64,000 nucleotides of DNA. It comes from Flavobacterium branchiicola. GTDB lineage: Bacteria > Bacteroidota > Bacteroidia > Flavobacteriales > Flavobacteriaceae. Location: positions 475,201 to 539,200 of the forward strand of contig NZ_JAGYWA010000004.1 in NCBI RefSeq assembly GCF_018383905.1, in the 5' to 3' direction. Below the pieces are notes generated by a model. The model was not told the DNA's origin. It made no database searches and saw nothing but the letters and a program-made list of their open reading frames with translations. A program made the position numbers and the translations under genes. Of this stretch, positions 1-64,000 are shown piece after piece. The first letter of the stretch is position 1. Each line of letters starts with the position of its first letter.

Positions 1-2
1 AA

Positions 3-455
3 TTTTACCGCAAAGTGCGCTAAGGTATTTTTATTCTGAGCGTAAGCATAATCTATATTTTAAGTTCGCAAAGCTTTATCTACACAGAGCTTTGTGAACT
101 TTTCATTTTAATGACTCTTAAAAAAAACTTCGCGTACTTTGCGTAAACCTTTGCGTTCTTTGCGTAAATTTTATTTTACCGCAAAGTGCGCTAAGGTATT
201 TTTATTCTGAGCGTAAGCATAATCTATATTTTAAGTTCGCAAAGCTTTGCGTAAATTTTATTTTACCGCAAAGTGCGCTAAGGTATTTTTATTCTGAGTG
301 TAAGCAGCATCTATATATTAAGTTCGCAGAGCTTTATCTACACCAAGCTTTGTGAACTTTTCATTTTAATGACTCTTAAAAAACTTCGCGCACTTTGCGT
401 TAACCTTTGCGGTTAGATTAAGTTCAAAGTAAAGCAACCTGAAACTTGAAACATG
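3..455. repeat. Intergenic tandem and inverted word repeats
   Basis: This gene-free stretch consists of repeats. A unit beginning TTTTACCGCAAAGTGCGC starts at 3, 174 and 261. The first and third copies are long (about 150-170 bases) and the middle copy is cut to 87 bases. Within a unit, 'accgcaaagtgcgctaagg' at the left and 'cgcactttgcgttaacctttgcgg' type sequence at the right are roughly inverted, so the RNA could fold. Positions 434-460 add a 'cctgaaacttgaaacatgaaac' word that recurs near 62.1-62.3 kb. No ORF or RNA gene is visible. Confidence 0.8.
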
Positions 456-467
456 AAACAATTTTTT

Positions 468-935
468 CTACGCCAATCCTTTCGGAAAACGATCTAAAAC
501 TAAATTGAGCTGTAAATTATGCTCTAAATAAGCTTTTGCACCAGCTAAAACTAACGTAAAACCTTCTGTTGAATTGCGAACCTGATCGATTATTTTATCG
601 ACATCTCCTTTTAAACCGGAGTTTGTAATACTCACAAAAGTTTCATTTTCATTTAATGGACTAAAAACCCATTCCACCAAAGTAAGTTCGTCGGGATTTC
701 CCCATTCGATTACAATTTTTTTGTTTTCCTGCAAAACCAATGTCGTTACAGTAAGCGAGAAACCATACATTTCCCATGTCCAGTCGGTTTTTTGGTTTTC
801 TTCTAATTTTCCGGAACCTTTGGTAAACCAAAATTTACTGGTTATTTCCGGATCAATAAAAGCCTGAAAAACTTCTGAAACAGGTTTTCTAATCAGCATT
901 TCGGCTTTTGCGTATTTGTTGTTTTCTGTTTTCAT
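468..935 (-). CDS. SRPBCC (AHSA1-like) domain protein
   Basis: This 155-residue protein has the START/Bet v1-like fold of the SRPBCC superfamily, close to the Activator-of-Hsp90-ATPase-1 group. What supports it is the opening beta strand with KPVSEVFQAFIDPEITSKFW, the central FxxW/TWEMYG region, and the closing GFTLVLAGAKAYLEHN helix. Family members bind small hydrophobic ligands; no substrate can be inferred. It is cytoplasmic, with no signal peptide. It stands alone on the minus strand downstream of the polysaccharide deacetylase. A second SRPBCC gene lies at 12021-12506. Confidence 0.8.
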   Translation of the reverse strand: MKTENNKYAKAEMLIRKPVSEVFQAFIDPEITSKFWFTKGSGKLEENQKTDWTWEMYGFSLTVTTLVLQENKKIVIEWGNPDELTLVEWVFSPLNENETFVSITNSGLKGDVDKIIDQVRNSTEGFTLVLAGAKAYLEHNLQLNLVLDRFPKGLA

Positions 936-1077
936 GATTTTAGATATAAAATTTGAGAGATGAAAAGAGAGTTGTTTTTTTGGACTCCTAATGTAAGAAA
1001 AAATCTTAGAATACTGGGCTAATAAAAAATCCAGATAAACGAAATTTATCTGGATTTAGAAGTATTGACTGAGTTTG

Positions 1078-2028
1078 TTAATCTCTTATAGTTGTTTTGT
1101 CGTGCAAAGCAATTTCGGCAATTTCATCCTTACGCTTAAAACTCACTCCCTGATGTTGTTGCATGTATCGAATGAGATCGTTTGCCGCTTTTACCATTTG
1201 CGGGGTTCCGCCAATACGATCATGAAAACTAATTGACATTTGTCGGCGTTGTGTTTCGCTTTCAGCATATAATTGATCAAATTCCATTTTAACTTGTTGT
1301 AGAAACTGATCTGCTGAAAAGTTTTTTCCTTCAATTAAAACAATATCATTACAACGAATAGTATACGGAACTACGGCAAAATCTTTATTTTTTACCTGAA
1401 TTATAAACGGTTCATCGCGACTAAGGTCATCAATATGGTATTTAAAACCAAGTTCTTGCAAGATGTCAAGCGTGTTTTGCCCTCTTCGCAGCCAGTTTGC
1501 ATTATAACCAACGGGAGTAAAACCTGTGACTTTTTTTATGGCATCAACTCCGTCTTTTATGAATTTCTTTTCTTCATCATAAGGCATTGTATATTGAGTG
1601 CTCCAGCTCATTCCGTGTGCGGCCGCTTCATGACCTCTTTGCACAATTTCTTTGGCTAGTTCCGGATTTTTTAAAACGGCAGTTCCAACCATGTGCGAAG
1701 TAACTTTTACACCCAGTTTATCCCAGTTGTCCAGCATGCGCGGAACACCTTCTTTATATCCGTATTCGTACCAGGTTGCTGCGGGAAGGTCAATGTAACC
1801 TTTTTGTATATTTTGAGGAAAAGGACTTTCGGCATTTTGTGGTTGTCCTCCGGCTTCAAATTGCATAGAAATAGACACAATTAATTTGGAACCGTCTGCC
1901 CATTTTGTTTTTTGCGGAGTAAAAACCGGAGCATTTTTTGAAACTTCCGAAAATGTTTCCAGTGGATTCATCATTCCAACCATGCCAATAATACCAGTTT
2001 GTTTAATAAAATTTCTTCTTGAGCTCAT
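1078..2028 (-). CDS. Polysaccharide deacetylase family protein, Tat-type signal
   Basis: The 316-residue protein belongs to the NodB/PuuE-like carbohydrate esterase 4 superfamily. The metal-binding HExxxH-type motif is at H133 and H138 (GHEAAAHGMSW), and the TSHMVG motif at 110-115 is typical of the branch that includes allantoinase-like PuuE proteins. The N-terminus reads SSRRNFIKQTG followed by a short hydrophobic run, which fits a twin-arginine signal, so export in a folded state is likely. It lies 5 bp or more downstream of the DoxX gene and is probably co-transcribed with it. The substrate is unknown; N-acetyl sugar polymers or a cyclic amide are both possible. Confidence 0.8.
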   Translation of the reverse strand: MSSRRNFIKQTGIIGMVGMMNPLETFSEVSKNAPVFTPQKTKWADGSKLIVSISMQFEAGGQPQNAESPFPQNIQKGYIDLPAATWYEYGYKEGVPRMLDNWDKLGVKVTSHMVGTAVLKNPELAKEIVQRGHEAAAHGMSWSTQYTMPYDEEKKFIKDGVDAIKKVTGFTPVGYNANWLRRGQNTLDILQELGFKYHIDDLSRDEPFIIQVKNKDFAVVPYTIRCNDIVLIEGKNFSADQFLQQVKMEFDQLYAESETQRRQMSISFHDRIGGTPQMVKAANDLIRYMQQHQGVSFKRKDEIAEIALHDKTTIRD

Positions 2029-2033
2029 GATTA

Positions 2034-2426
2034 TTATTTTTTAATTAAAGTATCAATTGCCCAACTATTATAAGCAACAAAATGCAGTAGTAAGGCAAAA
2101 ATAGCAATGTGAATTAATTGTGACGGAATGGCTTCCCAATTCTCAATCATTGAGGTGCCAAACAATAACGCCAGCATAACAACAGCTCCGGCAATTAAAG
2201 AGGGTCTTGTAAATATACCTAATAATAAGCAAAGTCCGATGGCAAATTCGGCTATAGGTAAAATGTAACTAAAAGGTGTTACGATAATTTTTGGCAGCAT
2301 TGAATTTTCAAAACTACCAATCATCCAGTTGCTAAAAGTAGTCAGTTTTGGTAGTCGGACTAAGCCGTGGCCAAACATACTGATGGCTATAGCGACACGT
2401 AATAATAAAAAAGAGGTTGTTTCCAT
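2034..2426 (-). CDS. DoxX family membrane protein
   Basis: From the ATG at 2426 this is a 130-residue protein with four hydrophobic segments. It has the DoxX hallmark N-terminus RVAIAISMFGHGLVRLPKL and a later GLCLLLGIFTRPSL segment. DoxX-type proteins are small inner-membrane subunits linked to quinone or redox chemistry, but this subgroup has no assigned reaction. A longer reading frame begins at 2486, but the first 20 residues are uncharged-poor and would overlap the promoter region shared with the divergent AraC gene, so the internal Met was chosen. It leads into the deacetylase gene. Confidence 0.8.
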   Translation of the reverse strand: METTSFLLLRVAIAISMFGHGLVRLPKLTTFSNWMIGSFENSMLPKIIVTPFSYILPIAEFAIGLCLLLGIFTRPSLIAGAVVMLALLFGTSMIENWEAIPSQLIHIAIFALLLHFVAYNSWAIDTLIKK

Positions 2427-2510
2427 TTTGTATAATTTTATAGTACAAAGTTGCAGATAACATCTTTCTTGTATTTGTATAATCATTGGAATAATTTGTA
2501 TTTTTACAGG

Positions 2511-3344
2511 ATGGAAATTCGAAATTTATATCATCCTTTTGAACTGCAATTTCTGGAAGTTTCAGAATATGAAGCTAAGGAACGTAAAAACACATTTTTT
2601 GAAATGGTTTTTGTTTTGGAAGGCAAAGGAGTTCAGATCATCAACGATCATCGGTTACCTTATGCTGAAAATAAATTATTCTTGATTTTTCCACAGGATA
2701 CGCACAGTTTTGAAGTTACAGAAAAAACAAAGTTTTTCTTTATCAGGTTTCACGACAGTTATCTAAAAACTCAAAGCAACGACTGGATTCAGAAGCTGGA
2801 GTTTATTTTTCATAATCACAATCATCTTCCTGGTTGTATTTTAAAAACAATATCAGATAAACCTTTAATCAGAGCGATGATTGAAGGTTTAATTAGAGAA
2901 GAAAACAATAGATTTCCGCAACAGCAGGAAGTAATCAAACAAATTCTGAATACGATTATTACCATTGCTGCACGGAATATTTCGCTTATTACACCTCCAA
3001 ATACAAGTTTACCGAATATAACGCCAAATTTAGATTTATTGAATTATGTTCATCAGCATATCTATCAGCCCGATCAGTTGAAAGCGTCGAATATGGCAGC
3101 TGTCTTTAATGTTTCCCCAACGTATATAAGTGAATATTTTAAAACTAAAACGGGTCAAAGTATTCAGCAATATAGTATTGCTTATAAGATAAAATTAATC
3201 GAAACGAGATTAAAATATACTAATATGCAAATCAACGAAATTGTGTACGAATTTGGTTTTAGCGATGCAAGTCACCTGAATCGACTGTTTAAGAAATATA
3301 CAGGCTTGAATCCTAGTGACTATAAGAAACAGGTTAAAAGTTAA
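2511..3344 (+). CDS. AraC family transcriptional regulator
   Basis: This 277-residue regulator has an N-terminal cupin-like sensing domain and a C-terminal double helix-turn-helix (about residues 180-275). The second HTH carries the family signature INEIVYEFGFSDASHLNRLFKKYTGLNP. The ATG at 2511 starts MEIRNLYHPF; the frame is open upstream to 2451, but that part lies in the 84-bp divergent intergenic region. It is transcribed away from the DoxX-deacetylase pair and is the natural candidate for controlling it (inference from position only). Confidence 0.88.
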   Translation: MEIRNLYHPFELQFLEVSEYEAKERKNTFFEMVFVLEGKGVQIINDHRLPYAENKLFLIFPQDTHSFEVTEKTKFFFIRFHDSYLKTQSNDWIQKLEFIFHNHNHLPGCILKTISDKPLIRAMIEGLIREENNRFPQQQEVIKQILNTIITIAARNISLITPPNTSLPNITPNLDLLNYVHQHIYQPDQLKASNMAAVFNVSPTYISEYFKTKTGQSIQQYSIAYKIKLIETRLKYTNMQINEIVYEFGFSDASHLNRLFKKYTGLNPSDYKKQVKS

Positions 3345-3350
3345 TAGTTA

Positions 3351-3416
3351 TGAATTATGAGTTATGAATTATAATTGTATTTAACTCTTGACTTATCACT
3401 CATAACTCATAATTCA
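3351..3416. terminator. Inverted repeat between convergent genes
   Basis: The arms 3351-3367 (tgaattatgagttatga) and 3400-3416 are perfect 17-base reverse complements. They sit between the stop of the AraC gene and the end of the convergent LOG gene, flanked by A and T runs. They could act as a bidirectional terminator, or be one of the word-like repeats common in this chromosome. Confidence 0.5.
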
Positions 3417-3419
3417 ATT

Positions 3420-4001
3420 TTAAACTTTATCCTTCTCAATCCATTTTCCAACGGTTGGCGGGGTGTAATTTTTCATTTGGTTTAATAAATCATCTATATC
3501 TTCACTTACCAAAAGCATCTTTTGATTGGCTTCTTTTAATAAACCTTTTTCGGTCATGGTTTTTAGTAATTCTAAAAGTGCATCATAATAGCCGTTAACG
3601 TTTAAAACCGCAATTGGTTTTTTATGAAGTCCTAATTGCGCCCAGGTTAGCATTTCAAAAAGTTCTTCAAGCGTTCCAAAACCTCCGGGAAGCGCAATTA
3701 CGCCATCGCATAAATCATTCATTTTAGTTTTTCGTTCGTGCATGCTTTCTACCAGAATTAATTCGGTTAAGCCTTTGTGCGCAATTTCTTTAGATCTTAA
3801 AAAATCCGGAAGAACACCAATTACTTTTCCGCCTGCGTTTAATGTTCCATCCGCGACAGCGCCCATTAAACCCACATTGGCACCACCATATATTAAGGTT
3901 ATATTTTGCTCAGCAAGAGTTTTGCCCAATGCTACAGCTTGTTCTTCATAAATTTTGTCTGTGCCAAAACTTGAGGCACAAAAAACAGTAATGCTTTTCA
4001 T
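3420..4001 (-). CDS. LOG family (TIGR00730) protein
   Basis: This 193-residue Rossmann-fold protein has the LOG signature PGGFGTLEE at residues 105-113, preceded by MHERKTKM at 87-94. LOG enzymes hydrolyse nucleoside 5'-monophosphates to a base and ribose 5-phosphate, and some act on cytokinin nucleotides; the older label 'lysine decarboxylase' is wrong for this family. It is cytoplasmic and of normal length. It starts 3 bases after the stop of the upstream GNAT gene, so the two are very likely translationally linked. Confidence 0.9.
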   Translation of the reverse strand: MKSITVFCASSFGTDKIYEEQAVALGKTLAEQNITLIYGGANVGLMGAVADGTLNAGGKVIGVLPDFLRSKEIAHKGLTELILVESMHERKTKMNDLCDGVIALPGGFGTLEELFEMLTWAQLGLHKKPIAVLNVNGYYDALLELLKTMTEKGLLKEANQKMLLVSEDIDDLLNQMKNYTPPTVGKWIEKDKV

Positions 4002-4004
4002 TTT

Positions 4005-4532
4005 TTATTTTTCTATTTGATAAACAAAATTATAACGCGAAGGCTCATTGTAATAAGCAACTTCTAATTCGTCAATTTTTTTTGCACCTAATTTTTCAAT
4101 AGCTTTTTGAGAACGGTAATTTTCTGAACCAATATGAAAATTCACTTTGTCTACAGACTGAAAGGAATAATCCAGCATCATTTTTTTTACCTGAGCATTA
4201 AAACCTGTTCCCCAAAATTTTCTTCCATAAAAAGTGTAGCCAATAAAAATACTTTTATTCTCAGGCTCATAGTCATAAAAACGGGTACTTCCGGCAACTT
4301 CATTTGTAGCTTTATCAATAATAAGAAACGCGCCTTTGCTTTGCATTGCACCTTCAAAAAAGTTTAGAAACACCTCTCTTTCATAACGGTTTTTATTAGG
4401 ATGTTGTTCCCAGATTAAAGGATCTGAAGCAACTTGATAGAGTTTTTCAAAATCAGTTTCTTGTAACGGAACCAATTTTACAGCTTCATTTTCTAATATT
4501 TCCGGTTGTAGTTTTAGTGTTGATGTTTTCAT
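4005..4532 (-). CDS. GNAT family N-acetyltransferase (RimJ/RimL-like)
   Basis: The 175-residue protein matches the RimJ/RimL-like acetyltransferase group. It opens with VKLVPLQETDFEKLYQVASDP, has a central IGYTFYGRKFWGTGFNAQVKKMML acetyl-CoA pyrophosphate-loop region (R/Q-x-x-G-x-G variant), and ends with NYRSQKAIEKLGAKK. The acceptor is unknown and could be a protein N-terminus or a small molecule. It overlaps nothing and is followed at once by the LOG gene. Confidence 0.85.
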   Translation of the reverse strand: MKTSTLKLQPEILENEAVKLVPLQETDFEKLYQVASDPLIWEQHPNKNRYEREVFLNFFEGAMQSKGAFLIIDKATNEVAGSTRFYDYEPENKSIFIGYTFYGRKFWGTGFNAQVKKMMLDYSFQSVDKVNFHIGSENYRSQKAIEKLGAKKIDELEVAYYNEPSRYNFVYQIEK

Positions 4533-4580
4533 TTTTTTTAGTTTTTGTGTTTTTTCCGAAGATTAACGGATTAAAACAAT

Positions 4581-5705
4581 TTAAATTTGTTTGATCTGAA
4601 CACAGGAAACATTTTCCATTTTGATTTTCCCCCCTGTCTTTTTAAGCATTCCGGTTGTTGTGTTTCTTCTAAAAACAATTACGTTTCCTGTAATAACATT
4701 GGTCGCAATTAAGAATTTTCCGCTTTCATCAATTGCAAAAATTCTCGGATGTTTTCCTAAAGTCGATTGATAGCCAATGTTTTTCAAAAGACCATTTTCA
4801 GCAATAGTAAAAATAGCGATATTGTTTTCTTTTCCACGGTTTGTGGCGTATAGAAATTTTCCGTCGGGAGAAATATGAATATCAGAACTTTCAAAACCCT
4901 CTTTTATTTGGTCAGGATGCGTATTAATTCTTTGGATTTTTTTGAGCGTTCCGTTTTCATAATCGTAAACACTAATTGCGCCTGCCATTTCTTCAATACA
5001 ATAACCAAATTTCTGATTGGGATGAAAAGTAAAATGTCTTGGTCCGGCTTCTAAATCAGTTTTGGTAAAAGGGTTTTCTGTTTCTTTTAAAGGTTCTTTC
5101 AGAGTTTCATCAAATGCATAACAACGAATTTTATCTGCACCTAAATCGGGTAAAAACAAGTAATCGAACTGAGGCGAAAATACCGCCGAATGAACATGCG
5201 ATCTTTCTTGTCTTTCTTTGTTCACGCTTCCGTCGGTATATTGAAAGTTTTGTGCCAAAGCACCAATTTGTCCATTTTCTAAAATAGGATGAACAGAAAC
5301 ACTTCCTTCGGTATAATTGGCATTTACCAGCCATTTCCCATTTTTATGTACCGAAACATAAACCGGGTTTTCGCCTCCACTTGATTGTTTATTCAAAAAA
5401 GTTAAGGTTTTATTCTCAGGATTAAACTCAAAACTGCTGATACTTCCTGCGTTTGGTGTTTTGGTTTCTGTGCACGCATAAACATATTTTCCGTTTGGAG
5501 AAAGGGTCAGATACGAAGGATTAATGACATTTTTTACCGAAGTTACTTTAATTAGTTTTCCTTTTAAAGTATCCAATTGATAAACCTGAATCGATTCTGT
5601 TTCTTTATCACGGTTATAAGATCCCAGAAAAACATACGTATTTTGAGAAAATAGATTAAAAGTGACCAGAAAGGCAATGGCAAAAAAGTTGATTTTTAGT
5701 TTCAA
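4581..5705 (-). CDS. Lactonase family protein (7-bladed propeller), secreted
   Basis: This is a seven-bladed beta-propeller of the 6-phosphogluconolactonase (Pgl/YbhE-like) family, with repeated YVSVHKNGKWL, LTLSPNGKYVYA and IHISPDGKFLYATNRG blades and a conserved ARSH-like QERSHVHSAVFSP stretch. The open frame runs up to 5822, but that would overlap the upstream GNAT gene by about 95 bases. A TTG at 5705 gives a clean signal peptide (KLKINFFAIAFLVTFNLFSQ) and a 374-residue protein, so that start was chosen. Export argues against a role in the cytosolic pentose phosphate pathway; an extracytoplasmic lactone or sugar-acid role is more likely. Confidence 0.8.
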   Translation of the reverse strand: MKLKINFFAIAFLVTFNLFSQNTYVFLGSYNRDKETESIQVYQLDTLKGKLIKVTSVKNVINPSYLTLSPNGKYVYACTETKTPNAGSISSFEFNPENKTLTFLNKQSSGGENPVYVSVHKNGKWLVNANYTEGSVSVHPILENGQIGALAQNFQYTDGSVNKERQERSHVHSAVFSPQFDYLFLPDLGADKIRCYAFDETLKEPLKETENPFTKTDLEAGPRHFTFHPNQKFGYCIEEMAGAISVYDYENGTLKKIQRINTHPDQIKEGFESSDIHISPDGKFLYATNRGKENNIAIFTIAENGLLKNIGYQSTLGKHPRIFAIDESGKFLIATNVITGNVIVFRRNTTTGMLKKTGGKIKMENVSCVQIKQI

Positions 5706-5727
5706 TGGTTTGTTTTTTTGGATATTA

Positions 5728-6261
5728 TTATTTGGAATGAAGCGGAAATCTAAAGCCAAATACGGCAAGTTCGCCCTGCATAAAGTCAAGATTTTCATCT
5801 CTTTTAAAACCAATATTTTCATACATTGCCCATGCAGTTTTCATGGCTAAAGTAGAATGAATAATAATTTGTTTTCGGTTATTTTCGGTCGCTTTTCTAA
5901 TGCATTCCAATGTCAGAAGTTTGCCAATTCCTTTTCCTCGAGTGTTAGAATCAACGCCTAGTAATCGAAATCCTGCTGAATTTTGTTCTTTTGTTGCAAT
6001 GCCGCCCGAGCCATAATATTGCATATCATTAAAATAGACAACAGCGCCCGCAATGGTATTGTTTTCATCAACTGCTACTAAAAGTTCTGTTTCGGGATAT
6101 TCGGTAAAGGCGCCAATATTGGCCAGCATTTTATAATAATTCGGTTGCTCGTTTTCTTTCGGGAAACCGTCTAATTGTGAATATACACGAATAAGTAGTT
6201 TTCCGATTTCTTCAAATTCTAATGGATTTGCATTTCTAATAGTATATTTAAATGTACTCAT
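5728..6261 (-). CDS. GNAT family N-acetyltransferase
   Basis: The 177-residue protein carries a standard acetyl-CoA binding motif, LLGVDSNTRGKGIGKLLTLECI (R/Q-x-x-G-x-G), and the C-terminal AWAMYENIGFKRDENL region. The substrate is unknown. It lies 7 bases after the metallo-hydrolase gene and about 20 bases ahead of the lactonase, within a minus-strand run that begins at the serine hydrolase at 8849. Confidence 0.87.
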   Translation of the reverse strand: MSTFKYTIRNANPLEFEEIGKLLIRVYSQLDGFPKENEQPNYYKMLANIGAFTEYPETELLVAVDENNTIAGAVVYFNDMQYYGSGGIATKEQNSAGFRLLGVDSNTRGKGIGKLLTLECIRKATENNRKQIIIHSTLAMKTAWAMYENIGFKRDENLDFMQGELAVFGFRFPLHSK

Positions 6262-6268
6262 AGTATTT

Positions 6269-7372
6269 TTAATTTATCCCTTTCCACCACTGTTTAAACT
6301 CTTGCTTTTCGTTTTTTAGTTCCACTTTTTCCCCAATCATTGGCGTAATTAATGGGATCGGATTTGGGGATAAGCTATTGAGTTCGGTTACATTTACCAA
6401 AGGTTCGTCCCAGGAGTGTAGTGACAAAGCAAATTTGGAAGAGTGAACCGGAAATACTCTTTTTGTATTTAAATCTTTCATAGCTTTTATAACATCTTCG
6501 GGCATGTTGTGAATGTATTTCCAGTTTTTGTTGTACTGGCCATTATCAATTAATGCAATGTCAAAAGGACCGTATTTTTCGCCAATTTCAGCAAAATGAG
6601 TATCGTAACCGCTGTCTCCGCCCAAATACATTTTGAAGTTTTTGCTTTGAAGAATAAAAGAAGTCCAGAGTGTATTACATCTTTTAAAACTTCTTCCAGA
6701 GAAATGTCTTGACGGAGCTGTATGCAAGGTTAAGTTTTGATCTAGTTCTATTTTTTGATACCAGTCTTTTTCGATGATATTTTCTGAGGCAAAACCCCAG
6801 AATTCAAAATGCGAACCAACGCCAAGAGCGGTAATTACTTTTTTTGTTTTAGGTTTCAATTTTAGAATTGTATCATAATCCAGATGGTCGTAATGATCGT
6901 GCGTTATTAGTAAATAATCAATTTCCGGTAAATCTTCAACAGTGTAAATATCAGTTCCTTTAAATGACTTTGTGGTGCCGGGAATAGGAGAGGCGTTACC
7001 ACTGAAAACGGGATCTATTAGAAAGCGCTTTCCTTCCAATTGTATAAAATAAGACGAATGTCCAAACCAAATTAAAATATCCTGATCTAAAGGGAGTTCT
7101 AACAAATTGGTTTTTACTGACGGGATTAAATCTTTCGGCGTTTTTCTGTCTACTTTTTTAAAGAAGAATTCAGTTAAAACTTCAAAATAACTGGCTCCTT
7201 CGGCAAGATCGGGTGTAAAACTTTGATTTTCGAATTTTCCGTTTTTATACTGAGACGATTTTTGAATTAAAGCTAATCTTTCGCCGGATGGCGCTTTACC
7301 AAATTTCGGATGCTGTAAAAAGCTGTAAATAAGAAGAACTATTACTAATACTAGAATTAAGAATGTAACCAT
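6269..7372 (-). CDS. Metallo-beta-lactamase-fold hydrolase, membrane anchored
   Basis: This 367-residue protein has one N-terminal membrane segment (about residues 3-19) and a metallo-beta-lactamase fold of the UlaG/NAPE-PLD-like branch. The zinc motif is H158-x-H160-x-D162-H163 (THDHYDHLD). Other features are the GHSSYFIQLEG strand, a MYLGGDSGYDTHF motif with the bridging Asp, and a closing VFPVHSSKFAL motif with the last His. Homologues include N-acylphosphatidylethanolamine phospholipase D-like enzymes and lactonases. It sits in a close run with DUF1801 upstream and GNAT downstream. Confidence 0.86.
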   Translation of the reverse strand: MVTFLILVLVIVLLIYSFLQHPKFGKAPSGERLALIQKSSQYKNGKFENQSFTPDLAEGASYFEVLTEFFFKKVDRKTPKDLIPSVKTNLLELPLDQDILIWFGHSSYFIQLEGKRFLIDPVFSGNASPIPGTTKSFKGTDIYTVEDLPEIDYLLITHDHYDHLDYDTILKLKPKTKKVITALGVGSHFEFWGFASENIIEKDWYQKIELDQNLTLHTAPSRHFSGRSFKRCNTLWTSFILQSKNFKMYLGGDSGYDTHFAEIGEKYGPFDIALIDNGQYNKNWKYIHNMPEDVIKAMKDLNTKRVFPVHSSKFALSLHSWDEPLVNVTELNSLSPNPIPLITPMIGEKVELKNEKQEFKQWWKGIN

Positions 7373-7374
7373 TT

Positions 7375-7797
7375 TTATTTTTGGGGATATAATTTTTGAA
7401 CTTCTTCAATTGAAACTGAAATGATTTTTTTTAAGATTTCGATATCAATATCAGCTAATTTCTTAATATAAATACATGCTTTTGAAACTTTGTATTTGCC
7501 CAGATTTAAAAAAAGTTCTTCTCTTTTTTCTTCCGACAAATAAAAATAAACGGTTGTTGCTGCTTTTCTTGGAGAAAAAGCTGCCAATGGCGCATCGCCT
7601 TCATGTCCGGTGGCATATTTGTAATGGTAACTTCCAAAACCAATAATACTTGGTCCCCACATTTTAGGCTCAAAACCGGTAATCTCTTTCATTATTTTTA
7701 CCAGTTCAAACGTATCATTTCTTTTTGCTTCGCTCTCTACAGCATTTATAAAATCGATAATGCTGCTCTCGGTTTCTGTGGTTTTATTTTTTGCCAT
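7375..7797 (-). CDS. DUF1801 domain protein
   Basis: A 140-residue cytoplasmic protein of the DUF1801 (YdhG-like) family. It has the typical MWGPSIIGFGSYHYKYATGHEGD core and an FSPRKAATTVYFYL strand, and ends with the KKISVSIEEVQKLY-type helix. No reaction is known for the family. It is separated by only a few bases from the serine hydrolase upstream and the metallo-hydrolase downstream. A second, more diverged DUF1801 gene is at 13301-13690. Confidence 0.87.
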   Translation of the reverse strand: MAKNKTTETESSIIDFINAVESEAKRNDTFELVKIMKEITGFEPKMWGPSIIGFGSYHYKYATGHEGDAPLAAFSPRKAATTVYFYLSEEKREELFLNLGKYKVSKACIYIKKLADIDIEILKKIISVSIEEVQKLYPQK

Positions 7798-7802
7798 TAC
7801 TT

Positions 7803-8849
7803 TTATTTTTGATTCAATAAGCCGCTTTTTAAGAGTATATCTTTGATTTTAAATTCAGATATATAAAACAAATCAGAATTTGCATTCATTTGATTTTCTA
7901 AAGCAATTATGCTCACATCGCTTTCCGGATAATATAAATTTACAGAAGAAAATCCATCGCCTAAGCCAGTATGTCCGTAGTATTTTGGAGTTTCTTTATC
8001 TACAACTCTAAGTCCGTAGCCGTATCCTACTTTATCTTTGCCAAAAAGATTATGTTGCGCTAAAATATCGTATTGCAACATTAATTTATAACTCTCCGGT
8101 TTTAGGATTTTTCCATGATGAAGGTTTTTGTTCCAGATGGTAAGATCATTTACAGTTGAGATAATTCCGCACGAAGGTGCTTTGTAGGGCGTTATTAAAA
8201 CGTTTTCCGCTTTTTCTAACTTATTATTGTTATTGATATAACCTGAAACTAAATTTCGGTTATGGTCTTTCAAATAACAAAAAGTATTGTTCATTTTAAG
8301 TTTTTTAAAAAGCGCGCTGGTCAATTCCGGATATGTTTTTTTAGATACAGCTTCAAGAATCTGACCTAATATCGGATAACCTTCATTGCCATATTTAAAT
8401 TGGGTCCCGGGTTTAAAAAGCAAAGGTTTTTGTAAATCAACGATTCCGTGTGTATGATTTAATAGTTGATGAACGGTTATTGTATCTGCCCAGGTTTGTT
8501 TTAAATTGGGTAAATATTTTTTTATTGGAGCTTTAAGATCAATTTTGCCTTGTTCCAATTCTTTCAAAATCAAAACTGCTGTAATTTGTCTGGTGTTTGA
8601 CATGATTTCGAATTGACTGTCTAAATCTAAAGGTTTTTTGGTATCAAAATCTGCAAAACCTTTTGCTTTAGAATACATTATTTTTCCGCCTTTTGAAATC
8701 AAAACCGCACCATTAAAAATTGGAGTGGTATTTTGAATTAAACTGTCAATTTGTACCGTATAATTGTCTTGTTTTTGTGCCGAAGAATTACAGCTTAAAA
8801 AGATAAATGTAAGAGATAATAAAGAAGAGAATTTCAAAAGAGGGCTCAT
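7803..8849 (-). CDS. Beta-lactamase-like serine hydrolase lipoprotein with altered SxxK motif
   Basis: This 348-residue protein is a class C beta-lactamase/DD-peptidase-fold hydrolase with a lipoprotein signal ending in LSC20. The second motif (Y153-G-N155) and a late YGHTGLGDG box (H/K-T-G) are intact. The first motif, normally S-x-x-K, reads S84-N85-T86-R87, so the general-base lysine is replaced by arginine (an AGA codon). The enzyme may be catalytically impaired or specialised. It heads the minus-strand run of DUF1801, metallo-hydrolase, GNAT and lactonase. It is likely anchored facing the periplasm or cell surface. Confidence 0.83.
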   Translation of the reverse strand: MSPLLKFSSLLSLTFIFLSCNSSAQKQDNYTVQIDSLIQNTTPIFNGAVLISKGGKIMYSKAKGFADFDTKKPLDLDSQFEIMSNTRQITAVLILKELEQGKIDLKAPIKKYLPNLKQTWADTITVHQLLNHTHGIVDLQKPLLFKPGTQFKYGNEGYPILGQILEAVSKKTYPELTSALFKKLKMNNTFCYLKDHNRNLVSGYINNNNKLEKAENVLITPYKAPSCGIISTVNDLTIWNKNLHHGKILKPESYKLMLQYDILAQHNLFGKDKVGYGYGLRVVDKETPKYYGHTGLGDGFSSVNLYYPESDVSIIALENQMNANSDLFYISEFKIKDILLKSGLLNQK

Positions 8850-8929
8850 TGATTTTTGTTTGTAGTTTATCGTTTATTGTTTATTGTTTGTTGTTTTGTG
8901 GGGATTTTCAACTTTGATTGAAAACGTAA

Positions 8930-9298
8930 TTAGAACATTCCGTGTTCGTTAATGGTTTCTTTTGGAATGGGTTGCCCTAAATCCCAAAGTTCTACAATTT
9001 TTTCTCCTTTAAATTTTAAGATATGAACTACGGCAAATCCTAAATCTTTGGAGTTTTGTTTTAAATGTGAATGAACAACGACCAGGTTTCCATCTTCTAA
9101 AATATGATGAATTTTAAAAATCTTATTTGGGTTTGTTCTGGATGATTCTTCCATTGCCAGCATCAGCGTATCGGCGTCGCCTTTAAAATAAGCATTATGA
9201 TGTTTGAATTTTTTGCCCACATGTATCCGAAATGCTTCATGAGAATGCCCATTTGCAGCGAGTTTTAAAAAGTCCTGGGCAATTTCTTTCCGGGTCAT
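8930..9298 (-). CDS. SnoaL-like / NTF2-fold polyketide-cyclase family protein
   Basis: The 122-residue protein has the NTF2-like fold of the SnoaL group: an opening helix RKEIAQDFLKLAANG, the VGKKFKHHNAYFKGDADTL segment, and closing strands ending in LWDLGQPIPKE. Family members range from isomerases and cyclases to proteins with no known reaction, so no substrate is claimed. It is cytoplasmic and monocistronic by spacing. Confidence 0.75.
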   Translation of the reverse strand: MTRKEIAQDFLKLAANGHSHEAFRIHVGKKFKHHNAYFKGDADTLMLAMEESSRTNPNKIFKIHHILEDGNLVVVHSHLKQNSKDLGFAVVHILKFKGEKIVELWDLGQPIPKETINEHGMF

Positions 9299-9381
9299 AA
9301 TCGTTAGTTAAAAAAGTAAACTAAGTTATGAAATTTTGAAGTATGTTTTGAATTAAAACAAAGTGAAATCCTGAAAGTTTT

Positions 9382-9597
9382 TTAGTGTGTTTCTGGGTTA
9401 ATTTCAGATAAATCGATTCCTAATTTCTCGAATTCTTTTTGTCCTAAATCTGTGATATAAAAATGTTTGTCGGCAGGGTTTTTTCTGGCAATCCATCCTT
9501 TTTCTTCAAAAGTTATGGCGAGCAATTGACCAAGTTTTCCACCAATATGGCTGTAACACATTTTTGCGGGTTTAACAGCATCTAATTTCTTACTCAT
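9382..9597 (-). CDS. ArsR-like C-terminal domain small protein
   Basis: From the ATG at 9597 this is a 71-residue protein. It resembles the second half of one group of ArsR regulators: the CYSHIGGKLGQLL helix, the EEKGWIARKN turn, and a FYITDLGQKEFEKLGID wing ending in a helix. The upstream HTH part of a full regulator is absent. Its start codon shares one base with the stop of the membrane-protein gene above (TAATG), so the two are translationally coupled. A DNA-binding role is uncertain. Confidence 0.65.
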   Translation of the reverse strand: MSKKLDAVKPAKMCYSHIGGKLGQLLAITFEEKGWIARKNPADKHFYITDLGQKEFEKLGIDLSEINPETH

Positions 9598-10028
9598 TAT
9601 GCTAAAGTTGGCTTTTTTGTGCAAGTTAATTTCAAGGCAAGATAGGCCATCGGAATATAAGCAAAAAGCAAATCGATCACTGTAAACAATATTGGCGACG
9701 GCAGTGAACAAACACTAACTATTCCGCCCAGTAAAAAGAAAGCTCCGATAACCAGCGCCAGCTTTTTTTTATGATTAAAAGCCAGTAACGCGGTTATCGC
9801 AGCTCCTGTAAATGTTCCTATAGCGTGTGCCAAAAAAGGAAAAAGAAAGTGTTTTGCTTCAAATAAATGCATGGTGGCTTTGAGGCTTTCCATTGTTGAA
9901 TTATCAGCTCCTTCCGGAAGCGGAATAATTGAACCGCTTATTAAAATTATACTCATATTGACAAGACTTCCAACAATAATTCCGGCAAAAACAGCCAGTG
10001 TATTTCTTAAAACAGGGTTCATAAACAT
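9597..10028 (-). CDS. Conserved membrane protein, four TM segments
   Basis: This 143-residue protein has four predicted membrane helices: residues about 8-33, a reentrant or second helix near 60-85, then 90-107 and 113-133. The pattern LAVFAGIIVGSLVN at the start and HAIGTFTGAA in the second helix are typical of a small unassigned Bacteroidota membrane family. It can begin at 10028 or at the Met two codons later. It is coupled to the ArsR-like gene by a TAATG overlap. No function is inferred. Confidence 0.7.
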   Translation of the reverse strand: MFMNPVLRNTLAVFAGIIVGSLVNMSIILISGSIIPLPEGADNSTMESLKATMHLFEAKHFLFPFLAHAIGTFTGAAITALLAFNHKKKLALVIGAFFLLGGIVSVCSLPSPILFTVIDLLFAYIPMAYLALKLTCTKKPTLA

Positions 10029-10094
10029 TAATTTTTTAATTGCACTAATTTATGAAATAAAGTAATTGATAAACTAAAATTTATTATTTGAACT

Positions 10095-11009
10095 TTAATT
10101 AAAGGATTGTCTGAATTCTAATGGCGAGGTATTTGTTTTAGTTTTAAACAATTTACTAAATGATTGCTGATGCTCAAAACCCAATTCAAAGGCAATTTCA
10201 CTAATTGATAAATTGGTCGTCGAAAGTTTTTCTTTAGCTTTTTCGATCAGTTTGTTATGAATATGTTGCTGTGTAGTTTGACCTGTCAGCATTTTTAATA
10301 ATGCACTCAGATAATTGGGTGAAATATTTAGATTTTCTGCAATGTAATGCACAGTTGGTAAACCTTTTTTAGCCAATAAATCATCTGAAAAGTAATCATC
10401 AAGTAATTTTTCTAAACGCGCAAGAATTTGATGATTGCTGATTTTTCGGGTAATGAATTGACGATTATAAAATCGCTCCGCATAGGTTAGAAATAATTCA
10501 ATTTGGGCGATAATAACGTCCTGACTGAACTTGTCTATGTTGGATTGGTATTCGTGCTGAATGTTCTTAATAATATCGATCAGCATATTTTCTTCTTTAT
10601 CAGAAAGATGAAGCGCTTCGTTTACTGCATAACCAAAATAATCGTATTGTTTGATTTTTTGTGCAAGTGGTGTATTCCATAGAAAATCAGGATGAATCAA
10701 TAAAGACCATCCTGTGTGCTGCATTTCGGCATTACCTTCTACAGAAAAAACCTGTCCAGGCGAAAGAAAAATCAAAGCCCCTTCTTTAAAATCATATTCC
10801 TGCTGGCCATAACGCATTATTGCATTAGCATTTCTTTTTAATGCAATGGAATAAAAATCAAGCATTAAACTTTTTGGTTCCTCTTTATTGAGAAACTTAA
10901 GATCTTCAAAATTATAAACACTCACTAAAGGGTGTTGTGGTTTTGGCAAATCCCGAAACTGATGAAATTCGCTTATCGATTTAAATCGAAGTGGTTGTTG
11001 ATTTGCCAT
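10095..11009 (-). CDS. AraC family transcriptional regulator
   Basis: The 304-residue regulator has an N-terminal cupin-type domain (FKEGALIFLSPGQVFSV) and a C-terminal AraC double HTH with the signature LSISEIAFELGFEHQQSFSKLF. It lies 12 bases after the NmrA-like gene at 11022 and is probably co-transcribed with it, which suggests control of that gene or of an associated stress response. It differs clearly from the other AraC regulator at 2511. Confidence 0.88.
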   Translation of the reverse strand: MANQQPLRFKSISEFHQFRDLPKPQHPLVSVYNFEDLKFLNKEEPKSLMLDFYSIALKRNANAIMRYGQQEYDFKEGALIFLSPGQVFSVEGNAEMQHTGWSLLIHPDFLWNTPLAQKIKQYDYFGYAVNEALHLSDKEENMLIDIIKNIQHEYQSNIDKFSQDVIIAQIELFLTYAERFYNRQFITRKISNHQILARLEKLLDDYFSDDLLAKKGLPTVHYIAENLNISPNYLSALLKMLTGQTTQQHIHNKLIEKAKEKLSTTNLSISEIAFELGFEHQQSFSKLFKTKTNTSPLEFRQSFN

Positions 11010-11021
11010 ACTACAAGGTAC

Positions 11022-11918
11022 TTATTTTTGGTTATAAATTTCAGCAAATTCTTTGGCATAATCAGCCAGTTTTGTTTTCCCTAAAATGGCAGGTCGGTTT
11101 TGTTTATAATCTTCTCCAAGTAAACCATTGTTTAATGCGGCGTACATTTCAACCAAACCTTTAGCGATTTTGGGCTGTATCCCGATAGAAATTAATCCGT
11201 TTAAAACTTCATCATCACTAATTAAAATCCATTTTAAATCTGGAACTCCAATGGCATCACCAAGAATTTTTGCAGTTTGATCTCCCGAAAGTTCTTCGCT
11301 AGAAACGTAACGTATTTTTCTTCCGTCAAGCGGAGTTGCCAATTCTTCGGCAATAGCTTCTGCAATATCATTTGGAGAAACCCACGGAATTAATTCATCT
11401 GCACCATAATTTACAGCAATACATCCCTGTGTTTTTATCATTGGAATGTAAGCCAGCAAATTGTAATAAAAAGAAGTTGGACGCATAAATGTAATGGAAA
11501 CATCTGAAAGCTGATTTAAAACTGCTTCAATTTCATTATAACGTTCAATAATTCCTGAATTTTGTTCTAAATGAGCTCCAATACTGCTTAAAAATACGAC
11601 ACGTTTTACGCTGGATTTTGTGATCGCTTCAGCATAGTTATGACCAATTTCGCGTGTAAATGCATCCAGATCAAGATTAGGATCGAAATAATTTGCACGC
11701 GGAATCATGCAATATACGGCATCTGCTCCAGTGAAGGTTTGAGTTAAAAACGACACATCATTTACAGAACCAATTGCGGCAAAAGCACCAAGTTGTTCAA
11801 TTTCTGGTTGTCTTTCGATGCTGCTTGCGATTACTGTAACAGAATGCCCCTGATCAATTAATCTTTTAGCTAAAGGCTTGCTAATGTTTCCTAAAGAACC
11901 TGTAATTATAATTTTCAT
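11022..11918 (-). CDS. NmrA-like NAD(P)-binding protein (atypical SDR)
   Basis: This 298-residue Rossmann protein starts with ITGSLGNISKPLAKRLIDQG, a GxxGxx-type dinucleotide motif, and continues with a YCMIPRANYFD stretch and a VVFLSSIGAHLEQNSG strand. The catalytic Y-x-x-x-K of classical short-chain dehydrogenases is not present in normal form, which fits the NmrA/HSCARG-like redox-sensor or quinone-oxidoreductase branch. It is followed at once by the AraC gene. Confidence 0.83.
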   Translation of the reverse strand: MKIIITGSLGNISKPLAKRLIDQGHSVTVIASSIERQPEIEQLGAFAAIGSVNDVSFLTQTFTGADAVYCMIPRANYFDPNLDLDAFTREIGHNYAEAITKSSVKRVVFLSSIGAHLEQNSGIIERYNEIEAVLNQLSDVSITFMRPTSFYYNLLAYIPMIKTQGCIAVNYGADELIPWVSPNDIAEAIAEELATPLDGRKIRYVSSEELSGDQTAKILGDAIGVPDLKWILISDDEVLNGLISIGIQPKIAKGLVEMYAALNNGLLGEDYKQNRPAILGKTKLADYAKEFAEIYNQK

Positions 11919-12020
11919 ACTACTATTTTTTTGATGTTACAAAGTTGCAATGCATCAGTCAAATAGATGTAGCCAAATCTATGATTAGCTTAGTCGAAAA
12001 TTGGAATATGATTTTATATT

Positions 12021-12506
12021 TTATTTTGATGATAGTTTTTTCTCGTTTGCAGTTTGTGGTTTTCCCGTTGCATTTGGATTGCCTTTTCCGGTTTCAATTA
12101 GATTTTTTAAACTCTTCTCAATATAATTGGTCCAGCCGCCTACGCAAATTTCATAGCACTCGTATTCTGAGGTTAAGCCAAAATGTGTAAATTTAAGTTC
12201 TGTTTTTCCATTTTTTTCTGAGATCTCAAATGTTGGTTTTGTATTGGTCCACTCGGTTTCGTCTTCTGTAAATTTGAAATAGTTGTGTTCTATTAACCAA
12301 ACAATCTTCTGATTTGGAATTACTTCAATCAGTTTTACTTTACAGCGGTGAACATCTTCATAATGATATTCAAATTCGTCGTTGAGTTTGGCTGTATTTC
12401 CTTCTATTTCTTCCGACCACCAACCGCGAACATTTGTTATTGCAGTAAAAACTTCTGCAGGAGACTGATTGACTAGTATTGTTGTAGTAAAATCTGTTGC
12501 ACTCAT
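12021..12506 (-). CDS. SRPBCC domain protein
   Basis: A 161-residue protein of the SRPBCC/AHSA1-like superfamily. It opens with ATDFTTTILVNQSPAEVF, contains the conserved NVRGWWSEEIEG motif, and ends with a GGWTNYIEKSLKNLIETG helix. The last 20 residues are polar and probably disordered. The ligand is unknown. It is monocistronic by spacing. It is not close in sequence to the SRPBCC protein at 468-935. Confidence 0.83.
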   Translation of the reverse strand: MSATDFTTTILVNQSPAEVFTAITNVRGWWSEEIEGNTAKLNDEFEYHYEDVHRCKVKLIEVIPNQKIVWLIEHNYFKFTEDETEWTNTKPTFEISEKNGKTELKFTHFGLTSEYECYEICVGGWTNYIEKSLKNLIETGKGNPNATGKPQTANEKKLSSK

Positions 12507-12614
12507 TTTTCTTGATTTTAGAAATTAGTTATACAAATTTACTTCCTTATTTTCAATATGTTAAGGTGTGTAAAAGACAAAAATAAGGGGTGATTCAGAC
12601 AAAAGGATACGATT

Positions 12615-13211
12615 CTAAGCGAAATAGCTTTTAATGTTGGTTATAATTTCTTCAATTTTAGAAAGATGATCCGCCATTACTTTTTCAAGTTCAAGAGTTC
12701 CTCCCAAAATCAGCATTTCTTTATTCTTAAAACGTTTTCCAAGACGATCTTCCAGCATAATGTTTTCCATACTTTGAGCAATTTCAATTTCAACTAAAAA
12801 ATCATTTGGATGACCAGCAGTGCAAATAACTATTCCGCAGGGAATGGTTTTCATTTTAGGATATTGCTCAGTTTGTCCGTACGCATAACCAACAGAATAT
12901 ACCCGATCAAACCAGCCTTTTAACTTTGCCGGGCAATCGCTCCACCAAACCGGATAAAGAAAAATGATACAATCTGCTTTTTCAATTTTTTGCTGTTCGC
13001 TTAATACATCTGCCGGAATTGGAAGCTGAAGTTTAGCAAATCCTTCTCTGTCATATTCTTCTTCAGACATATCACTCTGAAAATTAGAAGCATATAAATC
13101 GGAGACTTCTAAATTCCAGTTTTGCTTTAAAATAATGATTTTTAACCGCTCTAAAATCTGAAATGTGTAGGATTTTTTACTTGGGTGGCTGTATACGATT
13201 AAAATGTTCAT
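12615..13211 (-). CDS. NAD(P)H-dependent oxidoreductase, flavodoxin-like fold
   Basis: From the ATG at 13211 this is a 198-residue protein of the NAD(P)H quinone reductase/KefF-MdaB group. Signs are the MNILIVYSHPSKKS phosphate loop, the CIIFLYPVWWSDCPAKLKGWFDRV motif that surrounds the flavin, and the YAYG segment. It should bind FMN or FAD and reduce quinones or related compounds in the cytosol. The frame extends to 13283, but the internal Met places the phosphate-loop strand at the N-terminus, as is normal for the family. Confidence 0.87.
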   Translation of the reverse strand: MNILIVYSHPSKKSYTFQILERLKIIILKQNWNLEVSDLYASNFQSDMSEEEYDREGFAKLQLPIPADVLSEQQKIEKADCIIFLYPVWWSDCPAKLKGWFDRVYSVGYAYGQTEQYPKMKTIPCGIVICTAGHPNDFLVEIEIAQSMENIMLEDRLGKRFKNKEMLILGGTLELEKVMADHLSKIEEIITNIKSYFA

Positions 13212-13300
13212 AAGGAGTAGTTTTAGTTTTAGAAAGTTTTTTAAAACAAAAAAAGCTATATTAAAATTACGAATAATATTCAAAAGTTATGAAACACAAT

Positions 13301-13690
13301 TTACTTTAGCCGAATTAATTCTCCTTTGCGTTTTACGATGTTTTTATAATCCCATTGAATCGTTCTTGCTTTCTCGAGCCATCTTTTTAAATCTTCAATA
13401 TTGATTTGGTCAACATGTGTAAAACGAGCTTCGGCAGCCTTGAAACTTCCTTCATTTTGGAGTCCGCTTTCATCGAAAGACTGACCGCTCCAAAATAATA
13501 ACCTTACAGAATCTTTTAGTTTGCTGTACCCCACAACAGGATTTCCATCTAAAAACCAAACGGGATGCCTGTGCCAGATTTTATTTTCTGCTTCCTGCAA
13601 AAAGGCATTGATTTCGGTACTCAGCACATCGCATATTTTTTTGTCTTCAATGCTCTGTAAATCGTTATAGGCTGTGATTTCAGGATTCAT
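13301..13690 (-). CDS. DUF1801 domain protein
   Basis: The 129-residue protein has the DUF1801 core KIWHRHPVWFLDGNPVVGYSKLKDSVRLLFWSGQSF. The family has no assigned activity. Its start codon overlaps the stop of the GNAT gene by one base (TAATG), so it is translationally coupled to that gene and belongs to a three-gene run with GNAT and the DUF4919 protein. Confidence 0.83.
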   Translation of the reverse strand: MNPEITAYNDLQSIEDKKICDVLSTEINAFLQEAENKIWHRHPVWFLDGNPVVGYSKLKDSVRLLFWSGQSFDESGLQNEGSFKAAEARFTHVDQINIEDLKRWLEKARTIQWDYKNIVKRKGELIRLK

Positions 13691-14166
13691 TATTTTGATG
13701 GTTTAAGTTTACTAAATAGAATGTAAGTTCCGTTCTCTGAATTTCCTTTTTCTTTTGCTGCAAAACCTTTTCTTTCATAAAATGCTACAGCTTTAGTATT
13801 TTTTTCGAGACATTTTAAACTAAGTGGATATCCAATTTTATGAATTGTTTCTTCTAATAATTTGGTTCCTATTCCTTTGTCCTGATAATCCTGATCAATA
13901 TATAAATTATGAATAAAATTCGTTGGCATCCAGATCGAAATAAAACCAACCGGAATAGCATCCAGCAGCGCAACAAGAATAAATTCTCCCTGAGTATGTT
14001 TGTCAAAATCTTCCAGCGAAAATGCTGAAATATCAAGCCAGGTAAACGTGTTTTGTCTTTCTTTCAGAAATAAAACCCTTAAACGATCGCAATCGTCTTT
14101 TCTAATTTCTCTTATTTCTATTTCAGAATTAGATTTGGGGTTTTTATTTAAATAGTTTTGATTCAT
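13690..14166 (-). CDS. GNAT family N-acetyltransferase
   Basis: Starting at the ATG at 14166, this is a 158-residue acetyltransferase with motif A YIDQDYQDKGIGTKLLEETI and the C-terminal NTKAVAFYERKGFAAKEKG region. A longer frame runs to 14226 but overlaps the upstream DUF4919 coding sequence more deeply; the chosen start leaves a 23-base overlap. The substrate is unknown. It is coupled to the downstream DUF1801 gene. Confidence 0.85.
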   Translation of the reverse strand: MNQNYLNKNPKSNSEIEIREIRKDDCDRLRVLFLKERQNTFTWLDISAFSLEDFDKHTQGEFILVALLDAIPVGFISIWMPTNFIHNLYIDQDYQDKGIGTKLLEETIHKIGYPLSLKCLEKNTKAVAFYERKGFAAKEKGNSENGTYILFSKLKPSK

Positions 14167-14827
14167 TTTCGAGCATTTTTTCGATGTTAAAATAAATGCC
14201 GTCGACTTGATACTTTCCTTTTTCAAAGCTTAGATAATCGCAATGATCTACCAAAGATTGTGATTTGGACTCTACGTCAAAAAGCTGTAAAATAACATAT
14301 TCGTGTTCTACTAATAAGACATGAAATCCGGTTTCGCATTTTTTGCCATCACCCGATGAGAAAATGGCGTTTATAATATTGTGAAATTTAAAAGCAGTTA
14401 CTTTAGCCGCATTTTCGTCTCCTTTTAGATGATAAATGTAGGTAAGGTAATTAAGCTGACTCAGATCAAATGGAAATTCACTTAGAGAATGATTTGCCAA
14501 TTTGATAATTTCATCATAATCTGCTGTGTCTAGTTTTTCTTTATTGTAAAACTCTTTTAGTTTTTTTTCGTCTGAAGATTTCCAAAATGCATTGTATTTG
14601 GGCTGAAAAACATATCCAAAGTACAAATGGCGAAATTCTTCCTGATTTAAAAGTGTGTCATTTTTAACTAAGCGATCCATTAAATTAGGATAAAAGAACG
14701 CCGATTTTTTATCGTTAATTACTTTTTCAATCGCTTTATAATCCGGAATAGAAAAACCCGGCGCTTGTTGTGCTAAACATGTATTGGTAATAATAAAAAC
14801 AAGTAGTAACGCAATTTTTCTGATCAT
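14144..14827 (-). CDS. DUF4919 domain protein, secreted
   Basis: The 227-residue protein has a signal peptide (residues 1-19, ending CLAQ) and matches the Bacteroidota-specific DUF4919 family: IPDYKAIEKVINDKKSAFFYPNLMDR, YFGYVFQPKYNAFW, and the closing VDGIYFNIEKMLENE region. Function is unknown; the helical-repeat look of the middle part suggests a TPR-like fold. It lies at the head of the GNAT-DUF1801 run. Confidence 0.82.
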   Translation of the reverse strand: MIRKIALLLVFIITNTCLAQQAPGFSIPDYKAIEKVINDKKSAFFYPNLMDRLVKNDTLLNQEEFRHLYFGYVFQPKYNAFWKSSDEKKLKEFYNKEKLDTADYDEIIKLANHSLSEFPFDLSQLNYLTYIYHLKGDENAAKVTAFKFHNIINAIFSSGDGKKCETGFHVLLVEHEYVILQLFDVESKSQSLVDHCDYLSFEKGKYQVDGIYFNIEKMLENESKLFK

Positions 14828-14891
14828 ACTTTACAGGTTTAAAATGATAATGGTTTGGAATGAGTTAAGTTACAAAATATTTAGTCTCATT

Positions 14892-15266
14892 TTATTCTAT
14901 TATCCATTTTCCTTGTTCTTTTGCAAGATCGATTAATTTCTGTCCTTGTTCGGTCATTAAATTTTCGGCAATCATTCGTTCTGCTCTTTCTATATTTGGT
15001 TTGCTCCATTTGCTGGTTTTAGGATTGCGGTGCGAGAAAGTTAAATAAAAGCTTTCTCCATCACGTTTTTTGCACAAACTATCGATCCATCCAAAACATA
15101 AAGCTTCTTCTGTGGCTTCGACTAAATTGATGCTTGGAGTTTTGCTTTTTTTATGAAATAAAATCAGCCAAACCGATTTTTCATTGGCGCTGTTTTCTGT
15201 TAGCCATTTTCTCCATTCCGCTCTGGTTTCAGCATAAACAGCCAGTTTTCCGTCTTTTGTTTCCAT
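14892..15266 (-). CDS. YdeI/OmpD-associated family protein, short form
   Basis: This 124-residue protein matches the N-terminal core of the YdeI/OmpD-associated (bacteriocin-protection) family: RAEWRKWLTENSANEKSVWLI, the EEALCFGWIDSLCKKRD motif, and the SKWSKPNIERAERM helix. Typical members run to about 190 residues, and here the frame stops right after EQGKWIIE, so the C-terminal helical part is missing. The sequence past the stop shows no matching continuation in another frame. It starts 3 bases after the VOC gene and is probably co-transcribed with it. Confidence 0.78.
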   Translation of the reverse strand: METKDGKLAVYAETRAEWRKWLTENSANEKSVWLILFHKKSKTPSINLVEATEEALCFGWIDSLCKKRDGESFYLTFSHRNPKTSKWSKPNIERAERMIAENLMTEQGQKLIDLAKEQGKWIIE

Positions 15267-15269
15267 ACC

Positions 15270-15692
15270 TTAATTATTTTTTTGGTCTAAAATAGTCAGG
15301 TAATGTGTATTGGTCATTATTCCCAGAATGTTACCGAACGGATCAATTACCGAGGCAGTTACAAAAGCCATTTTACCACCGCTTCTGTCAATTACAGGTT
15401 CGTAGATTGTGGCACCTTTTGAAAGAAGGATTTCGAGTGTTTTTTCTAAATCGTCAACATGCCAGTAGGCTATAGCTCCGCCTGGATTTTGAGAGGCATT
15501 TTTTGGAGCATAGTTGCTGTCGATAATTCCTAATTCATGTTGATAATCTCCAAGACGAAATTCAACATATCCCTGTACTTTAAAATAAGGCTCTATATTT
15601 AAAAATTCGCTGTACCATTGTGCTGCTTTTTCGACATCTGCGGCATAAAAGCTTATGGTAGATAAACCACGTAATACTGTTGTGTTTTCCAT
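15270..15692 (-). CDS. VOC family protein (glyoxalase-like)
   Basis: The 140-residue protein has the vicinal oxygen chelate fold: LSTISFYAADVEKAAQWY at the start, AYWHVDDLEKTLEILLSKGATI in the middle, and VIDPFGNILGIM at the end. This group contains glyoxalases, dioxygenases and resistance proteins; metal ligands cannot be fixed without alignment. It heads a two-gene run with the YdeI-like gene. Confidence 0.85.
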   Translation of the reverse strand: MENTTVLRGLSTISFYAADVEKAAQWYSEFLNIEPYFKVQGYVEFRLGDYQHELGIIDSNYAPKNASQNPGGAIAYWHVDDLEKTLEILLSKGATIYEPVIDRSGGKMAFVTASVIDPFGNILGIMTNTHYLTILDQKNN

Positions 15693-15812
15693 TAGTTCAA
15701 TTTTTTAATTTTATATTTTATAAAGGTAAAATGAGCTTATGACAACTGTTTGTCAGTAGTAAAAATAATATTAAAATATTGAATATTAGAATTATAAGTT
15801 TTGAATGTAAAA

Positions 15813-15843
15813 AAAATCGGATCTGTTTTGCAGATCCGATTTT
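15813..15843 (-). terminator. Rho-independent terminator after the carbonic anhydrase gene
   Basis: A perfect 13-base stem (15813-15825 and 15831-15843) around a 5-base loop lies just downstream of the carbonic anhydrase stop on the minus strand. It is preceded on the plus strand by an A run, which gives the U tract in the transcript. Confidence 0.75.
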
Positions 15844-15864
15844 TGAATTTAAGGATTAAAAATC

Positions 15865-16542
15865 CTAAAGCTGAGTAACTTTTCCTGTGTGTACATCGTA
15901 TCGCATAGAAACAACTGTTGCTTTATGTTCCTTTACAATAGGATTGTCCTGAATTAATTTTGCCGAATGTTTGATATTAGCATCAATTGCGCCTAAATAG
16001 TTGGTGGCTTTTGGAGTTGCTTTATCAGCTTCAATTTCTTCGCTTTCGTTTGAAATCGTTTCTACAATATCATCAATATGCGAAAAATGTTTTTTGTAAG
16101 CACCATCTTTATCGTTGATATAAGCTTTAACGGCACCACATTCTGTATGACCCAAAACCACGATTAATTTTGTATCCAGATGTTCAATTGCATATTCGAT
16201 GCTTCCCATATCGATGTTCGAAATAAGATTTCCCGCGTTGCGTATTACAAACAAATCTCCAAGTCCCTGATCAAATACAATTTCGGGAGAAACTCTGCTG
16301 TCTGAACAGGTAATTATTACGGCAAAAGGTTTTTGGCTGTTTTGATTATCAAGTACCGCAGTTTTGTTTTGATGGGGATGAAGTGTTTTTTCATTTAAAA
16401 ATCGTTCATTGCCCGCTGTCAACTGCTCTAAAGAAGTTAAAGTATCTTTCTGAGTATTAGAATTTATTTTCTTTTCGTTTTGTTTTTTACAACCAAAAGC
16501 AGAAAAAACAATAAGAGCTACTAGTATAATTTTTGTTTTCAT
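15865..16542 (-). CDS. Beta-carbonic anhydrase, lipoprotein
   Basis: From the ATG at 16542 this is a 225-residue beta-class carbonic anhydrase, which interconverts CO2 and bicarbonate. Zinc ligands and catalytic pair are visible: C79-S-D81-S-R83, and H132-x-x-C135 in GHTECGAV. Residues 1-18 form a lipoprotein signal ending in C18 (FSAFGC), so the enzyme is probably anchored outside the cytoplasm, which is less usual for this class. The first 11 codons of the longer frame from 16575 add nothing to the signal and were dropped. Confidence 0.92.
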   Translation of the reverse strand: MKTKIILVALIVFSAFGCKKQNEKKINSNTQKDTLTSLEQLTAGNERFLNEKTLHPHQNKTAVLDNQNSQKPFAVIITCSDSRVSPEIVFDQGLGDLFVIRNAGNLISNIDMGSIEYAIEHLDTKLIVVLGHTECGAVKAYINDKDGAYKKHFSHIDDIVETISNESEEIEADKATPKATNYLGAIDANIKHSAKLIQDNPIVKEHKATVVSMRYDVHTGKVTQL

Positions 16543-16653
16543 GTTATGATTTTTTAGTTTATTATCAATTATCAATTGATTCCTATTGATTGAATAAGCT
16601 GCAAAATTATTACGGTTCTTAGGTAAAAAAGGGCACTAGAAGTTTTTTTTATA

Positions 16654-17562
16654 TTATAAAAGTTCGTTTTTAAAGACGTTGAAAGTGTGGGTAAGTTGTG
16701 CTGTAAAATCGTTTGTGTATTTGCCAGTCGTATCTAAATCGGGATCGAGAATAGTGATTTCTAGTCCGGTTAATTTTTTACTTTGAAACAAATAGGAGGT
16801 AAGTTCATTAAATTCGTTATAGGTAAGTCCGTCCGGAGTTCTGCTGTCTACGCAAGGCATTACAGCATCATTTAAAACATCAACATCTATATGAAGCCAG
16901 AATCCGTCAAGATTTTTATTTTCTATTTCTGATAAAAATAATTCAACCGTATTTTTGATTCCTCGTTTTCGTAAAGAATCCAAATTGATGTACGTTGCAG
17001 AAGATTTTATGATTTCGTTTTCGTATTCATCATCATATTCCCGATTACCCACACACCAAAGATTTTCTTCTTTTATATAAGGCGATAAATTAAGGATGTT
17101 TGTTAATTTATCATGTCCGTTTCCGGTAACTATAGAAGCTGCCATTCCGCCAACGCCGCCAGTTTCGGATAAAGAAACATCCATGAAATCGGTATGACCA
17201 TCAAGATAAAACAAACCATAATTACCTTTTTGTTTTAAAGCCATGGCCACTCCTAAAAGAATACTGCAATCGCCGCCAAGTATAAAAGGAAATTTATTCT
17301 GCGAAAGTAAATTATTAATCAAAAAAGCCTGTTCTCTGGCATAATCAATTAAAGCATTTGTATTTAGAATTTTAGTTTCGGGATCGCGGTCGCTTTTGTA
17401 TTTTGGAGCATCAAGTCTAATAATTTCTTTTGGATTAATGACTTTATGCAAATTATGTTTCCGAAACCAATCGGGCAGTTTTTTTACACCGGGTTCTTTT
17501 CCGGGTTGAGGTTCTTTTAAACCTAAATTTGATGGAAATTCAACAATGTATATTTCTTTCAT
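16654..17562 (-). CDS. Arginase/agmatinase-fold (ureohydrolase) enzyme
   Basis: The 302-residue protein has the binuclear-manganese motifs of the ureohydrolase superfamily: GGDCSILLG, the LDGHTDFMD motif, and HIDVDVLNDAVMPCVDSRTPDG. These correspond to the H, DxHxD and DxD ligand sets, with H of the second motif followed by T rather than the usual A. It could be an arginase, agmatinase or formiminoglutamase; the GGVGGMAASIV segment is not diagnostic. It is cytoplasmic and monocistronic by spacing. Confidence 0.86.
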   Translation of the reverse strand: MKEIYIVEFPSNLGLKEPQPGKEPGVKKLPDWFRKHNLHKVINPKEIIRLDAPKYKSDRDPETKILNTNALIDYAREQAFLINNLLSQNKFPFILGGDCSILLGVAMALKQKGNYGLFYLDGHTDFMDVSLSETGGVGGMAASIVTGNGHDKLTNILNLSPYIKEENLWCVGNREYDDEYENEIIKSSATYINLDSLRKRGIKNTVELFLSEIENKNLDGFWLHIDVDVLNDAVMPCVDSRTPDGLTYNEFNELTSYLFQSKKLTGLEITILDPDLDTTGKYTNDFTAQLTHTFNVFKNELL

Positions 17563-17625
17563 AATCAGAAGAATAATTGTAAAGTTATGAAAATATAAAG
17601 TTTGCTTTTGCAGAATAGATTCAAA

Positions 17626-17660
17626 TAAAAAATCCGACTTGTTGGTACAAATCGGATTTT
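17626..17660 (-). terminator. Hairpin terminator after the TPM gene
   Basis: Left arm about 17629-17641 and right arm 17648-17660 pair with one mismatch around a 6-base loop, with an A run on the left giving a U tract on the minus strand. It lies just downstream of the TPM-domain gene. Confidence 0.65.
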
Positions 17661-17666
17661 TATTTT

Positions 17667-18158
17667 TTATTCCATTTTTTTGGTCATCTGAAGCGTTCCT
17701 TCCTGTAAAGCTTTATAATAATCGCCTTTTTTTAGTTCCGGAATTACATAGGTTGAAACAATATTACGCATATCCTGATCGGTCATTTTTGAACGTATTT
17801 TATCGGTTCCCTGAACCTGAATTTGTCTTAGTTGTTTACTGATAACAATTAAAACGGTGGTGTCTAATTTTAATTTTGAAAGTAAATGTTTATCTAAATC
17901 CATTGCATAATCGGTCAGATCTGTGTATGGTTTTATTGATGCCGTAGTTACAATAAGAATTTTATTTTTTGTTTTTGCTTCGTTTGCTTTCAAAAAATCA
18001 TTTAAGTTTTTGATTTGCGCCGGAGTAAGAATTTTTTCGAAATCATTTACATTATCATACGATTTTGCAAAGATGTTTTGTGCTTCGGTTTTTGTTTGCG
18101 CAAAAATTGAATGTGATAAAAAAAGAGTAAGGGTTAAAACGAACAATATTTTTTTCAT
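17667..18158 (-). CDS. TPM domain protein (YgcG-like), secreted
   Basis: From the ATG at 18158 this is a 163-residue protein with a signal peptide (about residues 1-21, ending IFAQ) and a single TPM (YgcG/Psb32-like) domain: FEKILTPAQIKNLNDFLKAN, then NKILIVTTASIKPYTDLTDYA, and a QVQGTDKIRSKMTDQDMRNI motif. Family members are linked to photosystem repair in plants, while the bacterial role is unknown. There is no C-terminal membrane or glycine-rich tail, so it is likely soluble in the periplasm. Confidence 0.84.
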   Translation of the reverse strand: MKKILFVLTLTLFLSHSIFAQTKTEAQNIFAKSYDNVNDFEKILTPAQIKNLNDFLKANEAKTKNKILIVTTASIKPYTDLTDYAMDLDKHLLSKLKLDTTVLIVISKQLRQIQVQGTDKIRSKMTDQDMRNIVSTYVIPELKKGDYYKALQEGTLQMTKKME

Positions 18159-18304
18159 GGCAGATTTGTTTTGGGACTGCAAAAATAGTGCTTTATTATT
18201 AAAAATGAGTCTTCAAATTGTTATCATAAGACAATATTTATTTTTGATTGAATTGAGTCATGTTTCAGACTGTTTAAAGCAAGTTTTGGTCATGAATTAT
18301 GAAC

Positions 18305-18487
18305 TTAATTTTTTTCAACAGTAATAGTAAGTTTGTTTTTCTTTTGTTGAATGAGTATCATTTTACCTTTGCTAAAACCAAGTTTTTCAAGCCATTTGCC
18401 TTCCAGTTTTATTGCAGGAATAGTTGTGCCGCCATAAGTTCGGGCCTGATATTTTGCATGTATTTTTAGTTTTCTGAGATCTTTCAT
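18305..18487 (-). CDS. SymE-like type I toxin family protein
   Basis: This 60-residue protein closely resembles SymE, the SOS-induced toxin with an AbrB-like fold: the KYQARTYGGTTIPAIKLEGKW run contains the family's core motif, followed by LEKLGFSKGKMILI and a terminal Lys/Asn-rich strand. In Escherichia coli symE is held down by an antisense RNA (SymR); whether an antisense RNA exists here cannot be seen. It is a standalone gene with palindromic GTCATTTCGA elements just upstream. Confidence 0.82.
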   Translation of the reverse strand: MKDLRKLKIHAKYQARTYGGTTIPAIKLEGKWLEKLGFSKGKMILIQQKKNKLTITVEKN

Positions 18488-18532
18488 AGACTTTATAATT
18501 ATGTATTTTTAGACAAAGCATTGTCATTTCGA

Positions 18533-18733
18533 CGTAAGGAGAAATCGCACTAGAATTTCCGTATAGTGAATCACCAATCTTTGTCGAGTTTCGTGTGTGA
18601 TTTCTTCAACCCAATCATTATCCTCATTATTATGTCATTTCGACGTAAGGAGAAATCTTCACGAGAAACTCTACAAAGATTGGTCATACGTTACGGAGCT
18701 ACTTGCGAAGATTTCTCCTTACGTCGAAATGAC
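18533..18733. repeat. GTCATTTCGA palindromic elements (MITE-like)
   Basis: A perfect inverted repeat has 27-base arms at 18634-18660 and 18707-18733. A related half-element starts at 18533 with the same GTCATTTCGACGTAAGGAG sequence and includes ACCAATCTTTGTCGA. A related complete element is at 48072-48180. No transposase lies nearby. It is either a mobile palindromic element of REP or MITE type, or a structural repeat. Confidence 0.75.
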
Positions 18734-18887
18734 AAAACAGACTCATTTTGCAATAAATCAAAGGTCTAACGAATAGTTGAGAATGTTGTCATATAGTAAT
18801 ATGACAAACGGAAATGTTATTAACAACTTTGATATTAATGATTTATAAATTGAAATGATTTGGAATAAAACATAATCTCGGAGAAAA

Positions 18888-18920
18888 AAAAATCCGGTTT
18901 ACTTTCGCAAACCGGATTTT
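18888..18920 (-). terminator. Terminator with TTTCG loop after the DUF2314 gene
   Basis: Stem aatccggttt (18891-18900) pairs with aaaccggatt (18909-18918) around a loop containing ctttcg, with an A run on the left that gives a U tract on the minus strand. The same stem-loop type occurs at 19764-19796 and 27602-27635. Confidence 0.75.
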
Positions 18921-18926
18921 GAATTT

Positions 18927-19676
18927 TTATTGTAGTAATGGAAATAAATGATCCCAATTAAGATTTTTAGCAAAATCTAAAGCCGTTTTTCCACTTTTGG
19001 TTTTTGCCTTTATATCGGCGCCCGATTGTAAAATTACTTCAACCGAAGTACGGTTTCCTGCAATAGCTTCGCGATGTAAAAACGTATACCCTAAATCGTC
19101 CTGACCAGTAACTTCGGCCGGATTGTTTTTTAAGAACTCAATAAGACTTTCTTTCATGTTTTTACTCATTGGGTGCTCGATTAGGTTTTCCGGATTTTCA
19201 GATTGCTCATAAACAATCTGAATGTCATTAAAATCGCCAAAGTCTAATCCCCATGCTTCATCGTGTGCTTCTCTTTCTTCGTCGCTCATTTCAGATCGCA
19301 TAGCTTGTATGGTAAAACCTCCGTAAGTTATTCCTTTGGTTGCAAATAACCAGTCGCTAATTTGATTAATCGGAATTGCTACTTCATCTCCGTTATTTAC
19401 ATTGGTTAGTGAGCCCGGATCATTAATCAGAATACCATATATATTTTCTCCATCAAAGTTAATGTCATTAATCCACATGTGTTCTACAATGGTTTCATTG
19501 TCTATTTCCTGGGTAAATGCTAGTTTAACACATGCAACATCCAGTGCGGGTATAATGCGTCGATATTCCCATGATAATTCTCTCCAGAAATATTTAAATG
19601 TTTCCTGTGCTTTTTTGTAGGCTTCTATCATTTTTGGATTTTCTCCGTCGGCGTAAAATATTGTGGTATTTTCCAT
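18927..19676 (-). CDS. DUF2314 and ankyrin-repeat protein
   Basis: The 249-residue protein joins an N-terminal DUF2314 domain (about residues 20-135, with FKYFWRELSWEYRRIIPALD, VEHMWI, and INQISDWL) to C-terminal ankyrin repeats (about 170-249, with TFLHREAIAGNRTSVEVILQSGAD and KSGKTALDFAKN). DUF2314 proteins such as YegJ have no known activity, and some act in immunity-type contexts in polymorphic toxin loci. No toxin is visible next door. It is cytoplasmic and monocistronic. Confidence 0.8.
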   Translation of the reverse strand: MENTTIFYADGENPKMIEAYKKAQETFKYFWRELSWEYRRIIPALDVACVKLAFTQEIDNETIVEHMWINDINFDGENIYGILINDPGSLTNVNNGDEVAIPINQISDWLFATKGITYGGFTIQAMRSEMSDEEREAHDEAWGLDFGDFNDIQIVYEQSENPENLIEHPMSKNMKESLIEFLKNNPAEVTGQDDLGYTFLHREAIAGNRTSVEVILQSGADIKAKTKSGKTALDFAKNLNWDHLFPLLQ

Positions 19677-19763
19677 GTTTTAGATTTTTATAAAAATTTG
19701 AATATTTTTAAAAATAGTATTTTTACTATATTTTATAAAAGTATTTAACTTTTAATTGTAAAA

Positions 19764-19796
19764 AAAATCCGATTTACTTTCGCAAACCGGATTTTA
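19764..19796 (-). terminator. Terminator with TTTCG loop after lpd
   Basis: An imperfect stem (aatccg/cggatt plus ttt/aaa) lies around a cttt-cg loop, with a run of seven or more A on the left and T run on the right, downstream of lpd on the minus strand. It resembles those at 18888-18920 and 27602-27635. Confidence 0.65.
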
Positions 19797-19859
19797 TAAA
19801 TTGAAAATTATATATAACGCTGTAAATACGAACTAATGTACGTTTCTACATTGTATATT

Positions 19860-21248
19860 TTACAAGTGAATTACTTCGCCGTAAGCATCAGCCACAGCTT
19901 CCATAACTGCCTCGCTCATTGTTGGGTGAGGGTGGATAGATTTAAGGATTTCATGACCTGTAGTTTCTAGTTTACGAGCTACAACTGCTTCAGCAATCAT
20001 ATCTGTAACACCAGCACCAATCATGTGGCATCCTAACCATTCTCCGTATTTAGCATCAAAAATTACTTTTACGAATCCGTCTGGAGTTCCTGCCGCTTTA
20101 GCTTTTCCTGAAGCTGAGAATGGGAATTTTCCAATTTTTAATTCGTAACCTTTTTCTTTAGCTTGTTTTTCTGTTAAACCTACAGAAGCGATTTCCGGAG
20201 TTGCATAAGTACAACCAGGAACGTTTCCGTAATCGATTGGGTCTACGTGTAAACCAGCAATTTTCTCCACACAGTTGATTCCTTCAGCAGAAGCTACGTG
20301 AGCTAAAGCCTGACCTGGAGTAACGTCTCCAATTGCATAATACCCAGGGATATTTGTAGCATTGTAAGCGTTTACTAAGATTTTATCTCTGTCTACAGCG
20401 ATACCAACTTCTTCTAAACCGATGTTTTCAATGTTAGTTTTAATTCCAACTGCCGAAAGTACAATATCAGCTTCAAGAACTTCTTCACCTTTTGCAGTTT
20501 TAACAAATGCTTTTACTCCTGCACCAGTTGTATCAATACGCTCAACAGATGAATTAGTCATTACTTTAATTCCGGCTTTTTTCAAAGAACGCTCAAATTG
20601 TTTTGAGATATCTTCGTCTTCTACAGGAACAACGTTTGGCATAAATTCTACAATAGTAACATCTGTTCCCATTGAGTTATAGAAATGAGCAAACTCAACT
20701 CCAATAGCTCCAGAACCTACAATAATCATAGATTTTGGTTGTGTTGGTAATGTCATTGCCTGACGGTATCCAATTACTTTTACACCATCCTGAGGTAAGT
20801 TTGGCAATTCGCGAGAACGAGCACCAGTAGCGATGATAATGTGATCTGCGCTGTATTCTGTAACTTTATTATCTTTATCTGTAACGTCAAGTTTTTTTCC
20901 TGGTTTTAGTTTTCCAAAACCTTCAATAACGTCAATTTTGTTTTTTTTCATCAAAAACTGAACTCCTTTGCTCATTCCTTCTGCAACACCACGACTACGT
21001 TGTACAACTGCAGGGAAATCTTTATCGAATTCAGAAACTTTCAATCCGTAATCAGAAGCATGTTTTAAATAATCAAAAACCTGAGCTGATTTTAATAATG
21101 CTTTAGTTGGGATACACCCCCAGTTTAAACATACACCACCAAGGTTTTCTTTTTCAACTACGGCTACTTTAAAGCCTAATTGAGAAGCTCTAATTGCTGT
21201 AACATATCCGCCAGGACCACTTCCTAAAACAATAACGTCGTATTTCAT
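19860..21248 (-). CDS. lpdA: Dihydrolipoyl dehydrogenase
   Basis: The 462-residue flavoprotein oxidises dihydrolipoamide with NAD+ as part of the pyruvate, 2-oxoglutarate and branched-chain 2-oxoacid dehydrogenase complexes, or the glycine cleavage system. The FAD motif GSGPGGYVTAIRASQLG is at residues 9-25, the redox disulfide C40-LNWG-C45 in GGVCLNWGCIPTK follows, the NAD motif VGSGAIGVEF comes later, and the active-site H of HPHPTMSEAV is at the end. It is monocistronic and of normal length. Confidence 0.96.
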   Translation of the reverse strand: MKYDVIVLGSGPGGYVTAIRASQLGFKVAVVEKENLGGVCLNWGCIPTKALLKSAQVFDYLKHASDYGLKVSEFDKDFPAVVQRSRGVAEGMSKGVQFLMKKNKIDVIEGFGKLKPGKKLDVTDKDNKVTEYSADHIIIATGARSRELPNLPQDGVKVIGYRQAMTLPTQPKSMIIVGSGAIGVEFAHFYNSMGTDVTIVEFMPNVVPVEDEDISKQFERSLKKAGIKVMTNSSVERIDTTGAGVKAFVKTAKGEEVLEADIVLSAVGIKTNIENIGLEEVGIAVDRDKILVNAYNATNIPGYYAIGDVTPGQALAHVASAEGINCVEKIAGLHVDPIDYGNVPGCTYATPEIASVGLTEKQAKEKGYELKIGKFPFSASGKAKAAGTPDGFVKVIFDAKYGEWLGCHMIGAGVTDMIAEAVVARKLETTGHEILKSIHPHPTMSEAVMEAVADAYGEVIHL

Positions 21249-21773
21249 TTGTTTGGTTTTTAGTATTTATTTCCGAAGATGAGGTTTATATTTCCGAAAC
21301 TCATTTTCCGATTAATCTTTTTGTTATTTGTGATTGCGAATTTAAGGATTTATTTTAAATGAATACTCCAAAATTTATTTTTAAAGACTGTGATCTTGGT
21401 CTTTTCACAGAAACTGAAGTAATTGTTAATTGTAAATTGTGAATTATGAATTGATTTTTGGGATTTTGCAGATAAATCTGAAAATAATGGCGATGTCAAA
21501 AAAGTAATGTCAATGTCAAAAAAAACAATGTCAATGTCAAAAATCAATGGTAATGTCAAAAATCAATGGTAATGTCAAAAAGTAATGTCAATATCAAAAA
21601 AAAAATAAGCCACAGATTATAAGGATTAAAATGATTTTGAAAATCGGTGTTAATCTTTGTAATCTGTGGCTATTATAATTTTGATCGGGCTTCGACTACG
21701 CTCAGCCGGACAAAGTTGAAATCATTAATAATTAACCATTAACCATTAACCATTAACCATTAACAATTTATAA
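21249..21773. repeat. Gene-free repeat region
   Basis: Between lpd and the HNH gene lie several low-complexity repeats. At 21484-21600 the units 'aatgtcaaaaa' and 'aatcaatggt' recur with variations. At 21608-21628 and 21651-21671 a 21-base imperfect inverted repeat (agccacagattata) frames a small hairpin. At 21732-21767 a heptamer taaccat is repeated about five times. The short frame 21350-21559 consists of this repeat and is not considered a gene. Confidence 0.75.
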
Positions 21774-22358
21774 TTAAACTTTTACGTGTCCCCAGTTTTC
21801 TCCGCTGGCAATTCGTCGTATTTGCATTTCGCTTACACCAAATTGTTTAGCAATCATTTTCAGACGGGTTTTTTGTTCCGGTCTGGCAAGGATTTTCTTG
21901 ATCAGCATCACTTTTGTGGTGGTCAGTTTACGTCCGTCGGCTTTTAAATTATGTTCTATAAGATTCTTTTTGGCCTGAATAACGCGTGGACTTTTACGGC
22001 TATGTGCCATCATTTCGGCTTTTGTGGCCCACCGCAGATTGCTAATATCATCGTTGCTGCGGTTGTAGTCCATATGCAGGACGTAGGTTTGCTCCTCAGA
22101 TTTTTTCGGAAGGAAATACTGCGCAACTAATTTGTATAAGAAAAGGTATTTATTGACGATTTTATCGTCTTTTTTAACTTTAAATCTAAAGGTTGGATAT
22201 CCATCACTTAAACCTCCTTTTAAGAGGCGTCCATTTTCAATTTCATCGGTGAAGCTTATAAGTCGGCCTCGGTTTGAAATGGCATATTTTAATTGTAATG
22301 AAGCATTTATTTCTATTTCTTTGAACTGTTCGTTTGGATAAAATCTATTTTGTGGCAT
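21774..22358 (-). CDS. HNH/NUMOD4-like DNA-binding protein
   Basis: The 194-residue protein starts with a NUMOD4-like segment (LKYAISNRGRLISFTDEIEN with GRLLKGGLSDGYPTFRF). It continues with an HNH_3-type nuclease core, LVAQYFLPK through LHMDYNRSNDDISNLRWAT with His-Asn-Asn, and ends in a basic helix-turn-helix (LKMIAKQFGVSEMQIRRIASG). The set is that of homing-endonuclease-like or regulatory proteins. No intron or intein boundary is visible next to it, so it may be a domesticated DNA-binding protein rather than a mobile element. Confidence 0.75.
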   Translation of the reverse strand: MPQNRFYPNEQFKEIEINASLQLKYAISNRGRLISFTDEIENGRLLKGGLSDGYPTFRFKVKKDDKIVNKYLFLYKLVAQYFLPKKSEEQTYVLHMDYNRSNDDISNLRWATKAEMMAHSRKSPRVIQAKKNLIEHNLKADGRKLTTTKVMLIKKILARPEQKTRLKMIAKQFGVSEMQIRRIASGENWGHVKV

Positions 22359-22650
22359 TTTCTTTTACATTTGATTTCTATATTCTCAAAGATAACGATA
22401 AACCAAAAATGAATGTTGTGCTACTGGCTGTGAAGTATCAATTTTATGATTCTTATAACGCTTATTTAACGTTTTAAAATGATTTTGACAGTTTTTAAGT
22501 CAGTTTGAAACTACAAATTGTGAATAGTGCAGTTTTTTACTTTTCGCAAAAGCGTGAATTTTAAGATAAATTTGGGTTAAATTATTGGTTGAGCTGATGT
22601 TGAACAACTATGTTTTTCCTGAAATTTAAAAAGCAATTCTAATTTTAAAC
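22359..22650. other. Intergenic stretch with nothing recognised
   Basis: A 292-base AT-rich gap between the ABC exporter and the HNH gene. I see no ORF, hairpin or promoter motif that I can support. Confidence 0.5.
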
Positions 22651-24405
22651 TTAGTTGGCTACAGAAAATTGAGAATCGTATAAGTTTCTGTAATAACCAT
22701 CGGTTTTGTTTAATAATTCCTGATGCGTGCCTTGTTCAACAATTAAACCTTTGTCCATAACCACAATTTTATCGGCATTTACAATCGTTGCCAATCTATG
22801 TGCGATGATTATTGAGGTTCTGCCTTTGGTAATGGTTTCTGTCGCGCGCTGAATCAATTCTTCTGAATAAGTATCAATCGAAGAAGTTGCTTCATCTAAA
22901 ATCAAAATACTCGGATTACTAACATAAGAACGTAAAAAAGCAATTAACTGACGTTGACCGGACGAAAGCATTACACCACGTTCTTTTACATCAAAATCAT
23001 AATTATCCGGAAGGTTCATAATAAAATCATGAACGCCAATTTTTTTGGCGGCGTCTAAAACCTGCTCTCTTGTAATTTCAGGATTATGAAGTGTAATATT
23101 ATTGTAGATCGTATCGGCAAACAAAAAGACGTCCTGCAAAACCACCGCAATTTGTTTTCTTAGAGAAGCCAGTGTATAGTTTTCGATATTTTGTCCGTCA
23201 ATGCAAATGGTACCGCTGTTAATTTCATAAAAGCGATTCAGTAAATTTATGATGGTAGATTTTCCAGCGCCTGTAGAACCTACAATTGCAACTGTTTGCC
23301 CGGAAGCAACAGATAAGTCAATTCCTTTTATAACTTCTTCTTCGGGAATATAACTAAAACGAACGTCTTTAAATTCGATACTTCCTTCAAAAATTGGTGC
23401 TTCGAGTGTTCCAGTATCCTGAATGTGATCCTGAGTATCGATAATATCAAAAACACGATTTGCTGCAATCATCCCTAATTGCATCTCGTTAAATTTATCC
23501 GCAATCTGACGTAACGGATTAAAAAGCATTCCAATAAACATCGTATAAGAAAACAAATCTCCAAAAGTGGTAAAGTGATCTCCGTTTAGAATTTTAAATC
23601 CGCCAAAGACAACAACCAATCCTAAAGTAATAGAAGAAATAATATCGGCTATCGGGAAGAAGATAGAGTTGTATAAAATTGTTTTAATCCAGGCAACTCT
23701 GTGTTTGTCATTTATGACTTTGAAATTTTCAGCTTCAATTTTTTCACGATTAAAAAGCTGAACGATTTTCATTCCGGTAACGCGTTCCTGAACAAAAGAG
23801 TTCATGTTGGCAATCTGTGTACGTACTTCCTCAAAAGCAACCTGCATTTTGCGCTGAAAAATACGGGTTATATAAACCAGAATAGGCATAGCGACAACTA
23901 CAATCCAGGTAAGCTTCCAGTTCATATAAAACATAAAAATCAAAACGACCAGCATTTTCATTAAATCGCTTATAATCATAAAAAGCCCCTGACTAAAAAT
24001 GCGGGCAATGGATTCAATATCCGAAACGGATCTGGTCACTAATTGACCAACCGGAACCAGATCAAAATATTTCATTTTAAAACTTAAAATATGTTTGAAA
24101 AGTTTTGTACGAATGTCTTTTACAATATCCTGCCCAAGCCAGTTGGCCCAATAAACAAAATAGAATTGGGAGAAGACTTCCATTAAAAGTACCAGACCCA
24201 TTAAAATGATGTACATCAGTAAACCATTCTTGTCATGCGTCTTAATATAGCCGTCGACCGTTTGTTTTAATAAATAAGGACGAAGCGCTGCAAAAATAGA
24301 CAGCGAAACAGCAAAAACAATAACGCCATAGTAGCGCCATTTATAAGGTTTTGTATATTTTAAAATTCTTTTGAATAATCCAGTATCAAATGCTTTTGCT
24401 TTCAT
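22651..24405 (-). CDS. ABC exporter, fused permease and ATP-binding protein
   Basis: The 584-residue half-transporter has six predicted transmembrane helices (about residues 18-310) and a C-terminal nucleotide-binding domain. Walker A is GSTGAGKST near residue 377, the signature is LSSGQRQL, Walker B is ILILDEATSSID, and the H-loop follows at IIAHRLATI. This is the MsbA/Sav1866 type, which forms homo- or heterodimers for lipid, peptide or drug export. Only one such gene is in the window, so it may be a homodimer; the cargo is unknown. It is close to truA with about 80 bases between them. Confidence 0.92.
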   Translation of the reverse strand: MKAKAFDTGLFKRILKYTKPYKWRYYGVIVFAVSLSIFAALRPYLLKQTVDGYIKTHDKNGLLMYIILMGLVLLMEVFSQFYFVYWANWLGQDIVKDIRTKLFKHILSFKMKYFDLVPVGQLVTRSVSDIESIARIFSQGLFMIISDLMKMLVVLIFMFYMNWKLTWIVVVAMPILVYITRIFQRKMQVAFEEVRTQIANMNSFVQERVTGMKIVQLFNREKIEAENFKVINDKHRVAWIKTILYNSIFFPIADIISSITLGLVVVFGGFKILNGDHFTTFGDLFSYTMFIGMLFNPLRQIADKFNEMQLGMIAANRVFDIIDTQDHIQDTGTLEAPIFEGSIEFKDVRFSYIPEEEVIKGIDLSVASGQTVAIVGSTGAGKSTIINLLNRFYEINSGTICIDGQNIENYTLASLRKQIAVVLQDVFLFADTIYNNITLHNPEITREQVLDAAKKIGVHDFIMNLPDNYDFDVKERGVMLSSGQRQLIAFLRSYVSNPSILILDEATSSIDTYSEELIQRATETITKGRTSIIIAHRLATIVNADKIVVMDKGLIVEQGTHQELLNKTDGYYRNLYDSQFSVAN

Positions 24406-24417
24406 TTAGTTTTTTAA

Positions 24418-24490
24418 GCTTTAAGCTATAGGCTTTAGGCTTTAGGCACAAAGTAAGTAGCTTATTGCCTATAGCTTATAGCTTACAGCT
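24418..24490. repeat. Inverted repeat between ABC exporter and truA
   Basis: Left arm 24418-24447 (agctttaagctataggcttt...) pairs loosely with right arm 24459-24490 (...gcctatagcttatagcttacagct). This is a hairpin-forming word repeat between truA and the exporter. Confidence 0.55.
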
Positions 24491-25223
24491 ATAAATAATC
24501 GTAATCTATTTTGGTTAAATATAAACCATGCGCCGGAACCGAAAATCCGGCTTTCTCTCTGCTTTTGCTGGCAATAATGTTTTCAAAATCTGCCAGCGTA
24601 ATTTTATGTAAGCCAATATTAATTAAAGTTCCTACAATGGCGCGAACCATATTTCGTAAAAAGCGGTTTGCCGAAATAGTAAAAATCAATTTATTATTTT
24701 CGTTTTTCCAGTACGCCTCAAAAACCGTGCAATCAAATGTGTTGACATCTGTATTTACTTTAGAAAAGCATTGAAAATCGGTATGCTTCAACAGGATCTT
24801 TGCAGCTTCATTCATCAAAGCTACATCTAATTTTTGATTTACGTACCAGCTGAGCCCCTGCAAAAACGGATTTTTAACAGTATTGATATGATATTCATAT
24901 GTTCGTTTTGTAGCATCAAATCGGCAATGAGCATCGTCGTGAACCAAAATAATATCAAAAATTGCAATATCCTTCGGTAAATAAGAGTTGAGTTTATGCA
25001 CTAAAACCGGTATATCTAACTGATTTTCAAAATCAAAATGTCCATACATTTCCTCAGCATGAACTCCAGAGTCGGTTCTGCCGGCACCCATTACACTTAT
25101 TGTAGTGTTTAATAAAACCGAAAGTGCTTTGTTTAAAGTTTCCTGGACTGATGGAGCATTTGGCTGAAATTGCCAGCCATTATAATGTGTTCCGTTATAT
25201 GCAAATTGAATAAAATATCTCAT
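24489..25223 (-). CDS. truA: tRNA pseudouridine synthase TruA
   Basis: From the ATG at 25223 (MRYFIQFAYNGTHYNGWQFQ) this is a 244-residue enzyme that makes pseudouridine at positions 38-40 of tRNA. The catalytic Asp is in the GRTDSGVHA motif, followed by YGHFDFE and the RFDATKRTYEYHI core. Length is normal, and the 12-residue extension from 25259 was rejected because family proteins begin at this Met. Confidence 0.95.
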   Translation of the reverse strand: MRYFIQFAYNGTHYNGWQFQPNAPSVQETLNKALSVLLNTTISVMGAGRTDSGVHAEEMYGHFDFENQLDIPVLVHKLNSYLPKDIAIFDIILVHDDAHCRFDATKRTYEYHINTVKNPFLQGLSWYVNQKLDVALMNEAAKILLKHTDFQCFSKVNTDVNTFDCTVFEAYWKNENNKLIFTISANRFLRNMVRAIVGTLINIGLHKITLADFENIIASKSREKAGFSVPAHGLYLTKIDYDYL

Positions 25224-25272
25224 TTTAAGGGACAGAGGTTCTAAGATGCAAAGGTACAAAGGATTTTTTGAA

Positions 25273-25422
25273 GATGCTAAGGTTCTGAGGTGCTAAGGTT
25301 CTAAGTTTTTTCTGTAGAGATGCACTGCAGTGTGTCTGAAATGATAGTAATAAACTTTTTTAGTAAAATTAAAAACGGTGAAACAAAGTCTTAGAACCTT
25401 AGCATCTCAGAACCTCAGAACC
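25273..25422. repeat. TTAGAACCTTAG word repeat, inverted
   Basis: Arms 25273-25305 and 25390-25422 are perfect or near-perfect reverse complements of the type gatgctaaggttctgagg. The 400-base gap between truA and the SPFH gene is otherwise empty apart from the promoter of the latter. Related word repeats occur at 27680-27770 and 32505-32640. Confidence 0.7.
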
Positions 25423-25595
25423 TTTCTTAAAAAACGTTAAAACCTAAAATGCAAATCATAGTTGACAGAGGAAAAAATCGTGTCAGAAAATGACAATTCC
25501 AACGTTTTAATTTGAATATTTTTTTAACATTTTTTAATAAAAATGGCCAAAAGTTAATTTTTAAGATATTTAATTTTAACAGGAACTATTTCTAC

Positions 25596-25603
25596 TATGT
25601 TTG
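25596..25603 (+). promoter_or_regulatory. Bacteroidota -7 promoter element of the SPFH gene
   Basis: TATGTTTG matches the TAnnTTTG consensus of Bacteroidota housekeeping promoters and lies 21 bases upstream of the ATG. A clear -33 TTG is not present at the usual spacing. Confidence 0.5.
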
Positions 25604-25623
25604 TAGTCTAAATATCAAAAACT

Positions 25624-27537
25624 ATGAATGAAATTACTTCTTACTGGTGGATAATTGTAATCTTATTTGCCTTTATTTTTTACAAATTTATTTTGCGTGT
25701 TTTCTTTGGAATGGTGATTGTTCCGGAAGACAAAATTGGTTTAGTAACCAAAAAATTCGTTTTGTTTGGTCAGGACAGATCCCTGCCTGATGGTCGTATT
25801 ATTGCAACAAAGGGTGAAGCAGGTTACCAGGCGCAAACACTTGCTCCGGGTTTGTATTGGGGAATGTGGATCTGGCAATACTCTATAGATATGACTGGCT
25901 TTACCATAATTCCGGAAGGTAAAATTGGATTGGTTTTAAGTAAAGACGGAAAGGAAATTCCAACCGGACGAATCTTGGCAAGAAAAGTAGAAAGTGATAA
26001 TTTTCAGGATGCTACTTCTTTCTTGAACAACGGAGGACAAAAAGGACGTCAGACAGCGTTTATTACGACAGGATCTTATCGTATTAATACATTCTTATTT
26101 GAGATTGTAGTAGCAGATCAGATCAAGATTTACGAAAACATGATTGGTATTGTAACGGCTCTTGATGGAGAACCAATTCCGCAAGGACAAATTGCCGGAA
26201 AATTTGTTGATAGTCACAACAATTTTCAGGATTTTGATAAGTTTCTTGAGCATGGCGGAAATCGTGGTTTACAACCTCAGGTAATGTTGGCGGGTTCTTA
26301 TTATATTAATACGTGGGGAATTTTAATTGAACAAAATCCAATGACTGATGTGCCAATTGGTTATGTAGGTGTTGTAATTTCATACATTGGAGAAGATGGT
26401 CAGGATGTTACAGGAGATACCTTCAAGCATGGAAACATTGTTTCAAAAGGACAACGTGGTGTCTGGATGGAGCCTTTTGGACCAGGAAAATATGCGTTGA
26501 ATAAATATACAACCAAATTAGAAGCTGTACCAACAACAAACCTGGTTTTAAACTGGGCAAATGCTAGAAGCGAATCGCATGATTTAGATAAAAATCTTTC
26601 TACAATTACAGTTCGTTCAAAAGATGGTTTCCCGTTTAATCTGGATGTTGCGCAAATTATTCACGTTCCGGCTGCAGAAGCTCCAAAAGTAATCGCACGT
26701 TTTGGAAGTATGAATAACTTGGTTTCTCAGGTTTTAGAGCCTACAATTGGTAACTATTTTAGAAACTCGGCTCAAGATAGTGACGTGATTTCATTCTTGA
26801 CTACAAGAAAAGAACGTCAGGAATCTGCTAAGAATCATATCAAATTAGTATTGGACGAATACAACGTAAATGCTGTTGATACTTTGATTGGGGATATTGT
26901 ACCGCCAGATTCATTAATGAAAACTTTGACAGATAGAAAATTAGCCGAAGAAGAACAAAAAACGTATCAAACCCAAAGAATGGCGCAGGAACAACGTCAG
27001 GGAATGGAGAAAGAAACCGCAATTGCTGATATGCAAAAAGAAATTGTTAGAGCTTCACAAAGTGTCGAAATTGCGCAAAGAACGGCAGATGCAACGGTAA
27101 AAAAAGCAGAAGGAGACGCAACAAGTTTAAAGCTGAATGTAAATGCCGAAGCTGAAGCTACCAAAATGCGTGCAAATGCAGAAGCAGAAGCAACAAAGGC
27201 AAGGGCAGGAGCACAGGCAGAAGCAACAAAATTAAATGCAAGTGCAGAGGCAGAGAGAATTTCAAAAACAGGTTTGGCTGAAGCAGAAAAAATTATGGCA
27301 ATTGGTAAATCGACAGCCGAATCGTATCAGTTGCAAGTTACTGCAATGGGAGGTGATAATTTTACAAGATATAAAGTTACCGAAGAAATTGGTAAAGGAA
27401 ATATCAAAGTAATTCCGGATGTATTGATTTCAGGAAATGGTGGTTCAGATGGTTCTATCAGTGGTTTGTTAGGATTAAAACTAATGGAAATGATGGATAC
27501 TAAAGAATTAAAAGAAGGAAAAAATCCAAAGAAATAA
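25624..27537 (+). CDS. SPFH/flotillin-like membrane protein
   Basis: The 637-residue protein has one N-terminal membrane segment (residues 7-33), a long region of FG-repeat-like strands (VPEDKIGLVTKKF, IPEGKIGLVLSKDG, and more) that form the SPFH region, and a C-terminal Ala/Glu-rich coiled coil from about 430 to 570 (AEAEATKARAGAQAEATKLN). Flotillins form membrane-associated cages; bacterial relatives such as FloT organise microdomains. It is monocistronic, with its own promoter and terminator. Confidence 0.88.
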   Translation: MNEITSYWWIIVILFAFIFYKFILRVFFGMVIVPEDKIGLVTKKFVLFGQDRSLPDGRIIATKGEAGYQAQTLAPGLYWGMWIWQYSIDMTGFTIIPEGKIGLVLSKDGKEIPTGRILARKVESDNFQDATSFLNNGGQKGRQTAFITTGSYRINTFLFEIVVADQIKIYENMIGIVTALDGEPIPQGQIAGKFVDSHNNFQDFDKFLEHGGNRGLQPQVMLAGSYYINTWGILIEQNPMTDVPIGYVGVVISYIGEDGQDVTGDTFKHGNIVSKGQRGVWMEPFGPGKYALNKYTTKLEAVPTTNLVLNWANARSESHDLDKNLSTITVRSKDGFPFNLDVAQIIHVPAAEAPKVIARFGSMNNLVSQVLEPTIGNYFRNSAQDSDVISFLTTRKERQESAKNHIKLVLDEYNVNAVDTLIGDIVPPDSLMKTLTDRKLAEEEQKTYQTQRMAQEQRQGMEKETAIADMQKEIVRASQSVEIAQRTADATVKKAEGDATSLKLNVNAEAEATKMRANAEAEATKARAGAQAEATKLNASAEAERISKTGLAEAEKIMAIGKSTAESYQLQVTAMGGDNFTRYKVTEEIGKGNIKVIPDVLISGNGGSDGSISGLLGLKLMEMMDTKELKEGKNPKK

Positions 27538-27601
27538 TAACTATTGAAACAAACCAGAGAGATTTTTAAACCCTGTTTGGTTTAAAATTAAAAAGGTCTA
27601 G

Positions 27602-27635
27602 AAAACCGATTTGCGAAAGTAAATCGGTTTTTTTT
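27602..27635 (+). terminator. Terminator of the SPFH gene
   Basis: Stem aaaaccgattt / aaatcggtttt around a gcgaaagt loop with a T run on the right, downstream of the SPFH stop. It is the same stem-loop type, in the opposite orientation, as at 18888-18920 and 19764-19796. Confidence 0.75.
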
Positions 27636-27771
27636 ATTAGTGTTTTTCTAATGTTAGCTGGGTTTTAGTACAGTTTTATAGAAAAAACTTAGAATTTTAG
27701 CAACTTAGAATCTTAGCATCTTTTGGAAAAAATCTCAGTATCTTAGCGCCTTAGAATCTTAGTAGCTTAGA

Positions 27772-28266
27772 ATGAAAAAAATCCTCCTCCTTTCCGATAC
27801 GCACAGCCATATTGACGATACTATTTTAAAATATGTGGCACAAGCAGATGAAGTATGGCATGCCGGTGATATCGGGGATTTAAGTGTTACAGATACCATT
27901 AAGAAGTTAAAACCGTTGCGTTGCGTTTATGGTAATATAGACGATGCAAAGGCAAGGTTGGAGTTTCCGTTGCATAATCGTTTTATGTGTGAAAATGTTT
28001 CCGTTTGGATCACTCACATTGGAGGTTATCCTGGAAAATACAATCCTGCTATTAGAGAAGAAATGGCTTCAAATCCGCCAAAATTATTTATTTGCGGACA
28101 TTCTCATATTTTAAAAGTGATGTTCGATAAAAAGAATAACTTATTGCATATGAATCCCGGAGCGGCAGGTAAAAGTGGATTTCATCAGGTTCGTACAATG
28201 CTTCGATTTGTAATTGATGATGATAAAATTAAGGATTTAGAGATTGTTGAGATAGGAAAAAAATAG
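27772..28266 (+). CDS. Metallophosphoesterase (YfcE/MJ0936 family)
   Basis: The 164-residue cytoplasmic phosphodiesterase has all calcineurin-like motifs: SDTHSHID at the start, HAGDIGD, GNIDD, ITHIGG, and CGHSHI. It is the short YfcE type, which can act on cyclic or bis-nucleotide phosphodiesters; the substrate is unknown. It follows the word repeats at 27680-27770 and is convergent with the histidine kinase. Confidence 0.9.
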   Translation: MKKILLLSDTHSHIDDTILKYVAQADEVWHAGDIGDLSVTDTIKKLKPLRCVYGNIDDAKARLEFPLHNRFMCENVSVWITHIGGYPGKYNPAIREEMASNPPKLFICGHSHILKVMFDKKNNLLHMNPGAAGKSGFHQVRTMLRFVIDDDKIKDLEIVEIGKK

Positions 28267-28273
28267 CTGTTCC

Positions 28274-29191
28274 TTAATGCGGTAAAGGGATTTTAATTTT
28301 TATTACGGTGCCTTTTTCTGCTTTTGAAATTATCTCAAAAGTTCCTTTGAATTTTTTAACACGCGCTCTTATTCGGTTTAATCCAAAGCCTTCCGTTTCA
28401 TCTATTTTTTTAGTATTAAAACCTTTTCCGTTATCTTCTATTTTAATACAAAAACAGTTTTTGTTTTCTTTTAAACTTATTTGAGATTTAGTGGCTTTAC
28501 TGTGCTTTATAATGTTATTGAATAATTCTGATACAATAAAATAGATCTTCATTTCAAATTTTTCAATATATCTTTTATCAGTCTCGATTGTATTCGAAAA
28601 TTCAAAATCTATATCGATGTTTGAGTTTCTTTCGCATAAATCTTCTAAAGCGTAAAGTAAGCCAAAACGAACCAGAAGGCTGGGAACAAGGTCATGCGAA
28701 AGGTCTCTTAATTGGTCATGAGCTTCGGCTAAAATTGTTTTTGCTTTTTGAATTTCTGCTGACTGTATATTGTTTTGTGTGGTAAAGGTATTAAGGTGTA
28801 GTCCAACAGATGATAATAGAGAGTTGACATTGTCATGCAAAAAAGAAGCTATTTTTTTTCGTTCAATTTCCTGGCTGTCAATTCCGGAATTAATTACATC
28901 TAAGAGAATTTTCTGTTTGATGTCTTTTCGTCTTATTTTTTGTTTTAGTTTATTATTTTGATAAAAGAAATAAAATAAAAAAAACAAAATAATAATAAGA
29001 AGTATCGATAGACTTACCACTTTTTTGTTTCGTAACTGATCTAGTTTCTTTAGTTCAGCAGTGCTTGTTTTCTTAGATGTTTTGTATTGCTGATTGTTTT
29101 CCTTTAAAGTTCCCTGTTGTTGACTAAAAACAGGAGTGTTATTAAAAGAAAGAATAAAAGACAGCAATATTAAGATCCTGAAAAACAGCAT
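28274..29191 (-). CDS. Sensor histidine kinase, NarX/LiaS type
   Basis: The 305-residue kinase has a signal peptide or first segment, a short sensor, one membrane helix (residues about 57-77), the HisKA_3 phospho-acceptor box with H119 (ERKKIASFLHDNVNSLL) and a HATPase_c domain (ELFNNIIKHSKAT, IEDNGKGFN, GFGLNRIRARV). The short exported sensor gives little clue to its ligand. It forms a two-component pair with the response regulator upstream (33-base gap) and is convergent with the phosphoesterase. Confidence 0.9.
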   Translation of the reverse strand: MLFFRILILLSFILSFNNTPVFSQQQGTLKENNQQYKTSKKTSTAELKKLDQLRNKKVVSLSILLIIILFFLFYFFYQNNKLKQKIRRKDIKQKILLDVINSGIDSQEIERKKIASFLHDNVNSLLSSVGLHLNTFTTQNNIQSAEIQKAKTILAEAHDQLRDLSHDLVPSLLVRFGLLYALEDLCERNSNIDIDFEFSNTIETDKRYIEKFEMKIYFIVSELFNNIIKHSKATKSQISLKENKNCFCIKIEDNGKGFNTKKIDETEGFGLNRIRARVKKFKGTFEIISKAEKGTVIKIKIPLPH

Positions 29192-29224
29192 AGGAGTAAA
29201 TTTTGATGCAAATTTATTTTGAAA

Positions 29225-29887
29225 TTAAGGATTGATGAGATTGTTTTTTAAAGCATATTTAACCAGTCCGATCGTATTTTTTGTCTGCAGTTTTTTCATA
29301 ATATTTTTTCGATGTGTTTCAACAGTATTTATGCTTATAAAAAGCTGCTCGCTTATTTCTTTTCCGCTGTACTCAAGTGAAATCAAAGTGATTATTTCAA
29401 TTTCGCGAGGACTTAAAATTTGGTTCTCAGTATAAATGTTTTTGTTTAGTTTTGGATTGTTTTGTGTAAGGCTTTTAAAAACCTTTTCTCTAATTGCATC
29501 AGAAAAATAATCTTGTCCCTGATATACTGAATGGATTGCTTCGATGATATTTTCGCCAGCACATTTTTTTGTCAGATATCCTTTTGCTTCCAGTTTCATT
29601 ACTTCTTTAATGATTTTTAGATCATCATAACTCGATAAAATAATGATCTTGCAAGGGCTTTTTTTTGCATTAAATTCCTGAAGTACTTTGATGCCATCTT
29701 TTTCTGGCATACTAATATCTAAGATTAAGATATCAGCGTTATTTTGAAGAACTTCGTCGTAAACATTGTTTCCATTTAAGGAACTGCCTACAACTTCAAA
29801 ATTTTCAACTGTTTGTAATAAATTGGTCAAACCATCAATAAGTACTTGATGATCATCGGCAAGGTGGATTTTTATTTTTTGCGTCAT
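29225..29887 (-). CDS. Response regulator, NarL/FixJ family
   Basis: The 220-residue regulator has a receiver domain with acidic pair D11-D12, phospho-acceptor D57 (ILILDISMPEKDG), and the Lys of SSYDDLKII-GYLTKKC, followed by a LuxR-type HTH (LSPREIEIITLISLEYSGKEI through INTVETHRKNIMKKL). It pairs with the histidine kinase downstream. The regulated genes cannot be read from the window. Confidence 0.92.
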   Translation of the reverse strand: MTQKIKIHLADDHQVLIDGLTNLLQTVENFEVVGSSLNGNNVYDEVLQNNADILILDISMPEKDGIKVLQEFNAKKSPCKIIILSSYDDLKIIKEVMKLEAKGYLTKKCAGENIIEAIHSVYQGQDYFSDAIREKVFKSLTQNNPKLNKNIYTENQILSPREIEIITLISLEYSGKEISEQLFISINTVETHRKNIMKKLQTKNTIGLVKYALKNNLINP

Positions 29888-29973
29888 TGTTATTTGTGAT
29901 CTAAGCGCACAAAATTAACAGAAGATAGCTATATAAAACTGCTGTTGAAGGTTGATTTATAATAATATAGGGC

Positions 29974-30002
29974 ACAAAAAAACCCGAATAAAAATTCGGG
30001 TT
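29974..30002 (-). terminator. Terminator of DUF4293
   Basis: Stem aacccgaat (29981-29989), loop aaaa, and attcgggtt (29994-30002), with an A run to the left on the plus strand that gives the U tract for the minus-strand DUF4293 transcript. Confidence 0.75.
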
Positions 30003-30033
30003 CTCTTCGCACAAAAAAATTAAGTTTATAGGT

Positions 30034-30450
30034 TTATCTCAAACGATCTACAGATTTTACGAGATCTTCGTCCTTTTTGATGGCCTTATTAGCTAAAACT
30101 AATAATACGATAGCAACAATAGGAAGAAACATCCCAATACCTTTCTCTGAAACTGCAGCAGCAGTTTCTCCAGATAAATTTAGAGATCGGTAAACAAATA
30201 ATCCTAATAAAATTAAATTTAATATCATGTTCAGTCTGTTCATCACAAACTGATTTTGTCTCTTTTTATATGAAATAATGCTAACAATACTAAGCATTGT
30301 ACTTAAACCTAATAAAACAGTGTAAAACTGATCTTGCATAAAATAGAATGCTTTACCTCCATTTAATGTCCAAAGCGGAACAAAAAACATAAGTACCCCT
30401 GTTACGACAAAGGTAAGAAATAGATATACAGTCTGAATTCTTTGTATCAT
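30034..30450 (-). CDS. DUF4293 membrane protein
   Basis: The 138-residue protein has four predicted membrane helices and begins MIQRIQTVYLFL, typical of Bacteroidota DUF4293. This gene is usually divergent from rho in this phylum, and here it is as well, with about 180 bases between the two starts. No biochemical role is known. Confidence 0.87.
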   Translation of the reverse strand: MIQRIQTVYLFLTFVVTGVLMFFVPLWTLNGGKAFYFMQDQFYTVLLGLSTMLSIVSIISYKKRQNQFVMNRLNMILNLILLGLFVYRSLNLSGETAAAVSEKGIGMFLPIVAIVLLVLANKAIKKDEDLVKSVDRLR

Positions 30451-30633
30451 GGTCTAAAATTGTTTTACAAAAATATATTTTCTTTTTTTAAAATACTATT
30501 GTATGATAAAATTTTATTCGTATTATTGCATCATAATACCGTAAGCACTTCATACTGCGGTCAATCGAAAACAATTATCTACCTATTCTTTTTACAGTAT
30601 TTCCTTTAAAATAATTAAATTCATAGAACATTC

Positions 30634-32505
30634 ATGTTTGATATTTCTGCATTAAAAGAAATGAAGCTTTCTGAGCTTCAAGAAATAGCTAAGTTAGCTA
30701 AAACTATAAAGTTTAATGGCGTTAAAAAAGAGACTCTGATTACTCAGATCTTAGCGCATCAGGAAGCGAGTGCTACACCGCCAGTTTCTGCTATTGCCGA
30801 AAAAGAAATAACAGACGATAAACCAAAGAGAGCCAGAATTGCTCCTGTTAAAAAAGCAGCAAGTCCAAAAAACGCTCCAGTTCTGGAATTTGATCAGGTT
30901 GAGGAAATCCATGAGAAAAAGGAAGCTCCGACACCAGTAAAAACAAAAACTCAGGCAACGCCTAAAATTCAGGCGACTCCAAAAATTCAACCCGCTTCAA
31001 AAATTCAACCGACGCCAAAAGTGGAGGAAAATGTTGAAGGTGCAGAAGTTGCTGAGGAAAAAGTTGTAGAGAAAAAAGAGCCTAAAATCGTAAAATTTAA
31101 TAAATCTGCTTACGAGAAAAAAGTAGCGCTACAAAAGGAAAAAGAAGCTGTAAAAGAAGTAAATAGTGAAGAAGAATCTTCAGATGCTCCAACTGCAATA
31201 GTTGAAAATGCTGAAACAACTGCTCCGGTAAAAAAAATAAATCCGAATCAGAACAAAAATCAAAATCAAAATCCGAATCAAAACCAGAACGTAAACCCAA
31301 ATCAGAATCAAAATGGGAACGGTAATGGAAATAACGGAAATCAAAATCATAAAAATAAAAAGAATAATTTCAGAGATTCAGATTTTGAATTTGACGGAAT
31401 TATCGAAAGTGAAGGTGTTCTTGAGATGATGCCGGACGGTTACGGATTCTTACGTTCATCAGATTATAATTATTTAGCCTCTCCGGATGATATTTATTTA
31501 TCAACTTCACAAATCAGATTATTCGGTCTTAAAACCGGAGATACTGTAAAAGGAGTGGTTCGTCCTCCAAAAGAAGGCGAGAAATTTTTCCCTTTAGTTC
31601 GTGTACTTAAAATTAATGGTCACGATCCGCAAGTAGTTCGCGACAGAGTTTCTTTTGAACACTTGACACCGGTTTTCCCTTCAGAAAAATTCAAATTAGC
31701 CGAAAAAGGCAGTTCTGTATCAACGCGTATTATCGATTTATTTTCTCCAATAGGAAAAGGACAACGTGGTATGATCGTTGCTCAGCCTAAAACGGGTAAA
31801 ACAATGCTTTTAAAAGATATTGCAAACGCAATTGCTGCTAATCATCCGGAAGTTTATTTGATTGTTCTTTTGATTGATGAGCGTCCTGAAGAGGTTACAG
31901 ATATGCAACGCAGCGTACGCGGAGAAGTTATTGCTTCTACTTTTGACAGAGAACCGCAAGAACACGTAAAAATTGCTAATATCGTTCTTGAAAAAGCAAA
32001 ACGTTTAGTAGAATGCGGACATGATGTAGTAATCTTATTAGATTCGATCACGCGTTTAGCAAGAGCTTACAATACAGTACAGCCAGCTTCTGGTAAAGTT
32101 TTAAGTGGAGGTGTTGATGCAAATGCATTACAGAAACCAAAACGTTTCTTTGGAGCAGCAAGAAATGTCGAAAACGGTGGTTCATTAAGTATCATCGCAA
32201 CGGCATTGACAGAAACAGGTTCTAAAATGGATGAGGTTATTTTTGAAGAATTTAAAGGTACTGGAAACATGGAGCTTCAATTGGATCGTAAAATCGCAAA
32301 CAAACGTATTTTCCCTGCAATCGATCTTACTTCTTCAAGTACACGTCGTGATGACTTATTATTGGATGAAAAAACATTACAAAGAATGTGGATCATGCGT
32401 AAATATCTATCTGACATGAACCCGGTAGAATCTATGGATTTTGTAAACGATCGTTTCAAGAAAACCAGAAACAACGAAGAGTTTTTGATTTCTATGAATG
32501 ATTAA
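30634..32505 (+). CDS. rho: Transcription termination factor Rho
   Basis: The 623-residue RNA helicase terminates transcription and separates RNA from polymerase. The N-terminal SAP-like Rho_N region ([18 protein letters not shown]) is followed by a Bacteroidota-type low-complexity segment (residues about 45-250) rich in Lys/Glu and then Asn/Gln (NPNQNQN-type runs), the RNA-binding cold-shock-like domain, and the ATPase core with Walker [11 protein letters not shown] and Walker [14 protein letters not shown]. The Asn/Gln-rich insert is about 45 residues and likely disordered. It has its own terminator and is divergent from DUF4293. Confidence 0.97.
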
Positions 32506-32563
32506 GAAAAGGTTCTAAGGGACTAAGGTGCAAAGGTCCAGAGGTTTTTCTTTGGAATCTATA

Positions 32564-32600
32564 TAAAAAAAAGGGATGAGTTTTACTCATCCCTTTTTTT
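32564..32600 (+). terminator. Terminator downstream of rho
   Basis: Stem aaaaaaagggatgag / ctcatccctttttt with a 5-base tttta loop and a T run on the right, some 60 bases after the rho stop. It is embedded in a TTAGAACC word repeat that runs from about 32505 to 32645. It could also end the convergent M28 peptidase transcript. Confidence 0.75.
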
Positions 32601-32668
32601 GAATCTTAGTACCTCAGAACCTTAGTCCCTCAGAACCTTTGTAACTTTGAGCCTTTACAGCTTTGAAC

Positions 32669-33685
32669 CTATTTCTTATCAACTACTGGTCTTTCGGCTC
32701 TATTAGCTAAATCCCATGCAACTGAAAACGCCAATTGTGTTCTTTTTGTCAAAGCATCGTATTCGATTTTTTCCGGAGTATCATCTTTTCCGTGGTAATC
32801 TTCGTGAACTCCGTTGAAGAAGAAAACAGAAGGAATACCATGTTTTGCGAAGTTGTAATGGTCAGAACGCTCATAAAAATGGTTTGGATCTTTAGGATCA
32901 TTAAATTTAAAATCTAAGTCCATTTTGATGTATTTATCGTTTTGAGATACAACAGCATTGTGTAAATCAGATGATAATCTGTCAGCACCAATTACGTATA
33001 CATAATTATTAGTTTTAGAATGCTCAACATCGCGACGTCCGATCATATCAATATTGATGTCTGCAACTGTATTGGCAATTGGAAATAACGGATTTTCAGA
33101 ATAAAAGCGAGATCCGTGTAAACCATGTTCTTCACCAGTTACGTGAAGAAATAAGATAGAACGTTTTGGTCCGTGTCCTTGTTTTTTTGCTTTAGCAAAT
33201 GCTTTAGCCATTTCCATAACCGCCACAGTTCCCGAACCGTCATCGTCGGCTCCGTTGTAAACTTCACCATCTTTAATTCCAACGTGGTCATAGTGTGCAG
33301 AAATTACCAAAATTTCGTCTGGTTTTTCAGAACCTTCAATATATGCCCAGATGTTTTCAGAATCAGGTAAATTTTCGTTGCGTCTTGCGTTTAAGAAAGC
33401 AGCAGGAATGTGTTGGTAATAATCTGAAGCACCTTTTGGAAAAGAGATTCCGCTTTTTTTGTATTGCTCAATCATATAAAGACCTGCTTTTTTCTGTCCT
33501 TTTGAGCCAGTTTCACGACCTTCCATTTCATCGGAAGCAATTGTGTAAAGCATTTTTTTAAGATCTTTTTCCGAAATCGCTTTAATGTATTTTGTAGGAT
33601 CCGAATTGTCTTTGGATGCTGTCGACTGCGCAGTTTTACAAGAGTACGCAGAAACGATTAGTAATAAAAGGAGTAATTTTTTCAT
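32669..33685 (-). CDS. M28 family metallopeptidase lipoprotein
   Basis: The 338-residue peptidase has a lipoprotein signal ending in C16 (SAYSCKT) and an M28 core with two-zinc ligands in SAHYDHVG, NGADDDGSGT, TGEEHGLHGS, DMIGR and SDHYNFAKHGIP. Family enzymes are aminopeptidases acting on peptides from the N-terminus. It is likely attached to the outer membrane, where it degrades imported peptides. It is followed at the other end by the DUF3667 gene. Confidence 0.92.
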   Translation of the reverse strand: MKKLLLLLLIVSAYSCKTAQSTASKDNSDPTKYIKAISEKDLKKMLYTIASDEMEGRETGSKGQKKAGLYMIEQYKKSGISFPKGASDYYQHIPAAFLNARRNENLPDSENIWAYIEGSEKPDEILVISAHYDHVGIKDGEVYNGADDDGSGTVAVMEMAKAFAKAKKQGHGPKRSILFLHVTGEEHGLHGSRFYSENPLFPIANTVADINIDMIGRRDVEHSKTNNYVYVIGADRLSSDLHNAVVSQNDKYIKMDLDFKFNDPKDPNHFYERSDHYNFAKHGIPSVFFFNGVHEDYHGKDDTPEKIEYDALTKRTQLAFSVAWDLANRAERPVVDKK

Positions 33686-33693
33686 TCCTATAG

Positions 33694-34665
33694 TTAGTGT
33701 AAATTAATAAAGGTGTAAAGAACGTAAATGGTTAGTAAAAATAGAATAAAAAGCGAGTTAATTATAAATAAGAAAACACTTTTAATAAAGGATACTATTC
33801 TGGATTCGCCATAAAAGCGATGATGAGCAGGATAAAAATAATAGCACATCCAAATAGTTCCAACAAAATTAATAATGCTGGATATATATGACAATGGACT
33901 ATCTTCTCCAAATAAACCTATAATTCTGTCTATGATAAACATAATAAGGAAAATAAGAAGTAAGAAAGAAAAGTAATGAAGCGTGAAAATTCCGTGATCA
34001 AAATAATACCATTTCTTTTTATTATGAAAAAGCCACAAGAAAAAAGCGAAAAATGGCATAATAATAAATAGAATTTTAGGAAGATTGTGAAAGAAAGCTT
34101 CTACGAACTTAACATAAATCTCTTTTTTAGTATATTTCTCAGTGACGTGGCTTGCTTTTTCGACAAACCAATAGCTAGTTGTATTTAGCTTGTCTTCTTC
34201 TTTTCCATATTTCTGGACAGAATCAATTTTCTTCATGTTCAAAAAATGAAAGTATTTCTTGTCTTCTTTTTTAACATTCAGATCTTTAGAAGCTTTTTCA
34301 ATTTCCTTATTTAATGCTTTTTCACTTTTATCAATCTCGCTGCCTACTTTACTTGGAAACATTGCAATCAGTAAAAATGTAATAAAGCTGATAAAAATAT
34401 ATAATCGGACTGGTGCTAAATAAGACAAACGCTTTCCTGAAAGATATTCTTTGGTCAGTGTTGAAGGCTTAAAAAGAAGATTTTTAATTGTCTTCCAGAA
34501 AGCATTTTCATAATGCGTCAGATCTTCAAAAAAATGGATAAACAAATGGTGAAATGTTTTTCGGCTATCTGTATTTTCTTGTCCACAATTGGGGCAATAT
34601 TTTTGTTCAACAACATGTCTGCAATTTAAGCAGGTTTTATCTTTTCTAATCGGACTATGTGACAT
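33694..34665 (-). CDS. DUF3667 membrane protein with zinc ribbon
   Basis: The 323-residue protein begins with a zinc ribbon (CLNCRHVVEQKYCPNCGQ, CxxC...CxxC) and then a DUF3667 core with FFEDLTHYENAFWKTIKNLLFKPSTLTKEYL. About five membrane helices follow, with a soluble middle part rich in Lys. The family is common in Bacteroidota and has no known function. It is adjacent to the M28 peptidase (8-base gap) and is the upstream gene of that pair. Confidence 0.85.
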   Translation of the reverse strand: MSHSPIRKDKTCLNCRHVVEQKYCPNCGQENTDSRKTFHHLFIHFFEDLTHYENAFWKTIKNLLFKPSTLTKEYLSGKRLSYLAPVRLYIFISFITFLLIAMFPSKVGSEIDKSEKALNKEIEKASKDLNVKKEDKKYFHFLNMKKIDSVQKYGKEEDKLNTTSYWFVEKASHVTEKYTKKEIYVKFVEAFFHNLPKILFIIMPFFAFFLWLFHNKKKWYYFDHGIFTLHYFSFLLLIFLIMFIIDRIIGLFGEDSPLSYISSIINFVGTIWMCYYFYPAHHRFYGESRIVSFIKSVFLFIINSLFILFLLTIYVLYTFINLH

Positions 34666-34736
34666 TGGTTATTTAGTTGATTTGGTTTTAGTTTTTTAGT
34701 TTAGAGATGGTAAGGGTTTAAACTAGCTTGTGCTTT

Positions 34737-35240
34737 TTTGCCACGAATTACACGAATCATCACGAATTAATTACTAAAAATCAGTGTCAATCTGTATCAT
34801 CTGCATAATCGGTGTGCTATTTTTTACCCACGGATTTTACTGGTTTAAACGGGTCTGTCACGGGTTAAAATATTATCAAAATTATCTGCTGATATGTTTT
34901 AGCCACGAATTCACGAATTAATTGTATTAAAGATCGGTGTCAATCTGTATCATCCGTTTAATCCGTGTGCTAATTTTTGTCCACGGATTTTACTGGTTTA
35001 AACGGGTTTGTCACGGATTAAAATATTATCAAAATTATCTGCTGATATGTTTTAGCCACGAATTCACGAATTAATTGTATTAAAAATCGGTGTCAATCTG
35101 TATAATCCGTTTAATCCGTGTGCTATTTTTTGTCCACGGATTTTACCAGTTTAAACGGGTTTGCCACGGATTCATGAATTAGGTTTGTTAAAAATCAGTG
35201 TTAATCTCTATAATCCACGTCATCCGTGTGCTGTAAAAAA
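34737..35240. repeat. Tandem repeat of about 153 bp, three copies
   Basis: In this otherwise gene-free gap the sequence beginning CCACGGATTTTACTGGTTTA starts at 34828, 34981 and 35134, a period of 153 bases. Each unit includes 'ttagccacgaattcacgaattaattgtatt' type sequence and 'gtcaatctgtatcatccgtttaatccgtg', which are themselves inverted words. The first and last copies are partial or diverged. No ORF is supported in it. Confidence 0.85.
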
Positions 35241-35242
35241 TA

Positions 35243-36016
35243 TTATTTCTTCAATACTTCATCAAGAAAGAGCTTCAAATGTTCAAAGGATCTTTTTGCA
35301 GCAACAGCATTATAAGCAGCTCCTTTAGAATTATCATTTCCTGCTTCCGGATTAGTAAAGGAATGAACAGAATCTGCATAATAAATCATTTGCCAGTCTG
35401 CTTTTCCATCTCTCAATTCCTGTTGGCAGGCTGCAACTTCTTCCGCAGAAACATACGGATCATCGGCTCCGTGACAAATTAAAACTTTGGTTGTAATAGG
35501 TGCTGTTTTTCGGCTTGCCTCTTTTCCTAAGCCACCATGAAAGGAAACAACTCCTTTTACATTCAAATGACCACGGGCAGCTTCAAGAACTCCGGTTCCT
35601 CCAAAGCAATATCCAATAATCACAATATTATCTGCATTTGCACCAGATTTAATTAATTCCTGCAAAGCAGCATTGATTCGTTTTTGATACGCTTCATAAT
35701 TAGTTTTGTAGAAACCAGCTTGTTTCCCGGCTTCGGTTGTATTTTTTGGATAATTTCCTTCACCATAAATGTCGGCGATAAAAACATGATAGCCCAGTTT
35801 TGATAAGCTTTCGGCATATCCTTTAGAAGCAGTGTCGATTCCAAGCCAGGCCGGAAGGATTAGAATACCCGGATTCTGACTGCTTTTTTTAGCCGATTTT
35901 ATAGAAAGACCGTTTAAAGTTGCATTTCCTTCAGAATATTTTACTGGTTTTAATTGTGCGTTGATTACGCCAGAGAATAATATAGTTGCAAAAATAAGTG
36001 CAGTGGATTTTTTCAT
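35243..36016 (-). CDS. Dienelactone hydrolase family protein, secreted
   Basis: The 257-residue alpha/beta hydrolase has a signal peptide (residues 1-20, ending NAQ) and the DLH triad: nucleophile Cys in GYCFGGTG, Asp in CHGADDPYVS, and His in DSVHSFTN. It hydrolyses dienelactones or related esters in the periplasm; the real substrate is unknown. It is monocistronic by spacing. Confidence 0.9.
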   Translation of the reverse strand: MKKSTALIFATILFSGVINAQLKPVKYSEGNATLNGLSIKSAKKSSQNPGILILPAWLGIDTASKGYAESLSKLGYHVFIADIYGEGNYPKNTTEAGKQAGFYKTNYEAYQKRINAALQELIKSGANADNIVIIGYCFGGTGVLEAARGHLNVKGVVSFHGGLGKEASRKTAPITTKVLICHGADDPYVSAEEVAACQQELRDGKADWQMIYYADSVHSFTNPEAGNDNSKGAAYNAVAAKRSFEHLKLFLDEVLKK

Positions 36017-36124
36017 TTTTTTACAATTTTTAACAAATATCAGAAATATTATGTTACAAAAAAACCTCGAAAGCTATTTCTTGCGAGGTTTTTATTCTTA
36101 AAATTGAAAGAAAATGGTTTTTGT

Positions 36125-36577
36125 TTATAAAGACACATTCCGTTTAAATGCACATCCTAATTCTACCATCGAATCCGTTTTGGCAATTCCGGGAATGTTA
36201 TCGATTTTTTCATATAAGATCTTACGCATGTGTTCGTGGTTCTTTGCAGTAATTTTTAAATACAAAGTATAAGAACCGGTAACAAAATAACATTCTGTGA
36301 TTTCGGGAATTTCTTTTAAAGCTTCAATAATTCTTTCTGAGTCAGAATCTTTATTAAGAGTGATTCCTGTAAAAGAAGCCCAGTCATAACCTACTTGTTT
36401 TTCATCAAGAATAGGCTTAATTCCAGTTATAATGCCTTGCTCAAATAGTCGGTTTATACGCTGATGAACCATAGTATTTGAAATTTTCAGGTTGGTTGCT
36501 ATTGTCGAAAAAGCAATTCGGCCATCTTTTTCTAATTCTTTGATAATTTTTATGTCAAATTCATCTAAAATATCCAT
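36125..36577 (-). CDS. Lrp/AsnC family transcriptional regulator
   Basis: The 150-residue regulator has an N-terminal HTH (IKELEKDGRIAFSTIATNLKISNTMVHQRINRL) and a RAM ligand-binding domain after residue 60 (IEALKEIPEITECYFVTGSYTLYLKI). It is divergent from rocD with a 195-base gap, so it probably responds to an amino acid and controls the ornithine transaminase (inference). Confidence 0.93.
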   Translation of the reverse strand: MDILDEFDIKIIKELEKDGRIAFSTIATNLKISNTMVHQRINRLFEQGIITGIKPILDEKQVGYDWASFTGITLNKDSDSERIIEALKEIPEITECYFVTGSYTLYLKITAKNHEHMRKILYEKIDNIPGIAKTDSMVELGCAFKRNVSL

Positions 36578-36743
36578 GCTTCATTTTTTGTTTGGTGTAA
36601 AGATAAAAATAAGTCTCATTTTAGATTTAAAAATCAGGATTTTAAAATGACTTAAATCTGTGTAAAAATAAGTTAATTTCGCTTAAGATTTTAATATTGA
36701 AGTTAATTTAATTGTTTTTAGTGGTTAAAATAAATAATTTTTA

Positions 36744-36751
36744 TATTTTTG
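36744..36751 (+). promoter_or_regulatory. Candidate -7 element of rocD
   Basis: TATTTTTG fits the TAnnTTTG consensus 21 bases ahead of the rocD start. A TTG at 36712-36714 is the nearest candidate -33 but at an unusually long spacing (29 bases). Confidence 0.35.
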
Positions 36752-36772
36752 TTTAAATAAAAAGAAATTATC

Positions 36773-38026
36773 GTGGCAAATACTAAAGAAATACTTTCAT
36801 CGAAATCGGAGGTTTTGATAGAAAAAGAGAACAAATACGGAGCTCATAATTATCATCCGCTTCCTGTGGTTTTAGAAAAAGGTGAAGGTGTTTATGTTTG
36901 GGATGTTGACGGAAAAAAATATTATGATTTCCTGTCTGCATATTCAGCAGTTAACCAAGGACATTGTCATCCGAAAATTGTAAAAGCGATGGTTGATCAG
37001 GCGCAAAAACTGACTTTGACTTCTCGTGCTTTTTACAACGATAAATTAGGAAACTATGAAGAATTTGTAACCAATTATTTTGGTTTTGATAAAGTACTTC
37101 CAATGAATACGGGAGCCGAGGCTGTAGAAACGGCTTTGAAAGTTTGCAGAAAATGGGCGTATGAAGTAAAAGGAATCCCTGAAAATCAGGCGCAGATTAT
37201 TGTATGTGAGAACAACTTTCATGGAAGAACGACTACTATTATTTCTTTTTCAAATGATGAAACTGCCCGTAAAAACTTCGGACCTTTTACAGACGGATTT
37301 ATAAAAATTGAATATGATAATCTTACAGCACTTGAAAACGCTCTGGAATCATCAAAAAATATTGCTGGATTCTTAGTAGAGCCTATTCAGGGTGAAGCTG
37401 GGGTTTATGTACCATCAGAAGGATATTTAGCGAAAGCAAAAGCTTTATGCGAAAAACATAATGTTTTATTTATTGCCGATGAAGTTCAGACGGGAATTGC
37501 TCGTACAGGAAAATTATTAGCGGTTCATCATGAAAATGTGCAACCGGATATTTTAATTTTAGGTAAAGCAATTTCTGGCGGAGTTTATCCAGTATCGGCA
37601 GTTTTGTGTAATAATGAAATCATGAATGTGATTAAGCCGGGACAACACGGTTCTACATTTGGAGGAAATCCTGTTGCAGCGGCAGTAGCAATTGCAGCTT
37701 TGGAAGTTATTAAAGATGAAAATCTTGCTGAAAATGCAGAACGTCTTGGAGTTATTCTAAGAAAAGGATTAAACGAAATTGCAGAGAGAAATAACCTGAT
37801 TACTTTAGTTCGTGGAAAAGGTTTACTAAATGCAATTGTAATTAATTGCGGTGAAGATTCTGATTTGGCTTGGGAAATCTGCCTAAGATTCAGAGACAAC
37901 GGATTATTAGCAAAACCAACTCACGGAAATAAAATTAGATTGGCTCCGCCATTAGTAATGACAGAAGCTCAAATTCAGGAATGTCTTGAGATTATCGAAA
38001 AGTCATTGAACGATTTTAGAGATTAA
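36773..38026 (+). CDS. rocD: Ornithine-oxo-acid transaminase
   Basis: The 417-residue PLP enzyme transfers the delta-amino group of ornithine to 2-oxoglutarate, giving glutamate semialdehyde. It has the class III aminotransferase features: [52 protein letters not shown], and the PLP lysine in [12 protein letters not shown]. The start is a GTG at 36773; no ATG lies upstream in frame close by. It is divergent from an Lrp regulator, which probably controls it. Confidence 0.95.
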
Positions 38027-38053
38027 TTAATTCTGCTTACCTTTATTATATAA

Positions 38054-38079
38054 AAGGCGTTCGTCGCGACGAACGCCTT
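38054..38079. repeat. Perfect 26-bp palindrome after rocD
   Basis: AAGGCGTTCGTCG and its exact reverse complement meet at 38066/38067 with no loop. There is no T run after it, so on its own it is a poor terminator. It may be a protein binding site or a structural repeat. Confidence 0.6.
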
Positions 38080-38123
38080 CTGGTTATAATTACTTAAAAT
38101 ATCAAAAAAAGTAACTATTTCTT

Positions 38124-38158
38124 AAGAGTTGATGTACAAGCTGCATCAACTCTTTTTT
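38124..38158 (+). terminator. Terminator of rocD
   Basis: Stem aagagttgatg (38124-38134) and catcaactctt (38144-38154) around a 9-base loop are followed by a T run to 38158, just before the stop of the convergent cysteine desulfurase gene. Confidence 0.75.
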
Positions 38159-38162
38159 ATTT

Positions 38163-40088
38163 TTAGAATCTAACCTTTTTAAGTTCCCATAAGGTTTTTA
38201 TAAAAGTATCAACATCTTGGGTTGTGTTGTAAAAAGCCAGAGAAGGACGAACTGTAGTTTCAACTCCCATTCTACGCAAAATAGGCTGAGCACAATGATG
38301 TCCGGTTCTTACTGCAACACCTTCTTTGTTTAGAGCTTGTCCGACCTGATCGTTTGTATAGCCTTGCAAATTAAAAGAAAGTACACTCGCTTTGTCTTTT
38401 GCAGTTCCTATTAATCTCACGCCCGGAATTTCTTTAAGCAGTCTGGTTGCATATTCTAATAAATAATGTTCATACTGCCCAATGGCGTCGATTCCTATTT
38501 TTGTTACGTAATCAATAGCGGCACCAAGACCAATTGCATCGGCAATATTTCCGGTTCCGGCTTCAAAACGATTAGGTGCTTTGTGGTATTTTATTTCCTC
38601 AAAAGTTACATCCTGAATCATGTTCCCGCCAGCCTGATACGGTTGCATTTCGTTTAACAAATCTTCTTTTCCATATAAAGCTCCAATTCCTGTTGGTCCA
38701 AAAAGTTTATGTCCGGAAAAAACTAACCAATCCGGATTCAAATCCTGAACATCAACTTTCATGTGTGATACAGATTGCGCTCCGTCTATCAAAACTTTTG
38801 CTCCGGCTGCGTGTGCCATCTCCGTTATTTTTTTGGCTGGAGTAACTGTTCCAAGCGCATTCGAAACTTGTGTAAAAGCAACTAAGCGTGTTTTCGAATT
38901 CAGCAGTTTTGCATATTCATCAAGCAAAATCTGACCGTCATCATCTACCGGAATTACTCGCAGTTTTAAACCTTTTTTATCCGCCAGCCTTTTCCATGGA
39001 ACAATGTTTGCGTGATGTTCCAGATTGCTCACAATGATTTCATCGCCAGCAGATAGATTTTGTTCGCCCCAACTTGAAGCTACTAAATTTATTCCTTCTG
39101 TAGCACCGCGTACAAAGACAATTTCATTTACCGAGCTGGCATTCAAAAACGTTTTTACTTTTTCTCGCGCAGCTTCATAAGCATCAGAAGCTCTGGCTGC
39201 TAATTCGTGTGCAGCACGGTGAATGTTTGAATTTTCATGCTCATAGAAATACGCAATACGATCAATAACCGATTGTGGTTTTTGGGTCGTTGCTGCGTTA
39301 TCAAACCAAACTAATGGTTTTCCGTTTACAGTTTCTCTTAAAATTGGAAAATCTTTTTTGATTAATTCAGCATTAAAACCAGAACCTGTTATTCCGCTTA
39401 TTGGGTTTGTTCCATAAGAATTTCCAACTATTGCATTTGTATTTTGCTGATGAGCGAACGGATTCTGATTTAAAAAATAATACGAATTTTCACTTCCGCC
39501 TGACGGAAAATCAGTTCTTTTTCTGAAAAACGTGTCCACCGTTTCTAAGGCTATTTTTAACTCAGCTTCAAAAGAAGAATTTTCAGTCTGAAAGGGCAAA
39601 TATTGATCATTTAAAAGTAATGAAGAAAATAATGATTCCTCATTAAGCTGTGGCGCACCACTGTTTTTTAAATTGATATCATAAAAGCCTGTTTGCGGAT
39701 TATTAATATTTAAACCGTTGTCGTGATGAATTCCGGCAAAAGAATCTTCACTTTGAGGAGAAAATCCTGCACCGGCATTTGGATACAAAACCGAAGCGCC
39801 GGTATTTCCATAATTTGCAACAGAAGGCGAAGCTCCAAAGCCACTAAAGGAAGGAAGCGCAGGCGAAACAGTTGACGGACTATACGCAGGAAATGCATTT
39901 ATTGCATTTACATTTCCGGCCTGCAGCACTGTTTCTGCAATTTTAGTGGCACGAGGATGTTCCGTTTTATCGGGGCTTAGCGAAATTTCTTTTGGAAATT
40001 CGTTCGGTAAAGCACTGAACAATTCGTTGGCTAAATTTTGCAGTTCGTCAATGTTTGGCAAACCGTTGGTGTTAGTATTTGTACTCAT
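38163..40088 (-). CDS. Family 2A encapsulin cargo cysteine desulfurase
   Basis: The 641-residue protein is a SufS-type (group II) cysteine desulfurase that takes sulfur from cysteine to form a persulfide and alanine. The catalytic domain starts near residue 240 (AELIKKDFPIL); the PLP lysine is K461 (SGHKLFGPTG) and the acceptor Cys is C599 (RTGHHCAQP). Residues 1-238 are a long Ser/Pro/Asn/Gly-rich extension absent from ordinary SufS; it matches cargo-loading extensions described for family 2A encapsulin partners. It overlaps the end of the shell gene by 17 bases, and is the last gene of the operon. Confidence 0.93.
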   Translation of the reverse strand: MSTNTNTNGLPNIDELQNLANELFSALPNEFPKEISLSPDKTEHPRATKIAETVLQAGNVNAINAFPAYSPSTVSPALPSFSGFGASPSVANYGNTGASVLYPNAGAGFSPQSEDSFAGIHHDNGLNINNPQTGFYDINLKNSGAPQLNEESLFSSLLLNDQYLPFQTENSSFEAELKIALETVDTFFRKRTDFPSGGSENSYYFLNQNPFAHQQNTNAIVGNSYGTNPISGITGSGFNAELIKKDFPILRETVNGKPLVWFDNAATTQKPQSVIDRIAYFYEHENSNIHRAAHELAARASDAYEAAREKVKTFLNASSVNEIVFVRGATEGINLVASSWGEQNLSAGDEIIVSNLEHHANIVPWKRLADKKGLKLRVIPVDDDGQILLDEYAKLLNSKTRLVAFTQVSNALGTVTPAKKITEMAHAAGAKVLIDGAQSVSHMKVDVQDLNPDWLVFSGHKLFGPTGIGALYGKEDLLNEMQPYQAGGNMIQDVTFEEIKYHKAPNRFEAGTGNIADAIGLGAAIDYVTKIGIDAIGQYEHYLLEYATRLLKEIPGVRLIGTAKDKASVLSFNLQGYTNDQVGQALNKEGVAVRTGHHCAQPILRRMGVETTVRPSLAFYNTTQDVDTFIKTLWELKKVRF

Positions 40089-40992
40089 GATACTTTCCTA
40101 TTTCGACATCTTCCAGAACTGCGATGGCATCATCAACCAAAACAGCTAAAGAACAATAAAGTGAAACCAGATATGAAGCAATTGCTTTTTCATTAATTCC
40201 CATAAAACGAACGGATAATCCAGGAGATTGTTCGCCTTGTAATCCCGGCTGAATTAATCCAATTACACCCTGACGGCTTTCACCCGTACGCAATAAAATG
40301 ATTTTTGATTTTCCTTTATTGATTGGCAATTTATCCGAAGGAATAAGTGGAATTCCTCTCCAGGTTAAAAACTGAGATCCAAATAAAGATATAGTGGGAG
40401 GCGGAACACCGCGACGTGTACATTCGCGACCAAAAGCAGCAATTGCCAAAGGATGCAATAAAAAGAAGCCTGGTTCTTTCCAAACTTTAGTTAATAATTC
40501 ATCCAGATCATCCGGAGTTGGAGCTCCAGTTCGTGTTTTGATAATTTGCGAAGGAGCAACATTGCTTAATAAACCATAATCTTTATTATTGATTAATTCA
40601 CTTTCCTGACGTTCTTTAATTGTTTCGATTGCCAGTCTTAATTGTTCCGAAATTTGATTGTACGGTTTGCTGTACAAGTCAGATACGCGCGTATGCACTT
40701 CTACAATAGTTTGCACTGCTGCAAGATTATATTCTCTGGGATTTTCGATATAATCAACAAAAGTGTTTGGTAAAACCCTTTCGTCGCGCGCAGAACAATC
40801 GACTTCGATATGACTTGCGTTTTTAACTTTATTTAAACGAAATACACCCGATTCTACTGGTGTCCAGTGCAAAAGATGCGTTAGCCAGCGTGGTGAAGTA
40901 GTTCCTATTTGGGGTACGGTACGTGTTGCGATCGCGAGTTGTCTTGCTGCAACATCGCCCAATGCGGTCTGTTGTTGTTTTGATTCTGCCAT
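40072..40992 (-). CDS. srpI: Family 2A encapsulin nanocompartment shell protein
   Basis: The 306-residue protein matches SrpI-like family 2A encapsulins, which have the HK97 phage capsid fold and assemble into 24-nm icosahedral shells. Supporting features are the N-terminal arm (ALGDVAARQLAIATRTVPQ, then SPRWLTHLLHWTPVESGVFRLN), the EVHTRVSDLYSKPYNQISEQLRLAIETIKERQE helix, and a C-terminal GLSVRFMGINEKAIASYLVSLYCSLAVL. No cyclic-nucleotide domain is present, so it is 2A rather than 2B. It is followed directly by the cargo gene (17-base overlap). Confidence 0.95.
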   Translation of the reverse strand: MAESKQQQTALGDVAARQLAIATRTVPQIGTTSPRWLTHLLHWTPVESGVFRLNKVKNASHIEVDCSARDERVLPNTFVDYIENPREYNLAAVQTIVEVHTRVSDLYSKPYNQISEQLRLAIETIKERQESELINNKDYGLLSNVAPSQIIKTRTGAPTPDDLDELLTKVWKEPGFFLLHPLAIAAFGRECTRRGVPPPTISLFGSQFLTWRGIPLIPSDKLPINKGKSKIILLRTGESRQGVIGLIQPGLQGEQSPGLSVRFMGINEKAIASYLVSLYCSLAVLVDDAIAVLEDVEIGKYHEYKY

Positions 40993-41053
40993 TTTTTGGT
41001 ATTTTTAATAGATTTATAATTTATTTTTTGCTTGCTTAAAGTTATTCATAATT

Positions 41054-41965
41054 TTAATCAAATAGCTCATCTACAGATAAATATCTTTCTCCTGTGTCGT
41101 AATTAAAAGTCAGGATTACAGCATTTTCCGGAATATCTTTTAGCTTTTTAGATATGGCAGCAAGTACAGCTCCTGTTGAAATTCCGGCAAATATTCCTTC
41201 TTCTTTGGCTATTTTTTTAGTGAAACTGTATGATTCGTTTTTATCTACCGTTAAAATCTGATCGACATATTCGCGATTAAAAACTTCCGGAATAAAGCCC
41301 GCTCCAATTCCCTGAAATGGGTGAGGAGAAGGAAGTCCACCACTTAAGACCGGCGACAAAGCTGGCTCAACAGCAAAAGTTTGCAGGTTAGGAAAGTGCT
41401 GTTTCAAAATTTTAGAAACTCCGGTAATATGTCCACCGGTTCCAACTCCTGTAATTAGGTAATCAATGCCATCCGGAAAGTCTGCAAGAATTTCCAAAGC
41501 CGTTGTTTTTTCGTGAATCGCAACATTCGCAGGATTGGTAAATTGTGATGGAAGAAATGAATTTTTGATTGTTGCCGCTAATTCTTTTGCTCTTTCTACT
41601 GCTCCTGAAGTTCCTTTTTCTCGTGGAGTCAAAACGAATTCTGCACCATACGCATTTAAAATTCTTCGGCGTTCAATACTCATGGATTCCGGCATTACCA
41701 CAATTACTTTATAACCTTTTACGGCTGCGACTAATGAAAGTCCGATTCCTGTATTGCCCGAAGTGGGTTCAATGATAGTGGTTTCTTCATTGATGAGTCC
41801 TTTTTGTTCTGCATCTTCAATCATAGAAAGTGCGATACGGTCTTTGATACTCGATCCAGGATTCGATTTCTCCAGTTTAATCCAGACTTCGTGCGATTTA
41901 AAAAGTTTGTTTAATCGAATGTGCGGAGTGTTTCCGATTGTTTCTAAAATGTTTTGATATTTCAT
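41054..41965 (-). CDS. cysK: Cysteine synthase (O-acetylserine sulfhydrylase)
   Basis: The 303-residue PLP enzyme makes cysteine from O-acetylserine and sulfide. It has the PLP lysine K41 in [10 protein letters not shown], the substrate loop TSGNTG (68-73), and the [13 protein letters not shown] phosphate-binding loop. A CysM-type function (thiosulfate) cannot be excluded. It lies between the serine acetyltransferase and the encapsulin shell gene. Confidence 0.93.
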
Positions 41966-41980
41966 GTGAGTTTTGATATT

Positions 41981-42802
41981 TTAAATAGAATAAAAAATAG
42001 GCGCAGGAAAAGGATTGTTATCCCTGATTTTAATTTCGTTTTTATGATAAACAACCGAATTGGATGGCACAGTATAAGTTAGCCAGACGTTTCCTCCAAT
42101 AATAGAATCTTTTCCCACAGTAGTCTGACCGCCAAGAATAGTGCTGTTGGCATATATTATGACGTTGTCTTCAATTGTTGGATGTCTTTTTATAAATGCT
42201 TCTTCCTTTTTTACACTTAATGCGCCCAGCGTTACGCCCTGATAAATTTGTACATTATTGCCAATAACGGTTGTTTCGCCAATCACGATTCCGGTGCCGT
42301 GATCAATTGCAAAATCGCTTCCTATTTCTGCTCCTGGATGAATTTCTATACTCGTTTTGATATGCGCATATTCTGAAATTGTTCTTGCAAGAAGTTTTAA
42401 ATCCTGTTCCCACAATTGATGTGAAAAGCGATAAACCGAAATGGCAAAAAAGCCAGGATAGGAGTATAGCACTTCTTCCAGAGATTTTGCAGCCGGATCT
42501 TTTGCATAAATGGTTAGTGCATCATTTAATGCTTTTTTGTGTAAATGAGGGACTGCTCTAAAAAAGATTTCAGTTTGTTGTTTCTGATCGCTTTTTGGTG
42601 AAAAATCTAAAACTAGTTCATCAAATTGTTTTTCCAATAGCTTGAATTTATATTTGATTGTTTCCTCTGATTCAAATGATTTAGAGGTATTTGAAAACAA
42701 AATAATAAACAGGTCATCAATAAACTGATGAATTAATTTCTTTTCAGGCAGTATTACTAAATCCTGATGCTGTTTTGCTATTTCTTTGTAAAATGAACTC
42801 AT
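41981..42802 (-). CDS. cysE: Serine O-acetyltransferase (EpsC type)
   Basis: The 273-residue enzyme makes O-acetylserine from serine and acetyl-CoA. The N-terminal half is helical; the C-terminal left-handed beta-helix has hexapeptide repeats (IHPGAEIGSDFAIDHGTGIVIG, then IGETTVIGNNVQIYQGVTLGALS). A DHGTG loop contains the catalytic His-Asp pair. It lies between the sulfatase (30-base gap) and cysteine synthase (15-base gap) in the encapsulin operon, giving local O-acetylserine supply. Confidence 0.93.
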   Translation of the reverse strand: MSSFYKEIAKQHQDLVILPEKKLIHQFIDDLFIILFSNTSKSFESEETIKYKFKLLEKQFDELVLDFSPKSDQKQQTEIFFRAVPHLHKKALNDALTIYAKDPAAKSLEEVLYSYPGFFAISVYRFSHQLWEQDLKLLARTISEYAHIKTSIEIHPGAEIGSDFAIDHGTGIVIGETTVIGNNVQIYQGVTLGALSVKKEEAFIKRHPTIEDNVIIYANSTILGGQTTVGKDSIIGGNVWLTYTVPSNSVVYHKNEIKIRDNNPFPAPIFYSI

Positions 42803-42832
42803 AATCGATTGTTTTAGAGTTAGAAATTTGTT

Positions 42833-44488
42833 TTATTTCTTAAGTGCCGCCCCGCCAGGCATTGTCTCTGGTTTAAGCTTGAATTTACTATATTCAACAA
42901 CTCCGGTTTTATCTGCCCATTCAAAATAAGAAGCCGAAAGCTTGTTCACAATTCCCGGATTTTGTTGTGCAACATTTGTGGTTTCGCCACGATCTGTTTC
43001 AAGATTATAAAGTTCCCATTCGTAAGAAGGATAAATAGAAACCAATTTCCAATTTCCATCACGAACGGCTCTGTTTCCTGCTCTTTCCCAAAATAATGGT
43101 GCGCCTCGGTCAACCTCAGAAACATTATCAAATAAAACAGGAAGCAGACTTTTCCCCGGAAGCGGATTTGCCGTTACACCATTGTATTCTTTTGGATATT
43201 GAATTCCTGCCAGTTCATAGAAAGTAGGAGCAAGATCAATAATATGTCCGGTTCCTTTATCAATTCTTCCCGCTTTTATTTTTGATGGAAACCATGCAAT
43301 AAACGGCGAGCTGAAACCTCCTTCGTGCATATTATTTTTATATTGTTGTAAAGGTGTATTCGATAAATAGGCCCAGTTTTGTTCCTGATAATCAAATGAT
43401 CCCGAAGTTCCAACCGGTCCATCATTTCTAACCAAACCTCTTCCTAATGGGTTGTAGGTATTAAATCCGCCCTGAGCGCCATTATCTGAGATAAAAATAA
43501 TCAGCGTGTTTTTATCTTTTTTAAGTGCTTTTAATTTCTCCAGAACTTTACCCACATTTTGATCCATATTATCCACCATTGCAGCATAAACTTCCATTTT
43601 TGCTTTCCAGAATTGTTTTTCGTCATACGTTAGTTTGCTCCATTCTGGAACTTCAGGATCTCTTGGACCAATAGTTTGATTGGGAGGTAAAATACCGCTG
43701 GCTCTTAATTTCTCTATTCTTTTTTCTCTTAAAATATCCCAGCCTTCATCAAATTTGCCTTTATATTTGGCAATGTCAACTGGTTTTGCCTGCAAAGGCC
43801 AGTGTGGAGCGGTAAATGCCAAATAAAGAAAGAAAGGTTTGTTCTCTTTATTTTGTTCGTCTAAGAAAGTGACTGCATTATTTCCTATTTCATCTGTAAA
43901 ATAGTACGAATCGTCTTTTGGATGCAGTTCTTCATTGTTACGAATTAGTTTTACCGGATAAGGTGTTTTTCCAAAAGGCAAAGGCTTGGTATCAAAATAA
44001 TTGGAGGCGCCTTTTAAGATTCCATAAAATTTATCAAAACCTCTTTGATTGGGCCATTGCGCCTGATCTTCAGAACCTACATGCCATTTTCCAGATAAAA
44101 GTGTGCTGTAACCGCCTGAACGGAAAACTTCTCCTAAAGTCAAAGATTCTTTGTTTAAATAACCTTGATACGCTGGCAATCCAAGATTTACATCAAAGAA
44201 ACCAACTCCTGCTTTATGTTGATATTGACCTGTTAATAATGAAGCTCTGGTTGGCGCACAAATAGAATTGTTGTAAAATTCGCGAAGTCGCAAACCTTCT
44301 GTAGCTAATTTATCCAGATTTGGTGTTTTAATTTCTGAACCATAATTCCCTAAATCAGAATATCCCATATCATCTACCAGAATAAGGATAACATTTGGCT
44401 TTGCTGAGTTCTGTGCATTTATTTGTATAAAACTGACCGCTCCGGTAAGGAAAGCAGAAAATAATAATTGTGTAATTTTAGTATTCAT
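42833..44488 (-). CDS. Arylsulfatase (Cys type), secreted
   Basis: The 551-residue sulfatase hydrolyses sulfate esters. Calcium ligands D39-D40 (VDDMGYSDLG) and the formylglycine motif C77-A-P-T-R (SICAPTRASLLTG) are present, with a signal peptide at residues 1-25. The Cys must be oxidised to formylglycine by an FGE or anSME that is not in the window. It is the first gene of the unit that ends with the encapsulin and cysteine desulfurase, which is preceded by the leader at 44489-44834. Substrate not clear. Confidence 0.93.
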   Translation of the reverse strand: MNTKITQLLFSAFLTGAVSFIQINAQNSAKPNVILILVDDMGYSDLGNYGSEIKTPNLDKLATEGLRLREFYNNSICAPTRASLLTGQYQHKAGVGFFDVNLGLPAYQGYLNKESLTLGEVFRSGGYSTLLSGKWHVGSEDQAQWPNQRGFDKFYGILKGASNYFDTKPLPFGKTPYPVKLIRNNEELHPKDDSYYFTDEIGNNAVTFLDEQNKENKPFFLYLAFTAPHWPLQAKPVDIAKYKGKFDEGWDILREKRIEKLRASGILPPNQTIGPRDPEVPEWSKLTYDEKQFWKAKMEVYAAMVDNMDQNVGKVLEKLKALKKDKNTLIIFISDNGAQGGFNTYNPLGRGLVRNDGPVGTSGSFDYQEQNWAYLSNTPLQQYKNNMHEGGFSSPFIAWFPSKIKAGRIDKGTGHIIDLAPTFYELAGIQYPKEYNGVTANPLPGKSLLPVLFDNVSEVDRGAPLFWERAGNRAVRDGNWKLVSIYPSYEWELYNLETDRGETTNVAQQNPGIVNKLSASYFEWADKTGVVEYSKFKLKPETMPGGAALKK

Positions 44489-44834
44489 TTTAAGATGCTT
44501 TTTGTTTTTGTTGTTTAAGCGATAAATGTTCTTTAATCAGATGGTTTCTGTTGCCGCAGAAATTATTTTAAGCTTTTTTAAAATATAATTATAGCACAGC
44601 ATCGTGTGATACGAACTGAATCAGATAGTTATAAATAAGCGAAATTTAGATGAAAATGATGAGTTGGTTTCGAGTTTGAGTTAAACCAAGTCATACCGAA
44701 TGAATGCGAGAATTAACAACAGCTGCACATATAACAAAAGCTGTTGTATGTGTATTTTTTAGGAAGAATGTAAGACGTATTAAGTGCTGTTGTTTTCAAA
44801 ATGTAAGTTTTAAATATTAAACTCTACTAATTCT
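44489..44834 (-). promoter_or_regulatory. 5' leader of the sulfatase-cysE-cysK-encapsulin operon
   Basis: The transcript from the promoter at 44840-44869 would carry about 345 untranslated bases. Blocks shared with the susC leader (57010-57494) include: TCTATAG.ATTAGTAGAG at the 5' end, an identical 21-base block at 44753-44773 (57400-57420 there), the Cys-codon ORF at 44713-44730, a TTTCTG-CGGCAA-CAGAAA hairpin at 44545-44562, and TTAAAGAA.ATTTATC at 44521-44536. The rest is diverged. Confidence 0.75.
44713..44730 (-). CDS. Candidate Cys-rich leader peptide MCSCC
   Basis: A five-codon ORF ATG TGC AGC TGT TGT TAA encodes M-C-S-C-C. Three of its five codons are Cys. The corresponding susC leader carries MCFCC with a synonymous difference at Cys5 (TGT here, TGC there). 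Upstream bases CAACAGC can pair with GCTGTTG covering the Cys codons. It lies about 100 nt downstream of the predicted start of transcription and 220 nt upstream of the sulfatase gene. Translation is not proven. Confidence 0.55.
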   Translation of the reverse strand: MCSCC

Positions 44835-44839
44835 ATAGA

Positions 44840-44869
44840 CAAAGTTATATTTAATATTGTAATATGCAA
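44840..44869 (-). promoter_or_regulatory. Promoter of the sulfatase-encapsulin operon
   Basis: On the minus strand TTG (44867-44869) and TAACTTTG (44840-44847) are separated by 19 bases, a canonical Bacteroidota TTG-N19-TAnnTTTG promoter. The spacing and -7 sequence are identical to those of the susC promoter. The start of transcription should lie near 44833. Confidence 0.75.
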
Positions 44870-45028
44870 ATGAAACTGTATTTTTTTTTGATAAAAAATT
44901 AATACGAGAAGTAAAGATAAGATTTTTATGTATTTAATTCATTGATTATTAGCTGTTTGTTTTGTTTTTTGTAAAAGAAATAAAACAACAACAATTTTAT
45001 AATTTAATTGTAATAATTAATCGCAGAA

Positions 45029-46288
45029 TTAGCTAAAAAGCAAAAAGGCAATTATCAACGTAATAATCACATTAAATAATTGTGCAATCAAAAAGGCCAA
45101 CAGAGGTTTCCTGCTGTTGTTTTGGAATAAATCCTTAAAGTTAGTTTCTAAACCAATACTTGTAAAAGCTAGTGCGAACCAAATTCCTTGTAAATTCTTC
45201 AAACTGTCTTTAACAGTATCCCGAACTTCGGGAGTTATAAAAAAAGAGAATAGGAGCGAGGCAGCAATAAATCCAATGACAAATTTTGGAAAACGTTCCC
45301 AAATTACACTTAATGTTGGTTTTGAATCTACAGCCTCTGCCGATTTGTTATGTGCATAAGTCCAGTAAACAGAAATTGTAAAAGCAGCTAATCCAAGTAA
45401 AACATTTTGAGAAAACTTTACGATAGTACTTATTTTTAATGCTGTTTCGCCAACCAAAGTTCCGGAAGCCACGACCGCGCCAGAAGTGTCAATACTACCT
45501 CCGAGCCAGGCCCCTGTTACTTCATCGGGGAAATTAAAATAACGGGCAATTATGGGCATAAAAATCATCATGGGAATTGCAGTTACCAAAACGATAGAAA
45601 TTACATAGGATAATTTTTTAGAATCGCCTTTTATAGCACCAGATGTTGCGATAGCTGCCGAAACGCCACAAATAGAAACTGCACTGGAAATCATCATGGT
45701 TAATTCATCATCAACTTTTAATTTTCGGCAAAGCCAAAAGGCAAAATACCAAACAGAAAGTACCACAATTAAAGCCTGAAATAATCCTAGTAAACCTGCT
45801 TTTAGAATGTCTGAAAAGATGACACTGGTTCCTAATAATATCAATCCGATTTTTACGAAAATTTCGGTAGAAAGCGCAGAACGAAACCAATCAGGAAGCT
45901 GAAAGAAATTTCCAATTATTAGACCAATAATAAGACTGAAAATTACGGCTTCTAAGTTGAGTGCTTTTATTTCTGAATTTCCGGCAATTAGCAACGCAAT
46001 AAGCGTTAAGAAATAAACAACAGGAAAAGTAAAAAGGAAATATTTTACTGATTTTCCAATTAAAAATGCGCCGAGAGCTCCAATAGAAATTAGATATAGG
46101 AATTGTAAAAAGAGGATTTTTAGATTTTCAAAATTAAAGACTTTTGTCGTTAAATCGGAAATAGCAGACCAGCTGAAAACAGAAACTTCAGGAAGAAAAA
46201 TAAAAAGGGAAATACCAATAATTAAAAATCCCAAAATTACGACTGTCCAGTCTTCGTGTAGGGTAAATTGTTTTGTTGTGGCTGACAT
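45029..46288 (-). CDS. YeiH-type putative sulfate exporter family transporter
   Basis: The 419-residue protein has about 11 membrane helices and belongs to the YeiH/UPF0324 family ('putative sulfate exporter'). It includes SICGVSAAIATSGAIKGD and GGSIDTSGAVVASGTLVGETAL, typical of the family. The transported ion is inferred only from family naming and from its place in a sulfatase operon. It is the last gene of the susC-led unit and 118 bases after the second sulfatase, with the promoter of the next unit further on. Confidence 0.85.
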   Translation of the reverse strand: MSATTKQFTLHEDWTVVILGFLIIGISLFIFLPEVSVFSWSAISDLTTKVFNFENLKILFLQFLYLISIGALGAFLIGKSVKYFLFTFPVVYFLTLIALLIAGNSEIKALNLEAVIFSLIIGLIIGNFFQLPDWFRSALSTEIFVKIGLILLGTSVIFSDILKAGLLGLFQALIVVLSVWYFAFWLCRKLKVDDELTMMISSAVSICGVSAAIATSGAIKGDSKKLSYVISIVLVTAIPMMIFMPIIARYFNFPDEVTGAWLGGSIDTSGAVVASGTLVGETALKISTIVKFSQNVLLGLAAFTISVYWTYAHNKSAEAVDSKPTLSVIWERFPKFVIGFIAASLLFSFFITPEVRDTVKDSLKNLQGIWFALAFTSIGLETNFKDLFQNNSRKPLLAFLIAQLFNVIITLIIAFLLFS

Positions 46289-46303
46289 TGTAGTTTTTTA
46301 TTT

Positions 46304-46391
46304 CCTGAAAGGTTTTCAAAACCTTGTAGGTATTAGTTATAAGTAAAGTTATTGAATAAACAAACCTACAAGGTTTTGAAAACCTTGCAGG
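46304..46391. repeat. ACCTACAAGG inverted repeat
   Basis: Arms 46304-46331 and 46364-46391 are near-perfect reverse complements (cctgaaaggttttcaaaacc...). A second element with the same arms is at 50157-50260. Both lie between genes of the same operon, so they would form a stem-loop in the polycistronic RNA. Confidence 0.75.
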
Positions 46392-46406
46392 ATGCTTGTT
46401 TTTAAT

Positions 46407-48023
46407 TTACAAATCGACAAAATATTTTTGTTTTCCAAAATCGAATTCATAATATGTCAGGTTAGGCCAAAGCGGCTTTATCAATCCTTTTTCCCAATTT
46501 TGAAGAGCAGTTTGTAATTCTTTTACTTTTTCCGGATTTTTCGCAGCTAAATCTGTTGTTTCCGATTTGTCTTTTGCCAAATTGTACAGCCAAGTTTCGT
46601 GTGTTTTACCACTGACAATTAATTTCCATTCACCACTTCTGATTGCTTTTGCATCGCCGGAACGCCAGTATAATTCTTTATGCGCTTCTTTGTTGTTATT
46701 TACGACATCAATTAAATTGACTCCGTCATAAACCCGATCTTTAGGTAAACCAGAATGTGTAACTGCAGCAATTGTACTGAAAATATCCAAAGTACTTACA
46801 GGCGATTTATATACTGTATGAGGTTTAATTTTCCCCTTCCACGAAAGTGCAAATGGAACATTTACACCGCCTTCAAAATGCGAAAATTTACCGCCTTTTA
46901 ATGGCGCATTTGTTGTCGCAAAAGTATAATCGGCACCACCGTTGTCGCTGGCAAAAATGATGATCGTATTTTCTTCAAGACCTTCTTTTTTTACCTTCGC
47001 TCTGATTCTTCCAATTGCATCATCCAATGCGCTGATCATGGCAAAATAAACACGTTTGTTTTCGTCTTTTACATTTGGGAAACGGTCGTAGTATTTTTTA
47101 CGAACCTGAAAAGGCGTGTGAGGCGCATTAAACGGAACATAAAGCAGGAACGGTTTTGTTTTATTTTTATCGATAAAAGCTTCGGCTTCATCAGCAAATG
47201 TTTCGGTTAAATAGGCTTTATCTTTTATGATGGTAGTATCTCGGCGAATTTGTCCGATTCCGACGCGACCATTTCCCCAAATCATTTTATCAGTAAAATC
47301 TTTATGATGGTGATTGATAATATCCGGATTATCATCTTCTGGTGTGTAAAGTGAAAATGCCTGATAAAAGCCATAGTGATAATCAAAACCTCTGTCTAAT
47401 GGGAAAAATCCTTTGTTATGCCCCAAATGCCATTTTCCAATGATTGCTGTGCTATAACCTTGTTTTTTGGCTAAATCGGCAAAAGTAATTTCAGATTGTG
47501 GCAAACCTTGCGTTGCTATTGAAGCTTCATTTGGATAATTGATTTTATCATTTAATCTCCAACTATTAGTGTTGATCAAATACTTGAAAGCATAATATTC
47601 CAGATTGTTTTTTGGATATCGGTCGCCTGGCTGATATTCATGTCCGAAACGTTCCTGATAGCGCCCCGTAAGTAATCCGGCTCGCGATGGTGAACAAATT
47701 GAAGCGGATACATAACCATCGGCAAAAGTAACTCCGGAAGCTGCAAGAGAATCAATTTGCGGTGTTGGTGTTGCTTTTCCACCGTAAAGCGAAATATCAT
47801 ATTTTCCTAAATCATCCGCCAGAAGAATAATGATATTGGGCTTTTTTTCTGAATTTAAAGTGTCTTTTTTTGCCAGAAATACTGCTTTTCCTTCGGCTAA
47901 TTTTTGGTCTGTTTTTATTAAAGTTCCGTCTGTATTTATTGGCCAGAAAAGAAATAAAGCTAACAGAAAAAGTACAATCAGAATGGGTATAACTATCTTT
48001 TTATTGAATTTAAATTTTGCCAT
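46407..48023 (-). CDS. Sulfatase (Cys type), membrane-anchored
   Basis: Starting at the ATG at 48023 (MAKFKFNKK), this is a 538-residue sulfatase with an N-terminal membrane anchor (residues about 10-27), ADDLGKYD, and formylglycine motif C110-S-P-S-R (SICSPSRAGLLTG). The longer frame from 48182 is made of the GTCATTTCGA repeat and was rejected. It follows the rhodanese/thioredoxin gene after a 194-base gap holding that repeat. The substrate is unknown. Confidence 0.92.
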   Translation of the reverse strand: MAKFKFNKKIVIPILIVLFLLALFLFWPINTDGTLIKTDQKLAEGKAVFLAKKDTLNSEKKPNIIILLADDLGKYDISLYGGKATPTPQIDSLAASGVTFADGYVSASICSPSRAGLLTGRYQERFGHEYQPGDRYPKNNLEYYAFKYLINTNSWRLNDKINYPNEASIATQGLPQSEITFADLAKKQGYSTAIIGKWHLGHNKGFFPLDRGFDYHYGFYQAFSLYTPEDDNPDIINHHHKDFTDKMIWGNGRVGIGQIRRDTTIIKDKAYLTETFADEAEAFIDKNKTKPFLLYVPFNAPHTPFQVRKKYYDRFPNVKDENKRVYFAMISALDDAIGRIRAKVKKEGLEENTIIIFASDNGGADYTFATTNAPLKGGKFSHFEGGVNVPFALSWKGKIKPHTVYKSPVSTLDIFSTIAAVTHSGLPKDRVYDGVNLIDVVNNNKEAHKELYWRSGDAKAIRSGEWKLIVSGKTHETWLYNLAKDKSETTDLAAKNPEKVKELQTALQNWEKGLIKPLWPNLTYYEFDFGKQKYFVDL

Positions 48024-48071
48024 AGTTCTTGGTTTGTTAGTTTTAATTAAGTTTTTAGGGCGTATTAATTT

Positions 48072-48180
48072 GTCATTTCGATCCCGAAGCTTCGGGAGAG
48101 AAATCACACTAGAAATTCCGCAAAGCAAGTCACCAATCTTTGTCGATAAACGAGTGTGATTTCTCCTCCGTCGAAATGAC
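48072..48180. repeat. GTCATTTCGA palindromic element
   Basis: The ends GTCATTTCGA (48072-48081) and TCGAAATGAC (48171-48180) are perfect inverted repeats, with an internal 16-base palindrome TCCCGAAGCTTCGGGA at 48082-48097. The middle part CACTAGAAATTCCG and ACCAATCTTTGTCGA match the element at 18533. It sits between two genes of the sulfur operon. Confidence 0.75.
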
Positions 48181-48217
48181 AAACTGGACGTTTTTCAGCC
48201 ATTTGTATCAAAAAAGA

Positions 48218-48931
48218 TCACTTAGCCAAAGCCACATCGACATCATTTTTCAAATTTTCAAAACCTTCTTTTTTGAAAATAATTTTGCCGTTTTTGTATA
48301 AAATCAAAGTCGGAAAAACTTTTATGGTTTTTAGATCTGCAATAATTTGTGTATTATCTTCTAAATCAATTTCTACGATTTTTAGATTTTCGCCATATTG
48401 CGCTTTTATGGTTTCCAAAACAGGTTTTACTTTTTTGCAAGCGCCACAATAAACAGATCCAATATCAACGAGAACCGTATTGTTTTCGGTAACGATTTTG
48501 TTGTATTCTGCTAATGTTAGTTTGCTTTTTGAATTGGCGAAATAAGGTTTTCCACCGCCAATCCAGTTTGCAATTCCACCTTCCAGACTATAAACTTCTT
48601 TAAAACCTTTTTTTAATAAATCGTCAGCAAGCCAGACGCTTCTTCCTGCGCCAATAGAGTAGGTAAATACAGGTTTTGATTTATCTAAAGCAGCAATTCG
48701 TTTGGCATAATCTTTAGATTCTAAATTAAAGTTTACAGCACCAATAATATGATTCAGTGCAAACTCTTCAGGACCTCTGGCATCAATAATCTGCGGATTT
48801 TTTTGACCTTGGATTTTAGTGTAAAATGAATCTAAAGAGACCGTATTTCCACTTTTATTTTGCGAAGAGACAGCAATTGTAAATAGAAATACAATTGCTG
48901 TTATACTATTTTTTAAAACTCGGTTTTTCAT
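48218..48931 (-). CDS. Exported rhodanese-like/thioredoxin fusion
   Basis: The 237-residue protein has a signal peptide (residues 1-24), a rhodanese-like domain (about 30-128) and a thioredoxin domain with C162-G-A-C165 (VYCGACKKVKP). In the rhodanese domain the active-site loop reads Y91-S92-I-G-A-G-R-S, so the catalytic Cys is replaced by Ser and it should not carry a persulfide. The thioredoxin site is intact, suggesting periplasmic disulfide or sulfur-relay chemistry. It is 9 bases after the sterol-desaturase gene. Confidence 0.88.
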   Translation of the reverse strand: MKNRVLKNSITAIVFLFTIAVSSQNKSGNTVSLDSFYTKIQGQKNPQIIDARGPEEFALNHIIGAVNFNLESKDYAKRIAALDKSKPVFTYSIGAGRSVWLADDLLKKGFKEVYSLEGGIANWIGGGKPYFANSKSKLTLAEYNKIVTENNTVLVDIGSVYCGACKKVKPVLETIKAQYGENLKIVEIDLEDNTQIIADLKTIKVFPTLILYKNGKIIFKKEGFENLKNDVDVALAK

Positions 48932-48940
48932 AATTAATTT

Positions 48941-50011
48941 TTAAGATTGTACCTGTTCTAATTCTAATACTGGTGTAGCTATTTCTTCAGCCAAAATTAC
49001 TTTTGGTTTTACTGGAACCGATAGAACTCCATCAGCCAAGGCACTTCCCTCTTTTTTAGATTTAAATATTGGCCATAAAAACTGCGCGTACCATTCTTCT
49101 TGTTTGTATGATTTCATACCGTATGATTTTGGGAATTTTCGCGTAATTAATCCTGTTCCGAAGATCATATCCCAGATAAAAAACATATTCCCAAAGTTTC
49201 CTTTAAAATGCCCAACACCGTCTCCGCTTGTATCTGCGTGATGCGCGTGATGCGTTGCCGGAGTTGAAATTACTCTTTCTAAAACCCATGCAATTGGATG
49301 TAAAACTTTGTATTTGTAAAATGGTTTGTCCCACGCAATGCTCGAATGTGCACCCAAAGTGATGAAACTTTTGATAACCAAAACAAACAATGCAGGCAAT
49401 CCTAAACCTAAATACGTTAAAGTTGCAGTCAAATAAATTTGAGAGAAGAAAACGGTGTAAATAAAGTTTTGTCTTGAAGCCATCGCCATTCCCATATAAG
49501 GAGCAGAGTGATGTGTTCTGTGAAAACGCCATAAAAACGGAACCTGATGGTGCAATCTATGGTACCAGTATTGTGTTAAATCATCGGCAATGGCAATTAG
49601 GAAAAATCCTCCCCAAAACGGAACCCATGAAAGTGAATTCTCGAGATTCGGAATTAAATAAGGTAAAGCGGTTAAGCTGAAAAAAGCAATAATAGGTGGC
49701 AAAAGTAATTTTGGCGCTAAAAAGGAAACAATATCAATTTTGCGTTCTTCGCCTGTCCATTGATCATCGTATAAACCTGCTGCAAATTCTATAATTCCCA
49801 GGACGATCATAAACACTGTTAATCCCCAGGTTCTGATATTTGCAAAAGCAGGTTGTGCAAATTCTAAAAAGGATGGTATTTCTATATGTGAATCGGCAAT
49901 AACGCCGTTGCTTAATTTAAAATAAAGATATATTGCCACCACGGGCAAGGAATAAATGAAGAAACTAATAGTCAAGTCTCTTGTTAATTTAGAGTTTTGT
50001 ACTGTTGCCAT
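48941..50011 (-). CDS. Sterol desaturase / fatty acid hydroxylase family membrane protein
   Basis: The 356-residue protein has several membrane helices and di-iron His motifs: YWYHRLHHQ, RFHRTHHSAP and THHAHHADTSG, plus GHFKGNFGN. It is a member of the integral-membrane fatty acid hydroxylase superfamily; the substrate is not known, and sulfur-linked roles are unestablished. It lies inside the sulfur unit, 9 bases ahead of the rhodanese gene and 7 bases after the small ORF at 50019. Confidence 0.88.
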   Translation of the reverse strand: MATVQNSKLTRDLTISFFIYSLPVVAIYLYFKLSNGVIADSHIEIPSFLEFAQPAFANIRTWGLTVFMIVLGIIEFAAGLYDDQWTGEERKIDIVSFLAPKLLLPPIIAFFSLTALPYLIPNLENSLSWVPFWGGFFLIAIADDLTQYWYHRLHHQVPFLWRFHRTHHSAPYMGMAMASRQNFIYTVFFSQIYLTATLTYLGLGLPALFVLVIKSFITLGAHSSIAWDKPFYKYKVLHPIAWVLERVISTPATHHAHHADTSGDGVGHFKGNFGNMFFIWDMIFGTGLITRKFPKSYGMKSYKQEEWYAQFLWPIFKSKKEGSALADGVLSVPVKPKVILAEEIATPVLELEQVQS

Positions 50012-50018
50012 GATTTTT

Positions 50019-50138
50019 TTATTTTAAAAATTGATTAATTAGCGCTAATCCTCCGGCTAAAATGGCCAGCGGAACTAAAAATAAAATTGCCCCAACGACA
50101 ATTTTTTTTCCTATAATTTCATAATCTACTCGTTTCAT
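50019..50138 (-). CDS. 39-residue single-TM small protein
   Basis: A short ORF (ATG at 50138, stop at 50019) encodes 39 residues beginning MKRVDYEIIGKKIVV and containing one hydrophobic helix (about residues 14-35, VGAILFLVPLAILAGGLALI). It is tightly packed before the sterol-desaturase gene (7 bases), which supports it as a real, co-translated gene. It is of unknown function, possibly a membrane helper of that protein. Confidence 0.7.
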   Translation of the reverse strand: MKRVDYEIIGKKIVVGAILFLVPLAILAGGLALINQFLK

Positions 50139-50156
50139 AATAGTTCGTTTTATGTT

Positions 50157-50260
50157 CTGCAAGGTTTTCAAAACCTTGTAGGTATGATTTTTCAATCTTT
50201 AAATCAATTAAAGTTTTTGATGAATATTTTGAAACCTACAAGGTTTTGAAAACCTTGCAG
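50157..50260. repeat. ACCTACAAGG inverted repeat
   Basis: Arms 50157-50183 and 50234-50260 are perfect or near-perfect reverse complements, the same family as 46304-46391. It lies between the arylsulfatase and the small membrane ORF of the same operon. Confidence 0.75.
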
Positions 50261-50274
50261 GTTGGGTATAAAAG

Positions 50275-52191
50275 TTAATTAGAACTTCCTCCAGGTTTTG
50301 TTGCCTGTTTGATTAAATCGGAAACTGTTTTGTTTTTATCAGCTCCGGTATTGTGGATTCTTCTATTGTAAACATCCTGCCAGTCGATCAATGGATAAAC
50401 ATTGTTTTCTTTGGCTTGTTCATCAAACAGTTTCTTAAGTTCGGCTAATTTTTCAGGGTATTTTTTAGCAAGATCATTACGTTCGTTAAAATCTTCGTTT
50501 AGATTATAAAGTTCCCAGACATCAGTATCAAAATTACTTGGGGCAGGTTTTTCATTATTTCCAAACGATTTTTTTACAGCAAATGAATCTGGTAAATGCG
50601 CCGCTCCGGCTTTCCATCCGTCTTTATAAATAGCTCTGTTACCAAAAATATAGTAGTACTGAACTTTGTGCAATGATTCCGCTTTTGGATTATCTATAGA
50701 TGCTTTAAAAGTTGAACCCTGAATAATATCTTGTTTAATTTCTTTGATGTATTCCGGTGCTTTAATTCCAACAATATCTAGTGTTGTAGGAAGTAAATCG
50801 GTTACGTGACTGTATTGATTTCTAATACCACCTTTGTCTTTAATTCCGTTTGGATAAAATACAATCAAAGGATTACGAGTTCCGCCTTCAGATTGTGCGT
50901 CTTGTTTCCAGTTTTTGAAAGGAACATTCGTAGCCTGAGCCCATCCTAAAGGATAATTAGTATTTAAACCTTTTGCAGTTCCAATTTCTCCAATATTGTT
51001 TAAGTTGCTTTGAAGATTTTCTTCATCCGTTTTTCCCTGAGCAAATAAATTTTGGTTGATTGTACCTTGTAAAGTTCCTTCTTTACTCGCTCCGTTATCA
51101 CCAATGGCAACAAAAATCAAAGTATTGTCAAGCTGACCACTTTCTTTTAAATAGTTTACAACTCTTCCAATTTCATAATCAGTATACGTTAGGAATCCGG
51201 CGTAAACTTCCATGAATCTTGCATACACTTTCTTTTGTTCCGGGCTTAGTTTTTTCCAATCTGTAATAAGCGGATTACGCTCCGGAAGTACTGCGTTTTG
51301 TGGAAATACACCTAATTTCTTTTGGTTTGCCAATACTTTTTCACGGTAAACATCATAACCTTCGTCAAATTTTCCTTTGTATTGATCACTCCATTTTTCA
51401 GCAACCTGATGAGGTGCGTGAACTGCTCCCGGAGCATAGTATAAAAAGAAAGGTTTTCCAGGTGCGGCTTTTTGTTGTTTTTGAATATAACTGATGGCTT
51501 TATCCGTAATTAATTCATTCAAGTGGCGTCCGTCTGGTTTAATATGAACCTGATCTTCTACTAAATCCGGATTGTACTGATCGGTTTGTGAACCTAAGAA
51601 TCCATAGAAATGATCGAAACCTTTTCCGGTTGGCCATCTGTCAAACGGTCCTGCATCGGTTGCATCTTCATCCGGAGTTACACCATATTTTCCAACGGCA
51701 AAAGTATTGTAACCGTTCTCACGTAAAATCTCTGCAATTGTTCCTTTATCAGAAGGAATTCTTCCGTCCCAACCCGGAAATCCGGCTGATAAAATAGTAT
51801 GAGAAAATCCGCTTACGTGAACTCTTCCTGAATTTCTTCCAGTCAATAAAGCAGCACGGGTTGGAGCACAAATTGCTGTTGTATGGAAATTAGTATAACG
51901 TAAACCGTTATTTGCAAGGTTATCAAAAGTTGGCGTATTGATCAAACCTCCAAAAGCGCTTGATGCTCCAAATCCTACATCGTCTAATAAAATCCAAACA
52001 ATATTTGGTGCGCCTTTTGGTGCCTTTACAGGCTCTGGCCAATATTCCTTAGAATCTGCCAAAGTTTTTCCTATTGTACCTTTAAACTCTTGTTTTTCTT
52101 GTGCTATTCCTAATTGTGCAATTAGTAAAGCGGTAATCAAAAGCCCTTTTTTCGGACTTTTGATTGCGATGCTATTTTTAAATTTTTTCAT
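50275..52191 (-). CDS. Arylsulfatase (Cys type), secreted
   Basis: The 638-residue sulfatase has a signal peptide (residues 1-30, ending GIAQ), metal motif LLDDVGFGASSAFGG and formylglycine motif C108-A-P-T-R (AICAPTRAALLTG). It is the long arylsulfatase form of the AtsA type, with a C-terminal subdomain. It is downstream of susD with a 196-base gap containing an inverted repeat. It likely releases sulfate from organosulfates delivered by the SusCD pair. Confidence 0.93.
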   Translation of the reverse strand: MKKFKNSIAIKSPKKGLLITALLIAQLGIAQEKQEFKGTIGKTLADSKEYWPEPVKAPKGAPNIVWILLDDVGFGASSAFGGLINTPTFDNLANNGLRYTNFHTTAICAPTRAALLTGRNSGRVHVSGFSHTILSAGFPGWDGRIPSDKGTIAEILRENGYNTFAVGKYGVTPDEDATDAGPFDRWPTGKGFDHFYGFLGSQTDQYNPDLVEDQVHIKPDGRHLNELITDKAISYIQKQQKAAPGKPFFLYYAPGAVHAPHQVAEKWSDQYKGKFDEGYDVYREKVLANQKKLGVFPQNAVLPERNPLITDWKKLSPEQKKVYARFMEVYAGFLTYTDYEIGRVVNYLKESGQLDNTLIFVAIGDNGASKEGTLQGTINQNLFAQGKTDEENLQSNLNNIGEIGTAKGLNTNYPLGWAQATNVPFKNWKQDAQSEGGTRNPLIVFYPNGIKDKGGIRNQYSHVTDLLPTTLDIVGIKAPEYIKEIKQDIIQGSTFKASIDNPKAESLHKVQYYYIFGNRAIYKDGWKAGAAHLPDSFAVKKSFGNNEKPAPSNFDTDVWELYNLNEDFNERNDLAKKYPEKLAELKKLFDEQAKENNVYPLIDWQDVYNRRIHNTGADKNKTVSDLIKQATKPGGSSN

Positions 52192-52242
52192 TGTTTTATA
52201 GTTTTAATAGTTATATAATCTTTTTATCTTAGGGCTATTTTC

Positions 52243-52381
52243 AACACATAGAAACATAGTTTTTGCAATTGATGAAAGGCGTTTCACTTGTTTAAATGCA
52301 CATAGCCAATCTATGTGTGAGAAACGAGTTTCTTTCTAAACTCTTTATTAGTCAAAAAAAAAATCTATGTTTCTATGTGTT
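52243..52381. repeat. Inverted repeat between susD and the sulfatase gene
   Basis: Arms 52243-52259 (aacacatagaaacatag) and 52365-52381 are perfect 17-base reverse complements, separated by about 105 bases that contain another short inverted pair. It lies inside the operon and may separate expression of susCD from the enzymes downstream. Confidence 0.65.
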
Positions 52382-52387
52382 TAAAAA

Positions 52388-53860
52388 TTAATATCCAGGG
52401 TTTTGAGGTAAACCTACCGGATCAATATTTCTTTCACTTTGTGGAATCGGATAAAGATTATTTCTTTCTGAAACCGAGTTTTTAGCCGTCACTTTTTTCA
52501 CTTCTGTAACCAGAGTTCCCCAACGTACCAGGTCAAACCATCTTTGCCCTTCCTGAACAAATTCTTTTTTGCGTTCTTCCTGAATTGCCGCTCTAAAAGT
52601 GGTTTGATTTAATCCAGCTAAATCAACTGTTGCATCTGGCGTTGTAATTGGTTTTGCAAAAGCTCTTCTTCGTACCTGATTAATCAATTCGTACGCTTCG
52701 GCAGTTGGTCCGCTTTGTTCATTTATCGCTTCCGCTAAAGACAATAAAATGTCTGCATAACGTATTACCGGAAAATTGATTGCGACATTGGCTGGAGTTG
52801 CCAGATTGCTTATGTCCAGATATTTTTTGAAGATTGGTTTCGGGAAAGTGTATAAGGTTCCGGTAGCAGGATTCAGTAATTGTTTCCCGTAACTTACATC
52901 TCTTCGGATATCGCCAGCAGCATAAATATCATAAAATAAAGCTACATCTGAAATAATATCGGCAGGTTCAGTAGCAGTAAATCCAGTGAAAGATGTTGCC
53001 TGAAAAGTACTTCCGCTAGAACCATTTCCGGCCTGATTTGGCTCAAACTGTACAGAGAAAATATGCTCTTTTCCGTTTTTCTTCGTTTTAGTAAAGATGT
53101 CCTGAAAGTTTTCAAACAAAGCATATCCGTAACCACCATTGATTACTTCTTTGGCTTTTGTAATAGCATTTGGCCAATCTTTTCTTGTCAGATAGACTTT
53201 CGTCAAAATCGCTTTTGCAGCTCCGGAAGTGGCTCGTCCGGCATCGGCAGCAGGATAAGCAGCAGGCAGACTTTCAGCATCTTTTAAATCTGAAATAATT
53301 TGCGCATAAACTTCATCAACTGTCGCTCTTTTTGATTTTAAACTTTCTAATTGAATAGAAGTTGGCTCATGCAAAACAATTGGAACACCGCCCCAAAGAC
53401 GAACTGCTTGAAAGTACAATAACCCTCGAATGAATTTTGCCTCGTTTACTAATCTTGTTTTTACTGCTTCTGTTCCGGCTACTTTCGGTACGTTATCAAT
53501 TGAAACATTCGCTCTGTTGATTCCAGCGTAAATTTGTCTCCAAGCTACTTGAACACGATCAGAGGTTGCATCATGTGTCAAACTGCTCAAAGCCCTAACT
53601 TGAGGATTTGTTGCAGAAACTCCGGCTGCCGCATAATCAGTAGCCATATCGGTCAGGAAGTATAGATTTCTTCCAAACAAACTTTGTTCTCCCGGATCTA
53701 AACTTAAGGATGCATAGACTGCAGTAACGCTGGCAACGGCATCGTCCTGAGTTTTAAAATAATTGTCTTCGGTTACAAAAGAGGTTGGTGTTACCTCCAG
53801 ATCGGTGCACGAAATAAAGAGTCCTGCACTTATTATTAGTGTTATTAATATCTTTTTCAT
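52388..53860 (-). CDS. RagB/SusD family outer-membrane lipoprotein
   Basis: The 490-residue protein has a lipoprotein signal ending in C18 (GLFISCTDLEVTP) and the SusD TPR-like architecture with AKFIRGLLYFQAVRLWGGVPIV and the C-terminal RKKEFVQEGQRWFDLVRWG. It is the surface lid that captures substrate for the SusC channel. The pair is directly linked to sulfatases and sulfur genes, suggesting that the import target is a sulfated compound rather than a plain glycan (inference). Confidence 0.94.
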   Translation of the reverse strand: MKKILITLIISAGLFISCTDLEVTPTSFVTEDNYFKTQDDAVASVTAVYASLSLDPGEQSLFGRNLYFLTDMATDYAAAGVSATNPQVRALSSLTHDATSDRVQVAWRQIYAGINRANVSIDNVPKVAGTEAVKTRLVNEAKFIRGLLYFQAVRLWGGVPIVLHEPTSIQLESLKSKRATVDEVYAQIISDLKDAESLPAAYPAADAGRATSGAAKAILTKVYLTRKDWPNAITKAKEVINGGYGYALFENFQDIFTKTKKNGKEHIFSVQFEPNQAGNGSSGSTFQATSFTGFTATEPADIISDVALFYDIYAAGDIRRDVSYGKQLLNPATGTLYTFPKPIFKKYLDISNLATPANVAINFPVIRYADILLSLAEAINEQSGPTAEAYELINQVRRRAFAKPITTPDATVDLAGLNQTTFRAAIQEERKKEFVQEGQRWFDLVRWGTLVTEVKKVTAKNSVSERNNLYPIPQSERNIDPVGLPQNPGY

Positions 53861-53877
53861 TTTATATTTTTTTTTAC

Positions 53878-56800
53878 TTAGAATGTTACGTTCAGACCCG
53901 AGATGAATGTTTTTGAGTTTGGATAAGAACCAAAGTCAATTCCCGGATATAAGTTATTTTGTTCGTATGAACTTACCTCTGGATCATAACCAGTGTATTT
54001 TGTCCATGTAATCAGGTTTTCGGCAGAGACATAAAATTTCACGCTTTTTGTTCCCAGTTTTTTAGAAACACTTTTTGGCAGCGTGTACCCAAGCGTGATT
54101 AATTTTAATCGTAAGAAAGAAGCATCTTCTACATAACGCTCAGAAACTATTCCTAGAGGAGAACTTGATGCTCTCGGGATTTCATTGCTTGGGTTTGTTG
54201 GAGTCCAGCGATCTACAAGAGCTTCAGAAGCGTTTGTTCCTAATGTTGAAATTTCCAATTGTTGGTTTAAAGCATTAAATATTTTACCTCCATAAGATCC
54301 CTGAAAAGAGAAATTTAAATCGAAATCATGATAAGAAATTGTGTTGCTGAAACTTCCAACAAATTTTGGCTGAGAAGTTCCTAAATCTCCTTTGTCAAGA
54401 GCAGTAATAACGCCGTCTCCGTTGGTATCGACATATCTTCTGTCTCCAACTTTAGTATTCGCTAAACTGTTTATTTTTGGCTGTGTATTAACTTCTTCCT
54501 GAGTCTGGAAAATGCCGTTTGTTTTATATCCCCAGAAAGTACCGAGAGGCAATCCGACTTTTACAATTACAGGTTGTTGTTGTAATAAAGAACCGTTTGG
54601 AACAACTGGAAAAAACTGATCGACACCATTTCCTATTGCGACAACTTTATTTTTATTGGCAGAGAAAACAAAATTAGAATTCCATGAAAAGTTTTCTGTT
54701 TTAATGTTTTCTGTAATCAAACCAATTTCAATCCCTTTATTTTCAACACCTCCAATGTTTTGAAGCACTGTAGCATAACCAGAAGTTAATGGAACCGGAA
54801 CGTTGATTAATAGATCGTTTGTTTTTTTGTAATATGCATCAAAAACAAAGTTGATTTTTCGGTCGAATAAGGATAAGTCTAAACCAATATTGTACTGATT
54901 TGTTTTTTCCCATTTCAAATCCGGATTGGCCAGTCGGGTAGGAGCAAGACCCGTTTGTAAAGTTCCTCCAAAGGCATAATTAACAGAACCCATTGAAGCC
55001 AATGAAAGATAGTTTCCAATTTCCTGATTTCCTGTTGTTCCTGCTGTAATTCTTAATTTAGCTTCGGTTACGCCTTTTATATTTTTAGCGAAATCTTCAT
55101 CGGTAATATTCCATGAAAATCCAGCCGATGGAAAGTATCCCCAAAGCGATTCTGAACCAAATCTTGACGAACCATCCGCACGGGCAGAAAGTGTTAAGTT
55201 GTATTTTCCTCTATAAGAATAATTAACTCTTGCAAGCCATGATTTTAATACACTTTCAAATGCATCACTATACGGTTTTACAGCAACACCATCCTGAAGC
55301 GCATTATAAGTATTAGCATCATTTACAAAAGTATTTGATCCCGCATTTACTACTTCACCTTTAGTGTATTGTAGTGTATAACCTCCCAAAGCTGAGAATT
55401 TATGATCTTCACCAAAAGTAGTATTGTAGTTTAGGGTGTTTTCATTCAATACCGTACTTACTGTTCTTTCGCCGACAGAAGCCAAACCTTTTGTTCCTGC
55501 ACCTGTAGTAGTAGTTGATGGAGCGTAGTAATTTTGTTTTGTATCAATAACATCTCCACTTACAGCAACTTTTGCAACCAATTTTTTGGTTATTTTATAT
55601 TCACCAAATAAACTGGTTAGGATTCTGTTGATTTTGGTTTCGTTAGTAGTGTTTTCCAAATCATTAATTGGATTTCCTATAATGCCATTTACAGCTGTCG
55701 AATATGGATTATTCGTTAAATTATAACTTCCGTCAGGATTTTTAATTGGTACTACAGGTGGCTGATACAAAGCAACAACTAATGGATTGGGCTGACGTCC
55801 GGCGCTTGCTCCGCCATTAGTTCCAACTCCGTTTGCAGTTGAATTGGTATAGTTTGCATTTACTCCGAATTTAAAGGCCTGAGAATAGTTTTTTTCGTAG
55901 TTAGCACGCAACGAAATACGTTTAAAATCGGTAGCAATTACAATTCCGTCCTGATCAAAATATCCCGCAGAAATCGTATATCTTGAGCGATCATCTCCAC
56001 CTGAAAATGTCAATTGATGATTTTGAACTGGTGCCGCAGTTCTAAACACAGCCGATTGCCAGTCATAACCTCCTGAAGTTTTTAGTGCTTCAATTTGTGC
56101 CGGAGTAAAAGAAGGCGCTTGTCCAATACTTGCCTGAACGTCATTTCGTAAACTTGCCCATTGGCTGGCATTCATTAAATCTAATTTTTTAGAAACATTT
56201 TGAAATCCGAAATAGCCCTGATACGAAATGTTGTCTTGTCCTTTTGTGCCTTTTTTAGTCGTAATTATTACAACACCATTTGCTCCTCGTGATCCATAGA
56301 TTGCCGTTGCTGAAGCATCTTTTAAAACTTCAATCGATTCGATATCAGCAGGATTAATAGTAGAAAGTACGTTTATTGTAGCTCCCGCATTAGCAACTCC
56401 TGCCGTGCTGTTGCTATTATCATTGTAAATCAAAATACCATCTAATACATACAGTGGCTCATTACCCGCTGTGATTGAGTTTCCACCTCTAATACGTACA
56501 CTTGAAGATGCTCCGGGACGTCCCGAACTTTGCGTAACTACCACACCAGGAATTGCACCTCTAAGTAAATTATCTGCCGATGAGGTTACTTGTGCTAAAT
56601 TGGCTTTTGGAACAGAGGCAACAGAACCCGTAATGTCTTTTCTCTTTTGAGTTCCGTAACCCACAACTACCAATTCGTCTAATTCCTGACGTTCTTCTTT
56701 TAGGTGGATAGTGACTGGGTTTTTATCAACAATAATTTCCGTTTTTTTGTATCCAATGTAGCTTACGATTAAAGTGTATGGAAATTTTTGACCGGTTTGA

Positions 56801-57009
56801 AAATAAAACTTTCCTTCAGCATCCGTCTGAACTCCGTGCGTAGTACCTTTTATGACTACCGATGCACCTATAATGGGTTGATTTGTAATATCATCTACAA
56901 CTGTTCCGTCAAGTTTGGATTGAATAAGGGGTTTTGTATTCTGAGCATTAATTCCCGCCGTCAGTAGCAACAGAAATAATATTGAATATATTTTTAAATT
57001 TTTTTTCAT
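53878..57009 (-). CDS. SusC/RagA family TonB-linked outer membrane protein
   Basis: From the ATG at 57009 this is a 1043-residue TonB-dependent transporter with a signal peptide (residues 1-23), an N-terminal carboxypeptidase-D-like domain (DDITNQPIIGASVVIKG), the plug (ELVVVGYGTQKRKDITGSV, SVRIRGGNSI, GSRGANGVVIITTKKG) and a 22-strand barrel. The 54 bases before it in frame lie in the leader. It is 17 bases ahead of susD and heads the sulfur-scavenging unit. The substrate is unknown. Confidence 0.94.
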   Translation of the reverse strand: MKKNLKIYSILFLLLLTAGINAQNTKPLIQSKLDGTVVDDITNQPIIGASVVIKGTTHGVQTDAEGKFYFQTGQKFPYTLIVSYIGYKKTEIIVDKNPVTIHLKEERQELDELVVVGYGTQKRKDITGSVASVPKANLAQVTSSADNLLRGAIPGVVVTQSSGRPGASSSVRIRGGNSITAGNEPLYVLDGILIYNDNSNSTAGVANAGATINVLSTINPADIESIEVLKDASATAIYGSRGANGVVIITTKKGTKGQDNISYQGYFGFQNVSKKLDLMNASQWASLRNDVQASIGQAPSFTPAQIEALKTSGGYDWQSAVFRTAAPVQNHQLTFSGGDDRSRYTISAGYFDQDGIVIATDFKRISLRANYEKNYSQAFKFGVNANYTNSTANGVGTNGGASAGRQPNPLVVALYQPPVVPIKNPDGSYNLTNNPYSTAVNGIIGNPINDLENTTNETKINRILTSLFGEYKITKKLVAKVAVSGDVIDTKQNYYAPSTTTTGAGTKGLASVGERTVSTVLNENTLNYNTTFGEDHKFSALGGYTLQYTKGEVVNAGSNTFVNDANTYNALQDGVAVKPYSDAFESVLKSWLARVNYSYRGKYNLTLSARADGSSRFGSESLWGYFPSAGFSWNITDEDFAKNIKGVTEAKLRITAGTTGNQEIGNYLSLASMGSVNYAFGGTLQTGLAPTRLANPDLKWEKTNQYNIGLDLSLFDRKINFVFDAYYKKTNDLLINVPVPLTSGYATVLQNIGGVENKGIEIGLITENIKTENFSWNSNFVFSANKNKVVAIGNGVDQFFPVVPNGSLLQQQPVIVKVGLPLGTFWGYKTNGIFQTQEEVNTQPKINSLANTKVGDRRYVDTNGDGVITALDKGDLGTSQPKFVGSFSNTISYHDFDLNFSFQGSYGGKIFNALNQQLEISTLGTNASEALVDRWTPTNPSNEIPRASSSPLGIVSERYVEDASFLRLKLITLGYTLPKSVSKKLGTKSVKFYVSAENLITWTKYTGYDPEVSSYEQNNLYPGIDFGSYPNSKTFISGLNVTF

Positions 57010-57110
57010 TTCTTTGTAATGGTTTAAGTAATTAACAAGGCGCCTTGAGAGCTGATTTTTCAACCCTCTGAGTGTTTCCTTGATTTAGTGATAAATATTC
57101 TTTAAGCCTC

Positions 57111-57136
57111 GCCATTTCTGTTGCCGCAGAAATGGC
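57111..57136 (-). promoter_or_regulatory. Conserved CTGCGGCAACAG hairpin
   Basis: On the minus strand GCCATTTCTG pairs perfectly with CAGAAATGGC around loop CGGCAA. There is no T run after it, so it is not a plain terminator. The equivalent hairpin at 44545-44562 has a 6-bp stem with the identical loop. It sits 5 bases after the CCC-containing ORF. Confidence 0.75.
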
Positions 57137-57141
57137 TTTTT

Positions 57142-57174
57142 TTATTTACAGCAACAGCTTTGCATTTTTTTCAT
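57142..57174 (-). CDS. Candidate Cys-rich leader peptide MKKMQSCCCK
   Basis: A ten-codon ORF, ATG at 57174 to TAA at 57142, encodes MKKMQSCCCK with three consecutive Cys codons (TGT TGC TGT). Its stop lies 5 bases before the perfect hairpin at 57111-57136, so a ribosome paused at the Cys codons could overlap and melt the hairpin. It is 165 bases before susC. A matching ORF is not present in the other leader. Confidence 0.5.
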   Translation of the reverse strand: MKKMQSCCCK

Positions 57175-57359
57175 TTTAGTTTTTTTAATTGGTTAATTAT
57201 TTTCTTTTTAAAATATAGGTATATTCAAAAACCTTTTTAATGCAAAACAAGCATCAATCAGATTGTTGTAATTCGATAAAAGTAATCTTGTGGTGAAATT
57301 TAGATTTCGTTTCCAGATTTATAAAATCAATCTGCATAACGAAGTAATTGCGTTGGGAA

Positions 57360-57377
57360 TTAGCAACAGAAGCACAT
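57360..57377 (-). CDS. Candidate Cys-rich leader peptide MCFCC
   Basis: The five-codon ORF ATG TGC TTC TGT TGC TAA encodes M-C-F-C-C. Directly upstream a 6-bp stem ATAACA/TGTTAT with loop CTTTT is formed. The equivalent ORF in the sulfatase-encapsulin leader encodes M-C-S-C-C at the same place relative to the shared blocks. Confidence 0.55.
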   Translation of the reverse strand: MCFCC

Positions 57378-57499
57378 ATAACAAAAAGTGTTATAAGTAT
57401 ATTTTTTAGGAAGAATGTAATACGATATGCTTTCGGTTGTTTTCAAAATATAGTTTTTTTGGTTTCAAAAATTATTTTAAACTCTACTAATCCTATAGA

Positions 57500-57529
57500 C
57501 AAAGTTAATTTTAATATAATAAAAACCAA
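57500..57529 (-). promoter_or_regulatory. Promoter of the susC-led operon
   Basis: On the minus strand TTG (57527-57529) and TAACTTTG (57500-57507) are separated by 19 bases, matching the Bacteroidota consensus. Identical architecture to the promoter at 44840-44869. The start of transcription should lie near 57493. Confidence 0.75.
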
Positions 57530-57831
57530 AAATTTATAGCATTTTTTTTGAAATTCAATTTTGAAATTAGAAGAATACTATAATGTTTTGTTTTTAATAA
57601 GTTGAAAATTAAATAGTTGTGTTTTGTTTTCTTTTTTATTAATGTTAAGATTTAATATTTATAAATTTCAAAAATGTACTATTTTTCATTTAATTTCCTT
57701 ACTTGTAATAATTTAGGACATAAGAATTAAAGCTTTAAAAGCATAAAAAACGCCAAATTAGATTCTTAGATTACGATTTTCTTCAAAAAAGAATGTATTT
57801 AAATTTAGATTAAAGATAAAAAAGTCTTTAC

Positions 57832-57845
57832 ATGATATATATCAT
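57832..57845 (+). promoter_or_regulatory. CRP/FNR-type operator of the nitrate operon
   Basis: ATGATATATATCAT is a perfect 14-base palindrome with the TGA-N6-TCA spacing of CRP/FNR family sites. Its centre (57838.5) lies about 41 bases upstream of the predicted start of transcription (near 57880), a class II activator position. The regulator itself is not in the window. Confidence 0.55.
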
Positions 57846-57848
57846 TCT

Positions 57849-57875
57849 TTGTAGGAATTTAAGACTATAATTTTG
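57849..57875 (+). promoter_or_regulatory. Promoter of the nitrate operon
   Basis: TTG at 57849-57851 and TAATTTTG at 57868-57875 match the Bacteroidota consensus with a 16-base spacer, slightly short, which fits a promoter that needs an activator. The ATG of narK is about 58 bases after the -7 element. Confidence 0.55.
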
Positions 57876-57888
57876 CTTGGATAATTGA

Positions 57889-57902
57889 GAGAATATATTC
57901 TC
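57889..57902 (+). promoter_or_regulatory. GAGAATATATTCTC palindrome in the nitrate 5' UTR
   Basis: A perfect 14-base palindrome starts about 9 bases downstream of the predicted start of transcription and ends 32 bases ahead of narK. It may be a second operator or a small hairpin in the leader. Confidence 0.45.
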
Positions 57903-57933
57903 AATATATACAAGTAATCTTAAATGGTTTTTT

Positions 57934-59406
57934 ATGAGTTCCTTATCTCAATCTCACCGAATCTTATTTCTTAACACGCTTGCTTTTACAATATGTTTTG
58001 CCTGCTGGACACTCAACGGTGTTTTAATTACTTTTCTGGCCGACAAAGGAATATTCAGTTTTAATGTTGTAGAAATTGGCTGGCTTTTAGGAATTCCTAT
58101 TCTTTCAGGTTCTGTATTCAGACTTCCTATAGGTATTTTAACCGATAAATATGGAGGGAAAATTGTATTTTCTATCTTACTTTTATTATGTTCAGTTCCA
58201 CTTTTTTTACTGCCTTTTGCAAGTTCATTCTGGAGTTTTGCCGTTTTAAGCTTTTTCTTCGGATTGGTAGGAACCAGTTTTGCAGTTGGAATCGGTTATA
58301 CTTCTATATGGTATCCTAAAGAATGGCAGGGACGAGCACTCGGAATTTTCGGAATGGGAAATGCCGGTGCAGCTATTACCACTTTTATTGCACCTACTTT
58401 ATTAAATAATCTATCAGAAAAAGATCCGCTAAACGGATGGAAAATGCTTCCAGTCATCTACGCTGTTACTCTTGTTGTTATTGGTATACTTTTTATCGTT
58501 TTCGCAAAAAACAAAACCAATCAGGGCGTTTCAAAAACGATGGGTCAATTAATGTCACCGCTTAAAAAAATGAGGGTTTGGCGTTTTGGAGCTTATTATT
58601 TTTTAGTCTTCGGTTTTTTTGTGGCCTACTCACAATGGCTTCTTCCTAATTTCATGAATGTTTACAAGACAACTCTGGTAATGGGCGGAATGTTTGCCAC
58701 CATGTTTAGCTTGCCATCAGGTGTTATCCGAGCCTTTGGAGGTTATCTCTCAGATAAATTTGGTGCCAGAAAGGTCATGTACTGGGTTTTGGGTTCCTCC
58801 ATCATTATAAGCTTTTTATTAATGTTTCCTAAGATGGAAATCTTCACAGCAGGTTCGGGAGTAATGTCTGCAACCAATGGTGTAGTTACAGAAATTTCGG
58901 CAGATAAAGTATTTGTAAATGGTAAAGTACATCAAATCAATTCCAAAAAAGAAATTCAGGATAACAAAGAATCTGTTTTTCCTGTAAAACAATCCTGGCA
59001 GGAAGTTGTGGTCAAACAAAATCAGGAAGTTAAAAAGAAAGAACTGTTGGCACACGGGATTACGCAAATCAACTTCAGCGCTAATCTCTGGGTTTATGTG
59101 GTTTTGGTAATCCTGATAGGAATCTCATGGGGAATTGGAAAAGCAGCGGTCTACAAACATATTCCGGAATATTTTCCTAATGAAGTAGGTGTAGTAGGAG
59201 GTATGGTTGGATTGATTGGCGGATTAGGCGGATTCTTTGGACCGATAATCTTTGGGTATCTCCTTAATTATACCGGACTCTGGACCAGTTCATGGATATT
59301 CATATTCGTCGTGTCTGTACTTTGTTTAATATGGATGCACAGAACAATCATAAATGCAATGCGAAGTAAAACGCCTGATTTTACAAGAGAAATAGAAGAC
59401 AAATAA
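57934..59406 (+). CDS. NarK-family nitrate/nitrite MFS transporter with soluble insertion
   Basis: The 490-residue transporter of the major facilitator superfamily carries NarK-type signatures: GYTSIWYPKEWQGRALGIFGMGNAG (nitrate signature 1) and VGGMVGLIGGLGGFFGPIIFG (signature 2), with LTDKYGGK and LSDKFGARK MFS loops. About residues 305-380 form a hydrophilic insertion (SADKVFVNGKVHQI, and VVVKQNQEVKKKELLAHG), which resembles a biotinyl/lipoyl-like strand pattern. It is followed 15 bases later by a second NarK. Confidence 0.87.
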   Translation: MSSLSQSHRILFLNTLAFTICFACWTLNGVLITFLADKGIFSFNVVEIGWLLGIPILSGSVFRLPIGILTDKYGGKIVFSILLLLCSVPLFLLPFASSFWSFAVLSFFFGLVGTSFAVGIGYTSIWYPKEWQGRALGIFGMGNAGAAITTFIAPTLLNNLSEKDPLNGWKMLPVIYAVTLVVIGILFIVFAKNKTNQGVSKTMGQLMSPLKKMRVWRFGAYYFLVFGFFVAYSQWLLPNFMNVYKTTLVMGGMFATMFSLPSGVIRAFGGYLSDKFGARKVMYWVLGSSIIISFLLMFPKMEIFTAGSGVMSATNGVVTEISADKVFVNGKVHQINSKKEIQDNKESVFPVKQSWQEVVVKQNQEVKKKELLAHGITQINFSANLWVYVVLVILIGISWGIGKAAVYKHIPEYFPNEVGVVGGMVGLIGGLGGFFGPIIFGYLLNYTGLWTSSWIFIFVVSVLCLIWMHRTIINAMRSKTPDFTREIEDK

Positions 59407-59421
59407 TTAAATAAAATAGAT

Positions 59422-61014
59422 ATGAAAACTTGGTTAGATAAATGGAATCCTGAAGATGATGCATATTGGAATTCTGACGGAAGTAAAATTGCCTGGAGAA
59501 CCTTAATAATTACAACAATTACACTAGTATTATCATTCGCGTCTTGGTTTATGATGAGTGTTATAGCTGTTAAATTACCAGGATTAGGGTTTAATTTCAG
59601 TAAAGATCAGCTTTTTTGGTTAACAGCTATTCCAGGATTAGCGGCTGGTTTTTTAAGAATCATTCACACGTTTCTGCTTCCAATATTTGGAACACGACAT
59701 ATTATATCATTTGCAACGGCAATAAAATTAATTCCTGTAATTGGGATTGGTTTTGCAATTATGGATGTAAATACACCATTCTGGGTTTTTGCAGTTTTGG
59801 CTTTTACGACAGGTTTTGGTGGAGGAGATTTCTCGTCTTATATGCCAAGTACAAGTTTGTTTTTTCCACAGAGATTAAAAGGAACCGCCTTAGGCATACA
59901 AGCAGGAATTGGAAATTTTGGAGTTTCTCTGGCACAATTTGTTACTCCTTTAATTATTAGTGTTGGAATTTTTGGAGCATCAACTGTATTTACAAGTATC
60001 GACCCTAAAGAGACTTTGGTTGTTTTTCAAAATTCATCAATCGAAAAACAAAAAGAAGTTTTTGCTGCCCTTGACACCGATGTTCAAACCAAAATACTTT
60101 CTAACGTAAAGAAAAATGTAATTGATTCTGTAAGCACAGCCGTAAACTCTAAAGATAATGTAGTGCTGTTTACTTCGCTTCCGGTTAAAGCAAAAGCCAA
60201 AGCAATTGCTAATGCAAATCCAAAATTGGCTGAAAAAATAATAAATAACATCAGCGCCGAAAACACAGCAGTAAAAAACAAACCAATTTACCTGCAGTCG
60301 GCAGCATTTTGGTTTGCACCGTTCCTAATCATTATGGCTTTTGTAAGCTGGTTTTATTTGCGAAGCATCCCAATGAAAGCTTCAGTAAAAGAACAATTAG
60401 ATATCTTCTCTAATAAACATACCTGGTATTGTACTATTACGTATGTTATGACTTTTGGAACTTTTGCCGGATTATCAGCTGCTTTTCCTTTAATGATTAA
60501 ATTTCTATACGGAGATTTCCCAAATGCACCAGATCCTTTGGTATATGCATTTTACGGCCCATTAATTGGTTCAGCAAGCAGAATTGCTTTCGGATTTGTT
60601 GCTGACAAAGTTGGTGGAGCTATCTTAACAACTATTACAGGTTTGGGAATTTTAGCAGGATCTATACTATTGGTAACTGAGGGATTGGTAGCGCCAACAA
60701 GTATGGAGCAGTTTCCGCTTTTTGTAACCGTGATTTTAGCAATGTTCTTTTTTACCGGAATTGGTAATGCAGGTACATTTAGACAATATCCGATTATTTT
60801 TAAAGAAAATGCACGTCAGGCTGCCGGAGTTATTGGTTGGACTGCTGCAATTGCCGCTTTTGGTCCTTTTATCTTTTCTAAATTAATAGGAAATAACATT
60901 TCTGCTAACGGAACTGTAAATCAATTCTTTATTGGTGTTGCTTTTTTTACTATATTAGCTACAGGTATCAATTGGTGGTTCTATAATCGTAAGAATTGTG
61001 AGAAACCAAGTTAA
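59422..61014 (+). CDS. NarK-family nitrate/nitrite MFS transporter with helical insertion
   Basis: The 530-residue MFS protein has nitrate signature 1 SLFFPQRLKGTALGIQAGIGNFG and a later GVIGWTAAIAAFGPFIF. Residues about 192-290 form a charged, helical insertion (QKEVFAALDTDVQTKILSNV... VKAKAKAIANANPKLAEKI) between the first and second half of the transporter. Adjacent narK genes suggest that one imports nitrate and the other exports nitrite, or a paired arrangement. It lies 29 bases ahead of the cytochrome b gene. Confidence 0.88.
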   Translation: MKTWLDKWNPEDDAYWNSDGSKIAWRTLIITTITLVLSFASWFMMSVIAVKLPGLGFNFSKDQLFWLTAIPGLAAGFLRIIHTFLLPIFGTRHIISFATAIKLIPVIGIGFAIMDVNTPFWVFAVLAFTTGFGGGDFSSYMPSTSLFFPQRLKGTALGIQAGIGNFGVSLAQFVTPLIISVGIFGASTVFTSIDPKETLVVFQNSSIEKQKEVFAALDTDVQTKILSNVKKNVIDSVSTAVNSKDNVVLFTSLPVKAKAKAIANANPKLAEKIINNISAENTAVKNKPIYLQSAAFWFAPFLIIMAFVSWFYLRSIPMKASVKEQLDIFSNKHTWYCTITYVMTFGTFAGLSAAFPLMIKFLYGDFPNAPDPLVYAFYGPLIGSASRIAFGFVADKVGGAILTTITGLGILAGSILLVTEGLVAPTSMEQFPLFVTVILAMFFFTGIGNAGTFRQYPIIFKENARQAAGVIGWTAAIAAFGPFIFSKLIGNNISANGTVNQFFIGVAFFTILATGINWWFYNRKNCEKPS

Positions 61015-61042
61015 ATAAGTAATCATTGAATTTAAATCCAGG

Positions 61043-62092
61043 ATGAAAAACAAAACATATAATACCAAGGCCCTTCTTATTGCTACATTAGTTTCTGTAC
61101 TTACAATTTTATTTGTGTTTTTAGGTTCCAGACAACTTCAAAACTTTGATGCAGCACTGATTACCTATTTATTCGGAACTCTTTTCGCTTTCTTCGGAAT
61201 TGTGTATCGATACACAGTCTGGTTACAGCGACCACCAACATGGATGTATTTTAAAAGAAGTATTAAATTTCTTTTTACAGGAAAAGTGTTTTCTCATTTA
61301 TGGTTCTTAGGAAAAGAATCAGTACAAAATATTGCGTTGCAGAAATTCATTTATCCCAGAAGTAAATACCGCTGGTTTGCCCATTTTTGTATTGCTTTGG
61401 GATGTTTATCTGCTTTTGCAATCACCATTCCGCTTACGTTTGGATGGATTCACTTTTCACTGGCACCAAATTCAATTTCAATCTACGAAGCGCATTTCTT
61501 CGGATTCAAAATGATGGATTTCGAAATTGGGTCGTTTTTGGCCTTCCTGATATTTCATGCTTTAAACTGGTCTTCATGGCTGGTGATAATAGGTTCAGTT
61601 TATTATTTAAGAAGAAGATTAACCAATCCGGGATTAATTGCAACACAAACATTTGAAGGTGATTTATTGCCGCTAATTTTATTGATTGCCATATCAGTAA
61701 CAGGATTATGTCTGACTTATTCTTATCAGTTCATGAAAGGATTTGCATATGATTTCTTAGCCGTAATTCATGCCGTAACGGTTATTATGTTTTTGATTTG
61801 GATTCCGTTTGGAAAATTCTTCCATATCATTCAGCGTCCTGCGCAAATTGGAGCACATATCTATAAACAAGAGGGAATCAAAAAAGGAATGGCGGTTTGT
61901 CCGCATACAGGAGAAGAGTTCGCAACAAAACTTCATATAGATGATCTAAAAACCGTAACCAAACAATTAGGTTTTGATTTTACACACGAAGATGGAACAT
62001 CGCACCTTGATTTAAGTCCCGAAGGAAAAAGATCACGCCTGGCACAAGCACATTTAAAAGCCAGACTAGAAGGCGGAAATTTATTTGGATAA
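61043..62092 (+). CDS. NarI-like cytochrome b membrane protein
   Basis: The 349-residue protein has about six membrane helices and a C-terminal soluble tail with CPHTGEEFATKLHIDDL and a LDLSPEGKRSRLAQAHL stretch. Candidate haem ligands are H114, H172, H243 and H261 in or near membrane helices, arranged as in NarI-like di-haem cytochromes. It could deliver quinol electrons to the adjacent molybdopterin reductase. It is not closely similar to any characterised protein that I can name. Confidence 0.65.
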   Translation: MKNKTYNTKALLIATLVSVLTILFVFLGSRQLQNFDAALITYLFGTLFAFFGIVYRYTVWLQRPPTWMYFKRSIKFLFTGKVFSHLWFLGKESVQNIALQKFIYPRSKYRWFAHFCIALGCLSAFAITIPLTFGWIHFSLAPNSISIYEAHFFGFKMMDFEIGSFLAFLIFHALNWSSWLVIIGSVYYLRRRLTNPGLIATQTFEGDLLPLILLIAISVTGLCLTYSYQFMKGFAYDFLAVIHAVTVIMFLIWIPFGKFFHIIQRPAQIGAHIYKQEGIKKGMAVCPHTGEEFATKLHIDDLKTVTKQLGFDFTHEDGTSHLDLSPEGKRSRLAQAHLKARLEGGNLFG

Positions 62093-62094
62093 TT

Positions 62095-62300
62095 TTTAAA
62101 AGTTTCAAGTATCATGTTTTACGTTTCAGGTTTCAGGTTTCAAGTTTCAAGTTCTCACTCAAACGCAAAAGAAAAAAAGTTTCAAGTTCTGCGAATAACT
62201 TGAAACATTAAACAAAAATATAGTCTCAAGTTTCACATTCCAGGTTTCAAGTTCTTCAAATAACTTGAAACTTGGAACATGAAACAAAAAAACAAAAAAA
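62095..62300. repeat. GTTTCAAGTTTC word repeat inside the nitrate operon
   Basis: The 211-base gap between the cytochrome b and the nitrate reductase genes is filled with GTTTCAAGTTTC words and their inverse (aacttgaaacttggaacatgaaac). A similar word occurs at 434-460. It would form a stem-loop in the operon transcript. Confidence 0.7.
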
Positions 62301-62303
62301 AGC

Positions 62304-64000
62304 ATGGCAAAACTACCCGTATCAATCGAAAAAATTATTGAAGATTTTGGACCACACAAAAACTATGCGCCAGTTGATGGTTATGACGGAAGAGATGAAC
62401 CGGATGAGGTAGTAAAAACGCACTGTTGTTTCTGCGGAATGCAATGCGGAATTCAATTAATGGTAAAAGAAAACAAAGTAGTTGGTTTTGAGCCCTGGAT
62501 GGAATTTCCTTTTAATGAAGGTCGTTTATGTCCAAAAGGAGTACAACGCTATTTACAAAATAATCACCCTGATAGACTTTTGCATCCGATACAAAGAGTA
62601 GAAGGAAAAGGTTTTGAAAAAGTTTCCTGGGATGATGCAATGGATAAAACCGTTTCTGAAATAAAAAGAATTCAGGAAAAATATGGTAAACATGCTTTTT
62701 CGATGTTATCGGGAGTTTCATTGACCAATGAGAAAAGTTATTTAGTTGGAAAATTTGCCCGTGTAGCTTTAAAAACAAGAAATCTGGATTACAACGGAAG
62801 GCTTTGTATGGTAAGTGCAGGAGCCGGAAATAAAAAGGCCTTTGGTTTAGACCGTGCTTCCAATAATTATTCAGATTTAGAATATGCAGAAGTTATTATC
62901 GTAACGGGAGCAAATGTTAGTGAAACTTTTCCAACCTTGACACACTGGATTTGGAAAGCAAGGGATCGCGGCGCCAAATTGATTGTAATTGATCCAAGAA
63001 TGATTCCGCTGGCAAGAACGGCTGATGTTCATCTGGATGTAAAACCCGGAACAGACTCTGCTCTTTATGGTGCTATGCTAAAATATTTAGTAGACCACGA
63101 TATGCTTGATCATGATTTTATCGACAATTATACTTCAGGATTTCAGGAAACTATAGATGCCGTAAAAGAGTATACTTTAGAATGGGCAGAAGAAATTACC
63201 GGAATTGATAAAGAAAAAATAAAAGCCGCAGCCGAATTATGGGGAAAAGCAAAAACAAGCTTTTTACTGCATGCGCGTGGTATCGAACATCACTCAAAAG
63301 GTGTTGATAATGTTTTAGGCTGTATTAATCTTGTTTTGGCTACAGGAAGAATCGGTAGACCTTATTGTGGTTACGGAACCATTACCGGACAAGGAAATGG
63401 TCAGGGAGGAAGAGAGCACGGACACAAATGCGATCAATTGCCTGGAAACAGAGATATCGAAAATCCGGAACATCGTAAATATATTTCTGAAGTATGGGGA
63501 ATCGATGAAAAAGATATGCCTGGAAAAGGGCTTACAGCTTATGAAATAATCGAAGCCATTCACAGAGACGAAATAAAAGGATTAATCTCCATTTGTTTTA
63601 ATCCGTTGGTTTCACTTCCAAATAATAATTATGTGCGTTCTGCGCTCGAGAAATTAGAGTTCTACGTTTGCATTGATTTCTTTTTGAATGAAACTGCAAG
63701 ACATGCCGATATTGTTTTGGCAGGATCTTTACAGGAAGAAGAAGAAGGAACAACAACTTCTGCAGAAGGTCGTGTAATCCGTATTAGACAAGCCGTTACA
63801 CCTCCGGAAGAAGCGAGAACAGATACTTCGATATTATTGGAGCTTGCCAAAAGATTAGGAGAAGAAGATAAATTTACTTACGATACCAGCGAGGAAATTT
63901 TTAATGAATTGCGCGTTGCTTCAAAAGGAGGAACAGCAGATTATTTCGGAATTACTTATCAAAAAGTAGAAGAAAATATGGGTGTTTTCTGGCCTTGTCC
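62304..64000 (+). CDS. Molybdopterin-dependent nitrate reductase, partial
   Basis: The ATG at 62304 opens a frame that continues to the window end (565 codons, no stop). The N-terminal 4Fe-4S motif is C41-x2-C44-x3-C48-x27-C76 ([10 protein letters not shown] ... GRLCPKG). A molybdopterin core follows: [68 protein letters not shown], and [17 protein letters not shown]. It is the Nas/NarB-like cytoplasmic type. It is part of the NarK-NarK-cytochrome b operon. The C-terminus lies outside the window. Confidence 0.88.

Follow-up and report, generated by a model that had tools for sequence, protein, structure and literature searches.

Canestrari and colleagues are said to have described, in 2020, polycysteine leaderless upstream ORFs (uORFs) of mycobacteria. 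In Actinobacteria, cys leader peptides that lack terminators are reported in passages of one paper (PMC1262725), and ribosome-mediated attenuation is proposed, in passages of another, for uORFC-8-2, which lies before cysS in Rhodobacterales (PMC8632094). In Flavobacterium psychrophilum, leader-peptide attenuation has been predicted before amino-acid operons (PMC9723704, section on leader peptides). A literature search of open-licence papers found no cysteine leader peptide in Bacteroidota.

Here we describe two related leaders in a 64,000-nt stretch of the Flavobacterium branchiicola genome (the window), each of which precedes an operon with a sulfur role and contains a five-codon ORF (ORF1) of the form MCxCC. 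On sequence grounds, we consider it fairly probable that through them leader peptides attenuate sulfate-ester scavenging and cysteine synthesis in response to cysteine. The ORFs and the genes behind them are the following.

44713-44730, minus strand: leader ORF1, MCSCC*, ATGTGCAGCTGTTGTTAA (ORF list, pattern search and conservation)
42833-44488, minus strand: sulfatase, first gene of its operon
41981-42802, minus strand: serine O-acetyltransferase-like protein (CysE/EpsC)
41054-41965, minus strand: cysteine synthase CysK
40072-40992, minus strand: family 2A encapsulin shell protein
38163-40088, minus strand: encapsulin cargo cysteine desulfurase
57360-57377, minus strand: leader ORF1, MCFCC*, ATGTGCTTCTGTTGCTAA (ORF list and pattern search; conservation of the same kind)
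57142-57174, minus strand: leader ORF2, MKKMQSCCCK*
53878-57009, minus strand: SusC/RagA TonB-dependent receptor (ATG at 57009; the ORF finder takes a TTG at 57063 as the start of the extended frame)
52388-53860, minus strand: SusD
50275-52191, minus strand: sulfatase of the susCD operon

An earlier sequence-only reading had placed both five-codon Cys ORFs at these coordinates, where they are indeed found, and had correctly called their difference at Cys5 (TGT/TGC) synonymous. It had also noted that the ORF holds the same relative position in both leaders; the leaders are homologous, have the -7 box and an 18-bp element in common, and align with a single 13-nt gap ahead of ORF1, which begins 109 nt (sulfatase leader) or 122 nt (susC leader) from the predicted start, as calculated from coordinates. 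The sulfur role it gave the downstream genes is likewise borne out by the list above, to which a rhodanese-thioredoxin protein is added on the susC side. The MCxCC ORF pattern matched twice within the window and in 0 of 100 shuffles, and four times across the whole 5.4-Mb genome (0 for a reversed-pattern control). The surrounding sequence of the two other genomic matches, judged by eye, is coding DNA; thus, the pattern alone arises by chance, and the two window ORFs are meaningful because of their shared position and their conservation.

This conservation, which extends over many Flavobacterium species, was followed in 90 distinct leaders. They were selected for their similarity as leaders or for a hairpin further downstream, and not for the ORF; L078 alone was added by hand. 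The count required a -7 box and a TCTATA(G/T) element, and left out TCTATCA susC leaders and other-variant loci. The five-codon ORF is present in 90 of 90, 107-125 nt from the predicted start, with start and stop kept in all; Cys occupies codons 2, 4 and 5 in 87, and the other three lack one Cys. One alignment took in 53 of the 90 leaders, all under 92% identical. Codon changes were counted by parsimony, with the ORF left out when the tree was made. In the three Cys codons there are no first-position, 3 second-position and 25 third-position changes, all 25 of the latter being C<->T, and in the flanks C<->T makes up 55% of changes from C or T. The X codon has changed 26 times (F, S, M, I, N, K, H and C occur) and the stop codon twice, from TAA to TAG and to TGA. 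Asked whether bases are kept rather than the ORF, these data favour the ORF: third positions exchange C and T, X is free and stops interchange. Part of the conservation may nonetheless be non-coding, since the whole upstream leader is well conserved (a mean of 5.0 changes per site, and 17.8 downstream of ORF1). The diverged leaders L078, L038 and L039 encode MCCCC within different flanks and with another start-codon hairpin, and a susC paralog group outside the 90, with the element TCTATCAAATTAG, has lost MCxCC in all 17 classified leaders. Translation start in Flavobacterium is helped when position -3 is A and the region of the start is open (PMC6847099); by this measure the start context of ORF1 is poor, with T at -3 and the start codon inside a hairpin. 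Under strict filters, a leader model searched against 299 genomes of the family matched only the window's genome and one other (G060), both of the same genus, and had no match in the 235 other genera that were sampled. The aligned sequence is thereby shown to have a restricted distribution, which does not mean that Cys leaders are absent elsewhere. The first genes behind 49 leaders, named by motif or N-terminal resemblance, are SusC (33), CysE-like (8), sulfatase (7) and encapsulin (1).

The Bacteroidota -7 consensus is TAnnTTTG, and both leaders begin behind a match to it.

44840-44847, minus strand: -7 box TAACTTTG of the sulfatase-cysE-cysK-encapsulin operon
44822-44839, minus strand: conserved 18-bp element TCTATAGAATTAGTAGAG, a probable operator over the start site
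57500-57507, minus strand: -7 box TAACTTTG of the susCD-sulfatase operon
57482-57499, minus strand: conserved 18-bp element TCTATAGGATTAGTAGAG

The promoters had been called identical, and box and element do agree, TAACTTTG being followed by TCTATAG(A/G)ATTAGTAGAG at 44822-44847 and 57482-57507. The designation of TCTATAG.ATTAGTAGAG as a promoter is probably wrong: an operator fits better, because the element is placed 3' to the -7 box and is found elsewhere in the opposite orientation. In the same genome it stands, reversed and with one mismatch, ahead of a dehydrogenase gene whose leader ORFs, rich in Cys and Met, are grouped around a sense terminator. The putative operator or a close variant is also found near PhyH-like and other susC genes, where no MCxCC was seen. 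The promoters of both leaders are probably also subject to a regulator that binds DNA at TCTATAG.ATTAGTAGAG.

Besides ORF1, the leaders contain several hairpins.

44727-44751, minus strand: small hairpin with the start codon of ORF1 in its 3' arm
44545-44564, minus strand: conserved-hairpin copy TTTCTG-CGGCAA-CAGAAA, upstream of the sulfatase gene
57374-57398, minus strand: small hairpin with the start codon of ORF1 in its 3' arm
57111-57136, minus strand: conserved hairpin GCCATTTCTG-CGGCAA-CAGAAATGGC; its plus strand resembles an intrinsic terminator with seven T
57047-57070, minus strand: hairpin with covariation, located after the conserved hairpin and ahead of susC (susC-side alignment of 38 of 90 candidates, under 93% alike)

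The sequence-only reading overlooked ORF2, a second Cys ORF ahead of the conserved hairpin before susC. At 96 of 99 sense hairpin loci an ORF of 6-13 codons ends shortly ahead of the hairpin, with at least one Cys in 90 and at least two in 81. Whole codons have been gained (CCCC) and lost (MKKRMCR, MKLMCCK), and in 58 ORF2s (33 nt, MK start) the middle Cys codon always keeps TG and changes only C->T. A third ORF that starts in the hairpin (MARLKEHLSL...) was treated as RNA: its frames differ among leaders and the window's sulfatase copy lacks it. The hairpin before susC was also considered as a Cys-specific switch and set aside, the same core lying ahead of SusC-like ORFs in other genera. Among the matches listed (beyond the family, for the hairpin pattern alone), and with genes named by eye, the core is found between a FecR-like and a SusC-like gene in one genus (L115) and ahead of SusC-like ORFs in three further genera (L250, L256 and L260), 59-86 nt from the first ATG. 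The latter three are among 14 loci that were read; ten others lie within long open frames, and L253 is not crossed by a long ORF and is near no SusC. A one-mismatch search of 397 family genomes was too loose to use. An Rfam search of 36000-64000 at E<=1 gave 10 weak matches, all below gathering scores and none in either leader.

No sense intrinsic terminator was found inside either window leader, the one sense-strand match sitting in the sulfatase gene; the terminator-like sites inside both leaders are on the opposite strand. A lenient script flagged a sense-strand site in 20 of 49 leaders, none of which has five consecutive T in the nine bases after the stem. Of the attenuation suggested earlier, codon-level conservation of the ORF thus upholds the leader peptide, and the classical form is not supported, the terminator-like sites being on the opposite strand. 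With no terminator found in sense, shut-off would most likely depend on Rho or act at translation. The sequence itself shows the ORFs, their codon-level conservation, the start-codon hairpin and the gene context; we infer that the ORFs are translated, that ribosomes stall on them and in which direction the operons respond. The peptides would gauge charged tRNA-Cys in cis through MCxCC in both leaders and, in addition, MKxMQxCCCK in the susC leader. With ample cysteine, ribosomes would read the Cys codons and finish at the stop, and the remaining leader (224 nt after ORF1 before the sulfatase gene; 350 nt before susC, partly bridged by ORF2) would stay untranslated, favouring shut-off. When cysteine is scarce, a ribosome would stall on the Cys codons and shield or refold the leader; the sulfatase/cysE/encapsulin and susCD/sulfatase operons would then be expressed, sulfate freed from esters and cysteine made. 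More tentatively, with somewhat less than an even chance in our estimate, the susC leader may form a two-tier cysteine gauge, MCxCC and then MKxMQxCCCK set against the susC hairpin, which together with a sulfur regulator and perhaps an antisense RNA would steer SusCD transport and cleavage of sulfate esters with no intrinsic terminator.

It is unlikely, in our judgement, that the ORFs are not sensors and that their bases are kept for RNA structure, whether the start-codon hairpin, a long-range helix that involves AACAACAG further upstream or base pairs between CUGUUGY and the loop GGCAACAG. The start-codon hairpin has 89% of cells paired and 4 of 10 pairs changed on both sides, which 0 of 500 shuffles reached, although only 4 cells carry double changes and 47 of 500 shuffles reached its further pair types. 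The Cys codons can pair with AACAACAG in a helix that the minimum-energy structure of the sulfatase leader contains; on three of five measures it does better than the majority of shuffles. Its cells paired, covariation score and double-change cells were reached by 4, 15 and 38 of 500 shuffles and exceed those of slid versions, whereas its number of double-change pairs was reached by 265 of 500 and the pair at Cys5 position 3 is broken in 18 of 53. Though striking by eye, the helix was rejected on these mixed counts as the explanation of the Cys codons and kept as a possible extra. The Cys codons can also pair with GGCAACAG: loop CGGCAA accompanies an MCxCC-type ORF1 in 73 of 73 leaders and loop TTGCAG its loss in 17 of 17 classified ones (13 of 103 rows were dropped, 9 because no element was recognised within range and 4 because they were read in antisense), an association that probably reflects a single evolutionary event in one paralog group. 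A third base paired with G would likewise limit changes to C<->T. RNA structure, however, leaves unexplained the codon phase, the free X codon, the stop interchange, the in-frame Cys insertions of ORF2 and MCCCC in other flanks.

That the leader chiefly harbours a DonS-like cis-antisense RNA, which would start near the susC start on the plus strand, end at the conserved hairpin and repress susC, seems distinctly unlikely. DonS RNAs lie opposite susC homologs (passages of PMC7366714), the plus-strand reading of the hairpin is terminator-like with a T run, a run of at least five T occurs on the antisense strand at 92 of 99 sense hairpin loci, the adjoining block is conserved and the hairpin precedes SusC-like ORFs in at least four other genera too. 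Yet such an RNA would exclude ORF1 and ORF2 and cannot account for their codon-level conservation; an antisense TAnnTTTG between the susC start and the hairpin is found in 2 of 38 aligned leaders and not in the window's, and L014, L015 and L047 miss the T run. An antisense RNA can coexist with leader peptides. Very unlikely, finally, is control by the DNA-binding regulator alone, the peptides being translated relics or tuning basal translation: the element or a variant occurs near genes without an observed MCxCC and one susC group has lost it, but selection on the Cys codons is too specific for relics.

The proposed cysteine-responsive attenuation by leader peptides can be compared with the described systems on several counts. 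As in a trp-type attenuator, a short ORF with codons for the regulated amino acid is conserved as coding; the sense intrinsic terminator of that type was not found. Candidates for its mutually exclusive antiterminator pairing would be the pairings of the Cys codons with the upstream segment, where the counts are mixed, or with the loop GGCAACAG, where the association probably goes back to one event. From uORFC-8-2, as described in the passages cited, the leaders share tandem Cys codons in a conserved uORF; uORFC-8-2 is longer, with Cys usually at 14-15, and is followed by an intrinsic terminator, whereas the present leaders stand before other genes and yielded no sense terminator. The F. psychrophilum predictions share the genus and leader peptides, and the section on them contains no cysteine leader, sulfatase or susC. 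With Bacteroides DonS-like antisense RNAs (passages of PMC7366714 and PMC11697453) the locus shares a terminator-like hairpin opposite the susC 5' region, known here from sequence only. If attenuation holds, a form that needs no intrinsic terminator could readily be tested here in bacteria lacking Shine-Dalgarno sequences, an amino-acid attenuator would govern SusCD/sulfatase scavenging rather than only a biosynthetic operon, and PUL-type genes would be tied to sulfur supply rather than glycan supply. The mycobacterial and actinobacterial leaders, as far as the cited passages describe them, have in common with those of F. branchiicola a Cys-codon run beside the stop, a place before sulfur or cysteine genes and the lack of a conserved intrinsic terminator. 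In contrast to the mycobacterial polycysteine uORFs, ORF1 is not leaderless, lying 107-125 nt from a start predicted from the -7 box. It also differs from both in having five codons and a start in a hairpin, in the tandem ORFs of the susC leaders and in its targets, which include outer-membrane import and sulfatases besides synthesis. The phylum is unrelated, and cysteine-responsive leader peptides would, if attenuation holds, extend to another, distant one, in a five-codon form that is doubled in one leader.

Two five-codon ORFs with three Cys codons each, claimed by the sequence-only reading to lie ahead of two sulfur operons, are present exactly as it described them. They occupy two leaders that are homologous to each other, and in both a -7 box, TAACTTTG, and an 18-bp element, TCTATAG(A/G)ATTAGTAGAG, precede the ORF (ORF1). 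The susC leader contains a second Cys ORF (ORF2) and a hairpin:

44713-44730, minus strand: ORF1 of the sulfatase leader, 224 nt from the gene
57360-57377, minus strand: ORF1 of the susC leader, 350 nt from the gene
57142-57174, minus strand: ORF2 of the susC leader, ATGAAAAAAATGCAAAGCTGTTGCTGTAAATAA, encoding MKKMQSCCCK followed by a stop
57111-57136: hairpin before susC

The first operon encodes a sulfatase, a CysE/EpsC-like acetyltransferase, CysK, a family 2A encapsulin and a cysteine desulfurase cargo. The second encodes SusC, SusD, sulfatases, a rhodanese-thioredoxin protein and a membrane protein that we take to be YeiH-like. The bare ORF1 pattern is weak proof alone, because it has four matches in the 5.4-Mb genome, two of them outside the window in what resembles coding DNA. 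Its significance is decided by conservation, not by the pattern.

One window leader served as BLAST query against 150 genomes of the genus. At E<=0.01, 58 genomes had a match, in many cases a short fragment. Fifty matches, from 28 genomes, were better than 1e-18; 49 were analysed, the remaining one being the second window leader itself. MCxCC is found in 46 of these 49, and one Cys is replaced in the other three (MSICC, MCNCF, MYFCC). Addition of loci found by the hairpin pattern (at least 80 listed, at least 119 stretches reported) brought the set to 90 distinct leaders, each combining the -7 box with an element of the TCTATA(G/T) type. They were chosen by leader similarity or hairpin rather than by the ORF, except for L078, a leader added by hand after its ORF was seen. 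Outside this set are susC leaders whose element is the variant TCTATCA, most of which lack MCxCC. In each of the 90 the distance between the predicted start and a five-codon ORF is 107-125 nt, and 87 of these ORFs have Cys at codons 2, 4 and 5. Of 299 family genomes searched with a model of the leader under strict filters, 2 matched, both from the same genus as the window, and none of the 235 other genera sampled did; diverged forms may have been missed by this search.

The first gene behind the 49 leaders is SusC (33), CysE-like (8), sulfatase (7) or encapsulin (1), as labelled by a motif script, with four unlabelled leaders assigned by sequence (L012, L019 and L020 as CysE-like, L031 as SusC). 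The leader is thus kept at the head of the sulfur operon, no matter which gene is first. Separately, a TCTATAGAATTAGTAGAG element or near match lies by PhyH-like dioxygenase, membrane protein and sulfatase genes in relatives (names by eye; loci L067, L068, L069, L073, L074, L075 and L076). These genes are a candidate sulfur regulon under a putative regulator.

Changes in ORF1 were counted on a tree inferred from flanking sequence, with the ORF left out. Conservation of bases but not of the ORF, named by the sequence-only reading as evidence against its proposal, is not the pattern recorded. The three Cys codons show 0 first-, 3 second- and 25 third-position changes, all 25 exchanging C and T; the start codon is unchanged, and the stop codon changes twice, to TAG and to TGA. 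Codon 3 shows 13, 7 and 6 changes at positions 1, 2 and 3. In the flanks, 762 changes start from C or T, and 417 of them (55%) are C-T exchanges; against this rate, 25 of 25 has a probability near 3e-7. That value is naive because sites and lineages are non-independent and because pairing with G would likewise confine a third base to C or T.

The upstream leader is well conserved as a whole (5.0 mean changes per site, versus 17.8 downstream), and RNA structure was therefore tested as the source of ORF1 conservation, the ORF then being no sensor. A hairpin at the start codon is kept, with 89% of cells paired and 4 pairs, in 4 cells, changed on both sides; 0 of 500 shuffles reached these two-sided changes, but 47 of 500 reached its further pair types. 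A larger helix between the Cys codons and an upstream segment may be partly real: of 500 shuffles, 4 reached its level of paired cells, 15 its covariation score and 38 its count of double-change cells, whereas 265 reached its number of double-change pairs, and the pair at position 3 of Cys5 is broken in 18 of 53. This mixed result slightly lowers confidence in sensing by a leader peptide and slightly raises it for structure. The diverged leaders L078, L038 and L039 carry MCCCC amid other flanks and another start-codon hairpin (L038 and L039 by eye), so structure alone is insufficient, and we consider it an improbable explanation.

We find it reasonably probable that translated Cys-codon leader peptides sense cysteine supply and control the sulfur operons. 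Attenuation of the classical trp type fits poorly, as no sense intrinsic terminator was found in either window leader, where terminator-like hits lie on the opposite strand. A lenient script flagged a sense terminator in 20 of 49 leaders and an antisense one in 37. In the nine bases that follow the stem, none of the 20 shows an unbroken run of five T; 10 of the 49 leaders have runs of at least 6 T elsewhere. Under sensing by a leader peptide, cysteine shortage would stall a ribosome at the Cys codons, and the stalled ribosome would keep the otherwise untranslated leader from premature termination (Rho) or an inhibitory fold.

A further leader precedes a gene of the same genome identified by eye as a Glu/Leu dehydrogenase gene (L009, G000:C2 near 21978, positions 1500-1900), with the 18-bp element at one mismatch in reverse orientation. 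An ORF, MKNFSRNIIPFMCSETMCCMMNYAMKWR, is followed by a sense intrinsic terminator with at least 7 T and a second Cys-rich ORF, both ORFs being Cys/Met-rich. The first peptide is kept in five other genomes (loci L061, L064, L065, L070 and L072). The design seems related to the MCxCC leaders, and appears from its sequence to be a genuine sulfur-amino-acid attenuator.

ORF2 is preceded by an A-rich stretch and ORF1 is not; such a stretch before the start codon favours starts in this phylum. Among the matches listed, 103 distinct hairpin rows included 4 antisense readings, and the other 99 were used. An ORF of 6-13 codons ends shortly 5′ of the hairpin in 96, with at least one Cys in 90 and at least two in 81; sulfatase leaders are among the rows without Cys (6) or without an ORF (3). 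Variants differ by whole codons gained or lost (CCCC; MKKRMCR; MKLMCCK). Across 58 ORF2s of 33 nt starting MK among the matches listed, TG is retained throughout in the middle Cys codon; the outer two are less strictly kept, the first with 8 and the last with 3 inferred changes at position 1 or 2, and codons 3 and 6 vary freely.

The susC hairpin is strongly conserved. Its core, TTCTGYNGCARCAGAA, is also found a short distance upstream of SusC-like genes in four further Flavobacteriaceae genera (L115, L250, L256, L260), which rules it out as a cysteine-specific element. On the opposite strand it reads as a terminator-like site, which would suit a DonS-like antisense RNA that possibly ends there; such RNAs measure 78-128 nt and are located opposite susC homologs (PMC7366714). 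Among the matches listed, loop CGGCAA accompanies an MCxCC-type ORF1 in 73/73 classified leaders and TTGCAG accompanies loss of MCxCC in 17/17. The classification leaves out 13 of 103 rows, 9 because no element was recognised and 4 as antisense readings. A single paralog group probably accounts for the split. The Cys codons CUGUUGY could pair with loop GGCAACAG, to which they are complementary.

Members of a second susC paralog group (L062, L063, L071, L079, L124, L137 and others) have lost MCxCC, with remnants such as MHHYG and MRSFC and element TCTATCAAATTAGTAGAG where read; ORF2 is mostly retained as MKKRMCCR. Elsewhere in the window lie intergenic inverted repeats, at 46298-46398, 50156-50264 and 62224-62291, for which Rfam returned microRNA hits attributable to chance. 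Both AAGGTTTTCAAAACCTTGTAGGT and its complement occur in the first two, and the repeats may be a family of their own or terminators that work in both directions.

Cys leader peptides as such are already known in other bacteria. Mycobacteria reportedly carry leaderless polycysteine uORFs. Searches of open-licence literature found no cysteine leader peptide in Bacteroidota; for F. psychrophilum, leader-peptide attenuation ahead of amino-acid operons is stated without details (PMC9723704). In Rhodobacterales, tandem Cys codons lie upstream of cysS (PMC8632094). Actinobacterial cys operons are described as having Cys leader peptides without terminators (PMC1262725); the window leaders, with no terminators found, resemble them in a different phylum.
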